DNA of 64,000 nucleotides from Bryum argenteum (lineage: Eukaryota > Streptophyta > Bryopsida > Bryales > Bryaceae), in assembly GCA_037043015.1 (NCBI GenBank), contig CM073329.1, positions 1,380,648-1,444,647 of the forward strand, written 5' to 3'. Below are positions 1-64,000 of this stretch, in pieces (position 1 is the stretch's first letter; each line of letters opens with the position of its first letter). Position numbers and translations under genes: made by a program. Below the pieces are notes generated by a model. It was not told where the DNA came from. It saw nothing but the letters and a program-made list of their open reading frames with translations, and ran no database searches.

Positions 1-1
1 G

Positions 2-772
2 GAAGAGGAGCCGGAACGCGAGGCTCTGTTTTGGGAGCTTTTCGGAGCGTTTAGGGACCTTCCGCGGCCCATGTGGTACATTCTTACTGTCACGGCTCTC
101 ACATGGATTGCGTGGTTCCCGTTCCTCCTGTTTGACACTGATTGGATGGGCCGGGAAGTCTACGGGGGCAACCCAGATGGAGACATTGGGAGCAAGTGGT
201 ATTACGATGGTGTGCACATGGGTTCACTCGGGCTCCTGCTCAACTCGGTGGTTTTGGGCGTTTCGTCGCTTGCCATTGAGTTTGTGTGCAGGAAACTGGG
301 ATCCAGCTATGTTTGGGGCATTGCAAATGTCATCATGGCAGCTTGCTTTGTGGGAACTGCTCTGGTGACTGGCGCTGCTTCGCGGGCGCGCGAATTCGCC
401 CCGAACGACGGTCCACCCGCTTACGTCGTCTACTCTGCTCTTGCCATCTTCGCAGTGCTGGGAGCGCCACTTGCAGTCACCTACTCGGTGCCGTATTCGC
501 TCACCGCAACTTACACAGAGAAGATGGGAGGTGGGCAAGGGCTGGCTGCCGGCGTGCTGAACCTGGCAGTGGTGCTGCCCCAGGTGGTGGTTTCAGTCGG
601 AAGTGGACCGTGGGATGAGCTCTTCGGTGGAGGCAACATGCCTGCATTTTTGCTCGGTGCAGCAGCTGCTTTGTTCGGTGGCATCACTGCTGTGCTGCTG
701 CTGCCAAGGCCTCCTCCCAGTCTCCGATCCAAGAACCGGCTTCGCCGCGCCCGGAGCTCCCCCATCCCATAA
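2..772 (+). CDS. SUT: Sucrose/proton symporter (SUT/SUC family), C-terminal part
   Basis: The open frame enters from the left edge and runs to TAA at 770-772, giving about 256 residues with no intron. It is the C-terminal half of a plant sucrose transporter, a 12-helix plasma-membrane or tonoplast protein that moves sucrose with protons. The family block LPRPMWYILTVTALTW, followed by FPFLLFDTDWMGREVYGG, lies at about residues 21-57. At least four hydrophobic helices follow (about 74-95, 104-122, 140-160, 175-215), and the tail is a short basic RSKNRLRRAR stretch. The first ATG inside the window (71) is an internal methionine, not the start; the N-terminal half lies outside the window. I cannot say which SUT clade it belongs to. 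The family call is secure. Confidence 0.93.
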   Translation, partial: EEEPEREALFWELFGAFRDLPRPMWYILTVTALTWIAWFPFLLFDTDWMGREVYGGNPDGDIGSKWYYDGVHMGSLGLLLNSVVLGVSSLAIEFVCRKLGSSYVWGIANVIMAACFVGTALVTGAASRAREFAPNDGPPAYVVYSALAIFAVLGAPLAVTYSVPYSLTATYTEKMGGGQGLAAGVLNLAVVLPQVVVSVGSGPWDELFGGGNMPAFLLGAAAALFGGITAVLLLPRPPPSLRSKNRLRRARSSPIP

Positions 773-3252
773 TTTCCTTCGGTATTATACTTCTTTTGAA
801 TGTGTTGTCCATTCCCTTTCCCTTTCCTCATTCATTCGGTAAAACGCCAGTCTCAGATAGGAGCAGACTCGCTAGGTAGTTACAATCTTCGTATCTCTTC
901 CAACGTAGGACGTGGAACTTCATCTTGGCACATAATTTGTCAAGCACCAATCGTGTATATTCTTGTCCTGACCCTATATCTGTTTAATTTTATGTGACCA
1001 CCTCTTTTTTATCAGGAAGTCACACGCCAATGGCGAGCCACACAATATTTGTGGACTTTAAAATATTCCTTCATCTATCCTTACTGACATCATTGCGTTG
1101 ATTTGATCGCATCAGCTCTTTCAATGAGGCTTTTGGAATGTTGAACCTTCCGGAGTTGGAGGGAACAATGCTTCCAAACATGTCAATATCTGAGGGTGTG
1201 AGAGCTGGTCAGATATCTGAGTCGTATGAAAGTGTGTGAACCTCTTATGCTAGTCCAAGGGCCATCTGAACTGAAGAGGCTGAACAGTGCAAGGAAAAGT
1301 TGAAAATATCTTGAATTGAGTAGTCAGTATGCATGCAGAAATAAAATGATGGAATTGTTTGAAACCAACATCTTGTTCGTTCATATATCCTACACTTTTG
1401 AGCACGTACGACATAATTTGATCAGGTGCCAAGATGAAACTCTTCTTGAAACGACAAAGCCAGTAAGACGAAAGTCCATATCTTCATCTACACTTAATCT
1501 TTCTACCGTAAAGTTTTGTCGAATACATTACCTTCAACCATGTGACGTCTTTTAGAAAAGAACTATTTCAAACTTTGTCGAAAATGAAGTCGTAGAAACT
1601 GAAGCCGGTCACAATTTCCAAGACAGTATGATAATTTCACAAGACACAGAGGTTCCCACTTCCTGGGCCCTTTACTGTAGCACAGTGAACACATGATCAT
1701 GCAATTTCAATTCGGAAGGCGCTGCGGTCCGTTCATTTTAGGCCCCACCCCGGCTTCACTTCCGTGATATGTGACCTTTTCTTCATGATTTGTTCTCCTA
1801 CTTTCCATCAACTTTTTCAGTCGTTGATATCAAGCACTGCAGATATTTTATTTCTTCTGAAGACATGCATGTAGCCGTCATCCCCGTCAGTCCCTCTGGA
1901 CTACAGTGCACCATTGCGGTCCCCTCCCTAGAAGTCTCATTTACAAGTTCCAAAAGCCTCATTCATAACTTTGTTGTGAACCAAATTTGATACTGCACAA
2001 AATTAGGTGGTAATTAACCTTTCTTACAAACCAAGAGTACCTTCAAATTAAACATGGAGTCTGGCTGGACTTAAAGGCAATGTGACATGTTTAATGGTTG
2101 GTGAAAAAAACTTGGGTTCATAATCATTGAGAAATGACGTCTTGACTTTTGGCTACAATGCCTCTTGTTAAACCAACATTTCTTGTATGTCTCAAATAAG
2201 CAAAACCTAATAAATTTTCTATCTTTTAATTTTGAAAACAAAGTATGTAGGATTTCACTCTAATTGATATCAACTTCTTGTAGAGTATCTTCACCATTGG
2301 TGCTGGAACTCAACAAGTCATATGAAGTTTAGCACACTTATTGTCAAGGTTGTCACTCTCTAAAGCCATAGTCTAAAGAACCCACACTCAAGTACCTTAC
2401 CAAAGACCTTAAAAGTGATGTAGTTGCTAAAAATAGTCAAAATAAATAACAGAAAAGATATCATCAAAAATAAATAAGAAAATGAACCAACAACATTGAA
2501 AACTAGATCAAAATATAAAGACAAAAAAAAGCTCCCATACAAAAATCTATTTAACCATAGAATAACAGGCCAACACCATTCAAAAGTTGAAAAGAAAACA
2601 CAAAAGAGTCATACTAAGATTCGACTCCAAGAGTGGCCAAGGTCCCGTTCCATCCTCATATCCAAAAAAGTGAAATCGCATAATGTTTATTTGTTTGAAA
2701 GGGTCTTTGTGATCTCACAAACTAGACATTCCGTATGTACTAAATTGCTATACCACTAGACATGCTCAATTACTCAAGGAATTCTTTGGATTCTTCCTCT
2801 ATATTGATCGAAGTTAGCCAAACATTGACTCTTGAACGTCCTTAGGGAAGCGTAAATAAGTGACCGTAGACCATGCATACATTGTGCTCTTCGAATCAAA
2901 CAAGATAATCAAAGGCATGTTCAGGGAATCCAACCATATGCATATGACAAAATAGAGCACATTGTGAAGTAAGCACACACTCAGGCGAATGAAATTTGAC
3001 ACTAAAGACACAGAAGTGGATACTATTGAGTTCAAGCTCCGCGTACTCCTTCTCGACTAACTTCATCGGCACAGCATGGCACGAGACATCGGGGAGGGCA
3101 CCAACAGGCCTCTGCCCAACCACACCGTCCGCATCATTCTAGCTTCGAGCTCACCACAATTCACACACCTGCAAAAGATTGAGCGGATTCTCAAAGAACA
3201 AGCAATATACCCGGATATTACCTGGGATATATCTAGCTGATACCCGGGAGCT
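773..3252. other. Intergenic, no gene seen
   Basis: The first 250 bases are probably the 3' untranslated region of the sucrose transporter. The rest is AT-rich with only short open frames lacking family resemblance. I see no repeat with clear ends here. Confidence 0.5.
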
Positions 3253-3261
3253 AAACCCTAA
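3253..3261 (+). promoter_or_regulatory. Telo-box (AAACCCTAA) upstream of P3
   Basis: AAACCCTAA lies 79 bases before the P3 start codon. Telo-boxes are common near the transcription start of plant ribosomal-protein and other translation genes. The motif is short, so function is inferred from position and gene class. Confidence 0.5.
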
Positions 3262-3339
3262 ATGCCTGGTCAAAATCCCAGGACGTTGCCCTTGTAGAAT
3301 CCCTCTTTCGTGTTGCGGATTCGTGCGGAGCTTGCAGCT

Positions 3340-4054
3340 ATGGCCGTCTTTACGTTTATCGTGAAGCATTCTGGTGGCACATGGACCGCCAAGCAGCACG
3401 GAGGCGAAGCTGACCTTGAAGCGAGCTCTGCTTCCACTTGGGAGCTTCAGAGGAAGCTCACCAACTTGGCCCTCACCTCCGCTGGCTCCGGTGCTGTCTC
3501 CTCCTCCTTCTCCTTGATCACCCCCACCTCTGCTGTTGCTCAGGTAATGCTCCCATCAAAATCACCTTCCAGGGTTTTGTTTCATGCTCAATATGCCACA
3601 CTTTTGCATCCCTCCAGTCTTTTTTGCGAATGCTAACAGAAAAAATTCAGCAGTTTATAATATATGGAGTGTGGTATTCTGTGGAATGCAATGTGTTTCG
3701 ATTTTGTGAAGCCGGTAACTTCAACCTTTAGCATCACATATCCGATGCCTCAGTGATCCTGTAACTACCTTGAAGTTGATGTATTGCACGTTACTGGAAG
3801 CTTACATCAGCCATATTAATTACGCTTAGATACGTAGTGAGATTATATTTAAGGTCATTTTGTTGATTGTTATGCACCAATTTGTGGTACAGGTGATTGT
3901 GGGTGGAGGAGGCGGCGGTGGATTCTCTGCCGGATCAGCTCCTGCGGCATCCAGCGGCGGTGCTGCGGCTCCTGCTGCTGAGGAGAAGAAGGAAGAGAAG
4001 GTGGAGGAAAAAGAAGAAAGCGACGATGACATGGGATTCTCTCTCTTTGACTAG
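3340..4054 (+). CDS. RPP3: 60S acidic ribosomal protein P3, two exons
   Basis: Exons are 3340-3543 and 3893-4054, joined in phase 0 across a 349-base GT-AG intron, giving 121 residues, the usual size for plant P3. P3 is a plant-specific member of the P1/P2 lateral stalk of the large ribosomal subunit, which recruits translation GTPases. The N-terminus ([12 protein letters not shown]) and the helical dimerisation region are in exon 1. Exon 2 opens with a glycine run, then an Ala/Pro hinge, an acidic Glu/Lys stretch and the stalk tail [11 protein letters not shown], shared by all P proteins and bound by elongation factors. The start is the first ATG after the telo-box. Nothing looks broken. Confidence is high. 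Confidence 0.95.
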
Positions 4055-5821
4055 GTCGTAGCAAAGCATCGTACAACTCTTGCTGTTGTTTCTCAGATGA
4101 ATCAGGCGATGGCATTCGGCATATTTTGATGATTGCATGCATGATTTTACATACCCCAGTGCCGTTTCGATCGTGCATGATTAGTGGCATCGTATTTCAA
4201 TGTTGAGGTGGCAGTGTGTATTGTCCCGCCTGAGGTTTGACTGATCTTAGAAGTAAATATTTGGGTCGGAATGTGGCCCAGCTTTATTACCTACAACGTT
4301 CAAGAAGGTGCGAGTGCGTTTTCTCATTTCCGTGCGCGTATTGGTGTTTCGGTACATCGATCGGTAAGCATCGGTGGAGTTCTCTGCTGTAGAAAATGGG
4401 GTACTTAAATTGATGATTTACTGCTGAGAAAATGAAAATGGGGTACTTCAAAATCAATGCCCTCTCCTGATGTGTAACTTTGTATGTTGGGCACTCAAGC
4501 TGATTTTGCTCATTTTTTTATCGAGGATGTCCTTTTGCCTTAAACGCAGGTAACTGTCCTTGCACTAGTTATATGAGAACATCATTATTACAAATATCAA
4601 TAATGGCAGGGTGATGGATATGAAGTGGCTTAATTGCTCGAATCTTCTTTGATTGAGTAAATTTTTATAATTGAAATTGGACTTTAACTGATATCCATAT
4701 TAGACGTTGATACAAAACTGAGGGAAAACAATATATCTTTTCACATTCTTTGATGTAGAATTGGCACTGCAAATGCCATAGCACATGTCAAACGGGCTTT
4801 GTTTGATATGAAGCCTTTGATCCGTAGGGGTCGATGTCAAGTAGGAGGGTTATACCTAAACTCTTAGGACTGTCATTTAAAGTTGAAAGCAGACAATGTC
4901 ACCAACACATTTGCATTAGGAGAGATCAGCGGAGGCGCTTGATCACCACCTTCGACTATCACTACATGAGCTCAACGGTACTAGTTGAGGTGGACACATA
5001 AGAGACTTGTGATTAGTGCATCTAAATCATGAAATAGGGCAATTACAAAAGTATTTGATGGGTATTGGGTTGTGTCACAAAGCAATGTTACATTTAGTTC
5101 ACTGCGTAATCTAATATCTTACAAGTGTTTGATTGCTTATGGCTTAGTATGGGTTTGCTCTCAAACAAAGATGTGCTTCTTTGTACTGAATTAGAAATGA
5201 TGCATCGTCTTAAGAACTTGGAATCAATGTATTTTTTCTTTAATCTACATTGGCATCATGGTGAATCCAATTGTTCACTCTCATGTCAGCACAATTGAGA
5301 ATTGAGGTTTGGGGCATGGTAAACACAACGCAAGAGGCCCTGGGTAAAGCTTCTTTTCATCTTACACATTTCTTTTCAAGTAAATCACTTGCATTGCCGA
5401 TGATAAATGATGCCATATATAATGAAAATTGTTTGCTTTAATTCTAGGTTGATGCGTTGCAATTCGAATCGGCGTAGCAACACCTTGGAAAATCTTTGGC
5501 ACTGAAGTTCAAATCGGCGTTGAATCGGCGTAGCAACACCTTGGAAAAATCTTTGGCACTGAAGTATACGCATTGCTTGCTTTCAAAAATATATAAAGAT
5601 CGTGATAAGTATACCATCAATTAGATGAAAGTTTGATGCATTTGAAATATTATTATTACAATGTGATGTGATTCCACTACTAGGTTAAAAATAAACAACA
5701 TAATTGTGCTAAAAAACAAGAACATAATCTTATTGGTGTGCAACAACCCTTTAAAACATATTATCCATAATGCCTTCATAGAGAAAGCCTTACTTGTTGC
5801 TACACACAAAAAGACTCACTA
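4055..5821. other. Intergenic, no gene seen
   Basis: The beginning is likely the P3 3' untranslated region. The rest is AT-rich and lacks convincing coding frames; the only repeat noted is the local duplication at 5466-5565. Confidence 0.5.
5466..5565. repeat. Local direct duplication (two 43-44 bp copies)
   Basis: The segments 5466-5508 and 5522-5565 are the same sequence, beginning GAATCGGCGTAGCAACACC, apart from one extra A, with 13 bases between them. This is a small tandem duplication with no evident function. Confidence 0.85.
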
Positions 5822-6038
5822 CACTACATTTGATAATTAGTGTTAGATACACTAATTTACATAAACAGGTTATAAGTTTTTACTGTTGTTCAATAATTTT
5901 ACCCACTATATTGCCCAAGATGGGGGTCCTTATATAGTATCAGAATTTATGCTCTTGGTAAATTTTTTTAAACAAAAGTAAAAACTTATAGCATTTTTAA
6001 ATCTTATAATAATCTAACACTAATTATCAAATTTGGTG
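5822..6038. mobile_element. MITE with about 27-bp terminal inverted repeats
   Basis: The left end reads CACTACATTTGATAATTAG; the right end read on the minus strand is CACCAAATTTGATAATTAG. The repeats continue into GTGTTAGAT on both sides. The 217-bp element has no coding capacity. Ends starting CACTA suggest a short CACTA-type derivative, but I cannot find a matching 3-bp target duplication, so class is uncertain. Confidence 0.65.
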
Positions 6039-6215
6039 TAATTTGGTGGCATCCTTCAAGAGTCTGTCTTTTCCATTTACCTAAGATTTATGATTATAAA
6101 CATTCAATTTACAAGGATGTACAATTTAAAATTGAGGTCACAGATTCAAACACACTACATACTCAAAGTCAACTACGCGATAAACATGCAGACTGGATGA
6201 ATTTCTTTACTTTAA

Positions 6216-6541
6216 CCCTTAAACGCCCATGGGGTCTGAAACGGGCAACCCAAAATTGGATCTCAGCATCTTTTGGACTTGGGCATCATGAATAGACCAA
6301 TCAATGATGAGCTCCTCCTACAAGGTTATGTACAACCCCAACCTACCTACCACAATCCTTTCAAAGCACAAAATCATTCATACAAATTGTGATTTGAATT
6401 GTGAAATTTCACTTTTTGAATGCATCACAAGAAGGTCACCAGTTTGACATCAAAATATAAGTGAAATGTTGAGTACAGTGAGAGCTACAGGGAAGATTCT
6501 GTTGGAATCATGGCCCTTAGGCTTGCTTGGGCTTTTAAGGG
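6216..6541. mobile_element. TTAA-flanked MITE (piggyBac-like), long subfamily
   Basis: The element starts CCCTTAAACGCC and ends in TTTTAAGGG, with TTAA directly outside both ends (6212-6215 and 6542-6545). Its interior is the inverse of the copy at 61442-61789. A TTAA duplication plus CCC-starting termini is the piggyBac hallmark. It is 326 bp and non-coding, so any transposase would act in trans. Confidence 0.7.
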
Positions 6542-6545
6542 TTAA

Positions 6546-7848
6546 CATCTGTGACAAGATTTTTGGACATCATTGAAAATCATAATCTCTGGTATCGAGC
6601 TTCCGCGCTCCACCTTCGATTGAGATTTTTAATAATGCCCTGCTCACTATACGTAATCCTAAACCTTGTACTATAGATCCATATTAGTATCTGGAATCAG
6701 CTTAGGACTAACCCAGAAGAGATGGCGTTGTTGCAGCGATCCTCTGTCCCATTGCAGTCCTGTTACCAGTACTGTGACTTTCACGACGTTGTAATCTCGA
6801 CGAGCTCTTGTGCGATTGTCTCCATCACCCAGTAAACTCCTTATCTGTTCCACTTCTCCTTCCTCTCACAACAGATCGCCTGCCGACCCCAATGAAGCTT
6901 CTGTGGTTAGTCTTGTCAACTCTCAGTTTTACGACTCTTGGTCTCTGATATGTAATTTTGGTTCTGAGAGTTCTGCTCTTGAGCCTCACTTACAAGGATG
7001 ATGCCACTGGTGTGGTGTGCATTACCGGTGAGGAAGGTGATGTCAAATGCGAAGGATGAGACGAAGGTCCTCACTTTCAGGTGGATTCCCAGCAAACAAC
7101 TCTGAGGTCAGTGCAACATATTCCTAGTTTTTGCTGAGTGATGTCCTGAAAAGTAGCTGTGGTGAAGAATGTTGTGTATCAGTGTGGATATCATAAACCC
7201 TTGAGTGGATTTATGTAAGAGAAGAACAGCGAAAGGAGTGAATATCATGAACAATTCAATTTCCTTTCTTAGTGCTGCTTGTAGATTATAACGCTTCATT
7301 GAAACCTCACTAGTATCTTCGGTTGCAAATTACGGTGATACCAAACAAACCCCGCCACTATACATTTAAGTCAGAAGAACAAACTGCATGAGCATATAAA
7401 CATAAGATCTAATAACAACACACGAATCGCAAACGCGAACTACTGACGACACGACTTCGGTAAATGAAAAGTCTTGCAATCGTAACAGTAAACCCCTAAT
7501 TGAGAGACACCATTGCGAGCGATGATCCTATCATTAGATGCAAAGAACTTCCCCGTCAAGTATGTTATTAAAGGCATGATCGATTCATGAACGACTCCCT
7601 ACAGCTTCTTGTTTTATGACATAAATAATTTGGCAGCAAGGTACCGAAATCCGATCGTCAATTCCCTCCAGAAAAAAGCATATATCGCAGAATGTTCAGA
7701 AATCCTTCTCCACATCTCACTCATTACTTATCAAGGAAGAACGTCACAGCATGCAGAAACATGATAGTTTTGGCAACTCAACCACAAATATTGTGTTGAG
7801 TCGCATACACAATTAATTCTACATCCTTTAATCTAGTCTTCAGCCAGC
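6546..7848. other. Intergenic; unplaced short reading frames
   Basis: A 63-codon frame at 6810-7001 and a second open patch near 7000-7110 (containing GVVCITGEEGDVKCEG) might be remnants of a gene, but I recognise no family and see no consistent exon structure. The end is probably the RPL39 3' untranslated region. Confidence 0.35.
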
Positions 7849-8451
7849 CTACAGACCAAGCTTGGTTCTGCGCCAGTGCCTGCGCTTGGCATTGTACCTG
7901 AAACAGGACAGACATGGAACATAAGTACGAAAGAAAACATCCTTAACAGTGTACCATCCTCATTCAAATGACTGACCTAATTTAAACGACAACTGAGTAT
8001 TACAATGATAGGGCAGCTCCGACCTGATGGTGTTATCGGTACGCATGCGGATCCAGTGAGGAATAGGGCGATTCTGCCTCAGCTTCTTCGCCAACTTCTT
8101 CTTGATCCTGAACGTCTTTTGGGACGGCTGATGAACAAAAACCAGTACATAAGTCCATAGCCCCAATAACACCACAAATGAGGAATTCTGATGCTTTCAA
8201 ACAGGTGCTAACCCTAAACAACAAAAACCCTAACCAGGGCGATGAGGGCGAAATTTACTTCGATATTAAGGATGTTCGGGTTCCAATCAGGGAGCCAAAT
8301 CGCGAATACGGTCGTGAAATAAAGTGCGAGAAATAACACATATTGTATAGCTACGTACTACCACGGGCTTCAGCAATTTCGACAGGGATAGACAAAAGCA
8401 AAAATATGAGGCAAGGGAGAAGATGGGCAGGGTAGAAAAGAAGCGTACCAT
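7849..8451 (-). CDS. RPL39: 60S ribosomal protein L39 (eL39), three exons
   Basis: In coding order the exons are 8449-8451, 8024-8127 and 7849-7897. The first coding exon is only the ATG, directly followed by the donor GTACGC; exon 2 resumes with CCGTCCCAAAAG (P-S-Q-K). The 51-residue product is the standard eL39 length, basic throughout, with [25 protein letters not shown] and the tail [15 protein letters not shown]. eL39 lines the nascent-peptide exit tunnel of the large subunit. An arginine codon is split by the second intron (AG plus G). Intron 1 contains AACCCTAA and AAACCCTAA motifs, as often in plant ribosomal-protein genes. An ATG-only first exon is easily missed by gene finders. Confidence is high. 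Confidence 0.94.
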
Positions 8452-8574
8452 GGTGACAGATGCGCTGGGGCTCGGCGACGAGCGCGGCAAGACAAGGGAG
8501 CGAGTGCTGCGACACTGACGCTGGAAAAGAGACTCTCCGGAGGTGCGAGACGGAGTGTTGTAAGGGTCTCTGCT

Positions 8575-8582
8575 AACCCTAA
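8575..8582 (-). promoter_or_regulatory. Telo-box-like AACCCTAA in the RPL39 promoter
   Basis: The motif is about 124 bases upstream of the RPL39 ATG and matches the telo-box core typical of plant translation genes. Function is inferred from position. Confidence 0.4.
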
Positions 8583-9948
8583 GCCTGCGATTGTTCTAGC
8601 CGTTCGATTCGACGGATCTAATGGTTATCTACGATCACGGTCGTTCTCTGGTCCATTTCGAACGACTTTCATTCATCCCCTGAAAATGTAATCACCCACA
8701 GTAAGTTGGAGTGTATTATGGTGTAAAAAGAAGTATTCCAACCTTTTTAGGGGGGGGGGGCTTGAAACGATCTGAAAACAAACGAGACCCTTATTTTGGG
8801 GTAAGCGTTCTTAGCAGCTACCAAGGGGTAAATTTGTTTAAATTGCCAAGGAGTATGCCTACAGTATTTTGAGGTTGTAGACCCCATTTCTGATTTCAAG
8901 ATCATCAAAAATGATCTCATAGGGCCTCCACAGATTCTAGGGTGCCTCCCTACTAGCTACCACGAACCATTGCCCCTTATTTTGAGACCAAAGGATCATT
9001 ACTAAATATTCATTAGATATAATGTCAACCCTAAAGACAAAATGGTCTTCTTTCTTATCTCTAAGTTTTCTTTTATTTTTTTTTATGCCTATGGTTCAAG
9101 CACCAATCTAAATGATGATCAAAAGGTTAAAAAATTTACTAATGAGCAGATTTTATGTTGACCCAAGTGTACACACTTGAATAATCAACATATGTTAACA
9201 ACTTGTGAGCTTTAGAGGTGTCAACAATAACATGGTTTAAGTTTTAAAAAGAACTATTCAAACAATATTCTATTTTCTTGTGAATTTGGTTCGATAAAAC
9301 CAAAATGATTTATGCTTATTTGATAAGATGATTCACAATTATTTTTCGATTCGTGAATTTCATGTGACAACAGCAAGAAGTAGAGTTTGTTATAATTTTT
9401 ACTTTTCACTTTTACCATATCAACAACTATTTATGGTATTTAGGGAGTGCATCCATGTGAACATAGTTGTTAATTTTTTCAACAAAAAGTGAAAAGCTAT
9501 AGTGATCGGTAATAAGAGTAGATATTAGAGTATTGTCTCTGTCTTTCTCTTTAGCATTATGGAGGCACGCCCGTGGAGATGGTCCCACTTTACTTAATTT
9601 TGTAAATGAGAGCATGGTCAGCCTTGTGCTCCAGGCCGGGTTGCTAGGTTGGGTCAAAAGCTCGTAGGCGCCGCTCGTGCGGGCGTTGAAACCCCACCCC
9701 AAGCCGGAAGGCACGGTAGAAGAAATGGCTACTCACGAATCATATTTTTCGACAAGCCAGTTATAATAGAAATTACTTTTTGGCAATAAAATCTTTACCA
9801 TATGTCACTCTCTTATTAGTTAATGGGTCGCTAAAATGTGAGTAAAGGCACGGGATTACTTTGAGATATGACCGACTAAAATTTAGTGGACTTTAACCCT
9901 CTTGACCAAGTTACAGGGATACTGCATCAAATGGGGTTCTTCACACTT
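8583..9948. other. Intergenic; G-run and imperfect inverted repeat
   Basis: An uninterrupted run of about ten G lies near 8750. An imperfect inverted repeat at about 9390-9510 pairs ACTTTTCACTTTTACC with its complement and may be an old MITE. No gene is seen. Confidence 0.4.
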
Positions 9949-9953
9949 CAAAC

Positions 9954-10155
9954 TATTAAGAGAACAGTCGGTTATCATCCATCATCCACCGTTAGTCTCT
10001 CAGTAGATAAGTGCCGCCACTATTTTCGGCACTAACGGCCACCACTCAGCCGCTTGTACTGGACCTACTAAATATATGAGACTCTTCGATGGGGTTTGCT
10101 CTCTCTTGCAAAACTTTTGTGATTTGAATTGCTTCGTGTTTGACTTGTCACAATA
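9954..10155 (+). repeat. Copia 5' LTR
   Basis: The 202-bp copy begins TATTAAGAGAACAGTCGG; its second base is A where the 3' LTR has G (canonical TG). It ends ...TCACAATA and is followed directly by the presumed primer-binding site. Confidence 0.88.
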
Positions 10156-10600
10156 CGTTATCAGCACGCTCTCCGCTTGAGCTCCCTCTCTCCCTACTTT
10201 CAATTACAGCAGGTTGAAGAGGTAATACGCTCATACAACACTGCCGGCACCGCTTCTCAACTTTTCACACCTGAAGGACCGATTCCAGCGCCGGGGAGAC
10301 TCCATCGTGAGTGCAGAATCTCACTGCCTGATCTGACATTGTGCTTGTGGAGTGGAGGGCTTCGGCATTCTCCACGAGTCCTGGATTATCAGTGGCTGCT
10401 GCTCTGCTGTTCCTCCTGCCGTAAGTAAGTGAAGTCAGCACTTTTTCTGCTGCCAGCATCTTTTTTTGCTCTGTCGCCCTCAAGTTCAGCACCAGTGCCG
10501 ACCTAGCAGATACGCCAGACACTAGGTAGCACCTCCGAGCACACAGTGCTTGTCGCAGCGTTGCATTTTTTGCTCGTGTGTCTTCAGATCAAGCAACATC

Positions 10601-11568
10601 ATGATGTCAATTCACGTTGCGAAACCGATGAAGGAGTCACGCACCGCATCGTTGATTTTCGATCAGTTGGAGGAAGATGGCACAAACTACACCGATTGGA
10701 ACTTCAACATACGGGCGACCCTGGCTGCAAATGAGATCGACCCGACGCTGAACCTGCACCCACAAGAAGAAATACCGACATCGCACCGTTGGCAAGCAAT
10801 GATGATCATGCGCATGCACATGGCGCTAGCGCTCCGCATGCAGTATATCGCCGAAGAAAACCCCGCCAGACTCTGGGCGGACCTCGAAGCGCATTTTAAA
10901 CATGAAGAAACAATTTTTCTCCCGCGCGCTCAGGCCGATTGGAGTGCACTGCGAGTTCTCGACTTTCCGAACTTCTCGACATACGACTCTGAGCTTCACC
11001 GCATCACTGCCCACCTCAAGCTTTGCGGCATCACGGTCACGGACGCCGAGCTGATAATAAGACACTAAACTCTTTTCCTCCCGCATGTGCTATTTTATCT
11101 CAGCAATACCGAAACATGAAATTCACACGTTACTCAGAGCTTATGAAGTATCTGCAGGTTGGAGAACAACAACAACAAATTCTCCTCCAAAATGCAGAGA
11201 AACGACCGGCTCGTGAAATTCACTCTACTGAGAAGACATCAGCTACCACCAGAACTACAACCACACCAACCTCGGCATCAAAAGCCAGCAATTTGGGACG
11301 CGAAACTCACACTTCCGAAGTACTTACGCGACCCCCAAAAGGCGGTTCTGTGAAGCCGAAAAACCATTGGAGCAAGCCATACAAGAACACGCGCTATTCA
11401 TCAGGTCAGAAATTTGGAACCTCAAGCAATCCTCCTGCACGTCAAGTCAAGGGGAACTGCCACAAATGTGGTAGACCTGGGCATTACGCCCGTGAGTGCA
11501 GAGCATCCGAATACATTGTAAATATGTGCAAGGAGCTCCAAGCACTCAAAGGTTCAAAAAGAGAGGCA
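10601..11568 (+). pseudogene. Copia gag (frameshifted)
   Basis: Gag starts at ATG 10601 (MMSIHVAKPMK) with the copia gag motif DGTNYTDWNFNIRATL and a helical capsid-like region (HRWQAMMIMRMHMALALRMQ). A one-base change near 11055 breaks the frame, and reading continues at +2 (TLNSFPPACAIL). The CCHC zinc knuckle CHKCGRPGHYAREC is at 11458-11499 and would bind element RNA. The frame then runs into inserted DNA around 11578. Confidence 0.88.
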
Positions 11569-11577
11569 CACATTAGA

Positions 11578-12844
11578 TGCCCCCTCTTTATCGGACCTCA
11601 ATGTGAGCCATCCAAATGGCTCACGTATTAGTTATTGAATATCTAGATACAAAATACATTTTGATTATAGTAGTTTGTGTGGTTCCTATAGACTAAATGC
11701 ATTAAATTGGAATTTATAGAAATAGGCTCGAAAGTTATTAGAATGATTATGAAAAGCATTGAGTATGGCAATTTAGTGAAAATTACATGATTGTATGTTA
11801 GGAAGGATAACTAAATTGTTAGAATTGAAGAATATTTGATGTGAGGTAGTATTAGAGTTAGAGGTAGATAGACAATTTAGAAAGTAGAAAGGTAAGAAGG
11901 AAGGTGAGGGAGTAGGATTTCTCCCTCATGCTTCCCCTCTCCCCTTTATCTTTTTTTTCTTTCTTATTTCTTTCTACTTGTCTCTCTCTTTTTGCTAGGG
12001 TGAGGGTTCTTTCATTTTCTCTCTCCCTCTTGTGTGTAGTGTGTGTGTATTGTGTGTGTGGTTGAAAGACTTAGGGTTTGTGATTGATAGGAGAGTAGGT
12101 ATAGACCAAGGGTGATGTCTATTAGTGTGTGGGAAGGTGTGTGGTGAAGAAAAGTTGGGTAGGTTGAAGAAGAAATGAAAGAGTGAGGATGTCTTCACCA
12201 AGGTTGAAAGCTGCTGACTTTGGAGGGAGATTGCGAGCGCTTGGAGAGGAGTCTGGACATGATCTTTGGTGGAGAAGAAGCGTCGTTGAGTTGGCTTTCT
12301 AAGAAGCCTAGGCTCACCTTCAGCGGATCAAGGACGAAGGAGTGGCGGTCGCTTTTGTGGAGAGGTGTTGACAGTGGCGGCAGTTGGAGGCTGTTAACTT
12401 TGGAAGGGGATTGCGAACGTTTGGAGAAGCGTCTAGACAAGATCTTTTGTAGAGAAGAAGCATTGTTGGGCTGGCTTTCTAAGAAGCCTAGGCTCATCTT
12501 CAGCGGATCACGGACGGAGGAGTGGCGGTCGCTTTTGTGGAGGTGTGTTGGCTATGGCGGTAGTTGAAAGGCTCAACTTTGGAGCGGCATAACTAGAGAC
12601 CTAGACAGAACCACGGGACGAGCTTTTGGAATCAAGTGCTTCATTAAGTTAGCTTTCTAGGTAGTCCTAGCTTGCTCCAAGAGGAGCAAGGACGAAGGAC
12701 TGATGGCCATTTTGGTGGCCACGGGTCCAGCCGCCGGTTGGACACCGGTGGTATTCTTCCTTTCTCCGTAGTTGTGATTATGATTGCATGTTTTGAGTTT
12801 TCTTATGATTGTATGAGATTGAATATTCATTGTATGCATGATCA
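11578..12844 (+). mobile_element. Probable solo LTR inserted between gag and protease
   Basis: About 1.3 kb of non-copia sequence separates the gag zinc knuckle from the protease frame. The piece starts TGCC and ends ATCA, with TTAGA before and TTAGC after (four of five bases match), fitting a solo LTR of another retrotransposon. A second possible boundary is a CACAC pair at 11567-11571 and 12888-12892. The interior has a long pyrimidine tract (about 11935-11990) and 180-bp tandem repeats. The insertion is clear; class and exact ends are inference. Confidence 0.5.
12212..12700. repeat. Tandem repeat of about 180 bp, 2.5 copies
   Basis: Units begin near 12212, 12391 and 12571. Each has an ACTTTGGA start, a GGAGA..CGTCT..GAC segment, GAAGAAGC and the phrase TTTCTAAGAAGCCTAGGCTC; the third unit is more diverged and truncated. 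The copies lie inside the presumed solo LTR. They keep an open frame over two units (12220-12567), probably by chance of shared frame. Confidence 0.8.
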
Positions 12845-12848
12845 TTAG

Positions 12849-15800
12849 CGTATTCTAGTAGGAGTCCATTGCTTGGAGGTTAGGGTTCACACTCTCAACC
12901 GCCCAACTTCTAGGGCTTTCCACCGACCGGGTGAATTGCTCATACTCGATCCAGTGAACTACATGGTGGGTTGCGGATCCACTACCGTTGAGGCCAACAT
13001 TGCCTTACTCGATAGTGCATCCACCCATACCATACTCCAAGACCAAGCATTTTTTAAGTTCAAAACTCATAATGAGCCTTGGCAAACTTGTGATCTAATA
13101 ACAATCGCAGGGAAACAAAGTTTCTGCTTCCGTGAGGGCCGGGCACACATAGTGTTACCCGGGGGAGCCCCCCTCATCTGCGAACGAGCAATGTATGTTC
13201 CTGGCGCCTCTCGTAGCCTGATCAGCTACAGGGACTTAAGGGCCAGTAATATTCACATCTCCACAGCCCATGGGAAGGGAGGAGAAGTGTTGGAATTGCG
13301 GAGCGGGCATAGCCTGTTGGCTACAGCACGAGCGGGTGCTAGCGGTCTTTATGAGCTCCCAATCCGAAGAGGAGTACCAACTCCTTCCAACTCGAGTCCT
13401 AGCACTCCCAAGGGCAATGGACAGGCCTCCTTCCTCACGACAGTCAGAAGGGCGGATCTCTGGCACCATTGATTGGGACATTGCGGCACAACGATGATGA
13501 GGAGGATGATACCAATCCTAAGCGGCCACGAGTTGAGCACCCGAGACGCGGAGCACACCTCGGAGTGTCAGGCATGCGCCCAAGGCAAGCTTATTCAGCA
13601 GCCTGCAAAGTGGAAGCTTCCGAACGAGATGCCAGCACCCCTCTTTCGCCTCCAAGGCGATTGGTGCGGCCCCATCTCCCCTAAATCAGGTCAGTTCAAA
13701 TACTTCTTTGTGTTAGCTGATGCGTCGGGGAAACATACGGAAGTATCACTTCTCATCACCCGAAACAAGGTATTCCCCAAAACCTTAGCCATGCTCATTA
13801 GATACAAAAAACCACTACCCAGAATTCCCTATGTGTCATCTTAGAATGGACAACGCTTCACAATTCAAATCCCATGCATTTGAGGATTTTTGTGTAGCTT
13901 CAAGGATGGAGCTTTCCTATTCTGTGCCATATGAGCATGTACAGAATGGCCTTGCAGAAGCTGTAATAAAGAAAATTCAGTTGATAGTTTGACCATTGCT
14001 ATTTCATGCCAACCTCCCCTCCCAGTTTTGGGGACATGCGGTGCTACATGCTGCAACTCTCCTAAAACTGAGACCGACTCTTCTACATACTCAAACCCCG
14101 TTAGAACTAGCATCAGGAAGGACACCTCACATAGCTCACCTCAGAACGTTTGGTTGCGAGGTCTGGGTACCAGTCCCGGAACCAAAACAAACGACTATGG
14201 AACCTCATCGAGTCAAAGGTGTGTACTTAGGATTCGACACGCCGAGTATTATACGATATAAACTTCTCAACCGGGACGATGTATACAAAGCTAGATTTCA
14301 GAATTGCAAGTTCGTAGAATCTCGCTTCCCCGAAACTCAGAGCCTCAACAAACTTGCTGTTACACTAAACTTTCGTGATTCAGAAACCCTTACTCTCAAT
14401 CCAGATCCTAGAACCTCACTCATAGATAGTGAATGCCAGAAACTCCTCAATCTTCAGCAGCTAGCGGAAAAGATTCCGGACGGATTCCATTCCGGCCCCA
14501 GAATCATACGCAGTCCAGTACCAGGCTCACGGAACCCCGTTCCGGTAGCAATTCCAAGTAAGAAACGCAAAGTCCGAACCACTCTCCTAGCTGACCAGTC
14601 TCTCGAGGTTGACAGCCCATCATGGGACGACCCCGAAGCTTTTGTGTCTAGTTTATCCAACATTGATTCTGATCCCCAAACTCTAGAACAGGCAAAGAAA
14701 CAAGTAGACTGGCCTCAGTGGCACGAAGCTTTACAAGCAGAATATAACTCGTTACGCAAACGCCAAGTTTTTGGAGAATTGGTCCACAATCTTAGCTCAC
14801 CGCCTATTGGACACAAAATTGTGTTTACTAGGAAAAGGGATGAACAAGGAAAAATCCTACGCTATAAAATTCGCCTTGTAGCCCAGGGATATGCTCAGAA
14901 ACCCGGGATAGATTTTGAGCAAACATACTCTCCCGTGATGGATAGTACATCCTTTCGCTACTTGCTTAGCTTGGCAACTCAGCATGCACTAGAAACCAAA
15001 CTAATGGATGTAGTAACAGCGTATCTATACGGAAACTTAGATACCGAGTTGTACATAAAACCTCCCCAAGACTTCTTGCCTCCTTCACGCCCACCTCCAG
15101 CTGGGAAATTCTCTGGATTGCGTATCTGGAAAGCATTATACGGACTTAAGCAGGCAGGAAGAGCATGGTATCACCATTTCAAAACCTACCTTATGGCTCA
15201 TAGTTTTTCAAACCACCCTGCCTTGCCTTGTGTCTTTGTGCTTAAAGAAGCCACTGAATTTGTCATCCTTGCTATATATGTTGATGACTTGAATTTAATT
15301 GGCACCCCGGAGTTATCCAGAAAAGTCGAATCGATATTGACAAAACAATTTGAAATGAAACTACTAGGACGCACAGCCTTTTGCCTTGGCCTCCAGATCA
15401 AGCATTGTGCAGATGGAAGTTTTCTACTTCACCAACAAACGTACACCAAGAAGCTCCTTCGCACCTTCAACATGGAGACTGCCAATGCGCTCACCGCGCC
15501 CATGATTGGGAAGTCCAAGAACGAGGACGACCCCTACCGCCCAGCCGAAGAAAATGAGCAGGAGATTGAGAAGCGCCAATACCTCGCAGCAATTGGAGCG
15601 CTACTCTATTTAGCCACCAACACCCGCCCCGACATCAGCTTTGCAGTTAGTGTACTGGCACGCCACAACCAACGACCTACCACATGTCACTGACAAGGTA
15701 TCAAACATCTGATGCGGTACCTACGTGGCACCGAGGACCTCGGCCTTCACTTCAAGCCGGGCCACAACGAGATCATTGGCTACGCCGACGCTGGTTACAA

Positions 15801-16269
15801 GACCGATCCCACTTCCGGTAAGTCCCAAACCGGTTGGATTTTTCTGAAAAATGGAGCCCCAATCTCATGGCGATCGTCCAAGCAAACAACAACCGCTACA
15901 TCAACAAATCATGCCGAACTACTTGCGTTCCATGAGGCAGCAAAGGAGTCTGTGTGGTTGCGGACCATGCAATCTGCAATCGGCGACATGACCGGCCTTC
16001 CCACCGCCACGAAGCCCACGCTTATTTTGGAGGACAACGCCGCCTGCATCGAACAAGTCTCGTCTGGATTCATCAAGTCCGACATGGTTAAACATATTAG
16101 CCCGCAGTTGTTCGGCTACACCCAGGAACTCACGAGCACAGGCCAGATCGAAATACGGAAAGTTGCCTCAGCGGAGAACATCGCGGATCTCCTCACAAAG
16201 GCACTTCCAGCTCCGCAGCATCGCAAGCTCATACAACTCGCAGGCATGTCTAGCTTATCCGAACTGTAA
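12849..16269 (+). pseudogene. Copia pol: protease, integrase, RT, RNase H (broken)
   Basis: The protease has LLDSASTHTIL (about 13002), where copia proteases carry D-S-G/A. The pre-integrase zinc finger begins near LWHH/LGHC at 13460-13485 and ends CQAC (about 13570), followed by the integrase core (GDWCGP, VLADASGKHTEV); frames change near 13480 and 13840. From 13996 a 565-codon frame holds the end of integrase and the reverse transcriptase, with VFTRKRDEQGKI, the QAFL-region equivalent MDVVTAYLYGNL, LYGLKQAGRAWY and the catalytic YVDD at 15277-15288. A TGA at 15691-15693 cuts RNase H, which continues at 15712 with GYADAGY and SSKQTTTATSTNHAEL. Stops and shifts show it is dead. Confidence 0.9.
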
Positions 16270-16337
16270 GCTCCGAGGGCGTCATCACTCTTTTCTCCAC
16301 TGGAGTTTTTAACGAGGATGACACCCTCGAGGAGGAG

Positions 16338-16532
16338 TGTTAAGAGAACAGTCGGATATCATCCATCATCCACCGTTAGTCTCTCAGTAGATAAGTGCCG
16401 CCACTATTTTCGGCACTAACAGCCACCACTCAGCCGCTTGTACTGGACCTACTACATATTTGAGACTCTTCGATGGAGTTTGCTCTCTCTTGCAAAACTT
16501 TTTCCTTGCTTCGTGTTTGACTTATCACAATA
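16338..16532 (+). repeat. Copia 3' LTR
   Basis: The 195-bp copy begins TGTTAAGAGAACAGTCGG directly after a purine tract and ends ...ATCACAATA, followed by CAAAC. It lacks a short GTGATTTGAATTG segment present near the end of the 5' LTR. Confidence 0.88.
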
Positions 16533-16537
16533 CAAAC

Positions 16538-17132
16538 ATTCAACCCTCTTAGCCGGGCCGGGTTACAGCGTGGGTTGGGGTTCCTCACACTCCAATCACA
16601 CTCCAAACAAGGCTCCACTCCGGCCCACAGTGCGGGCTGCACATGCTCTTACGTGATTGGGACAGGCCTCCTATCTGAACATAGGCAAGCAGTGTGAACG
16701 AGCCCTCTCTGAACCCAAATTAGGCTTCCTGTCCAAGAATCTACGTTCCTCATACATGTCACCCGATCAGTACTGTTGAATGCTTCGCTTGCTGGAGCTC
16801 TTCATCGCTCACTCGCTCGAATTCCGCCGTTACATTGATTTTGCTACTTGCGGACGACGATCCATCGCTCTTAGAACTCTAGATTCCGCTCAGCTCTTGT
16901 CGCCCCCGACATTCTGAGCGTTTCCCTGTAAAATTTTCTCAATTTCGAGTGAGGTAGGGTTCAGAACGATTGGATTGATCCGGGGGTACGATGTGTGCTT
17001 CGGCAGCTCGAATCGTTATTAGCCAGTGCTGGGGGAATTGAGAGTCAAATTGGAAGACGTTGTTCTGGCTCGCGGTCGTCTTTTAGGTTTTAGAGATCTG
17101 GATGTAGGTGCGGAAGTGAGGCCATTGTGGCG
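16538..17132. other. Upstream region of the CDKD gene
   Basis: The first 100 bases repeat phrases found just left of the copia element (ACCCTCTT..., CTCACACTCC), so the target was already locally duplicated. The rest (about 16790-17132) is GC-richer and likely holds the promoter and 5' untranslated region of the kinase gene. Confidence 0.4.
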
Positions 17133-19010
17133 ATGGGGGACGTCAGCGGTGTGAATCGATATGACAAAGGGCCGACCATCGGTTCCGGAACTTTCGGTGT
17201 CGTCTTTAAAGCAGTCGATAAATTGGTACGTGCGCTACTTTTAACGCTCAAGTGAAAATTCTTATTCGATCGTACAAGATATGTAATCAAACTCCACTCT
17301 CTCGCCAGCAGTTGTATCATTTTAAAATTGAACGATCTTGTGGAGAGTATAGTTAACAAATATGAAATTCTGAGTTTGTGCAGTTGAACAAAGGCTCTGC
17401 TTTCGTGATGCCTCATCTTAGATTCTGTAACTTACAACCCTAAACGACAGAATTCTTCCCTCTTTATGTGAGTACTGTCAGTTGATGAAAGAGAAATTTG
17501 ACTTTAACTCTTATATTGCTTCATGTTGCAGACGAACAAGACAGTAGCTATTAAAATGATTAGAACGGGCAAATACAAGGAGGGAGTTAATGTAACGGCG
17601 TTGAGAGAAATCAAACTCTTGAAGGAGCTATATGACCCAAATGTGATTGAACTTTCGGATGTATATCAGTACAAGAGAAATTTATATCTGGTATTTGAAT
17701 ACATGGAGAGTGATTTGGAAGCAGTTATCTACGATCGCAACACTTTCCTCTCTCCTGCGGACTACAAGTCCTACATGCAAATGACCCTCAAGGGCCTCGC
17801 ATTCTGTCACAAGAAATGGGTGTTTCACAGGTTCGTGTGGTCATCGGTTCGTGCTTGTTTCTGTTTTTTTCTTCACGAGTTTGTTGGTCATTACCTGTTG
17901 ACAACATTTTATTCGGTGTCTGCAACAGGGATATGAAGCCGAATAATTTATTACTTGGCTCAGACGGACAGTTGAAGATTGCCGATTTTGGTCTAGCTCG
18001 GATATTTGGAAGTCCCGACCGGAGATTTACGCATGAGGTACAGAGCCGCCCTATGACTTGCTAATTTCAATCTACAGGAATCGTGTAGCTAAGATAGTGT
18101 TTAAATGCAATCTTGACATCTATGAATCATGCGGCTCAGGTCTTTGCGCGGTGGTATCGTGCTCCTGAGCTCCTCTTCGGCTCCAAAATGTACGGACCAG
18201 GTGTTGACGTCTGGGCAGCTGCTTGCATATTTGCAGAGCTCATTCTTCGACGACCTCTTTTCCAGGTAAGAAGCACAAGCCACCGCTTAGTATGCAGCAA
18301 GCTGAAGTGCTGGACTTGACATGATATTGAACTAGACCTGTAGCTTGTTGGGCCGCAACTCTGGGATTATTAGGAGTCTTGTCATGCACTGACTTTGAAC
18401 TTGTTAAATTTCTTACAGGGCCAAACTGACATAGATCAACTGGGGAAGATCTTTCAAACTTTTGGAACCCCCCGAGAATCACAATGGCCGGACATGACTA
18501 CACTACCTAATTATGTCGAATACTCGTACGCCCCACCACAGTCATTTCGCATTCTTTTTCCGCAGGCCAGTGAAGATTGCCTAGACCTTCTTCAGCGTAT
18601 GTTTGCTTATGACCCCAACAAAAGGATCTCCGCTCAGCAAGCTCTGGAGCATCGGTAAGTGCTTCCATCTGCGTTCGTCCTCAACACACAGAGTTCAGTT
18701 TGGAAGCTTTTTGTCAATAATAACAACTTATAATACAAAGTTATAGGGTTGATCTCGTCTTTTTTGAATGATCTATTAGAGCTTCTATGGTTGCACATAC
18801 ACTTCTTTAACCATTTGAACACACTATGAGTCGGGTTAACTGCATGATCACACTCCGATGCTCTTTGTTTTGACCTTCTGAATGTGGCGTTGCAGGTACT
18901 TTAGAACCGAACCTGCACCGACACCCCCACATTTGCTTCGTAGGCCAGTTCGACACGAGCAGCACACAAACGCATTGGAGCCTGCACCGGAGGACACTAA
19001 CATGTTGTAG
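17133..19010 (+). CDS. CDKD: CDK-activating kinase CDKD (CDK7-type), six exons
   Basis: Exons 17133-17225, 17532-17830, 17929-18037, 18140-18265, 18419-18654 and 18896-19010 join in frame with GT-AG introns to give 325 residues. CDKD kinases phosphorylate the T-loop of other CDKs and, within TFIIH, the RNA polymerase II tail. Seen in order: glycine loop [12 protein letters not shown], lysine VAIKMI, the CDKD-type [14 protein letters not shown] (in place of PSTAIRE), [10 protein letters not shown] with the catalytic Asp, DFGLAR, and the activation segment [19 protein letters not shown]. The tail after the kinase fold is short ([11 protein letters not shown] to the end), near the small end for the family. 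The arginine of HRD is split by intron 2 (AG plus G). All catalytic residues are present. Confidence 0.95.
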
Positions 19011-21527
19011 AAGCATAACATAGGAAAAGGGGATGTTCACCAAGGCAATGATAACGCCACATCGACGAATAATGTAATGAAATCGGCTCGTACATCATTG
19101 CCGGAGCAATATGGTGCATTTTGTTAAATGGACATGCCGGCTGTAAATGCACAATGTACTATCGTTACCCCCAATTTTTGATAGGTTTGTGCCAAACCAT
19201 GTGTCCACTAATTTGAAAGTGGATGATGAGAATTATTTGTAATGAATCACCAACTCTGAATGCCCTGTTTCGGACATGAAAACAATCGTGATATGCGAGT
19301 ACTGAAGCCAGAGCCATCTTTTTGATATTCTTAAAGCCATGTCGTGCCTCCAGTTCGTTATTGGACACATTCCATCTCTATAATGTCATTCTTTGAATTC
19401 CATATTCTCACTCTCTCCTTATTCTGCAATACCATCCCCTCCTCCCTTTTATTGTCACTTCTTTATAATGTTACCCTCTGACCTCGTACTTGTGAGACGT
19501 ATCATTGGTGACCACCATGGCCCACTTCATATTCTGTTATGTTATTCGATTTTAGTGTTTTTAGGATTTTGTTGCTCAGAGACGATCTTTGTTGTAGCTA
19601 TGGAGTTTGTTTGATTCATAATTTGAAATGGAGGAAGGATTGCTTTGTATATGGTAACTATTGAGTTTTTTGAATTCGAGATGTGGTTCTTGAGTGTTTG
19701 AGCATCTTTACTCATAAGTTTCAAGGCAGATTTTATGTTTTACTCATGACCTTGAGTAGGTAAAAGTTGGGCGGGCATGACAAGACAATAAGTTGTCGTG
19801 TCTCACCAAATTTGGGTTGTGCCTCCTTTTGCACTCTTTAGCTCACATGGAATATGAGAAAATACATGTACCACTTTGCACATTTGATTATCACCCTTTC
19901 ACTATGATTTATTTTTGTGTTCCATACTTCTATTCAATTTTGATATTATAACTAATTACTAGTTGGTTACTAATTGACCTCAATTTGATATTGACTTCAT
20001 TACTTTCAAACCAATCTTCGAACTAATTTTGTTTTAACACTTAGACTCCCTAGACTCATTTAGACCCCTCGATGTGCCAAATGTTGAAACCGGGAAACCC
20101 CTAGACCGCTAGATGTGCCAAATGTCAGAAAATAACATTGTGGATGATAAAAGTTGTGCCAAATGTCGAAAAAAACAACATTTCAGATGAAAAAAGTCGA
20201 AACGACATTTTTGATGACAAGCTTGAAATATAGAAGAGTTCGTAACTTCTGCATCACAAGTTTGTTCATGATGAAATCACTTGTAATAGGTCTCAAAATA
20301 GATCTAGCTTTTGTGTAGAATTTTCAGACCTATCCAAAAAAGTATGAACTTACAGCATAAATTATAGTCAAGATAATTTTACCATTGCAAGCCAATCATA
20401 TAAGATCAAATTACTCCTTCATGAATTTGTTTTGCATGAGTATGATTTCGGGAAGAAAACTATCAACTTCGTAGTTTCTTACCTAAAAGTTTCTTACCTT
20501 CATCTTAATAACAACCTTAAGACCCAAAAAAAAGAAAAAAAAGAAAAAAAAGAAAAAAAAAGAAAAAAAAAAAAAGGATTTTTTTCTCTGCACAAGTAAT
20601 AACCTTGCAATGGTGAAAATTGCTCCTAAAATTACAAAGAAAAAGAAGTCTAAAGTAGACCCCTTGCATTGGATTTAATGCCATAAATTTCTCACATCTT
20701 GGATAGATTCATGGATCTTTTCAACACAAAAAAGTTTCAAGTTGCAATCTAACACATCAAACAAAGTTGAAATCCAACTCCTTAACAACCATGTATATTT
20801 TCAACATAATATCATCACAACAAATCTTCCAACTACAAATTGAAGTTGTTTGATTTCATCTTAAGATTCTACTTATGCAAATCTAAAATACATGAAAAGC
20901 TATATTGGATGTCACATAATTGCATGTAATAGTAAAACCATGCTCCATATTTGAAAATCTAAAAACAAAGGTTGCCTTTACAAAAATGCACGTCATAAAC
21001 TCATGAACTCATGCTGTCTTGGATGGATTTGCAATTTTTACCACCCAAACTAGACTTGATTTGAAACCCAACTCAAGTGATTTTGTCTAAAATAGACTTA
21101 GGATGAGGAAGTTACAGTCGGTGGCTCAAAACCCACACACCACCACAAATTACTCTCTAGACCTAGAATTCACTATAATTCCAACTTTGATTCTCAATGT
21201 AAGCATGTTATACATTTCACGATGAGTGGTTTGGGGTACACCTATGGGTGTCCCTTCAAAGTATCATAACTAAATCGATATCAATCCAAATTTGATGATT
21301 CCAATTAATTTCATTTACTACAACTTTGCACGTTTTCCGAAAATAATTCCATTTGCAACTCCCCTAATGAGCTTGCCAGTTTTAAATTTAAGTTGTATCT
21401 ACACCACTTACCACATGGTTTTTCAAAGTTTCAGCTTGTCATGCAGAATGTTGTTTTTCAACTTCGGGGGCATTTAGGGGTGCATTTAGGGGTCAAGACC
21501 GAATTGAAGTCCGGTTGAGCAAAGATA
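19011..21527. other. Intergenic, AT-rich, no gene seen
   Basis: After the kinase 3' untranslated region the sequence has only short frames. Near 20040-20220 the phrase TGTGCCAAATGTCG(A/G) recurs about three times (AGATGTGCCAAATGT and variants), a degenerate local repeat. The (A)nG run at 20525-20576 is the only microsatellite. Confidence 0.45.
20525..20576 (+). repeat. Purine microsatellite (AAAAAAG)n
   Basis: A run of A tracts punctuated by single G with period 7-10, followed by pure A and then T-rich sequence. It is simple sequence only. Confidence 0.9.
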
Positions 21528-21540
21528 TACTAGCCCCTGG
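21528..21540 (+). repeat. 5' copy of the LINE target-site duplication
   Basis: TACTAGCCCCTGG here is repeated exactly at 36386-36398, just after the (ATCT)n tail. Thirteen matching bases at both ends fit a LINE insertion target duplication. Confidence 0.82.
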
Positions 21541-24352
21541 GCCAAGGACAGGGATGGGGAAAGAGTAGCTCCGCGTTTCATGGTGAAGAGAGGAGGAGAG
21601 AGGGTGTGTTAGTCTCTGGACGCACACCCTTGTGTTTGACATGAAAACTTTGTAAATGTAAGTGGAGAAGAGGTTGGCATGCTGGGATGCAGTTGCACAC
21701 ACACGGAGGCTTGGAAACCTACAAAAACTTACAGATCTCGCACTAGTGAAGTCAGCACCCTTACACAAACTTTCAGATCTAGATCTAGATTTACAATTTC
21801 CAAGCTTGGTCTGGGATGAGTGTTGCATCCATGTGTTGGCAGATCTGGTTGTATGAGCTGGACATACGAACTGACCGCGTGTGTGCGACACAACCTCAAA
21901 ACTCCACATACAAGATCAAACGATCTAAGTCAACACCCCCTCCATTCTCTCTCATCAGAGACAAGGACAACACATTGCAATGACTTCATCAACTGGAAGC
22001 AGCAGAAGAGATTTTCACAGGCTTGATTTCCTTAACCCTGTTTTTTACACCAATCTCCTATTGCTGTTTTTGCTAGGCTTTACAATATACTATACACTCT
22101 CTGCTCATAATAACATTGAGCATATAGGGATAGTTTTGCCTAACCATATGCATGAAGGTGGTACATTTTTCTGTAAACTAGGACATGTGACAATATTAAA
22201 GAGCAGACAGAAGATCCGCAGAAGAGAGGCACCATCACACTCACGATGCTATCCAAACAAAGTTTCAGCCCATGGAGGCAGTACAGCTTTAGCGCTCCAG
22301 ACGAAACTGCATTCATCAAGGCAATCCGAGGAGCTGGCGAATACACCTACGCATGTAAAAGACAAAGTCGATCAGAAGTTGAGAACTCGAAACATCATCT
22401 GCTACGAGAAACCAAGGAACAAGAGGATTCGAAGTATGACTTGCAACGTCAAGTCTGGGAGAACGATGCTAGCTTGTGCGAGCAGTGCAGAAGATCAGGA
22501 GCTGAGAAGTCAAAACCAAACCAGCTACAGGAAATCGATGAAGACGACGACTCGAAGTATCACCTGCAACGCAAAGTCTGGGAGAACGATGCTAGCCTGT
22601 GCGAGCAGTGCAGAAGATCAGGAGCTTAGAAGTCAAAAGACGAGAATTCGAAGTATCGCCTGCAACGTCAAATCTGGGAGAACGACCCTAGCATGTTCGA
22701 GCGATGTAGTAGACCTGCAGAATCACTTGAGGCGCCAATCGAAGAGGACCCGAGGTGGTTCGAGAAGAAGGAGAGCAAGCAGTAGAAGACAGCGACACTG
22801 CAGTCCAGGGATAAGCTACCTCAACGGATCTCAGGTAAGTTGCCTAAACCCTAATCTCAAGAATCTCAGAAATATGAGACTAATTTTGGCATCCGGTATT
22901 ACGAGATCAGATCACAACCACTCGCAGATGAAAATTGCAGCAAACCCTAGAAAAGTTAATAACGGTAAACGAAATCGAACAATGGACGATCAGAATTTGA
23001 TCAGAATGAATGTCAGTCCGACGAAGAGTAGTATAAATCATGATACCAAGACTAGAATGTCCTCTCAAATCATTATAGCAACACTCGAGAAAGCTCATTG
23101 CCTCCTGTATCTCGATCGTCAGCCAGCTTCTAGGTGCGAACTGATTTTTCTTGAATTTGTGAACTTGAAATGTTTTGCTGCAATCTGTACCTTGTTGCCT
23201 AGTATTAGCATGATAGAGTTCAAAGTTAAAGGTAGTAGGTATGTGCAAGAGGCGTTGTTGATAGGAAGTACTTGGATTGGAAAATGTGCTGGAAAACTTG
23301 CTGCGCTGTATGAAATAAATGTGACAGATCTGAACTTTGCGAATCCAGTTTTGTTGTTAGAACCGCTGTCCCGTGGCGAGAGGAATCAAAGGACGACCAG
23401 ATCAGTTCAGAGAGGACGACCAGATCAGTTCCTCCCGCTGTCCCGTGACGAGAGGAATCAAAGGACGACCAGATCAGTTCAGAGAAGACGACCAGATCAG
23501 TTCCTGCCGCCTGTAGTAGAGAAGGTTTTGTCGTATCCGTCGGCGCTGCCAAGAGTTGAAGTAACGACGTTGCAGCAGCCCACAAAAGCTGAAGGAGCGA
23601 GTACCAGGAAGTGCCGATCAGCCAGGAAAAAGCGGAAGAAAACCCTGATCTGCAGAAACAGACCAGAAGCTGAAAGATCGATAACTGACAAGAATCGAAC
23701 AGCATCGAACCAGCGCAAAAACATTGGTGTAACTGAATACTTGCCGTCCCAACTGCCAACTCCAGTTGCAGCAACTTCAGGTACTATTTCGAACTTTGTA
23801 CTCTTCATTGTTCTTCATTATAGTATGCACGTTTACCATTGTAGCAATGTAAATAGAACATATAGAGATAATCACGTGAACTACACTAAAACCAAAGTCT
23901 CACATAAAATGCATGTTTGTATGTCTAGGATAGAAGGTATTTCATGTTGTAGTGGTAAAGAATGTCTTTCTTATTTTGAAAGAAGACTTTCCACCACAGT
24001 TATTATATTGAAACAAACCCTCATGCGATGGTGTCTCTATGTGGATGATTATCCTAGTAAAGAAGATAGGTCTGCATGGGCTTGGAAAATTGAGGAAAGA
24101 CCATTAAAAGTACATAAGAGAATGGGAATGATTGGACATGATAAATTGCAAAGGTTGCATGTAATGCACAAAAACCTTAGAATATGTAGATGTTTAAGTA
24201 GGTCAATGATTGCATTGCCTTATAATTTGAAATGCTCTCTCTCAAAACCCATTCACATAGGCCCTCAAATTAAATTGGGGGAAGTGAATGGAAGAGAGGT
24301 AAAAGAGAGCAAACCTCTACAAACCTTACAGAAACATTGTTTATATTTTCAG
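21541..24352 (+). other. LINE 5' leader, open and repeat-rich, with splice-like sites
   Basis: From ATG 21980 one frame stays open through this leader into ORF1 (1185 codons in total). Its product would have a hydrophobic segment near residues 23-40 (TNLLLLFLLGFTIYYTL), then arginine/lysine-rich low-complexity sequence. About 110-bp direct repeats (three copies, about 22430-22690; TCNVKSGRTMLACAS in translation) and a 68-bp duplication (about 23370-23510; ERNQRTTRSVQR) are present. A strong donor CAG/GTAAGT at 22832-22840, another CAG/GTACTA at about 23778, and the acceptor-like TTATATTTTCAG ending at 24352 directly before the ORF1 ATG suggest that the leader may be spliced. Whether it is translated is unknown. 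Confidence 0.5.
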
Positions 24353-25952
24353 ATGGCATCTACAAGTTCCTCAAACCCCAAAGATGTTGGTATGGAAGAG
24401 GTGAGTGCTTCACAAAAGAGATTAAGTGCAATGAACGAAACGTCAAGCCAAAAGAAGGCTAAGGGAAAGGAGCATATTGCACCACGTCCTCCCTTTTGGC
24501 TTGGGTTTCAAGCACTAAATTGGACCAATCGCAAAAAGAATTTACCAAAGGATAGATTTGTAAGTGTGCATGAGTTAATGAAAAGTGGCATGGAACATGA
24601 GGAGGCAAAGGAAACCCTAAACGCCACCCCTTCTTTTCCTTGGGTTATTCAACAAGAATGGCCCTACAAAAGGGAGGATGGGGTGGAAGGCCAACACTTC
24701 AACCTCACTCAAATCCCGTTTGATGTTGAGGTTGACGACCAAGGGTTTTCATTTTACTACCACATAGCCATCCATTTTGAAATAGAAGAGAACAGATGGG
24801 CAAGAGACTTGATATTGGAGAAAACAAAAGAAAGACTAAAAAAGATGAAGATAGAAGTTGGAGAAGAAATCAGTGAAAACATAGCAATTTTTTGTTTTCA
24901 CAAGTCTACGACTTGGAATGGCCTAATTAAAATTCATTTGAAAGAGCCCCACAAGGATGGAAAGGCACTCCTCCAAGGAACGAGAGCTTTCATCCTTACT
25001 ATGGATGATAACGTCTCGAGGAGGGGTAAAGTGTGCAAGTCGTATGACGCACTTGCACTCAATAACCTCCTTTCAGCAAAGATTTCAAGCGAAAACCTTA
25101 GGGGCAAAGAATGGTTTGATGTTTTAGATGAAACCATGGCGGAAGGGTTTTATAGGGGTCATGAGTATGAGATAACTAATGTCCAAAAGAAAAAAGAATT
25201 TAACTTTGCGTGGGTTGTTGCCACATCACCGGAACAATGTAACAAGATCATAAAATACAAAGTCACGGTTGATAATGAAATCCTAGAGGCAAAAGTTTCA
25301 ATGAAAGAGAAGCTAACGGACAAAGAGAAAGCCCAAAAGAATGCACTCATCCTCATAGTCAAAAATCTCAACAAAGTCAAAAGTACTCAAGAAATTGAGT
25401 ATGAGATTAAAAAACATATGGGCGAGAAAAATGTTGTCAATGTGTTTTTCCGACTTGAGGGTAAAAAGCATGTGGGAAGTTGTAACGTCCAGTGTCTAAA
25501 TCCGGTCATTTATAAGAAACACTTAAAAAGAATGTAAAAATGTTGGGTAAATATGTGGAATTTACCCTCACCCTAAGAGTCTTGATGGAATTAATGCACC
25601 ATCTCAAGAGGAACTTACATCTTTGGGGTTTTCGGATGTCAACACGACATTAGCAAACACGGTCGAAGCCATGGAAAATGCTCCACACAAGGGCTATTCA
25701 AAACAAGAGCTTGAGAAACTCATGAAAGATGCGGTCAAAGAAGGCAATAACGAGATACGAAGAGAGCTTGGAACCATGAAGGAGTCAATGATCAAGGAAG
25801 CAAAAGAGTATGTGGACACATCTTCAAAGAAGTTGAACACACAGCTAGCTCTACTCAAACAACAATTAGCAGCTACAATGCAATGCATAGATAGTGTAGG
25901 GGAAAGATCAGATATTTTGGCGATCGAAGGAAACATGGACACGTCAAACTAG
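24353..25952 (+). pseudogene. LINE ORF1 (RRM-like plus coiled coil), frameshifted
   Basis: ORF1 proper probably starts at ATG 24353 (MASTSSSNPKDV) and runs open to 25537. The C-terminal part has LILIVKNLNKVKSTQEIEYEI and a following HVGSCNVQCLNP, in the spacing of RNP2- and RNP1-like strands of an RNA-recognition motif, as in RRM-bearing ORF1 proteins of plant and animal LINEs. Two small frameshifts near 25535 and 25575 separate it from a downstream piece (HPKSLDGINAPSQEELTSLGF, 25575-25952) that continues with a Lys/Glu-rich coiled coil (SKQELEKLMKDAV...). ORF1 proteins bind element RNA as trimers or oligomers and act as chaperones. The RRM call is by eye and is moderate. Confidence 0.6.
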
Positions 25953-25954
25953 CT

Positions 25955-27301
25955 TTGACAAATAACGCAGCGGTAAGATACAAGTTTTTATTGTTGGTAT
26001 ATTTTTATACTAATAACAAACACGAAAAAAACAATAAGGTATTACTAAATACCACCAACTTGAAGAAATTAATGAACTCCAAATATAAAACAAAGGAAAG
26101 AAAGAACTTAAATAAGAATAAAAAGATAAAAATAAATAAAATAGAAATAAAGATAGTTAAAATAAAAATAAAAATAGAATATACAACAACAAAAGAAAAA
26201 ATAAACAAAAATAGGATAAATCAAACACAAGTAAATGAAAGCATAATTAAGATAAGTAAAAGTGAATACAAAATTAAAATAAACAAGAAGGTAAAAAAAG
26301 TAAAAGCAAAGGGGAAAAAATTGAATATAAAGAAAATAAAAGTGAAAATAAAAGAAAAGAAAATAAAATTTTAAAAAATAAAAGTTATGAAAATAAAAGT
26401 GAAACTAAAAGTAAAGAAAGTAAAAGTGGAACTAAAAGGAATAAAAATAAAAATAAATAAGTATAACATTAAAATAAAAATATATGCACTGAAAGTAAAA
26501 TTAATTAAAAATACAATAAACGGAAAGAATAAGGAATTTAAAGTAAAAGTAAATAGAAATACCGTAAAAGAAAAAATAAATAAACCAAAAACAAATGTAT
26601 ATAGAGAATCATTATGGAAAAAACAGAATTGGAAGAAGATAATGTACAAGATAAAAGACATCTATAAATACAAAGAGAATAGGAATAATGGGAAAGGAAA
26701 AAGTAGAAGTAAGAGCTCTGATTTAAAAAGGGAAAACGAAAGTATGAAGATAAATATAAGAGGGAATGGCTTGAGAACGTCATTTTGTAAAAATAGAACA
26801 AAGATGGAAAAAAATAGGAAAATAACAATAAAAATAAAAATCAGAAAAGAAATAAAATTACCAAATACAAAAATAAAATATAATAAATTTGATGAGATAA
26901 AAAGCTATAAGAATAAAGCCTTAAAAAAGTCAAAAAATAAAAATATGACGGCTAGGAAAGAGAATAAAAAGAGGGTAATATACACAAGAAAGAATAATTT
27001 CAAAAGAAGATCAAAGAAAGAAAAAACAATAATATCTAAAAATAGAAAAACAATGGGAAGTAAAAATAGATATAGATACAAATTACTATGGAGAAGAGAA
27101 ATTGAAAGCAAAAACCAACAAAAGATAAGGAATGATAAAACGACTAAAAATAGAAAAATCAAGGAGAGTGGAAAGACATATAATAAATTAAAATTAAGAA
27201 AGGAGATATATAAAAATATGATAAAGATAGTTAAATTAAGAATATTGAAGGTTTCAATTAAAGTAAGCAATACTAAAAATAATGTGTTCAAATCAGTATG
27301 A
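25955..27301 (+). pseudogene. Lysine-rich A-rich ORF of the LINE
   Basis: One frame is open from 25955 to 27301 apart from a single TAA at 26372-26374 (139 and 304 codons). The DNA is extremely A-rich on the plus strand, with AAAATAAAAATAAA-like repeats, and the product is made of Lys/Ile/Asn with alternating K-x-K patterns (for example KVKLKVKKVKVELKG). In such sequence TAA stops should be frequent in a random frame, so the openness hints at past selection, or at expansion of a non-stop repeat unit. The last codons overlap the next ORF as ATGA at 27298-27301. I recognise no family; a strongly basic nucleic-acid-binding segment is a guess. Confidence 0.45.
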
Positions 27302-27780
27302 AAAATAATAACAAAATAGTGGATGGAGTAGGAAATCATTACCAAAGAAATAATAAAAATAAAAATGTACCAAAAGGCAATATCTCTAAAAATAGAATAT
27401 CATTTTCAGTGGACCCAAAATTAAGAGATGAAAAAATAATCAATTTAATAATGAGTAACACGAATTCTAAATTAAAATCACGCAAAAGAGAATCCAAGAT
27501 TATAATAGTAAATACTATAAATAGAAGTTGGAATACAAAGAGACTTAAAATAAAAGATAATAGTAGTATTTATCTTGATATATGTGAAAAAGAGAAAAGT
27601 AAACAATTAAGTAATGGAATTACAATTTCCCTAGAAATATATAGGAAGAATTTGGAAGCAGGGAGAGTTGGCTGGCCGGCCGGAAGCCCGGTGCAGGCAC
27701 CAAAAATAGACTTACTAAAAATAGAAATACTAATAAAAGTAAGTAAAAATACAAATATTTTTAAATTAATTATCAATCTA

Positions 27781-27893
27781 TTTTTAGAAAAAATATTTTT
27801 AGAAGACATATTTTTAGAAAACCTATTTTTAGAAGACATATTTTTAGAAGACCTATTTTTAGAAAACCTATTTTTAGATAACCTATTTTTTCG
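27781..27893 (+). repeat. 18-bp repeat encoding LFLE(D/N)-type hexads
   Basis: About six units of TATTTTTAGAAGACC and variants (GACATA, AACCTA, GATAACC endings) follow each other. The translation reads LFLENLFLEDIFLED and similar, a six-residue amphipathic hydrophobic repeat. It lies in the ORF between the lysine-rich part and the first 2A motif. Confidence 0.85.
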
Positions 27894-28029
27894 ATTAATA
27901 TATTTCTTGGCCAAAACCAAATTTGATAAAAAGACTATTTTTAACACTACCTCAATGAGTGTATCCAAGAGAACTTTCAACACATATTATTACAAATATA
28001 ATGATATGCATCATCTAATCAAATGTGGG

Positions 28030-28053
28030 GATATTGAAACCAACCCTGGCCCT
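28030..28053 (+). other. 2A ribosome-skipping motif, intact (DIETNPGP)
   Basis: The codons read D-I-E-T-N-P-G-P, preceded by HHLIKCG. This matches the consensus D-(V/I)-E-x-N-P-G-P at every key position. In known 2A sequences the ribosome fails to link the final Gly to Pro (here 28048-28050/28051-28053) and yet continues, yielding two proteins from one frame. The next residues are MPDVFEKHP. Activity is inferred from the motif. Confidence 0.85.
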
Positions 28054-28127
28054 ATGCCAGATGTGTTTGAAAAACACCCCAAACATACAAACCGCACACA
28101 AAACACGTTAAACATGAAAATGCGAGC

Positions 28128-28720
28128 TCGGCCTCCCGGCCTCACCTATAAACCAAATCTAAAAACAACATACAAAACCCACACACGCACCATTACACCC
28201 AAGTTAGAGACACAAAAAGCTCAACTTATGGGGCTTCTAAAACTAAACCAAATTAACAGAAACAAACCAAAATACCTCGTCACAAGAGAACATCTACACT
28301 ACATAAAATACCATAAAATATCCATAAGTAAACAAACAAACCACACACACAATTCTAACCAAATAAAAAACCAAGTTCGGCCTCCCAGCCTCGCCTATAA
28401 ACTAAAAACAATATACAAAATCCAAATACACACCATTACATCCACACTGATAATTTGGCCTCAAAAACTAAATAAACCCAACAAAAAACAAAAACATTCC
28501 ATTACAGAACAACAACTACATCACTCAAAACATACTAAAATATCCAACCTCAAAACAACAAACGCTACGCAATACACTATACATACAAACAAACAAACCC
28601 GACCTCTCCAACTCACCTACAAATCAATAACTCAAAAAACATACAAAACACACACAAACAACACTATATCTACAAAAGTACCAAAATCAACAAACCACAC
28701 TACTAAAAATTACCAATACA
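28128..28720 (+). repeat. Three degenerate repeats of about 80-100 codons between the 2A motifs
   Basis: Units open with RPPGLTYKP (about 28128), RPPSLAYKL (about 28378) and RPLQLTYKS (about 28600), each followed by a (T/I)YK(T/I)(H/Q)..TI pattern. The first two share CGGCCTCCC(G/A)GCCTC. The unit is Lys/Asn/Thr-rich without known family. Confidence 0.6.
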
Positions 28721-28755
28721 CATACAACGACAAATATCATTTAACACGATGCGGT

Positions 28756-28779
28756 GTTATCGAAACTAACCCAGGGCCC
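28756..28779 (+). other. Second 2A motif, altered (VIETNPGP)
   Basis: The codons read V-I-E-T-N-P-G-P after YHLTRCG. The invariant Asp is Val, explained by one base (GAT to GTT). Context on both sides (YND.YHL..CG and PMPNIL.THP) copies the first motif, so this is a duplicate. The Asp is strongly conserved in active 2A sequences, so skipping is probably weak here. Confidence 0.8.
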
Positions 28780-31700
28780 ATGCCAAATATACTTAAAACA
28801 CACCCATCCGTTCACAAACGTAGATGCAAAAACTACTTTATACCATGCACAATTAGTCTACATCCTGAATACCAACATCTATCAACACAATTCGCGCCAT
28901 GTCTCATAAATACTCACCCACAACATCCAGAAGCACAAATGAAATACCCATATCTTACAAATTACATCCAGGAAAACTACCATCACCCAGCACCTCGCAT
29001 ATTATACGCTCTTATCACAACAATAAATCCATCACCGAAAAACATGCAAACCGAATCCTTGAACACCCCACAAATCCTAATTGGACTACTATATTACTGA
29101 ACGAAATGGCCACACTTCAAAACCCACCAGAAAGACATCTTAACAACCCACACCCATATACACAATTCAAAAACATAAATTGTAACCTAATAAACCCCCC
29201 CAATACCATACACAAACAATTATACGAATTCATTCAACAAAACAACACACCACCCAATCAAGAACAACTAAAAAACAAATTCCCATTTCTACCCGAGAAC
29301 CTACTTACAGAAGCCCTAAAATTCAACGAACCTCTTCCTGAATACTCCCATCCCCCTCCAGCACCGGATGTACCCCCCCCACAAAATACAACACCAATCA
29401 CCACAAACCATAAAACACATATAGTCACATGGAATGCCTCATCGCTCAACACCGCCCTCCCAAATCTACATGAATTAATCACTAACACTCCAACAAGCCC
29501 CCCAAATCATCGCAATACAAGAAACTAAACTAACTGCCACAAAATCTACCAAATACCTTCAAAACCTATTTCCAAATCACAAAATGATCTTCAACAACAC
29601 ACACGCACTAACGCGATGCATGCAACAACGAATGGAATATACACCTACAAGAGGAGGCCTTTTGTTATTTATAAACAACAAATACACATACCCATGTAAT
29701 GTTACCAAAATCCCAACCCCCGCCGCAATATCACCATATTTACAAATCATAAAAATAAAAAACGAACCCCTACAACCTTGGTTACTTATACACATGTACA
29801 TGCCGTCACATCCAGAAGACACCCCTTACTTAGAAACAATACAATTACAAATAACACAACAGATTACAGCACACCCTAACCACATTCAAATATTATGTGG
29901 GGATTTTAATAGAGACATAGCTCTCATAGGTCGTCGACACGAATTAGACACAACTCCACCGCAATTAGAAGACAAGGATTGGCGAGCATTCACAAATTCC
30001 CTACAACTAACATATATACCAACAAACACTGTATATTCGAGACAAGGAGGACAAAATTATAGTGAAACCAGCCTAATAGATGGATTTTTCATAAATACCC
30101 CCAATAACAATTTATATACATCGCTAACTATTACAGAACATAACCTCAACTCAGATCATTCTCCAATTACTCTTCAAATACCTCCAAACACACTGCTCGC
30201 AAGACCCCCACAAGAACCAACATCTAAACCAATAAGACTTTTAAATCCTATTCCACAAGAAAGCCTTGATAAATTCAAAACAATATTCTATGAAGACAAC
30301 TCAAACGAAATCAATGACCTCACCTCTCTTCTCTCAAACACTCAATTAACAAATACACAATGGCAAACGGCATGCGAAAAACTAAACCACTTAATTCAAA
30401 AAACATCCAAGTTAATTGAAAACACTTGCAGCGCACCACCCTTGCCTACACTAACACCACGCACATCTGAACAAGGAGGATTTCTACCAAGAAAACTCCA
30501 AAAACAATGGAAAAAACACCTAACCACATACCATCTAATTCGCAAGGCTATATACAGTACAAAAAACACCCCCAATTGGCGGCAACACCCCATAATAGAA
30601 GAACTAAGCAAACATACACACATAGACATTCCACCACCTCCACTACAAACCAACAATCCACAAGAATGGATCCAAACCCTAGCAGAAATAGCAAAATCAT
30701 CAAAAAAACAAGCACAAAAAATCACTACGAAATTCACCCAAGCATGCATTAAAAAAGCCATCACGAAATATAGGCAGTTATACGACAAAAATCCAAAAAA
30801 AATAAACAAAAAAGTCTTTAGATATCAAGATACTCCACCACTTGACTGTATCATAGATAGATATAACAACCTCTTAACCAACCCGAAAGACATTGCAATT
30901 GAAATACACACACAACAATCACAAACTAATAGGCCCACAGTCCCAACATGTTATCACCAACCCCAACACCCAACACTATGCACATGTAGCGTGAGACAAT
31001 ACCCATGGCACGATTTAGACGGCTTTGTAATAGACAAAAGAGGTAATCCACAAACCCCCTTACATAAATACTTCAACGATGAAATATATGGCCAATGTTT
31101 AAAACAACTATCCAATAATAAAGCACCAGGACCGGATAGAATCCCTAACTCCATTCTAAAAAACATGCCCGACAACTTTCATAAACTACTATCCATGTTT
31201 TTTCACCACTGCTACAAACAACGTCAAATACCAGCATCATGGAAACTAAGCCTAACCATACTACTATACAAAAAGGGTGATCCAGCAGTACTACCAAACC
31301 ACAGGCCTATAGCGCTAGCCAATACAATCTACAAACTCTTCACGAGTACTCTCACACTTATACTTTCAACATACGGCGAACATCACCAAATACTACATGA
31401 CAGCCAAGAAGGCTTCCGAGCAGAAAGAAGCACAGCCAGACAAATACAACTCATCACTGCAGCATTAGAGGACGCAAAACTCACAAATCAAGACATCTGT
31501 ATACTATATATAGATTTTAAAAATGCATTCGGTTCCCTAGACCATGCTCGACTACTGTGAGAATGAAAGACCTTGGTTACCCTTTAGACGCAGTTACGCT
31601 AATTGGTAACATATACGCAAACTCTTCCACAATATTCACAGGCGAATATTTTGGCAAGACAGAACCAATTCCAATACAAAGAGGAACCATTCAAGGCGAC

Positions 31701-34700
31701 ACATTAAGCCCCTACATATTTCTCATATTTCTAGAACCACTACTAAGATGGCTACAAAGAGGGAATAATGGCTATACATTTGGTACATCGAAAATAAACA
31801 TTACTTGTGCTTGTGATACGCAGACGATTTAGCGAGGACTTGCAAACACCCTCCAATCCATACAAACTCAAATATACAAAATAGATAAATTTTGTGAATG
31901 GGCAGGTATGGACCTCAGCGCGCAAAAATGTGCTATTACAGGCTGTCCAAATAAATCCAAAATAAAGCCTGATAAATTCAAGGAAAAAATAGAGCAACAC
32001 CACATCACCTATAGAAACCAACCAATTCCTATCCTTCACCAAAACGAACCTTATGTCTACCTTGGTATCCACATGGTACCCTCTCTAAAATGGAAAATCC
32101 AAACACACATCGCGACAAACAAACTCACCGACCAATGTAAACAACTCGCAAAATGCCCCGCAACAATCAAACAAAAAATCAACATGGTTGATACAGTCAT
32201 CAGAGCAGGGATCGCATATAGCTTCTATGCAGTCCCATTCTCACTTTCAACCATCAAAAAACTTGACAAAAAAATTATAGGAATCCAAAAAACAATCTGT
32301 GGCCTTCCAAAATGCACAGCGAACGTGATTACCCAACTTCCCCACAAACTCTTTGGTCTTCAAGCATTCTCACTAAAAAACGCATATCTAAGATGTATCG
32401 GCGAACAACTTAGAAATGCACTTAACAATCAAGGAAGACTAGGCAATATTTACAAAGGCCTTATTCAACACATAACTTCCAAACACGGTGGCGCAGAAAA
32501 CATCCTCAGATTAAAAGCCTCTGACTGTATAAACTCTCCCATATCAAGAACACTACTTCTTCTCAAACAAGATGGAGGTATACATCTAAAAAGTACTAAT
32601 GATGACTTCCAATTACACAAAACCGAACTGGAACGAGAGTGGTTAGAACAAACCACAACCGAACTTCCTCACCTCAACCCGGAACTATCAATCAAGCTCT
32701 TACACAAGCTTCTAATACACAATATCTACAAAATCAAACACATCTCTCTCCCAAACCGTACGAACCTCATGTCACCAACCGACTTTGCAACCTACTATAA
32801 AACACCAACTAAACTTGAGAAAAGTGCGCTAGAAATAGCTGAAAAACTATTTTGCCAAACTAAATGCAACCCAAATTGCCCTAACACCTGCACCCAACAC
32901 CCACCGGCCCGCATACTCAAACCAAGATACATCTTAGACAATTTTGACTTACTCCCAAGACATTTAAACACCCGACCACAACCTACTACCCACCAAGATA
33001 CTCACCAAATAAGCCCACCACCTAACATTAAAAACAACCCTCTTGAATATCCCATAACTACAATATTAAATCACAAAACAGTAACTACAAAAGACAAATA
33101 CAAAATACCTAATACCCACAACACATACCTATGCAAATGGCACCACAATAACACCACATACCATAAATGGCTCCAACAGAGAGACCTATTTCCCCTAAAT
33201 TATCCAATAGTCATTTCACACAATATTCAACTACTTAAGGATTACTACACTAAATCACAACATGATCACTATCGAAACTTGATCAACACTCACTTCATAC
33301 AAGCACAACTCAAGGACACCAGGTTCATACCACCACCATCAATTACCCCACTTACGCAAATACACTTTGCAGAATGTAATCCAGAAAGAGACATTATTAC
33401 TAACAAAACCACCATACAAATAAATAACGAATCAGCTCACCTATACGAAGACAATGGCCGATACCTCACCACCATACCCATAAACAGATTACAGTGGCTA
33501 TGGCAACAATTTAATAAATACTCAAACAACGCACACGGGCTAATGCCATACACACAAACATTCGAAACAGAAATAATATGGCTATATCTAAGATATAAAG
33601 CTCAATTCTCCAAAAAAAACCCGAAACTAACACCCCACCACACCCTTCCAACAAACATTCTCGATCATATCACGACTAACCTCCAAATCAATCACTCATA
33701 TTTTTCATCACCAATTACATGCTCCACCAAAATAACAAAATATTTCTCCCCTTTCTCCCGAGACAAAATCTTTGGATCTCGTGGCAACGCTTTTGAATAT
33801 AAATGGACAGGCATAGGGTATGCCCATACCCATAATCTGGAAACAACCCAACAAGCCATCCACTGGGCGAGATTAGCGGCCAAACACGACCCAAATACAA
33901 TCACCATAATAGTCACCCCCGACCCAAACTGGTACCAAAACCCAACCCCGTATATTGGACCTTTCCCGGATACACATATAATAACCCACTTCACCGCAGA
34001 CTCCATCACATACGAAATCCCAGCACCCCCACAAAAATACAAACCAACAACCGAACCACTTGCAATATCCATCATGTGCATACACCATCAAAACAATCAC
34101 GTTGGTACATTAGAACAAATTAACAACATTAAAAATGCAATTGAGGCCATGGCAATCCCACACTACTATATACAACAAGCTCCACCAACCCCATACAACA
34201 CTATCGTCAATAAAAATAAAAGATGGAATAAAATTTTATACCCCTCATATACAAACTCAAACTCCGAACCCACATGTATACCCCCTCTACCAACGTTCGA
34301 AATCAACCCTACTCTAAAATTCCAACCGCAATACAACTACTATACGGACGGCTCTTTCATTCCACCTAAAGAAGCCGAGGATGGACATTGGAAAAAAGAA
34401 AAAGCTGGATACGGCATCTACAATCCCACAAAACCTGACATGCAAATATCAGAAAGACTTCTTGGCCTTCAAACATGCTTTCGTGCCGAATTAATGGCTA
34501 TACATACAACCCTACACTTAATCAACACCAAATACCCAAATGAACCGGCCTATATCTTCACGGATTGCATAAACTGCCTATATAATCTAAATACTCACAT
34601 ACTACACCCATCCACACAACACAACCATCCTGACAAAACCATCCTAATGAAATGGTTGAGATATTACAAAACCGTACTCGACCTACTATATTCCACAAAG

Positions 34701-35793
34701 TTAAAGCGCATATTAACATCACGGCAACGAGGAAGGGACAAACTTGCGAAAAGTCGGGCGCCACCAAACGATATACGGTAGCCACAAAACCCCACGAATT
34801 CGCACACACCACACCATTCTACTACGAGAAATATAAATGGCGGGACCCGAACTCGCCTGGACAAGGGCCCGGTCAGATGCCTTCAAACATACATACACAA
34901 ACAAGACTACGACAACAACCTTATAATACTCGCCGACCAATTCCCCAACATCAACAAATGGACAACAAACCCGGATATTGACAATGAACTATCAAATGCA
35001 TATCTCGGCTAAACCCCATAATTACGGACTCCCAAAAAACAATTATTCTAAAGCTACGCACCGCCAATACATGGGGAACGCAAGGAAACAACTATTCTTT
35101 GGTAGAGAACGATTCCCATCAATAACTTGCTCTATATGTAACTCCATGGACGCCGACACATGGTTACACGCACTACTCAAATGTAGTCACCACCACATAC
35201 ACGCCATTAGAATCAAGAGACATAACAAAGCCGTATGGGAACTAAGAAAATTAATTCTCTCATCACAAAAATCACGTTGCTATATCCTCATGAACGCAGA
35301 GGCACATTTAATAACAACCCCAAGAAAATACGGTCCCTCCATGGCTATTACAATGCGAATGTACACAACAAAGATGTCATTGCAACGCTAGATTCAAACC
35401 GGATGTACTCTGCGTTAAGGGTCTACCACACAAAAACGACCCACCACCACACCCAATGACAACCTCACACTTCAATTTATAGAATTCACATCTCGTAACG
35501 ATAGATTCTCTCAAGAAACAATTAATAACAAAACCGACAAATATCAACCACTTCTTCATAAACTCCGTAACCTAGGATGGAAAGTAGACCCCCTCATAGT
35601 CATCACAGCGGGTGCTAGAGGCACAACACACAAACCATCAATGAAACTTCTTGCAGAAAAATTTAACTTATCAGAAACATGCATAAAACACACATTCCAT
35701 GAAATAAATACCATCGCCATTCAACACGCCGGATCAATTATTTTACACAAAAGGAAAATTGAGAATAACCAAACAATCCCCACAATAATGTAA

Positions 35794-36273
35794 CAATAAA
35801 AGGAGGAGGGCGTGAGAAATGGCGTAAACCACTTCCCACAAGAATAGTCACACTTGTCTCAGGTAGATGGGACGGGGCCAATTGATTGGTACAAATTTCC
35901 TGCCTATGTATAACACACTAGCAGCACCAAGCCATGTATATCACATTAAACGCTCAAACGGATCCACAGAGTATCAAACCCGGACCGCTTATTTGTGACT
36001 CAAACATCCCTACCAATCAACCAGGAATCATGGCTTGGCGACCATACCCACGATAAAGCACAAAATATAACCTTACACAAACCTTAGAAAGATAATATTG
36101 ACTATTTCTTGGTTACTTTTGTTTCTCTTGGCTACTATAGTGTCTAATCCCGAAAGGGGTGAGTAGTCTTGTACCAGAGTCCTCTTGTCCGGTGGGCATT
36201 AGGACACTGGCTTGACGAACAGACACTCTAATCACGCCGGCCCTGAAAAAGGACTGGAGTTTTTATCTATCTA
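35794..36273 (+). other. LINE 3' untranslated region and tail start
   Basis: Non-coding after the ORF2 stop. The last 150 bases hold a module (GGGGTGAGTAGTC..., GTGGGCATTAGG, AACAGACACTCTAATCACGCC) that recurs elsewhere in the window. It ends with TTTTATCTATCTA. Confidence 0.6.
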
Positions 36274-36366
36274 AATAAATAAATAAATAAGAACACCAAA
36301 CCCTTGTAGGTCTGGCGTGAATAAAATGCCCGTTCGACCTACCCTTGATGATATGCCCACGGGACC
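36274..36366 (-). mobile_element. SINE-like or 3'-tail fragment nested in the LINE tail
   Basis: TTTTATCTATCTA occurs at 36261-36273 and again at 36367-36379, flanking a 93-bp piece. The piece begins AAATAAATAAATAAATAAG (a (TTTA)n tail on the minus strand) followed by the inverse of the LINE 3' module (GGCGTGAATAAAATGCCCG...). A short element using the same 3' module therefore landed minus-strand in the LINE's own tail. Confidence 0.68.
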
Positions 36367-36385
36367 TTTTATCTATCTATCTATC

Positions 36386-36398
36386 TACTAGCCCCTGG
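36386..36398 (+). repeat. 3' copy of the LINE target-site duplication
   Basis: TACTAGCCCCTGG, identical to 21528-21540, directly follows the (ATCT)n tail. Confidence 0.82.
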
Positions 36399-36735
36399 TT
36401 TCAATACCGTAAAAGAGACCCATGTGTTTCAATACAGGTGGATATCAGAGTGATATTACAGAGGTTTAATGAAGTGATATTAACAAGTCAGTATATCAAA
36501 GAGGTCTGGAAGGGAGAGTGGAGAAGGGTTTAGGGTTTCTGATATGGTGATGAAGACGATCATCGAGTAGCGATGGGGAGTGCATTGTGGTGCTTCCTGA
36601 ATTTCGCGATTGCAACAGAGCAATTCGTTGATCTGCTAGGAAATCAATTGTGCTCATACAGTTGGTGCGAATTCTCTGCTTTTTCTAGAGCGATTGCGCG
36701 AGAATAGCTATTTTTCATGTCTGTGTGAGAGCACT

Positions 36736-39700
36736 ATGGAGTCCGTCAATGACGGTGGCGCAAGGGAGCAAGGCGCTGCTCAAGGGAATGGCACAGACAC
36801 CAATCGATTGGAGTTGAATAACCCTAATGAAGGGAATGAGTCCGAACCTTTACAACGTATGGAAAAGTTGGAGATCGTGTCTACGAGGGTAGAGATCATG
36901 TCTACGAGGGTAGAGACCATGTCTACGAGGGTTGTTTCTGGAGATGGTGTGCCGAGAGTGCCGCTTTTCAAAGAGCCAAAAGCAATGGGACCTCCCTCTT
37001 CCATGCCTCCTCCTTCTATGCCTCCACCTTCGATGCCTCCACCCTCGATGCCTCCACCTTCGATGCCTCCACCTTCGATGCCTCCACCTTCGATGTCCTC
37101 TTTATCAATGCCTCCACCTTCCGTGCCACCTCCTTCGATGCCACCTCCTTCTATGCCTCCACCTTCGATGTCCTCTCTATCGATGCCACCTCCGTTGATG
37201 CCTCCGCCGAAGATTACCAAATCCAATTTGCCAGGACCGATGGGGCCTCCGCCAGTGCGGGTAAAAGAAAATAATGAAGCTTCGAAAGAGCCTGTGCAAA
37301 GCGCTGTTGCAGAAGGTACGCTTCTGTCCTACGTGTAGCCTGTCGTAAGAACATCACAAAGCTAGGGGCAATTGTTGTGGGAGGTCTGCGTTGAGGATAC
37401 TCTGTCGGTGAACTCAAACAGTTCCATCAATATTTAGGAGTACACGTGTGTTGAGAGGTTGCTCGTTGGGGACAATAGCCAAATTCTATCGAGGTTGTAC
37501 CACTATGAACCTCTCACGCAATTATTCAAAGTGGAAGGTTGTAGACCTTGTTCAAAGGAACTGCAGACAATCTGCTTTCACAGTAAGACAAGTATTTCAA
37601 GACATCAACTTAGGTCATGCTTCCACTCAACTTGCTATTAATTGAGGCCTTTGGTTGTAGCGGAGCATATGAAATGTCACAGGTAAGAGTTATTAGTCAC
37701 AAAAGAGACTGGTTATCAGATTTGGTATTATCTACCTTAGTGGGATATTGAGCTTTTTTGTTTTTGTTTTGAGGCAGTATGCTAGAGGGGAAGAGGTATG
37801 GCGTATTCGGTCTGCATCTAAGCTTTTCGTGTGTAATGATAAGTTTATCAACTGGTGGTGAATTGGAGCTGATGTTCGCAGGAACAATCGTTCAATTCCA
37901 GGGCTTCTGAGTGTGCTTTACGTGAATCTTGCTTGAGCTAAAATTCAGGGTGCCCATTGGAATGTGCAGCGAACTCACAGACCTCCTCAGACACAGGTGG
38001 AGAAGGTAATGGTGCGGTGGCGTCCATGAGCAAACTAGCAATAGATCCAGCTTCTTCCGGTGTACCGTATGTGAAACCTGCATGGAGCGCACCACCTGGC
38101 CACCCTTTCAAGCTTGAAGTTCTCAAGGAAGGCGTCATTGTGAGCAACTTCGACGTGTACGTTTTCCTTGCCTTATAATTACAGAGTTTTATGTGGCAAT
38201 ATATGCGCTCCTGTGCACCAGATCATGCTCAAATAGGATAATGTATACTTGTGATGACCGGCGTTTCCACTTCTTCTCTTTGAACTGATTAAGGAGCATG
38301 GCCTTCAGTCTTCTTGTGAGTCATTAACCTGGGACTAATGATTCTAAAATATTTTTCAGATCAAGCAAGGGAGCTTATATGTTTGGGCGCAGTGATCGGT
38401 GTGACTTTATGTTGGAGCATCCCACAGTATCCCGCTATCATGCAGGTATTGCTCAATGTGTCGTTATCTTTTCCACTGCGTTCTTGGTCATCGTAATGAA
38501 ATTTCGCGATCAGTGGCATTCGTAAGGTTCTAGAGGTAGGCATTGTGTGTACTCTCTTCTTTGAAAGGCTTATGGAGGAGATTGATAAATGGTGATCGAG
38601 AATTATCGGTTGTTGTTATTATCGAACTTAGTCATTTGTCGTTGAGGCGGTGGGATTTCAGCGCGCTGATTAGTTGCTGGTTGAACAGTGCTGCAGTACA
38701 ACGATAAAGGGGAAGCTTTCATATATGACCTTGGGAGTACGCATGGCACCTTTCTAAACAAGCGTCAGGTTTGGCGCCCTTGCTTTTGTTGTTTCGTTGG
38801 CACTCCAAGGGTGTCATTTCTGACATGGTCTTGCTCAGCGTGGATTCTCTTGCTGTTTTTGATACTCTGTTGGCGATACTCTGCACTCGTCTACTCGAAG
38901 CACTGGCATTGTCACTAACCCGTGGTGGTGGTTGGTTGTCGCAGGTGAAAGCTAAAGTTTATGCTCCAGTACATGTAGGCGCTGTTATGCGCTTTGGCCT
39001 GTAAGACATAAATCCATCAATACGGTCATTAGTGCAATTTGGCCTTCATGTATCGTTGGTTTTCTTCATGTACCAGGTTTCACGACACTGTTCAATTTAA
39101 TAATGTTTGCTTTTGTTTCCTTTCGTGCAGATCAACTCGTTTGTACGTGCTTCAAGGCCCAAGCGAGCTTATGCCTGAGGTTGGTCCCTTGTGGTTTCTG
39201 AGTTGGCCTTATGTGCTCTGTAAGCATTTTGTGCTTTGTTAAAGTGATTACTTTCAATACAATTTTCTTTGTTTTATGAATCATGATAGCCCTCGATTTC
39301 TCATGCTGTGGTATGGAACGTCATACAGGAAGGGCCTTCACTGAGAGATCGTTTGGGTTCAAGAGGATCAGTTGAGGATGCACGTATGCGAGAGATGTCA
39401 TTGCGGCGAGCAAAAGCAGAGGCTGAGGCATTGCAGGGTGCAAGCTGGGGTATGCAAGAGGATGCCGAAGCTGAAGAAGAAGAGGTAAACTTGGAAGATT
39501 ATGCTGAATTGGAAGATGTTCTTGTATTAATTTGCATGTTCTTGTTGTAGACCATGATTGAACTCTTGATATCGAGAGCTCTGTATCTGTGACTCCTTTC
39601 TTCAAGCCAGTACATTCGTCCAATTATGTTGATATACGATGGAACATGTGCAGGAGGACTTGGACGAAGTGACTTGGCAAACATACAAAGGATCATATAC

Positions 39701-42074
39701 AGAGAAACAGCAAAAGACGCTTGAGAAAGTACAGAAACGACATGAGAAGGTAGAGCTCTTCTTCGTTAACTTGGATTCTGCACTGTAACAAACCTAGAAG
39801 CACGTTCTTGGCCTAGGACTAGTCTGTTGGCGCATCAATATAATTCTTCGTCCACTGCTTTGAAGGCATGGTTTCGAGTCTATACATTCTAACATCTCGT
39901 GTTGGTCGTGAATGTACTTATTTGTTTTGGTGGTTATTCCAGATGGCAAATTTGAATAAAGAAATTGATGCTATTAGAGCCAAGGAAGGCAGCCAAGGAG
40001 GTCTTACTCAAGGTCAACAGACACAAATTGCACGCAATGAGCAACGTCTTGAAGCGGTATTTTTTTAGACCATCAATGCACCGAATTTGAGTGATTCTTT
40101 GTGTGCTGGCTTTTAAAAAAATTGTATTCCACGTCTTGAGATGATATCGGAAGTAAGTCACCTGTGCGGTGCTTAGGTTCTGCTAGTATGTGTAATGACT
40201 GAGTTGGGTCGACATCTCCTTCGGTATGATTGTGGATGGGGGTGTCTTAGTTCGTGATGGTGTTCTGGCCTTGTTTCAGCTACTTGAAGAGTTGGAAAGC
40301 CTGGAGGAGACACTCAATGAAAGCATTCGAGAGAGTCTGGGTGCACGCACAGGAAGATATATGTCGAAGAAGAAACCTATTTTTGAGGATGAGGAGGATG
40401 AAGACGACAGGTACTAGATTTCGCTCTTAACTTTCAAAAGTCAACAGGACATTAGATGTCCTACACGCACTACACACTTGAGTCTACACTTGTTTGTAAA
40501 AAGTGGATTGACTCTGCGGAGTACATCCGTACAGTTGGAGAATTAGGACGCATATGGAATACATTCAATATTTAATTCCTTGATGCTTATCTGGTAATTA
40601 CTCTTAGTATGCTATTTATTCTACGCAGATGTCAAGATATCGGATCAAATGTCCACCAGTGTGTCCAATTGTGAGTTTTGCGTAACGATGATTGTTGTGA
40701 CTTGTCATTCGCAGTGAAGATGAGTTCTATGATCGAACGAACAAACGAAAACAGAAGACCAAGATTGGAGAAGCCGCACAGGTGGTGGAGACAGCTGAAA
40801 CTCTTCTGGAGAAAAGAGACGTGCTTGCCAAAGAAATGGACGTGGTCTCCGCTGAGCTGCGAGCCGAACAAGCCAAGTCAACTCCGAAAGAAGAAAGCAG
40901 AATCATTTCGGAATCTATAGATCCTCTAGATGCATTTATGTCGAGTGTATCCACAAATATAGGTACATCAGCTTCCTAACAATGTCTCCAGGATGTGAAC
41001 TGCTGGGAGTGAACTCTAATTCTTGTGTCTGTAACTGCACTAACCGCATTATTGCTCGTGCACAGTTCAAGACAAGGCGGACCGCATCGCGAAGGAGCTA
41101 GCAAAGCTTCAAGTAGAAGCGGACAGAATTGCCCGCCTTCTGAAAGTTGCAGACCCATCTGGAGATGCTTCTCGGAAGTGGGAGGCCAAGGGTGACGGAT
41201 CAAGCCAGTCACAGAAGGTGGAATCCATCGTGGAGGATCGGTTACGGTTGCGTGCTAATAAAGAGATTGCACGGGAGCTTGCCTCTCAATCTAAGGAGGG
41301 TCTAGATGCGGCTACTGAAGTGGTGTCTGCGCCGTCCGCTGCAAACGCAGAGGTTGAACCGAAGGAGACGCCAGTTCTGGCTCCTACTCTTCTTCTTGGT
41401 GCACCGCGACCTGCACCAAAGCCTGAGGCAGAAAAGATCGAAGCTGCCAAGAGTGCCATTGCTGCAGAACAAGAATCAGAAACTGGCAATGAGTTTGTAG
41501 GTTACAAAGATAGAAAACGCCCGGCCTCGAAGGAGGACGTTGTACAAGTAGAGGAAGTTCCAGCTGATCAGTTGGGTAGCGAGGATAGAGACGTTGCGAG
41601 TAATGCTGCCATGGAGGCCGTTGCTCTGCTGATGAGGCATAAAACAGGTCTAACAGCTCAAGAGGAAGCGCAAGAACAGGAGTTGCGGTCAGGCTTGCAG
41701 AAACCGGCTGGAACCAAAACCCGAGGCAAGAAGAAGCGCAAGCTGGGGCCTGGAAGACCACCTATGCTCGCTAAGGAGTCCGAGGAGCTGGACGAAGCCT
41801 GGGTTCCCCCCCAAGGTATTAGCTACTACGGACCTTATGAGATGGTGTTCGGTTTTTGCTCACGAGTCTGTTGCTCTCAAGTCCAGAAATTTTGTGTGAA
41901 AATGACTGCTGTTTGTCCATATAAATAACCTTCTTTCAAACATCACTAGACTCCATAGGTGCCCCAATCCAGCCGAGTCTTGCATTCCTTCAATAATCTG
42001 ATGCATCGATGTTGTATTTTGCAGGGCAAACTGGAGATGGGAGAACAGCATTGAATGACAAGTTAGGGTATTGA
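36736..42074 (+). CDS. Kanadaptin-like FHA-domain protein, 13 exons
   Basis: Exons: 36736-37315, 37949-38156, 38360-38445, 38689-38768, 38945-39000, 39131-39179, 39329-39484, 39654-39749, 39943-40056, 40280-40410, 40715-40962, 41066-41815, 42025-42074. They join in frame to 867 residues. After a Met/Pro-rich N-terminus comes an FHA phosphothreonine-binding domain: GAYMFGRSD, the conserved HPTVSRYHA and YDLGSTHGTFLN. Then follow acidic coiled coils (LEDYAELED..., EDLDEVTWQTYKGSYT), EDEFYDRT(N)KRK with SIDPLDAFMS, an Ala/Glu-rich region, and the C-terminus WVPPQGQTGDGRTALNDKLGY. This is the layout of plant and animal kanadaptin (SLC4A1AP) proteins, thought to be nuclear with poorly known function. 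The start is the ATG before ESVNDGG; an in-frame upstream frame begins 42 bases earlier. All junctions are GT-AG and phase-consistent. Confidence 0.9.
36988..37209 (+). repeat. Minisatellite in exon 1 encoding (S-M-P-P-P)n
   Basis: The 15-bp unit CCTCCACCTTCGATG recurs about a dozen times with two SMSSLSM interruptions, giving an SMPPP-repeat tract. Near-identical codons suggest recent expansion and likely length variation between individuals. Confidence 0.9.
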
Positions 42075-43781
42075 AGATATACATCCCTCAGTTGGAGTTC
42101 AAAGATCTCAAAAGCACCACCAATCTCTCGTAAACTCGGTAAAGGACCATTTGTGTCCACTGCCGTTCTACCATGACGAATAGTGGTTTGTATTCTACTT
42201 GAATGTTTTTATTTGCAATTTTACTGTTTCACGATGTCATCCGAACCTAACACTGGCTTCTCCTTCAAAGCATTTGTGCACGCCTTTTTTTTATGTTCAG
42301 TACGCGGCACTTTCAACAACCATAATGAAATATCCCAATACCCTTGGCATACCTCAAAATATATTATTATATTTGTCAATTTTCCTTCAAGTTTTTTTAT
42401 GTAGTAAAGGGTACTAGAGCCTACCACACGAGTAAAGATTTGGGTGAAAATGGAGAAGACAACTATTTATTTTAATTTCATTAGAGGCACAAGTTAAATA
42501 GGCACTCTTGAATCATCAAGGGTAAATCATTTCGGACAATTCTTTTAGCACTACTTCTACTACTATAAAACATCTTCTTTCTACACAAATTTGGTTACAT
42601 GGTTACATCAATTGAATATAAGTGTTAGCCAGAGTCTCAATGTCTAATTTCTCACCGAAAACCCATGATGTTCCTTCAAGAAGCTAAAGCACTCTGAGTA
42701 TGCTTGTGAGGTAAAGTTGCAAGTGATAAAAAAATAATTGAGCAGTGAAGCCATTGATAATGAGTTGCTCAAAGTGAGTTACTCAAAATTACAATAAGAG
42801 GAACTAATTTCCAAGACTTCTTCATTGTATGGTAACATAAAGCTCCATGTCTTAGGATCTCCATAAACTAATGCTACAAGGAGGAGTATTTGAGGATTCT
42901 TCAATAATAGGTCAGATTGTATGTGTTTTAATTGATTTTATTCAAGAACTCACTAATGGTCACTTAAGTGCACCATAAAATCATAAATTTCATCTATGTA
43001 TTTACCATTCTAAAAACTCACTAAAAGCCCTCAAGAATGCAAATACAAAAAATATAACCTTGTTATACATTTGTGAAGCTTTCTCTCCAAGTAGTGTTGA
43101 AAACAAGATAAATCAATACAAAGCCCAAGGTGACAAGTTTTCATCAGAGGAAGCCTTGTTATGCTTCTAATTCTAAACAACGTCCGTAACACTAAGGTAA
43201 ACCACTCAAAATCCAATACTCGTCCATAACACTAAGGTAAACCACTGAAAATCCAAATAGTATTGAGAACCACTTCAATAACCAATTTTCACTTAACAAG
43301 ATTCTACCCTTCAGATCCATTCCCAATAGAACCACACTCAGGTTCTGGGGTGAAAAAACTTTAAAAACATCAATGACATCATTGTCCAAAATAACAAAAT
43401 GTCCAAAAATGAGGATTCTTTCATCACAGGTCTCGCCCATATGTTACGCACTCTGTTAACAAAATTCTTTTTCTGCTCGACAAGAAAAAGAATTTCGCTG
43501 GAATACTGAGCATGTTACTACAGTGTAGAGAGATGCATGTATTATGTTGCAGAATGGTGTGGCTGCATTGACCATGAGATGAGCGAACAAGTCTATCTAG
43601 ATGGAGCAGCCACGGATGGACCAGATTCATCTGCTTCCTATTCTAGCTTTTCGCGATCGAGCCACAACGACAGCAGCGATCCGTCCTTGATTACTGTCGT
43701 TGTGGCTGCAATTGCCTCGCTCTATATCCATTGTCACTGAGGTCCATCTCACAGCAGCAATCGGACTTTGCTCGTAGCACG
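42075..43781. other. Intergenic, AT-rich, no gene seen
   Basis: Kanadaptin 3' untranslated sequence, then about 1.2 kb of AT-rich DNA without recognisable frames. The last 200 bases are GC-richer and probably contain the CSP41a promoter. Confidence 0.45.
43181..43256. repeat. Two 36-bp direct repeats, period 40
   Basis: Copies 43181-43216 and 43221-43256 share ACACTAAGGTAAACCACT and differ at two bases. This is a small local duplication. Confidence 0.85.
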
Positions 43782-46037
43782 ATGGCGACCATGGCGAAGA
43801 GCATCGCGAGCTTGGCAAGCAGCTTGGGCCAGCAAGTGCAGGGAGGCTCATCATCGGTGTCGGCAAGGCCGTCGCTGTCTCTGCGCTCCAGCAATGCGGC
43901 ATTCTCATTCTCATTCTCGTCGTCCCAGATTGCAGGCTCGCTGCAGGGCTTGAGCGTGCACAGCAATGTGGCGAGGAGTGGCGGGTCCCGGGCTGCTGCC
44001 ATGCCGCTGGGCGTCCGAGCCGCGGCCGCCGAGGCGAAGAAGGTGCTGATCGTGAACACCAACAGCGGTGGCCACGCCGTAATTGGGTTCTGGACTGCCA
44101 AGGATTTGGTGGCCGCTGGGCACACCGTCACCGTGCTCACGGTGGGCGAGGAAAGCTCAGACAAGATGAAGAAGCAGCCTTTTTCGCGCTTCAATGTAGG
44201 TCCCACTCTCCTCCTCACCAATGATTCATTAGTTTTCTGCCTACATTGCAATTCGAAGGAATGTTCATCAATTGAAGTGTATTGCTTCTACATGGTATTG
44301 CAATTAGACGTTTGTTGACAGAATTGAGCCTTCTTTCTGCAAATGACTACCTCCTCGCAGAAATTGCAGAGTGATGATTCCTGCTCCTCGTGTTCGGTTT
44401 TAGATTGGGCACATTGCAATTGCACAGTAGCTGTAGTGTGAAGCTCATCCCAGCCTTTTCATTGATCACCATCGTTTCCACGATTCTCTTCATCGTTCAG
44501 AAATTTACATATGGTTTCCTTGTTCCGAACACTTGACGGTTCCTCACTCAAGTCAGATTACGTAGGGAGCCTCAACATTTCGTAACAATTAGAATTGAGA
44601 ATGGAGTCACCTAAGATAACCTCATGGATAACGTCGCAATGGTGGGTGATTGAAAGAGCATCAGGAGCTCGATTGACAGGAAATTGATACTTGTAGCATC
44701 CACAATGCGATTTTGTCAGATTTGCAGTAATGTGGGTGTTGCGATTGTAGGAGCTCCGTGAGATTGGGGTGACGACCGTGTGGGGTGAGCCTTCTGACGT
44801 TGGAGCGGCCGTGGGCTCTGCGACCTTCGATGTTGTCTTGGACAACAACGGAAAGACCTTGGATGTTGTACAGTACGTCCCTGTTCCAAGTATGCTACTA
44901 TTGTCTATTCAATCGTAGTCTGCTTAACTCAAGTTAGCAATCGATCGCAGGAATTGCAGTACTAGCCGTGTTCTTTCTCACGTACAGTGTTCTAAATCTA
45001 TCTGAATCGCCTCGCTTGATGCAACTTTGCAGGCCCGTGGCAGACTGGGCCAAGGCAAATGGTGCCAAGCAGTTCCTGTTCATCAGCAGTGCGGGTATCT
45101 ACAAAGGCTCGTTCGAGCAACCTCATGTGGAAGGGGTATGCTTCTCTGTCCATCCGAGTCAGACTCACCTTAATTTCCTTTCATAGAATGTCCTCAATCT
45201 GCGACTAACATGCGTCTGAGTATGAATGCAACAGGATGCAGTGAAGGCAGATGCTGGTCACAAGCAAGTGGAGGACTACTTGGCAGGATTGGGGTTGGAG
45301 AGCTGGGCTTCCTTCCGGCCACAGTACATGACTGGAGATGGCAACAACAAGGACTGTGAAGAATGGTTCTTCGACAGTACGTTACTCTCACGACCGAATC
45401 ATGAACACTCGCAATTTAGAATGGAGAATGAGGGATTATTGTGGAGATATTCGGAGAATGAGAGATTCATCTAGAATGTGGGGGTGGTGGTGTTGCAGGG
45501 ATTTCTAGGGATCGACCCGTGTGCATCCCGGCCCCGGGCATCCAGATCACCAACATTTCCCATGTGCGAGACTTGTCGAGCATGCTGACACTGGCGGTAG
45601 GAAAGCCCGAGGCTGCCAACGGCTCCATCTTCAACGCCGTCTCCGACAGGGGCACCACTTTCGATGGGCTCGTGCGCATGTGCGCCAAGGCCGCTGGCAA
45701 GGAGGCCAACATCGTCCACTACGACCCCAAGGCTGCCGGCGTTGACGCTAAAAAGGCCTTCCCCTTCCGCAACATGGTCTGTCACCAATCCCTTCGTACC
45801 ATTCCTTCACAAGCTGGTTGATTAGGGCTGGTAATCTAAGTGGTGATTTTGGTAATGATTGTGCAGCATTTCTATGCTGAGCCGCGGGCTGCGAAGACGA
45901 AGCTGGGGTGGGAGAGCACCACGAACTTGGCCGAGGACTTGAAAGAACGGTACGAGGAGTACGTGAAGATCGGCAGAGACAAGAAGGATATCAAATTTGA
46001 ACTTGACGACAAAATCTTAGAATCTGTGTCCGCCTAG
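43782..46037 (+). CDS. CSP41A: Chloroplast stem-loop binding protein CSP41a, six exons
   Basis: Exons 43782-44195, 44751-44872, 45033-45135, 45235-45376, 45499-45776 and 45867-46037 join to 409 residues, close to the usual length. CSP41a is an SDR-fold RNA-binding endonuclease of the chloroplast stroma that stabilises or processes plastid transcripts and rRNA. The first 75-80 residues are Ser/Ala-rich with few acids, a typical transit peptide. The mature part starts near [18 protein letters not shown], the modified Rossmann loop. Family blocks follow: [81 protein letters not shown] and [19 protein letters not shown]. The ATG chosen gives [14 protein letters not shown]. No damage is visible. 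Confidence 0.96.
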
Positions 46038-46594
46038 ATCAGGACACCACCACAATTGTACTCATGAACTACATAATATCAACAGATTCGATCATCTGCA
46101 AGTATTTGAGCCACTTCTCGTCATGTGAGTTTAGCAACTAATTTCCTGAAAGTAGCAAGGTCATTGTGATGATTTGGCAGATCCATACTAAATGAACAGA
46201 ATATTGGTCGTCAACGGTAGATAACCGATGTGCAACGCAGTCCCTGTTCTTTATCCACATGAAACGAAATGGGAAGTTTTCGATCTGGACATTGTCGATG
46301 TCCAATACAAGTTGTTTGATAGAAACTAAAACCACACAACAATCATATCTGTATGATACAATTCAGATCCATGTTTACAATTTACAACGACTTCGCATAT
46401 GACCCGACAGCTTAACAACAAATGTAAGACCGATCTTTTGAACTTTTTTTTTCCCAATTCAATAATACATACCTTCTGTTGACCAAAGGGTTCCCACAGT
46501 ACATGAATAAAAATATCTAATCGTTTGTGGTATACATGATGAACCAAATTTCACTTCCTTAACTCCAACATTGCCTTCACAATACAAAATACAG
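46038..46594. other. Shared 3' region of CSP41a and galactokinase
   Basis: The two genes converge here, 557 bases apart. It presumably holds both 3' untranslated regions; no further gene is seen. Confidence 0.5.
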
Positions 46595-49500
46595 CTATAG
46601 CTTGAGGATTGCAGCTCCTGCAGATGGCTTCGAAGCAAATACATACAAATCTAAATCTTCCTCTTTGATCTTCCCTTTTTCCACCAAAGATTGATAGTAA
46701 GAATCCTATCACACAAGAACAGCCAAAGAAGTGATTAGATTTTGAATACACCTCTTAGAGTACCAGATTGTACCACTCATCAATAAGTTGTAACCATTGA
46801 TCACCAACTTTCGATGAATCATATTTATTATCATCTTGGTTCTGAAGGTTGTTCAACGGATATCTTCTGAGATTTTAAGCTTGAAAATTAAAAGTTGTTT
46901 ACAGAACGTGTATTACAACAATAGAATCACCTGAATCCGTCATATAATTATGATCGTTTAGAGAAACTAAGTATGTATACTGGTGGTGTACATTGATGGT
47001 GAGTTACTTTCAAGATAGTAGAGTTTAAGGATTTTCTGTATCGAGGCCCTGGGCAGTTCAAGTAGGGACTATTTATCTTTCGGCTCCTGAAATGAAACTG
47101 AGCTACTCGAGTAACGAGCACTTAAGAAAATATAGCACAGGTAAATACCTTGAGAGAAGAGATGAAAGAATCCACTTCCTCCTCCTTAACAAGGGCAACA
47201 ACGCAGCCGCCCCAACCCGCTCCAGTTAACCGAGCTCCAACTGCACCGTTTTTTCGGCAGAGTCCAACTAAACTTTCCAACTCAGGGCAACTGAAAGAGC
47301 ACAAATGAGGTTCCACACATTAGGAATCAACTACAAATACTAGGTAGCAAGAAGAGAGTGCAGCGAACCGTCAGTATTGTCCAACGAAAAGCACACCTGC
47401 ATTCATAGAGAAGGCTGCAGCTGGCGTGACTCTCGTTCATAAGCTCTCCTAATCTCTTCATCACCAACTCTTCGCTGCATCACATTCAATGACAAACTTA
47501 GAAAGATGATACTTATATAACAGTCCAGTAAATGCCCAATATAAATTTTCAGAACGCTACTAAAGTGATTTAAAGGTATCTCTTACCCCAAGGAAACACG
47601 AATCCTGCTAGAAAGGTCACAATGACCACTGCCAAAGAACTCTGGAGAGGACACGTCATGAAAGGGCCCGGGAAGATCTCTAGGTTTTGGTATGATATGT
47701 TGTGTTATTTCAGGCTAAGAAGGACCCTAAATTCATCACAGATTGAATAACTAACGATGCTTGTAGCTAGGATTTCATGTATTGTACAAAATGCAACACT
47801 AAGGGAAAGACTTCACAGGAAATTCCAGCCATTCGTTAATATATTAAAGCACCTGTCTGATTGCAAGGTTGCTCCCCTGAAGTCGTGTACCCGGGCAGCT
47901 TCAGTGTACACATGCTTGGCCCTCTGCATCACATCCACCCACATTCTTAACCCGACCAAGAAAAGATCTAGATGAGCAGCGGACTTGGACGTCTCCATGA
48001 AAAGAACAACCGACCTATCAACAACTGCTAGAAAGTTTTTGCAGGAAGACTTAATGTAATCAACTCAAAAAGACCTGAATCAGCAACACGTGCAGTAAAA
48101 ATCGAATCAGCCAAGCCTTTCATAAGAGCCTATAGGAAGTCTCACATTTCCTTCATAGAGTAGGTAACTGACCTGATGAAGCTTGAAATGAGTAGCAGCA
48201 GCCAACACAGCAAGAGTAGTAGGCGACTTCTTCATGATGGTGGTCAACTTCTCTTCTAGGATGGCTTCTATTTCTTCAGTGTTGTACGGAGCTTCATGCA
48301 AGAATTTCTGCAGGATTTTGAACGAAAGATTAGAAAGAGAGAAGAAGGCCTGACCTAGAGCTTGTTAAAAGCCCACTTAAGTAAACTCTGCGAAGAAGAG
48401 AAAGGTCTCAAACAGTACCTCAACAGCAATAACAGGGCTGGAAGAGCCATGCGATGAAGCGTATTTGACACAAAGACCCTCAACGTCTGAGAGTGTGTTC
48501 ACTGATGTCCTGGCTTCCTCCAGAGACATCCCAAGTTTCACAGCAAGTACCATCTGCAACATCAACCTGGTTAATAACTGATACCGGGACACAAACTAGA
48601 AGTGCATGATATCATCGAAAGACGCTGCTAATATCTTAAGCAAAATGCTAATGTAAGGAAGGCCTTCGAACATCGTCGTTATCAACATGAATCCTCTTAC
48701 ATCACATAGCCAGATATGTAAGCACAAAGTGCTTTAAGCCAACAGAAGGACGTGATGCGCTTCATAAGCGTAATCCAAAAGCAGGGAGCATGTCTTGATT
48801 TATATGTACATAGCGGAAGTCAATGTAAGATTGCAATGCTTAATCAAGAAAGAAGTCTTACAGCAGCCAAGCGACACTCCACAACGCGATTGTTGTAGTT
48901 TGTAGCAGCAGTCTCTGCTTTCTTTGACTCCGTAAGAGAATTGGCAACCACAAATGATCCCGTCTTGGGCAGCACTACATCACTTGCCCGAATGGGGCCG
49001 AAGTCTATCAGCTTCGCTACTCCCGGTGCTGCCATGATTGATATCGCCTGGTCCATACCGCCCGACTGTGTCCCTATGTGACGCTCGCAAGTGCAGCTGA
49101 ATTCTGCAACCTCTTGCTGCAAAAACATACCCGAGAGAAAACAATGAGGTGACACGCTGCGGATGTGCAAGTTGGATCTCTACGAGTTTGCCACTAGATG
49201 TGTGTAATAGGTGTACCAGAAGTAGTATCCACCAGCACCAACCAAGTTCCTAACTTATTTACTTGATGCCTGCATTACCAAGCTAGAGCCCGCTAGCAAG
49301 CTGGCTTTACTTCGAGGTGTTGGATTGACATTCTATTACTTTAAATGACTCCCTTGTTTCGAGCAAGTAGATCTTTCTGCCCTTTTCAAGATTTTCAATC
49401 CCGACCACACCCACCAATTAGTACTACTTAGCTCACTCAAGCTTCGATTAACTATGAGTTACCTTCCAAGCTCAAGCAAATGGAAGGTTACTTGATTTCA

Positions 49501-51533
49501 AGCTACACTCTTCATTCGTATTAGGATTATCTTAGATTCAGTTAGGGGAGCAGAGTAAAAGTTTCTGTTAGAGATGCGCATCTTAGTCCACCATCGTGAA
49601 GCTTTACAGCAATCCCGACACAAAAGTCAATCCATCACTTGATGATGTTCAACACTGACTAGTGATTCTTACTCAGATTAGGTTACAAAACAGTGAGTTA
49701 AACACTATATACAATAAGTAAAAAGTGTCAAGACACCAGCTAGCTAGTTGGAGCTACATATATCTTAGTAGTTGGTGTTTACATACGGTAAATCAGCCCC
49801 AATTTGATCCAAAATCTTCTTAAGCCTCAGTACCGTTTGAGAAACCAAGAAGATGTGCCAGGCCAGGGCTGGAGATACCTTACGGAAGCTTAGACTGAAT
49901 AATGACGAAATAGAAACAACACTAGCACAAACGAGTGCGGACGAGCTGGAAAGTCCCGCACCTGTGAACAAATTACGGAAATAAAGTCAACACCAAAGAA
50001 TTGAAGTAAAATTAAGTAGAAGAATGAACCTTGGTACTCGAATTATCTAGAACTGACAATATTGCGATTGCAGAAGAGCAGACAATAGCTGCAGAACTCG
50101 ATAACCCGGCTCCTGCATTTCCATCAACCCCATATATGAACTTTAATTATTAGAAAAACAGAGCTATGAAGAACAAAATAACAAAACATGTTTGTTTCAA
50201 AAGTATTGATTGTTTTTAATTGACGTGCTCTTACGTAGGAGCATTAGAAATTAAGTTGTTCATATTGATCGGTTGGACACTTAATTCACTTTCTCTTACT
50301 AAGAGATATAGACGATAGGAACTAACCGATTGGAACTGTGCCATCAACCATAGCATTCAGTCCTACTTTGGTTCCAACAACCTCTCCTTTAGATGCAAGA
50401 TGCTCGAAGACGCCCTTATATCTGCGGGAAGTATAGTGGCACAATTGTTACCGACAAAACTTGGAAGAGGGATCAACAAACATGCACTTGTTATAGATAA
50501 CGAAACAGATATAACAAGATCAGTTTCGTGAACTAGATCCTAAGCCTGAGGTGATGCGAAGCCCCAAGAAAGACCTCTGGATCCGGACTTAATATCTTCT
50601 TTAATACTCAAACATTTGCGTGGCGTTGAGAGAATAAAAAGCAGAGAGAAAGAACTTCATACCCGCAAATGAAGTAATTCGCCCACACATGATTCTTCCT
50701 ATCCACCTCCTGCTCAAATTCAACACATGTTTTATCAATTTACGGTGAGACATGTCTTCAATCACCGCCGGGTACAGGCCTCACTAAAGCCCACGCTACC
50801 AGCTACTCTAGCTTCGCAATGCTATGCCAACTCTGGCCTCCGAGGCACCAAGGAACTATGGTTACAAAGCGACTGATTCAATTGATCACATTGTGAAAAG
50901 AAATCTCAATGAAACTCCCTTTATAACAGTGCAGAACATTATTTACAACTGGGCGGAAAAAAGTCCTCATACAACCACCCCAAAAGAAAAGAAGCTCGAT
51001 CTGGGCGCTGAGTGATAGCAAGTAAAGTAGCCAAAAGGGACACGGAATACAATGAGATGGTAATTCAGGTGACCTGAGATGGATCAGCCGAAAACTTGCA
51101 AGCTTGAAACTCGGATGAATCCACATTGGCAATGTGCAACATCGCAGGCTCCTCCTCTCGCTTACCAATAGCAACAACAGTGTCTTGACGAATTGCCATG
51201 GGAAGCACAGAATAGCCCTCGTAATCGATATGCTCTCCTATCAGATTCACCCTTCCTGCAAACAGCAATCGAATTCTCGAGTAAAGAAATCTTCCACACC
51301 TGTAAAGATCTTTGCAACAAAATGTTCTCCGATGAATGCAATTCAAGCTAAAAGAAATATCATTGCCTACCTGGAGCACGGGCGTAAAGCTCAGGCTCCC
51401 GGCCATAAAGCTCGACGAACCGCTGCTTAAGATTCTCGTACCGGCGAGCGGCTTCCTCAAGCAAAATTCCTTCGCCGTAAATTTGCGAAAGGGATGTGAT
51501 TACAGGAACAACCTCCTCCATGTTGTCCGCCAT
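46595..51533 (-). CDS. GALK: Galactokinase (GHMP kinase), 12 exons plus one alternative exon
   Basis: Coding order: 51371-51533, 51074-51255, 50663-50709, 50327-50421, exon 5a 50030-50112 or 5b 49879-49961, 48862-49116, 48419-48553, 48173-48307, 47853-47923, 47397-47474, 47149-47290, 46595-46705. With one version of exon 5 the product has 498 residues, like plant GAL1. The enzyme phosphorylates galactose with ATP in the cytosol, salvaging cell-wall galactose. Seen: [21 protein letters not shown] (galactokinase signature; Arg and Glu/His), motif 2 GAGLSSSAA or [27 protein letters not shown] with the catalytic Asp, [17 protein letters not shown] and motif 3 [13 protein letters not shown]. All introns are GT-AG and every phase checks. 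The annotation assumes a single exon 5 per transcript. Confidence 0.95.
49879..49961 (-). other. Galactokinase exon 5b (alternative GHMP motif-2 exon)
   Basis: The 83-base exon has acceptor TTCACAG/GT and donor AAG/GTATCT, phase 1 in and phase 0 out, the same as 5a. It encodes [17 protein letters not shown]...SFRK, 28 residues in line with 5a. It has no stop and keeps the phosphate-binding GLSSS. Nucleotide identity to 5a is low while the protein motif is kept, so the copy is old and probably used. Confidence 0.8.
50030..50112 (-). other. Galactokinase exon 5a (GHMP motif-2 exon)
   Basis: The 83-base exon has acceptor ATGCAG/GA and donor AAG/GTTCAT. It encodes [17 protein letters not shown]...NSSTK, the segment corresponding to (P-T-G-)SGLSSSAA in other plant galactokinases. 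It lies only 68 bases upstream (in transcription) of exon 5b. Confidence 0.85.
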
Positions 51534-51569
51534 CGCGCGATCAAAAATAAACAGCAATCAAGACGCTCC

Positions 51570-51578
51570 AAACCCTAG
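51570..51578 (-). promoter_or_regulatory. Telo-box-like AAACCCTAG near the galactokinase start
   Basis: The motif is 37 bases upstream of the ATG, so it is probably within the 5' leader. Function is uncertain. Confidence 0.25.
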
Positions 51579-52186
51579 CGTCTGCAAGATGATCAAGAAC
51601 CTCTGCTTAGAATAATATATAATCTGAGAAGAGCTCAAGTAACTCTCACCGGAGAGAGGGATCAACGGAGTGATACAGAAGCAGAAGTTCAAACATATTC
51701 AAATAAAATTCTGGTAGATTTTTAGCAGCAAGTGCAAGTGCGAGCGCAAAATTAAAAAAAGGAACGATCATTTGCATGAATGAAGTAAAAGTGGGGAGAT
51801 TCACTTACGAATGAGAACGTGGATTACAGAGTGCATGAGTCTCACCAAACAGAAGTGGTAGTCACAGTGGTGGAATCCGGAGAAAGATGGTCTATGTCAG
51901 CGGCGTCGTGATCCGGGGCTGGATCTGATGGTCGCGGATTTGATGATGAGGTGAGGGAGGTGCGGGTGCCACTTGGGAGTGGCAGTCAACCTACCCATGT
52001 TCCTCATTAGATTGGTCATCTTCTCTACTCTCTACGCTTTTGCAACGACAGGTGCTTCGCCGTAAAGATCTCGCATTCTTGTTGGCAAAGTATACAGATT
52101 TTCAACTTGTGTCAAATTCTCGATTGGGGTTTTGAGTTCATTATTTTCTTGTGAAGATGTTTCGCAAGTGATAAAGAAGAAGAAGA
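51579..52186. other. Galactokinase 5' flank
   Basis: The first 300-400 bases may contain 5' untranslated sequence with an intron and the promoter. No other gene is seen. Confidence 0.35.
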
Positions 52187-52345
52187 GAAACTCCAATCTA
52201 CTTAGAGGTCGGCGTGAATAGAGTGTTTGTTCCACCCATCCTTGTATGTATGCTCAAAGGACATCACACCAATGGCGGGACTACTAACCCCTCTAGGGGT
52301 GAACACCATGCTAGTTCCTACCTACCCACCAGTGTCTTATAGCAT
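52187..52345 (-). mobile_element. SINE-like repeat sharing the LINE 3' module
   Basis: The plus strand reads AACTCCAATCTACTTAGAGGTCGGCGTGAATAGAGTGT... and ...ACTACTAACCCCTCTAGGGGTGAACACC. Its inverse aligns with the 3' module of the LINE at 36120-36260. A purine run (AAAGAAGAAGAAGAG) to its left would be a T/C-rich tail on the minus strand. Boundaries are approximate. Confidence 0.55.
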
Positions 52346-52820
52346 GTGACAGTGATTGGAATGAAAGTTGTTGAATATCTTCGGTACATGAACTATGTAT
52401 ACTTGTAATCTACCAAATAGTTAAATTTCAAATTCCAAAGTATCTATTTGAATCAAGTTTCTAATTTAGATTTACTGAAACATCATTATTTTTTCAATTT
52501 TTTCTTTTTTCTTTGAATGTAAGAAAGCCCTACTTGTGTCAAATTCTCGATTGGGTTTTGAGTTCATAAATATTACAAGTCAACATTGTTGTTTGTTGGC
52601 TATGTCATGCAATATGAGTCCTTGTCTTCAGTACCCTCATTTACTATGTGATTACCCGTAAAGCCGGAAATCAGAAGTAGTTTAGAGTAATACTACTAAG
52701 TTGTTTAGAGTCTTGGAGAATGCTTGCGATGATTCATAATCTTTCATCATTAAAACAAACTAAACAATGAAGTTGTTATTTAAGTGCAACATTGACATTG
52801 GTACGGAAGTGGCCTTCGTG

Positions 52821-52900
52821 TACACCATGAGTATACCCCATGTGGCAACTTATACACTAGCTTGTGTATAAGTTGCCACTTGGGGTATACTCATGGTGTA
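52821..52900. repeat. Near-perfect 37-bp hairpin (foldback MITE core)
   Basis: Arms 52821-52857 and 52864-52900 are complementary at 36 of 37 positions with a 6-base loop (TAGCTT). The arm begins TACACCATGAGTATACCCC. It shares GAGTATAC..CAAGTGGCA-like core sequence with repeats near 57.2 and 59.2 kb. Confidence 0.9.
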
Positions 52901-55035
52901 TAGGGTCTCTACGTTTCCAGCGTGTAAGTCTTATTTTCACCATATCGGTCTTAACCCCTAACAGTCCATGAAACCCGAAATAAGATTTTGCAATTTTGGG
53001 CAGCCTAGATGGAGGTATTTAAAGTAATATTTTTCGCCTAAATTTTTACTAGGTGTTCCTTATACTCCAAAAAGAATGTGGTGAAATTTGCAAAGCCAAC
53101 TTCCAATTTTAAAACCTTCATCTAGAAATCTTATGTTTGAAGTCCAAAAAGGGCACCTTAAATATAGTCTTTTTTATTTTTGGAAATATGTTCATAAACA
53201 AATCACTACAGTAGTTGAGTTCCAAAGTGACACAAGTCAAAATGTTTACCAATTTTACAAGGGCAGCCTCCAAAAATTCCAAAAACAATCTTCAAAATGC
53301 CCAAAAAACTTGGGAGACAAACTTTGAATGTTACGATCTCTCAAATGGTAAACATCCAACGGTCAATTTTTGGAAGAGTAACATGAACAATTGCACTCTA
53401 TACTAGTGTGTCAAACATTTCCACTTTTAAACTGTAATACTATAAGACTTCATTAGATGTGGTTTTAGTTGTCTATACTTATAATGTATCAAGAAAAAAA
53501 TTAGAAATCAAAAAATATATTTTGAAGTAATTTTATTTGATTTTTTAGTTGAAAAAGTAAGTTGTGTCTCACTAACCTAAAATCCATAGAATCAAGCAAA
53601 TGGAATATCGAACATTTTTATTTTAATATAATTTTTGAATATGACCTACATCTTCTTGTATAGAATACAAAATAATTTATTTAATTTTAAAAGAAACAAA
53701 TTCATTGTGCACTATAATGCCTGCAAATCCCAAATTCAGCATTTTTTCTCACATCTATGAATGGATCCAAAAAAAAATTAAAAAATCTAAGAGAAACTCT
53801 ATATGCATATATACTTTGATTTCATTGAGGTGCATGATATTTTATTTTCCATTTTAGGGTCTTTTTACTTGATTAAAATGGACAAATTAGACAAACTTTG
53901 GAGGCTTTCAATAAAAATAACCTAATTAGTGTGTCCAATTAGTGATACCCCAAGCTTACCATTGCCCTCTTGCAATTTTTAATAAATGTTGTGAAGCTTA
54001 TAGCCTTTACTATTTATTGACATATATATTTTCATGCTTAATTGTTCATTACATTTATATGTAAACTAGTAAGGTTCCCGTCGTCATGACGAGAAAGTCA
54101 GTACATGGTACTTTTAAAAAAGTATCCCGTATCTACCATTTTCTCAAATTGCGTTTTTTTCTTCTATATATATCTCTTTTTAATACATAATCCAAACTCC
54201 AAAGAACATAAAAGAAGGTAAAGAGGTAGGTTGGTAGGTTTGTATGTTGGTAGGCTAGTAAGTTGGTGGGTAGGAAGGATCGCGGTACAATATTTTGTTA
54301 TATATATAGATGTTAGTACAAATGAACAAACCAAGTATTGAATTTTATAATGCGTAAATATAGCATGACAATTTTTTATTTTATTTTATTTTAAAAAAAA
54401 ACTGCCTATAGTTTAGGGAATTTCTCATGTATTTCCTTATAGGCAAAAAATCACCAGATATTTGTAAAGAGGAGAAGGAAAATTGCCTATTTGTCGCTTC
54501 AAAAGTAGGAAGATCGAACTTCATATTACTTTGAATTTGCTGAGAACCAATCTTCTCCATATAAGCTTCAATTTGTTTACCAAGGATGTCATTCGAAGGT
54601 ATTTTTGTGCTTTTGTTCCCTCTTTGCAACTTTTTTGTGATCGTTTGTATATTTGAAAATATTCAATCCATGCATCCATGTATGATTAGTTCCCTACTAT
54701 ATATCTCAATGCGAATCTTACACCTTATGTTGACTTTGGGTTATTGAAATTTCCTACGTAAATAATGAGAAGTAAGTTAACATATGGAACACTTGGTATT
54801 GTCTCGGATGGAAGCTCATCAAAGTGAATCTTCTCAACATTTTAAAATGTCAAACAAGTGTGACCAAAATTTAAGGGTCGCTTTACACTCTGGAACATGA
54901 AAATTGATCACGACCTTCTATAACTTAAGATTAGAGAGTTGCTCTTGGTCCCATCTGGCTTCACACTATCTTGTAAAAAAGGAGAATAACCACTAACTTT
55001 GAGGTCCCCAATGTATGCATTGTGGATAATGTTTT
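52901..55035. other. AT-rich intergenic, no gene seen
   Basis: Low-complexity A/T stretches and short frames only. Near 54220-54280 a GGTAGGTTGGTAGGTTTG-like simple repeat is present. Confidence 0.5.
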
Positions 55036-55103
55036 CATGGTCTTCTTGATTATAGTTGAGTCAAAGCAAATACCTTGACTCAACTACAATCAAGTAAACC
55101 ATG
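55036..55103. repeat. 29-bp inverted repeat with 10-base loop
   Basis: CATGGT..CTTGATTATAGTTGAGTCAA pairs with TTGACTCAACTACAATCAAG..ACCATG, with about four mismatches. It could form a hairpin transcript. Confidence 0.8.
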
Positions 55104-55439
55104 AGGCTCAAAAATCATTGGTTGGCTAGTGTTCATTTATTAAAAAAGAAAGGAGGAAAAAGGGGAGGGTAAAAGAGAGAATGAAGAAGATTTATATTAG
55201 AGAAACAAGCTTAAACTCATCCCCGTCCAAGTTCACTTTACACTACAAGAGTGACCAAGCCACTCAAGAGTTCATTTTTTATTTATCATGGTCACGGTTT
55301 TTGGGTAAGAGCCAAGAGCCATGACCATGGAAATGAATTAAATTTTCTTTTTTGCGGTTCTTGGTCCATAGTATAAAGGGACTCTAAGTGTATTAATGAG
55401 GTGAAAGTATCATAATATTTTAATATTTAGTCCACCCAA

Positions 55440-55675
55440 ATAAAAAAATGCATGAGACCCTACAACTACGATAGTTTCTAACTAGTCACAAGTGCCTTGA
55501 GGATACTTGACATAGTATCCCCTCAAAGGACTTTGAGGTACCCATACAACAAGGTCCAAGGACCCCCCTTAATAGTTAGATGGACTATAGTGGTGAGCGC
55601 CATGCCGGCATGGGGAATGGAACCCACGACCTCTTCATTGGGGTCTAAGCCCTAACCACCAAGCCAAGGCTTGTG
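55440..55675 (-). mobile_element. tRNA-derived SINE
   Basis: On the minus strand a tRNA-like head starts at about 55670: A-box-like TGGCTTGGTGG (55656-55666) and B-box-like GGTTCCATTCC (55614-55624), 31 bases apart as in tRNA genes. No proper acceptor stem follows, and a body of about 160 bases continues to a T-rich run near 55445. This fits a SINE with an internal Pol III promoter. The 3' limit is approximate. Confidence 0.6.
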
Positions 55676-55997
55676 GTGCCTATCTTCTTGTGTTTTCAAT
55701 CTAGTAACCCAACTAGTTATCTTTTCAACACATGCATGATACTTGAAGAATACGTGGGAACACATATGCAAGGCCCATATAATATTCAACAATGGATTTC
55801 ATTTTTTATTTTTTTTAAACCAATCAATGTACTAATTAATTGAGAGGAATACAATCATGAACTAAAGTAGCGAGCTTCTTCGCAGATTTGTGCTTCTAAC
55901 AATGGAGTTGATAACTACGCTAGAAATCAGAAATTTCTACTTCAAAAATCTGAAGTTTCCTTCACAATTCACTTGAGAGTCCAACAAAGAAGCTGAA

Positions 55998-56231
55998 CCC
56001 TTAAACGTCAGACCCAGCCCGAGGGGTTGGGTTTTTTTTTGAGAGAATCTTGCTCATAACTTACACTCCATTATACCAAATGGAATTTTTAAAATTCCAA
56101 ATTGAGCACCTTAAAGAGAACTATACTTTCTTAGAATAGAGCTCAAGCAAATTAAAAATAGAATAATGCTAAAAATGGAGTTCAAAAGAGATTTTGGGTG
56201 TGGTATCAGGAAAGCATATGACGTTTAAGGG
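55998..56231. mobile_element. TTAA-flanked MITE (piggyBac-like), short subfamily
   Basis: The element runs from CCCTTAAACGTC to GACGTTTAAGGG, with TGAA (one change) on the left and TTAA on the right. It is 234 bp, the same length as the copy at 61116-61349 and nearly identical inside. A subterminal hairpin is formed around CCAGCCCGAGGGGTTGG. Confidence 0.78.
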
Positions 56232-56810
56232 TTAAGTTGGTGAAAAGAAAACGTCTAGAACTTACACTGATGGGGTACTTGGTACATACACCTCTTTCGA
56301 GCTCAGGGATACATTCAAGTAGTGCAAATACAGTAGCTCGGGAGTCAAGCGTCTGGGGAATTTCAATATTAGATTGTGGAGTCAGGAGAGTGTTCTATTA
56401 ATTGCTTTGTATGATGTTTAGCAGTTTTCTAACTAAAGATTCCTCGCAGAATCGTCTGGTAGGTCAACCAACCATGACATTTCAGGCATTTTGAGGTGCT
56501 TGCTTTGACAAAATGACTTCACCGTCTTCATCGCCTGCTACTTCCGGGTCATAATTGGAGTGTGATTCTTACGTTCGGTTACAGTTGCAGATGAACAGAA
56601 CCTCTGCACAATGCATTCCTTGACGAAATCTTTAGGTGTGTGTATATTTATCATCGACTTCAGTCATCTAATCACTTGTCACTCTCATTGTCATAGAGTG
56701 TGTAAAGTGTATTTCATCCCAAGACCAGGCATCGGGACAATATTAGGGACAATCTGATATGGTCTTGCAAAGTTTGGTAAATCTCCACTGACAGCAAAAT
56801 TGAGAACACT

Positions 56811-57128
56811 CACTATACAAGAGTTGTTAATTAGTGTTACAAACTTTAAATGCGCGTAACACTAAATGTCACATATCACCATTGTGTTACAATATTAATC
56901 GTCAAAATATAACATTAAATATGAGAGCATGCAAATTTTCCAGCAAGTGGAAGAATTTATTGGAAGTGGTGTAATTGGTGGCTTGAAGAAACTACAGTAG
57001 ACATTGATTGCAATGGTGGCCCAAAGTGAACACTAATCTCAAGAGAGTTAAGGAATAGTGTAATTTATCAACAGTTGCCCGTTACACTAATCTCCACATT
57101 AATACCAATCAACAACTCTTGTGTAGTG
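56811..57128. mobile_element. CACTA-type MITE
   Basis: The ends are CACTATACAAGAGTTGTT and AACAACTCTTGTGTAGTG, inverted copies with one mismatch, enclosing 318 non-coding bases. Start CACTA and end TAGTG are diagnostic of CACTA elements. I do not see a clean 3-bp duplication (ACT against TAT). Confidence 0.72.
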
Positions 57129-57250
57129 TATGTGTGGTTTGAGTAACACAAGACAAATATACCTCAAGTGACACAAAAGATCCAAGATTGGGTTTTTTGT
57201 GCCACTTGGAGTATACTCGTCCCGTTTACTCGAACCACATATGCATTAGT
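57129..57250. mobile_element. Foldback MITE
   Basis: The two halves (TGTGTGGTTTGAGTAACAC... and ...GTTTACTCGAACCACATA) are imperfect inverted copies meeting at the ATCCAAGATTGGGT centre. It directly abuts the CACTA-type MITE. Confidence 0.65.
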
Positions 57251-58346
57251 GAATGTCCTTGTTTGGTAATGAGAAGTTAATACATCACCCTAAACCCTAA
57301 ACCTTATGCTTTGCACCTTCTTTCATTAGTGCAAAGATGGACCTTGAGTATATTGTGCCACTATGGGTATACTCCTTTTGTATAGGAGGACCACTTCTAG
57401 ACTAGTATTTTCTTGTCTTTGCACTAGTTTACCAAAAATGATGCAATAATGAAACTTCTTGGGAAGCAAAATTTTCGACATTGTTCTCAATTTGTGCTTG
57501 TATCATATTGATAAAAGTACAAACAGATCTATTGCCCCTGTCAGGATAGCTTCAATAACTCTTCATTATAAATTTAATTCTACACATTATATATTCCAGA
57601 CATTCACCCTTGTTACATTTCTTGACTTTATGGTCAAAAAGGTAAGATGTGATAACTTACTGTAATGTGTTCAAATCCTAAAGCGTACTCCACATGAACA
57701 CTTGATGAATAGTAAGTCACTTCTACAAATTGGGCATGCCTATCCAACGTCATTTGTGTGTGTTGAAAAAACCATTAAAAAATATTAGGGATGGGCATAT
57801 TATGATCGCCATGGGCAAAATTAGATGGCAACACAATAATGGAAGATTCTTCGTTGCAGCTGATCCAATCCTGAGCAAAGAGCGGGACATAATTTAGCAT
57901 AATTTGGTCCGGGATCCCTCTTGCATGCTTATCATTCAATCCCTTATTGCCCCTACTCATATATCCATTCTTCACATTCCCTGGATAGCAGCGCCCATCC
58001 TCAATACCCTTGAAATCTGCTGACTGCTTCGGTTCGCACAAATACCAGATCCTTCACAACAGGGTTCGGGGAATTTTTTGACTTTTATTGGCTAATAACT
58101 GGCATTTCCCACACCTAATCGGTTTTTCACAGATTTCTTCCGGCAATTTTCTTATTTTATACTAAGAATAGAAATTTATTTGTGAATTTCATCGGTTCTT
58201 AGCCGGTGGTTTCAAAAATGGACCAGCGAGTGAGCTAAATCCATCGGCTGATAATACACTAGCCGTCGGTTTTTCCCATTCATTGCTTCACAACCCAACA
58301 CGATCGTCGGCTGCTACTCACAAATGTGTCGTTTTCATGTTACTTA

Positions 58347-58860
58347 TAAGGTATAAGCACCCATAACCAGAAACACACCCATGACGGACAATTAGAGTTT
58401 CCCATAAACGCAAATGGCTGTACCAAAAACATTTTTAATATCATTAAGTGTAAGGACCATGATGGCTTTGTGGTGAGGAAGCTGCCAAAGCATCGGCACC
58501 CATTTTTGATGGCCGAGAGTAGGCCTGATCGTGTTCACATTAGAATATCCACTTATGGGTTATAGGTCCACAGAGTGTTGAATTTGTATTGCATTCAAGC
58601 TGAAAATTCATATTTATGTGAGTCGTAATTGCTCTAAGTGTTGTTGGTCATGGGTGAAACTATATGTTTGCCATGGGCTCTGAGTAACTTTTTGCAGAAA
58701 AGAATTTGTAGTAATTCTAATATTACTTAATTTGTTTTTGAAAAGTCCTCATTCTTCATGAACCTTATGTTCCTACACACAAAAAATAATTCCTTATTGA
58801 TAACCCAAGTTCCGATATGTTGAAATGCTTAACTTTTCGGTTACAGGTGCTTATACCTTA
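58347..58860. mobile_element. MITE with TAAGGTATAAGCACC termini
   Basis: TAAGGTATAAGCACC at the left is matched by GGTGCTTATACCTTA at the right, with TAACC continuing on both sides, and CTTA flanks both ends. It is 514 bp and non-coding. The superfamily is not recognised. Confidence 0.65.
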
Positions 58861-58919
58861 CTTATTACCTCAATTCTAGTACCTAGAGTGACCATTCATT
58901 ATATTCTAAATGTAAAAAA

Positions 58920-59060
58920 GAAGAACTCCAAACCTATCAAAGGTTAGAGTGAAATTGTGTTTGTTCAACAAAGGTATACTCGGAGGTCATCACGCCAATA
59001 GTGTGACTGAACCAAACGTTTGTGAGTTTGTCACGAGATACAAGTTCGGGGTCCGAGTGC
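58920..59060 (-). mobile_element. SINE-like repeat sharing the LINE 3' module (diverged)
   Basis: The plus strand reads AGAACTCCAAACCTATCAAAGG, then GTGTTTGTTCAACAAAGG and CATCACGCCAATAGTGTGAC, which follow the order of the copy at 52187. It is more diverged, and its limits are approximate. Confidence 0.45.
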
Positions 59061-59098
59061 AATGAAAAAATGACTATCCAATTTGATCATTCATCACA

Positions 59099-59410
59099 CT
59101 AGTGCATATGTGGTCTAAGTAGAAGAACTCGAGTAGACCCACACACTAGAGTATATGTGGTTGGTCTAAGTAGAAGAACCCGAGTAGACCCAAAGTAGCA
59201 AGATGGACCCAATCTTGGGTCCTTTGTACCACTTCGGTCTACTTGTTCCCTCTACTCAAACCCTATATGCGCTATTGTTCATAAAGAAGTGGCTTGAGTA
59301 TATCAACCAATATACCATTCAATACACTCCATGTGGTGATTTATTCCCACCTTGGGTGTAAATGATCACTTTGGGAAGTACTCATGTGGTATACTCAAGC
59401 CACTTTTCTA
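59099..59410. mobile_element. Foldback MITE cluster with internal 58-bp duplication
   Basis: GTGGTCTAAGTAGAAGAACYCGAG occurs twice (about 59112 and 59160) and its inverse once (about 59235), around a CCCAATCTTGGGTCC centre. A second inverted pair, AAGTGGCTTGAGTATA (about 59287) and TATACTCAAGCCACTT (about 59390), encloses 100 bases. Both resemble the 57.2-kb foldback. Confidence 0.6.
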
Positions 59411-59893
59411 CTTGTGATTTCTCATCTCGTTGATGCAGTGACTTAGGTTGCTCACGTTGGTTTTCATTGTGTTCTAAAGAGATTATGGAGTAGCACTTAA
59501 ACTCTTGTTGCATAGCAAATCCGAATGATATACAATTTTGCACCATTATTTATTTATTTTCCTAATTTTACTTTGTTTCCATTCTCAAACGCATTTAAAG
59601 AGAAACGATTCATAGTGAATTCGGAACACTATTTTTTATTGATGAATATTGTAACATGACTTTGAATCAATCCTTTTAGGTTTTCTCAAAAAATTTGTCC
59701 TAAACTATCTAGAGTATAATCCATTTTTAATATAGTACTTGTTACTCAATTGGTGGAATTAGATACAACAAATCCATTCTAGGTATACTTTACACCAACT
59801 TTTATCATTCACTAGTTAGTGACAATTTTCTTTGGAACTCTTGTTTTTCCACAATGCAATAAAAGAAACTCTCTCAACTCATATTAGTCGATG

Positions 59894-60571
59894 CACTAGT
59901 AGAAAAGGGGTGCAACTACACCGGGCAACTACACCGAAAACAGACTTTGGTGTTCATAATGTTTAGTAAGTGATTTCTGACTGGTGGAAGGCACTTTTTG
60001 GTGTAAACAGTGAACAGTGTTTATGGTGGAAGGCAGTTTTTGGTGTAAACAGTGAACAAATCATCATCAAATGCAGCCACCTGGCATGGGTGTGTCCCAC
60101 TGGCAGTCCAAGATTCAGAAGCAGAAAATCCCATATGCATTGGGGGGATCTCCCACTCATCTAGTATAGAAACTCAGTCCCAACCATGTGCTCACACAGA
60201 ATTTGATGATGGTCGCAGCGCATACAGTCCCTTTGCCCTCAACAGACCATGTCACTTCAATCACCCGGGTATGCTATAAATAAGAGAGTAAATTATATGA
60301 AAATAAACATGGGAGTCAAGTAATATGCAAAACAATTGCACTTCCTGCGACCAGTAAAATATGTTCTTTTACCCTCGAAGACAAATGCGCACCACATGAT
60401 GGGACCCCCCACTATACAGACTGCAAATAAGAGTGTCAGACAATCCGCAAATAAGAGTGTCAGGTGCCGGATTACACCAAAATGAATCTCAACTACACCA
60501 TTTCGAAAAGCCCAAATTAGGTGTGTTTTTGGTGTACATCTGGGTGTAGTTGCACCCCTTTTCTACTAGTG
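59894..60571. mobile_element. Non-autonomous CACTA transposon, intact ends
   Basis: The ends CACTAGTAGAAAAGGGGTGC and GCACCCCTTTTCTACTAGTG are perfect inverted repeats (continuing AACTACACC), and ATG is duplicated outside (59891-59893 and 60572-60574), exactly as for CACTA elements. Subterminal direct repeats are visible: TTTTTGGTGTAAACAGTGAACA twice near 59995-60058 and GCAAATAAGAGTGTCAG twice near 60424-60461. It is 678 bp and non-coding. Confidence 0.92.
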
Positions 60572-61115
60572 ATGCTTAAACACAGGTGAGTTTTGATGTT
60601 GCACAATAAATTCACTTCTCATGCGAGGGTTACAAAAAATTGAATCTTCAAAAAATGGTTGATATAGTGACTTTTAAATGCCACTGTCGATTGAAGACAT
60701 TGAAGGGTTGTGTGATTACCTTACTACCATATGGCACGTGGTTTGATCGTGCTCGCAGGCTTGGAAGGTTGATTTGGTGATTGAGGAGGCAAGCATATGC
60801 TGTGCAAGGAAAGTAGCCGGTCCACCTTCGTTGATCTGCGGAGCTCCATCGATTGATTGCAAGGGTGCGGCCTGCATTCTCCATCTAAACTTGAGGTCCC
60901 TGTGGAGAGTGGACAGGACAGGATAGAAAAGCATGCTCCAACCCTTTATCATGCCAAACTATCTCCAGCCCAACACAGTGAACACACTTCAACTAACGAA
61001 CGCCCACCCTTTTAGGGTACTTTACATATCTCCGACACTTTCGGGAACTATCTGCATTCACACACAATATGCAGAGAATGTAAGAAAATTCATGTGCTTT
61101 GAGTATGAAGTTTAA

Positions 61116-61349
61116 CCCTTAAACGTCAGACCCAGCCCGAGGGGCTGGGTTTTTTTTTAGAGAATCTTGCTCATAACGTACACTCCATTATACCAAATGG
61201 AATTTTTAAAATTCCAAACTGAGCACCTTAAAGAGATCTATACTTTCTTAGAATAGAGCTCACGCAAATTAAAAATAGAATAGTGCTAAAAGTGGAGTTT
61301 TAAAAGAGAATTTGGGTGTGGTATCAGGACATCATATGACGTTTAAGGG
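61116..61349. mobile_element. TTAA-flanked MITE (piggyBac-like), short subfamily, intact
   Basis: Perfect 12-bp ends (CCCTTAAACGTC / GACGTTTAAGGG) with TTAA on both sides (61112-61115 and 61350-61353); 234 bp. It is highly similar to 55998-56231 in the same orientation. Confidence 0.82.
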
Positions 61350-61441
61350 TTAACAAGGTATGAATCAGGTGAGCATATGGTGGAGTAATCAAGTCTGCTA
61401 TGTAGGACACTTGGACCTAAGTAGCTTGTGTTCACATTTAA

Positions 61442-61789
61442 CCCTTAAACGCCTGAGCGGCCTCGAGGGGGCCGTTTCCAACAGAATCCTCTCTGTAGCT
61501 CTCAAACATTAATATTTTGATGTCAAATTGGTCACCTTCTTCTCATGCATTCAAAAAGTGAAATTTTAGAATTCAAATCACAATTTGTATGAGTGATTTT
61601 GTGCTTTGAAAGGATTGTGGTAGGTAGGTTGGGGTTGTATAATACTTGTAGGAGGTTGCAAGCTCATCAATGATTGGATCATTCATGATGCCCAAGTTCA
61701 AATAGTGCACTATTCATGATGCCCAAGTGCAAAAGATGTTGTGATCCAATACTCGGCTGCCCAAATCCGTATAGCTAGGCGTTTAAGGG
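61442..61789. mobile_element. TTAA-flanked MITE (piggyBac-like), long subfamily, intact
   Basis: Ends CCCTTAAACGCC and GGCGTTTAAGGG (61438-61441 and 61790-61793 are TTAA); 348 bp. Interior is the reverse complement of 6216-6541. It carries an internal duplication of TTCATGATGCCCAAGT(T/G)CAA near 61680-61730. Confidence 0.82.
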
Positions 61790-61999
61790 TTAAGTAAGTA
61801 ACAAACAAGTATCGCAAATTAACAAAAACTATAAGAATTGATTGAAAATTATTCTAGTCAATACAACATACAAATGACAATCCCTTTAATTTGTGTGCCT
61901 CAATGTGTGACGATCAACGAAACTGCTTTATACAACAAAGTATACTCCAAACAACCATTTAACACTTTCCAGATTCTCGAAATTTTGTTATTGGGTGTA

Positions 62000-62110
62000 T
62001 ACATCAATAGGGGTTAGTAGTCCTATATCATTATTGTATTATGTCCTAGGGGCATATTATTGAGGGTAGGTCAAACGGACACAATATTAAGGCCAACCCA
62101 CAAGGTTCTA
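62000..62110 (+). mobile_element. SINE-like repeat sharing the LINE 3' module
   Basis: AGGGGTTAGTAGTCCTATATC, TGTCCTAGGGGCATATTATTG and GTCAAACGGACACAATA follow the same order as the LINE 3' module at 36160-36235. Same strand as the LINE. Limits are approximate. Confidence 0.5.
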
Positions 62111-64000
62111 ATGTTCTAATTAATTCATATGTGTTTTTCCCCCCAAATGTGGCCTTACATCTTAGATTTACCATGTGAAGTGAAGTGAGGAGGTCCAAGA
62201 ATCAACCCCTTTTACACACTATTTTGGAAGTTTCTTCGTACATGCATGCTAAAAGTAATAGCAAGTTCTCAAACTTTGCTTGAGAATAGCCATACTAGAC
62301 ATTTTTATCCATTGGTAATATAAACACAACTTGGTTCTTGACGTGAAAAGTCGATTCCTCTTGCTTATATGTAGAGGGGATGAAGACATGCGTAAGCAAA
62401 TGCATTAAAGAGAAAAGGACTAATTGCCACTTTCCTCTCATGTGGAGCCACTTAAAAAAATAAAAATAAAAATAAATAATTTAGGGACACTTTACATGGG
62501 GAGTTAAGCCGTTTGTGGGCCTTAAGAATTTGGTCCATTCAATACTTCTCAAGGAATGAACCAATCACATGACTTGATTTTTGTCCCCTTTAGGCCTCAT
62601 GAACAACTCAAACACCCTAGGGCTTTACATCGGGTGAAAAAACACTGTTGAGGTCACTTTGTGTCGGATGAATGAATTTGAGATCTGGTACTGCACGATA
62701 GACAACGTTGTTTTCATCCAAAATCGTCACGGTGATGAGCTCCGAATTTCTAAGGTTAACATGAGTCTACATGGCAGAGCCTAGATAAGAAGGCAGAACC
62801 AAGTTGGGGTTGATCAGTATTACAAGTTGAAGCGTTTGCTGACTGAGCTGAGCATTTTGTACTGTCCAGGGGTACAAGGACAATGAGCATGCAAACGTAT
62901 GAGTGAACGTATGCGGGATTTTCGGTTGTCAAGGAGAAGCGCGTCTGCCAAATGTCGAAAAGAGGGCATGAGTAACATCGAACGGTCAGCTTGGGCTTTA
63001 ACTTTCACAGGACTCTAAAGGCTCCGTTTCACAATCTGCACAAAATATCTTAGCTTTGCTCTGAGGCCATGTCTTTCTGGGTTTGGCTTTGTGCTTTTCA
63101 CCACTTTTCTCAAGCTGAGTGGTTTCTTCAAGTTGTGAGTTGATATTCGGAAGATACTTATTTGCTGACATAGATATCACACCATACTTTTTCGAGCTCT
63201 TTTTGTAAGCAATGGAGTAGCCTCACCCAAACATCCAGCATCTGTTCGATGGTAACTAATGCATATGGAATCTGAAACATTGTACTGAAAGTAAACTTCA
63301 TGATATGGAAAAGTATTGTAGAACTCAAAATTCCAAATACTACCTGAAGCTACCTTTACTAAGTTCTTCATGGCATGCGCCTTTTGCAAGAAAGCCTTTT
63401 AACCACGCCACTTTCAACTCCTAAAGACCCGAGCAACATTAAGGTTCAACTCTCTCCAAAATTGAGCACGTAATAATTGAATGAATATTCACAAGATGAT
63501 CTATGAGTTTGTAGAGTATTAGCGTGGGAACTCTTGCAGAAGAATTTTATTTTTTTCATTGCAAAAATTGAGAGATCCAAGCATTTAACCCTGAAAAGTC
63601 CCTTGGGGATAGTATGTACGTTGTCGTAGAATTAGGATTTGCTACCAACAAGAAACTCTAAACTGGAATTGTAATAGCTCACTAGAACCGCATTGATTCA
63701 AATGTCAACTTCTTCTTTGAACTCAAACCCATTAAAGGTGTGCATTCACTCCAGATACAACCAAAATACACCGTATTCTACTGGTCGCCAGGACACGCTC
63801 AGACCTTTAGGAGTTAAAGAAGAACGAGCACTTAAGAAATTTCCTCGCAATCAACTTTGAGCAAGCTTACTGACTTCATGCAAAGTCATAACTGCAGCCT
63901 CACTTGAGATTACACTACCTAATAGAGTTTCATACCATTCATCTTAGAATTATTTAAGGTCCACGAAATCATTTTTGAGGCTTACATTGCGTTGAAGTAC
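62111..64000. other. AT-rich intergenic, no gene supported
   Basis: Several 60-70-codon minus-strand frames (for example 62820-63008 and 63177-63389) show no family resemblance and no splice-consistent chain. A TTAACCCTGAAAAG sequence at about 63585 faintly resembles a TTAA-MITE end without a partner in the window. Confidence 0.45.

Follow-up and report, generated by a model that had tools for sequence, protein, structure and literature searches.

The minus strand of the window (the whole 64,000-nt stretch of DNA analysed) carries an intact moss galactokinase gene in which exon 5 is present twice. The two copies, denoted 5a and 5b, very probably arose long ago by tandem duplication of one exon and serve as mutually exclusive exons (MXEs), through which two galactokinases of 498 amino acids are made. 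Each mRNA would take either 5a or 5b, and the products would differ only in the phosphate-binding loop and helix, at 13 of 28 residues. Homologous MXEs are a known phenomenon; the pair in moss galactokinase appears to be a further example, which stands out by how old it probably is, by occurring in a moss, and by lying within a catalytic loop. The analysis covers the galactokinase gene of the window, and the genome may hold a second one.

The galactokinase gene and its two versions of exon 5

The gene is assembled from 12 exons per mRNA (Table 1). Its introns are GT-AG throughout and, apart from the 68-nt intron between 5a and 5b, are 106–762 nt long. Isoform A, which contains 5a and is the only isoform scored against the NCBIfam model TIGR00131 (gal_kin), reaches 307.8 bits against a cut-off of 226.65. 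With Pfam, isoforms A and B (the latter containing 5b) give 81.7 bits for PF10509, 63.6 and 63.5 bits for PF08544, and 53.4 and 57.1 bits for PF00288 (GHMP_kinases_N), both of the last two values passing the cut-off of 22.3.

The initial annotation described two adjacent 83-nt exons with AG and GT sites, both entered in phase 1 and left in phase 0, and separated by a 68-nt spacer; the present analysis agrees with it base for base. Similar length, equal reading frame, conserved splice sites, and homologous sequence are the criteria for MXEs in the relevant sections of PMC3228551 and PMC3923563. For 5a and 5b, the lengths are 83 and 83 nt, the phases are 1–0 in both, AG and GT sites flank each exon, and 15 of 28 residues are identical. 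Loss of the reading frame with both exons or with neither is a supporting feature of MXEs beyond those criteria, and it is found here as had been proposed. Translation of the joined exons gives 498 amino acids with no stops for each isoform (1491 nt plus the last codon and stop), and the mRNAs with both exons or neither shift frame and stop early.

Table 1. Features of the window, with the galactokinase gene first.
Feature	Position	Strand	Remarks
Galactokinase gene, coding span	46595..51533	-	12 exons per mRNA; ATG at 51533, stop TAG 46597-46595
Exon 1	51533-51371	-	
Exon 2	51255-51074	-	
Exon 3	50709-50663	-	
Exon 4, common	50327..50421	-	ends in phase 1, within ...VDGTVPI-G
Intron upstream of 5a	50113..50326	-	214 nt; donor of exon 4 common to both choices
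Exon 5a	50030..50112	-	83 nt, 28 codons; first codon split after 1 base
5a-5b intron	49962..50029	-	68 nt; shortest of the gene
Exon 5b	49879..49961	-	83 nt, 28 codons
Intron downstream of 5b	49117..49878	-	762 nt; longest of the gene; exon 6 acceptor common to both choices
Exon 6, common	48862..49116	-	
Exon 7	48553-48419	-	
Exon 8	48307-48173	-	
Exon 9	47923-47853	-	
Exon 10	47474-47397	-	
Exon 11	47290-47149	-	
Exon 12	46705-46601	-	plus last codon and stop, to 46595
Copia-like retrotransposon	10550-16269	+	several open pieces; RVT_2 168.7 bits in 13996-15690
Non-LTR (LINE-like) retrotransposon	27298-35391	+	
Open frame with many PPPSM repeats	36694-37338	+	opposite strand open over 36780-37226
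CDK-like kinase exon	43731-44318	+	Pfam Pkinase 80.7 bits
Palindrome	52821-52900		two 40-nt arms, no spacer, 95% complementary

The homology signal between 5a and 5b sits at the protein level. At the nucleotide level, 39 of 83 positions are identical, a value that unrelated sites in the window reach too, and the identities by codon position are 14, 20, and 6 of 28 for positions 1, 2, and 3. Site counts give a pS of 0.91 (20.5/22.5) and a pN of 0.38 (23.5/61.5). None of 2000 neutral simulations at equal nucleotide divergence kept 15 of 28 residues together with an open frame, the maximum identity being 11. When the 64 kb was scanned in all six frames without gaps, each exon was the top hit of the other's peptide, at 15/28 in both directions; the runner-up reached 10/28 for the 5a peptide and 11/28 for the 5b peptide. 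Silent sites are saturated and the protein is kept, and both exons are therefore old and constrained. The earlier suggestion that the nucleotides have diverged under selection for the motif in both copies thus holds up. A chance open frame or pseudo-exon was rejected on the protein-level match and the neutral simulations, and a third copy of exon 5 was rejected as well, none being seen in the same scan of the window.

Splicing signals and the choice between 5a and 5b

The layout of the gene most likely enforces exclusivity by itself: the short intron would block the joining of 5a to 5b, and mRNAs with both exons or neither lose the frame. The YTNAY branch-point candidates of the 68-nt intron lie at -64, -51, -46, -26, and -21, none of them more than 47 nt away from the 5′ splice site. 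The steric limit between a 5′ splice site and a branch point is about 50 nt, as given from animal work in a section of PMC7969005. Because the candidates lie so close to the 5a donor, splicing from 5a to 5b is expected to be difficult. Steric exclusion by this intron, which depends on predicted branch points, is plausible but not proven, given that the intron is rich in A and U (71%) and has a pyrimidine-rich acceptor, and its chances are about even.

Selection of one exon over the other would be a competition of the weak 5a donor against the 5b sites. The U1 pairing of the 5a donor is the weakest of the 12 donors (-4.1 kcal/mol, with the next at -4.3 and 5b at -5.7). The 5a acceptor is pyrimidine-poor (11 of the last 30 bases), and a CTAAT branch candidate is found at -38 in the 214-nt intron. 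Pairing between introns of the docking/selector type was also considered as an exclusion mechanism and was rejected, as no signal was seen in the one species. Duplex energies of six intron/exon pairs fall within the shuffled range, in what is a weak test with a single species. The 234-nt stretch from 5a through the intron to 5b has a mildly stable folding (z -2.1).

Exon types in related proteins and the age of the pair

A set of 122 homologues was retrieved, including the best 120 listed from 8000 scored candidates sharing most words. These are protein clusters at 90% identity, a level at which the two isoforms of a single gene may fall together, and the absence of a type from a species is uninformative. 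Among the 120 listed, P0001 and Ceratodon purpureus 10G (P0002) match with 89% identity each and Ceratodon 7G (P0003) with 84%. The closest protein among the matches listed is P0004, a JGI protein with 98% identity over 83% of the query, which has 5a only. Sphagnum jensenii P0005 has 73% identity, and the named seed plants among the 120 have 61–67%. In the tree, the window galactokinase groups with Ceratodon and not with Sphagnum. The window is accordingly moss DNA and not that of a flowering plant, and this grouping makes the class Bryopsida probable.

The motif is present in all 122 retrieved proteins, and 7 of the 122 are of moss type. P0001, P0003, P0004, and P0122 are 5a-like, and P0002, P0005, and P0016 are 5b-like. 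The other 115 rows lack the marks of either type, with no V177, no L, S, or C at 181, and no S188. The moss origin of P0001, P0004, P0016, and P0122 was assigned from similarity, by the tree or, for P0122, by eye and by 24 of 28 identities to 5a. The source label "lgn" is taken here to stand for public read assemblies (Logan).

Both types are found in contigs that, judged from their size, are spliced. P0001 (498 amino acids, 5a-type) has a longest contig of 2216 nt, P0004 (432 amino acids, 5a-type) sits on a contig of 1654 nt, and P0016 (426 amino acids, 5b-type) has a longest contig of 1875 nt, whereas the matching stretch of the window gene is 3.7–4.9 kb unspliced. Because these contigs are far shorter than the unspliced gene, they are most simply read as spliced, which places 5a (P0001, P0004) and 5b (P0016) in spliced moss-type contigs across species. 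The initial annotation had raised the prospect that one of the exons might never be joined; at the level of the family, rather than of this species, that prospect is contradicted by the 5a junctions of P0001 and P0004 and the 5b junctions of P0016. We infer that both exons are used within this species, and that joint use within one gene occurs outside the window. Beyond ...LYECS, the C-terminal end of P0004 no longer follows the usual sequence, as would happen if splicing used an acceptor within exon 11, and looks like the product of alternative splicing or of an assembly error.

P0122 continues from 5a into VTFLDV and then a stop, which points to occasional retention of the intron that follows 5a. 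The P0122 contig is 1836 nt long, against a span of 1.5 kb from exon 1 to 5a in the window, and this size does not prove a cDNA. Such a protein in the database, with a 5a read-through and an early stop, would fit a pair that acts mainly as a quantitative switch, in which mRNAs with both exons or neither enter nonsense-mediated decay and set the galactokinase level, with the difference between the isoforms of lesser importance. The shifted frames and stops of those mRNAs fit this as well. However, a decay switch would not need purifying selection on both peptides or type-specific residues kept across mosses, and it is an improbable explanation of the pair.

Less probable again is that either 5a or 5b is a recently silenced relic or a rarely spliced decoy. 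The read-through stop of P0122, the weak donor and pyrimidine-poor acceptor of 5a, and the single type carried by each related protein can be cited for it. Against it, both exons are open, keep GT-AG, and match their moss counterparts, 5a at 22–27 of 28 residues (P0001, P0003, and P0004, with 27/28 for P0004) and 5b at 19–23 of 28 (P0002 at 22/28, P0016 at 23/28, and P0005). The 5a type recurs in four other moss-type proteins and the 5b type in three, so that a relic or decoy is unlikely.

Mutually exclusive use of two old exons is further supported by the way the types cross the relationships of the rest of the gene. P0001 and P0002 are identical at 441 of 470 positions (93.8%) outside exon 5 and at 13 of 28 inside, and P0001 and P0003 at 395 of 467 (84.6%) outside and 26 of 28 inside. 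When the rest-of-protein tree is imposed on the exon-5 data, the fit drops by 39.4 (LG+G4), 48.6 (JTT), and 47.5 (WAG) log units, and exon 5 rejects that tree in AU tests (p 5.7e-6, 1.5e-9, and 3.1e-4, respectively). The AU tests draw on 28 sites and weigh two or three topologies chosen beforehand, and some nodes of the rest-of-protein tree are weak (support 51–69). The original proposal that MXEs encode GHMP motif 2 is supported by this recurrence of both types in other mosses. An origin of the types in separate paralogous genes, with the window pair a local exchange between paralogues and not old, is very unlikely: although the Ceratodon galactokinases differ in type (7G, on chromosome 7, has 5a and 10G, on chromosome 10, has 5b), the rest of P0001 groups with 10G (node support 67) and yet has 5a, the rest-of-protein and exon trees are in strong conflict, and 5a and 5b stand in tandem in one gene with identical phase and saturated synonymous divergence.

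The best reading is that the duplication is older than the divergence of the sampled Bryopsida and that purifying selection has kept both exons. The Sphagnum segment is 5b-like, and a tree that groups it with 5b fares better than one in which the duplication postdates the Sphagnum split (AU p of the latter 0.015, 0.007, and 0.008, on 28 sites only). In the free exon-5 tree, a 5a group (support 92) and a group of 5b plus Sphagnum (support 97) are not sisters. The duplication probably predates the split between Sphagnum and Bryopsida, a dating that is likely rather than proven because it uses 28 residues, and the free tree leaves the exact age loose.

The GLSSS loop is kept in both 5a and 5b, and each exon is predicted from models of relatives to encode the loop and the complete helix of GHMP motif 2. 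The models of P0001 (5a; mean pLDDT 82.2) and P0002 (5b; 83.4) have the same helix, at 169–183 and 168–183. In both, the helix block 171–190 has a pLDDT of 88–89, and the preceding loop is less certain, with a pLDDT of 57–61 for block 161–170. The initial annotation had placed the GAGLSSS motif and a helix start in each exon; the loop stands, and the helix start is replaced in these models by the whole next helix. A fold search of the P0001 model against the PDB, the sole model searched, gives human GALK2 (2a2c) as the best match, with an E-value of 4.2e-40. The idea of 5b as a dead version was rejected, since the modelled fold and the motif are kept.

In the helix core, 5b differs from residues that are nearly universal elsewhere. 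S175 (S in 114 of the 115 other rows) is A or V, the A/T at 177 is V, M181 (112 of 115) is S or C, and there is also S for A at 170. Exon 5a retains S175, A177, I178, and A179 and departs at 181–182 and 186–188, with S at 188, where F is found in 92 of the 115 other rows and in all four 5b segments. As 5a is off the usual plant residues at 181–182, neither exon is simply ancestral.

Since neither the GLSSS loop nor the remainder of the protein changes, both products are predicted to be active galactokinases in galactose salvage. Exchange of the segment would more likely tune kinetics, stability, or regulation than abolish activity. A further reading is possible, though on balance doubtful, in which one gene has yielded two biochemically distinct galactokinases through splicing of the phosphate-loop helix since before the split of Sphagnum and true mosses, one of them adapted to a different nucleotide or sugar or to another regulatory role. 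On this reading the pair would parallel, at the level of splicing, the yeast Gal1/Gal3 or animal GALK1/GALK2 split, and it would rank with the oldest productive exon swaps known from plants.

Known systems and other features of the window

Animal tandem-duplicated MXEs, such as OGDH exons 4a/4b and those of alpha-tropomyosin, resemble the moss pair in that the exons are adjacent and homologous and one enters each mRNA. SNAP25 exon 5 is listed in the literature as another animal case. For OGDH, a section of PMC7969005 describes a short intervening intron with branch points under the steric threshold of about 50 nt, as for the moss candidates. The moss pair differs from the animal cases in that it lies in the phosphate-binding loop of a kinase and in a plant lineage, and in that its exclusion and branch point are predicted from sequence.

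Animals offer many well-known examples of productive exon swaps that alter the core of a protein. Few plant cases were met, with FLM/MAF1 of Arabidopsis among them, in line with the initial remark that such swaps are common in animals and rarely reported in plants. Like the moss gene, FLM/MAF1 has an internal mutually exclusive exon pair, and both exons appear in translatome reads according to the relevant passages of PMC3266260. In those passages, the FLM exons are unequal, with 19 and 15 residues, and the 3′ exon is judged to be recent, with remnants only in MAF2 and MAF3. The moss exons, by comparison, are equal in length, homologous, apparently much older, and in an enzyme core. The Arabidopsis candidates of Kassiopeia are, like the moss pair, tandem homologous internal exons; its Arabidopsis section (PMC3923563) gives 99 candidate exons beyond initial and terminal ones, as a preliminary result with no internal one annotated. 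The moss pair differs from these candidates in that both types recur in related species and in contigs that appear spliced. The same section, from 2014, states that MXE genes were not described for Arabidopsis in its sources, a statement contradicted by FLM/MAF1.

Yeast Gal1p and Gal3p (PDB 3v2u) are a pair within the galactokinase family that differs at the GLSSSA loop, the one swapped in moss. As summarized in part of PMC7614384, Gal3p lacks two residues of GLSSSA(A/S)(F/L/I) and has no galactokinase activity, and it becomes active when they are added back. Gal1p and Gal3p come from separate yeast genes; both moss versions retain GLSSS and full length. Exon 5a fits the yeast pattern, and 5b has S for A after GLSSS. 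Human GALK2 (N-acetylgalactosamine kinase, PDB 2a2c) is the best PDB match by sequence to isoform B, with a motif identical to 5b over ten residues. The GALK2 sequence has one version of the segment, and its identity with 5b may be convergence.

For the Physcomitrella proteome, sections of PMC5457400 report that alternative isoforms add little, with five genes having at least two distinguishable isoforms, and the main text as retrieved does not use the word galactokinase. No description of the galactokinase exon pair was found in the literature searched (titles and abstract starts). Persistence of both exons across mosses would be a clear counter-example in a central sugar enzyme. It would also allow a clean functional comparison, as the two enzymes are distinguished by 13 residues confined to a single loop and helix.

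Further features are found elsewhere in the window. The non-LTR retrotransposon has an open reading frame at 27298-29100 with two 2A-like motifs, GDIETNPGP and GVIETNPGP (by eye), and a second at 29584-31560 with endonuclease and reverse transcriptase matches. A third, at 31908-34781, matches PCIF1_WW (PF12237) with 43.2 bits (cut-off 31.1) and RNase H with 19.9 bits, below the cut-off of 25.8. PCIF1-type domains belong to the family of cap m6Am methyltransferases, and the presence of one inside a retrotransposon looks unusual. Positions 71-772 (+) presumably encode the C-terminal part of a sucrose-transporter-like protein, and 17523-17936 (+) is taken to be the start of a CSP41-like chloroplast protein, neither having a Pfam match. 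The palindrome at 52821-52900 resembles a small hairpin or MITE-type element.
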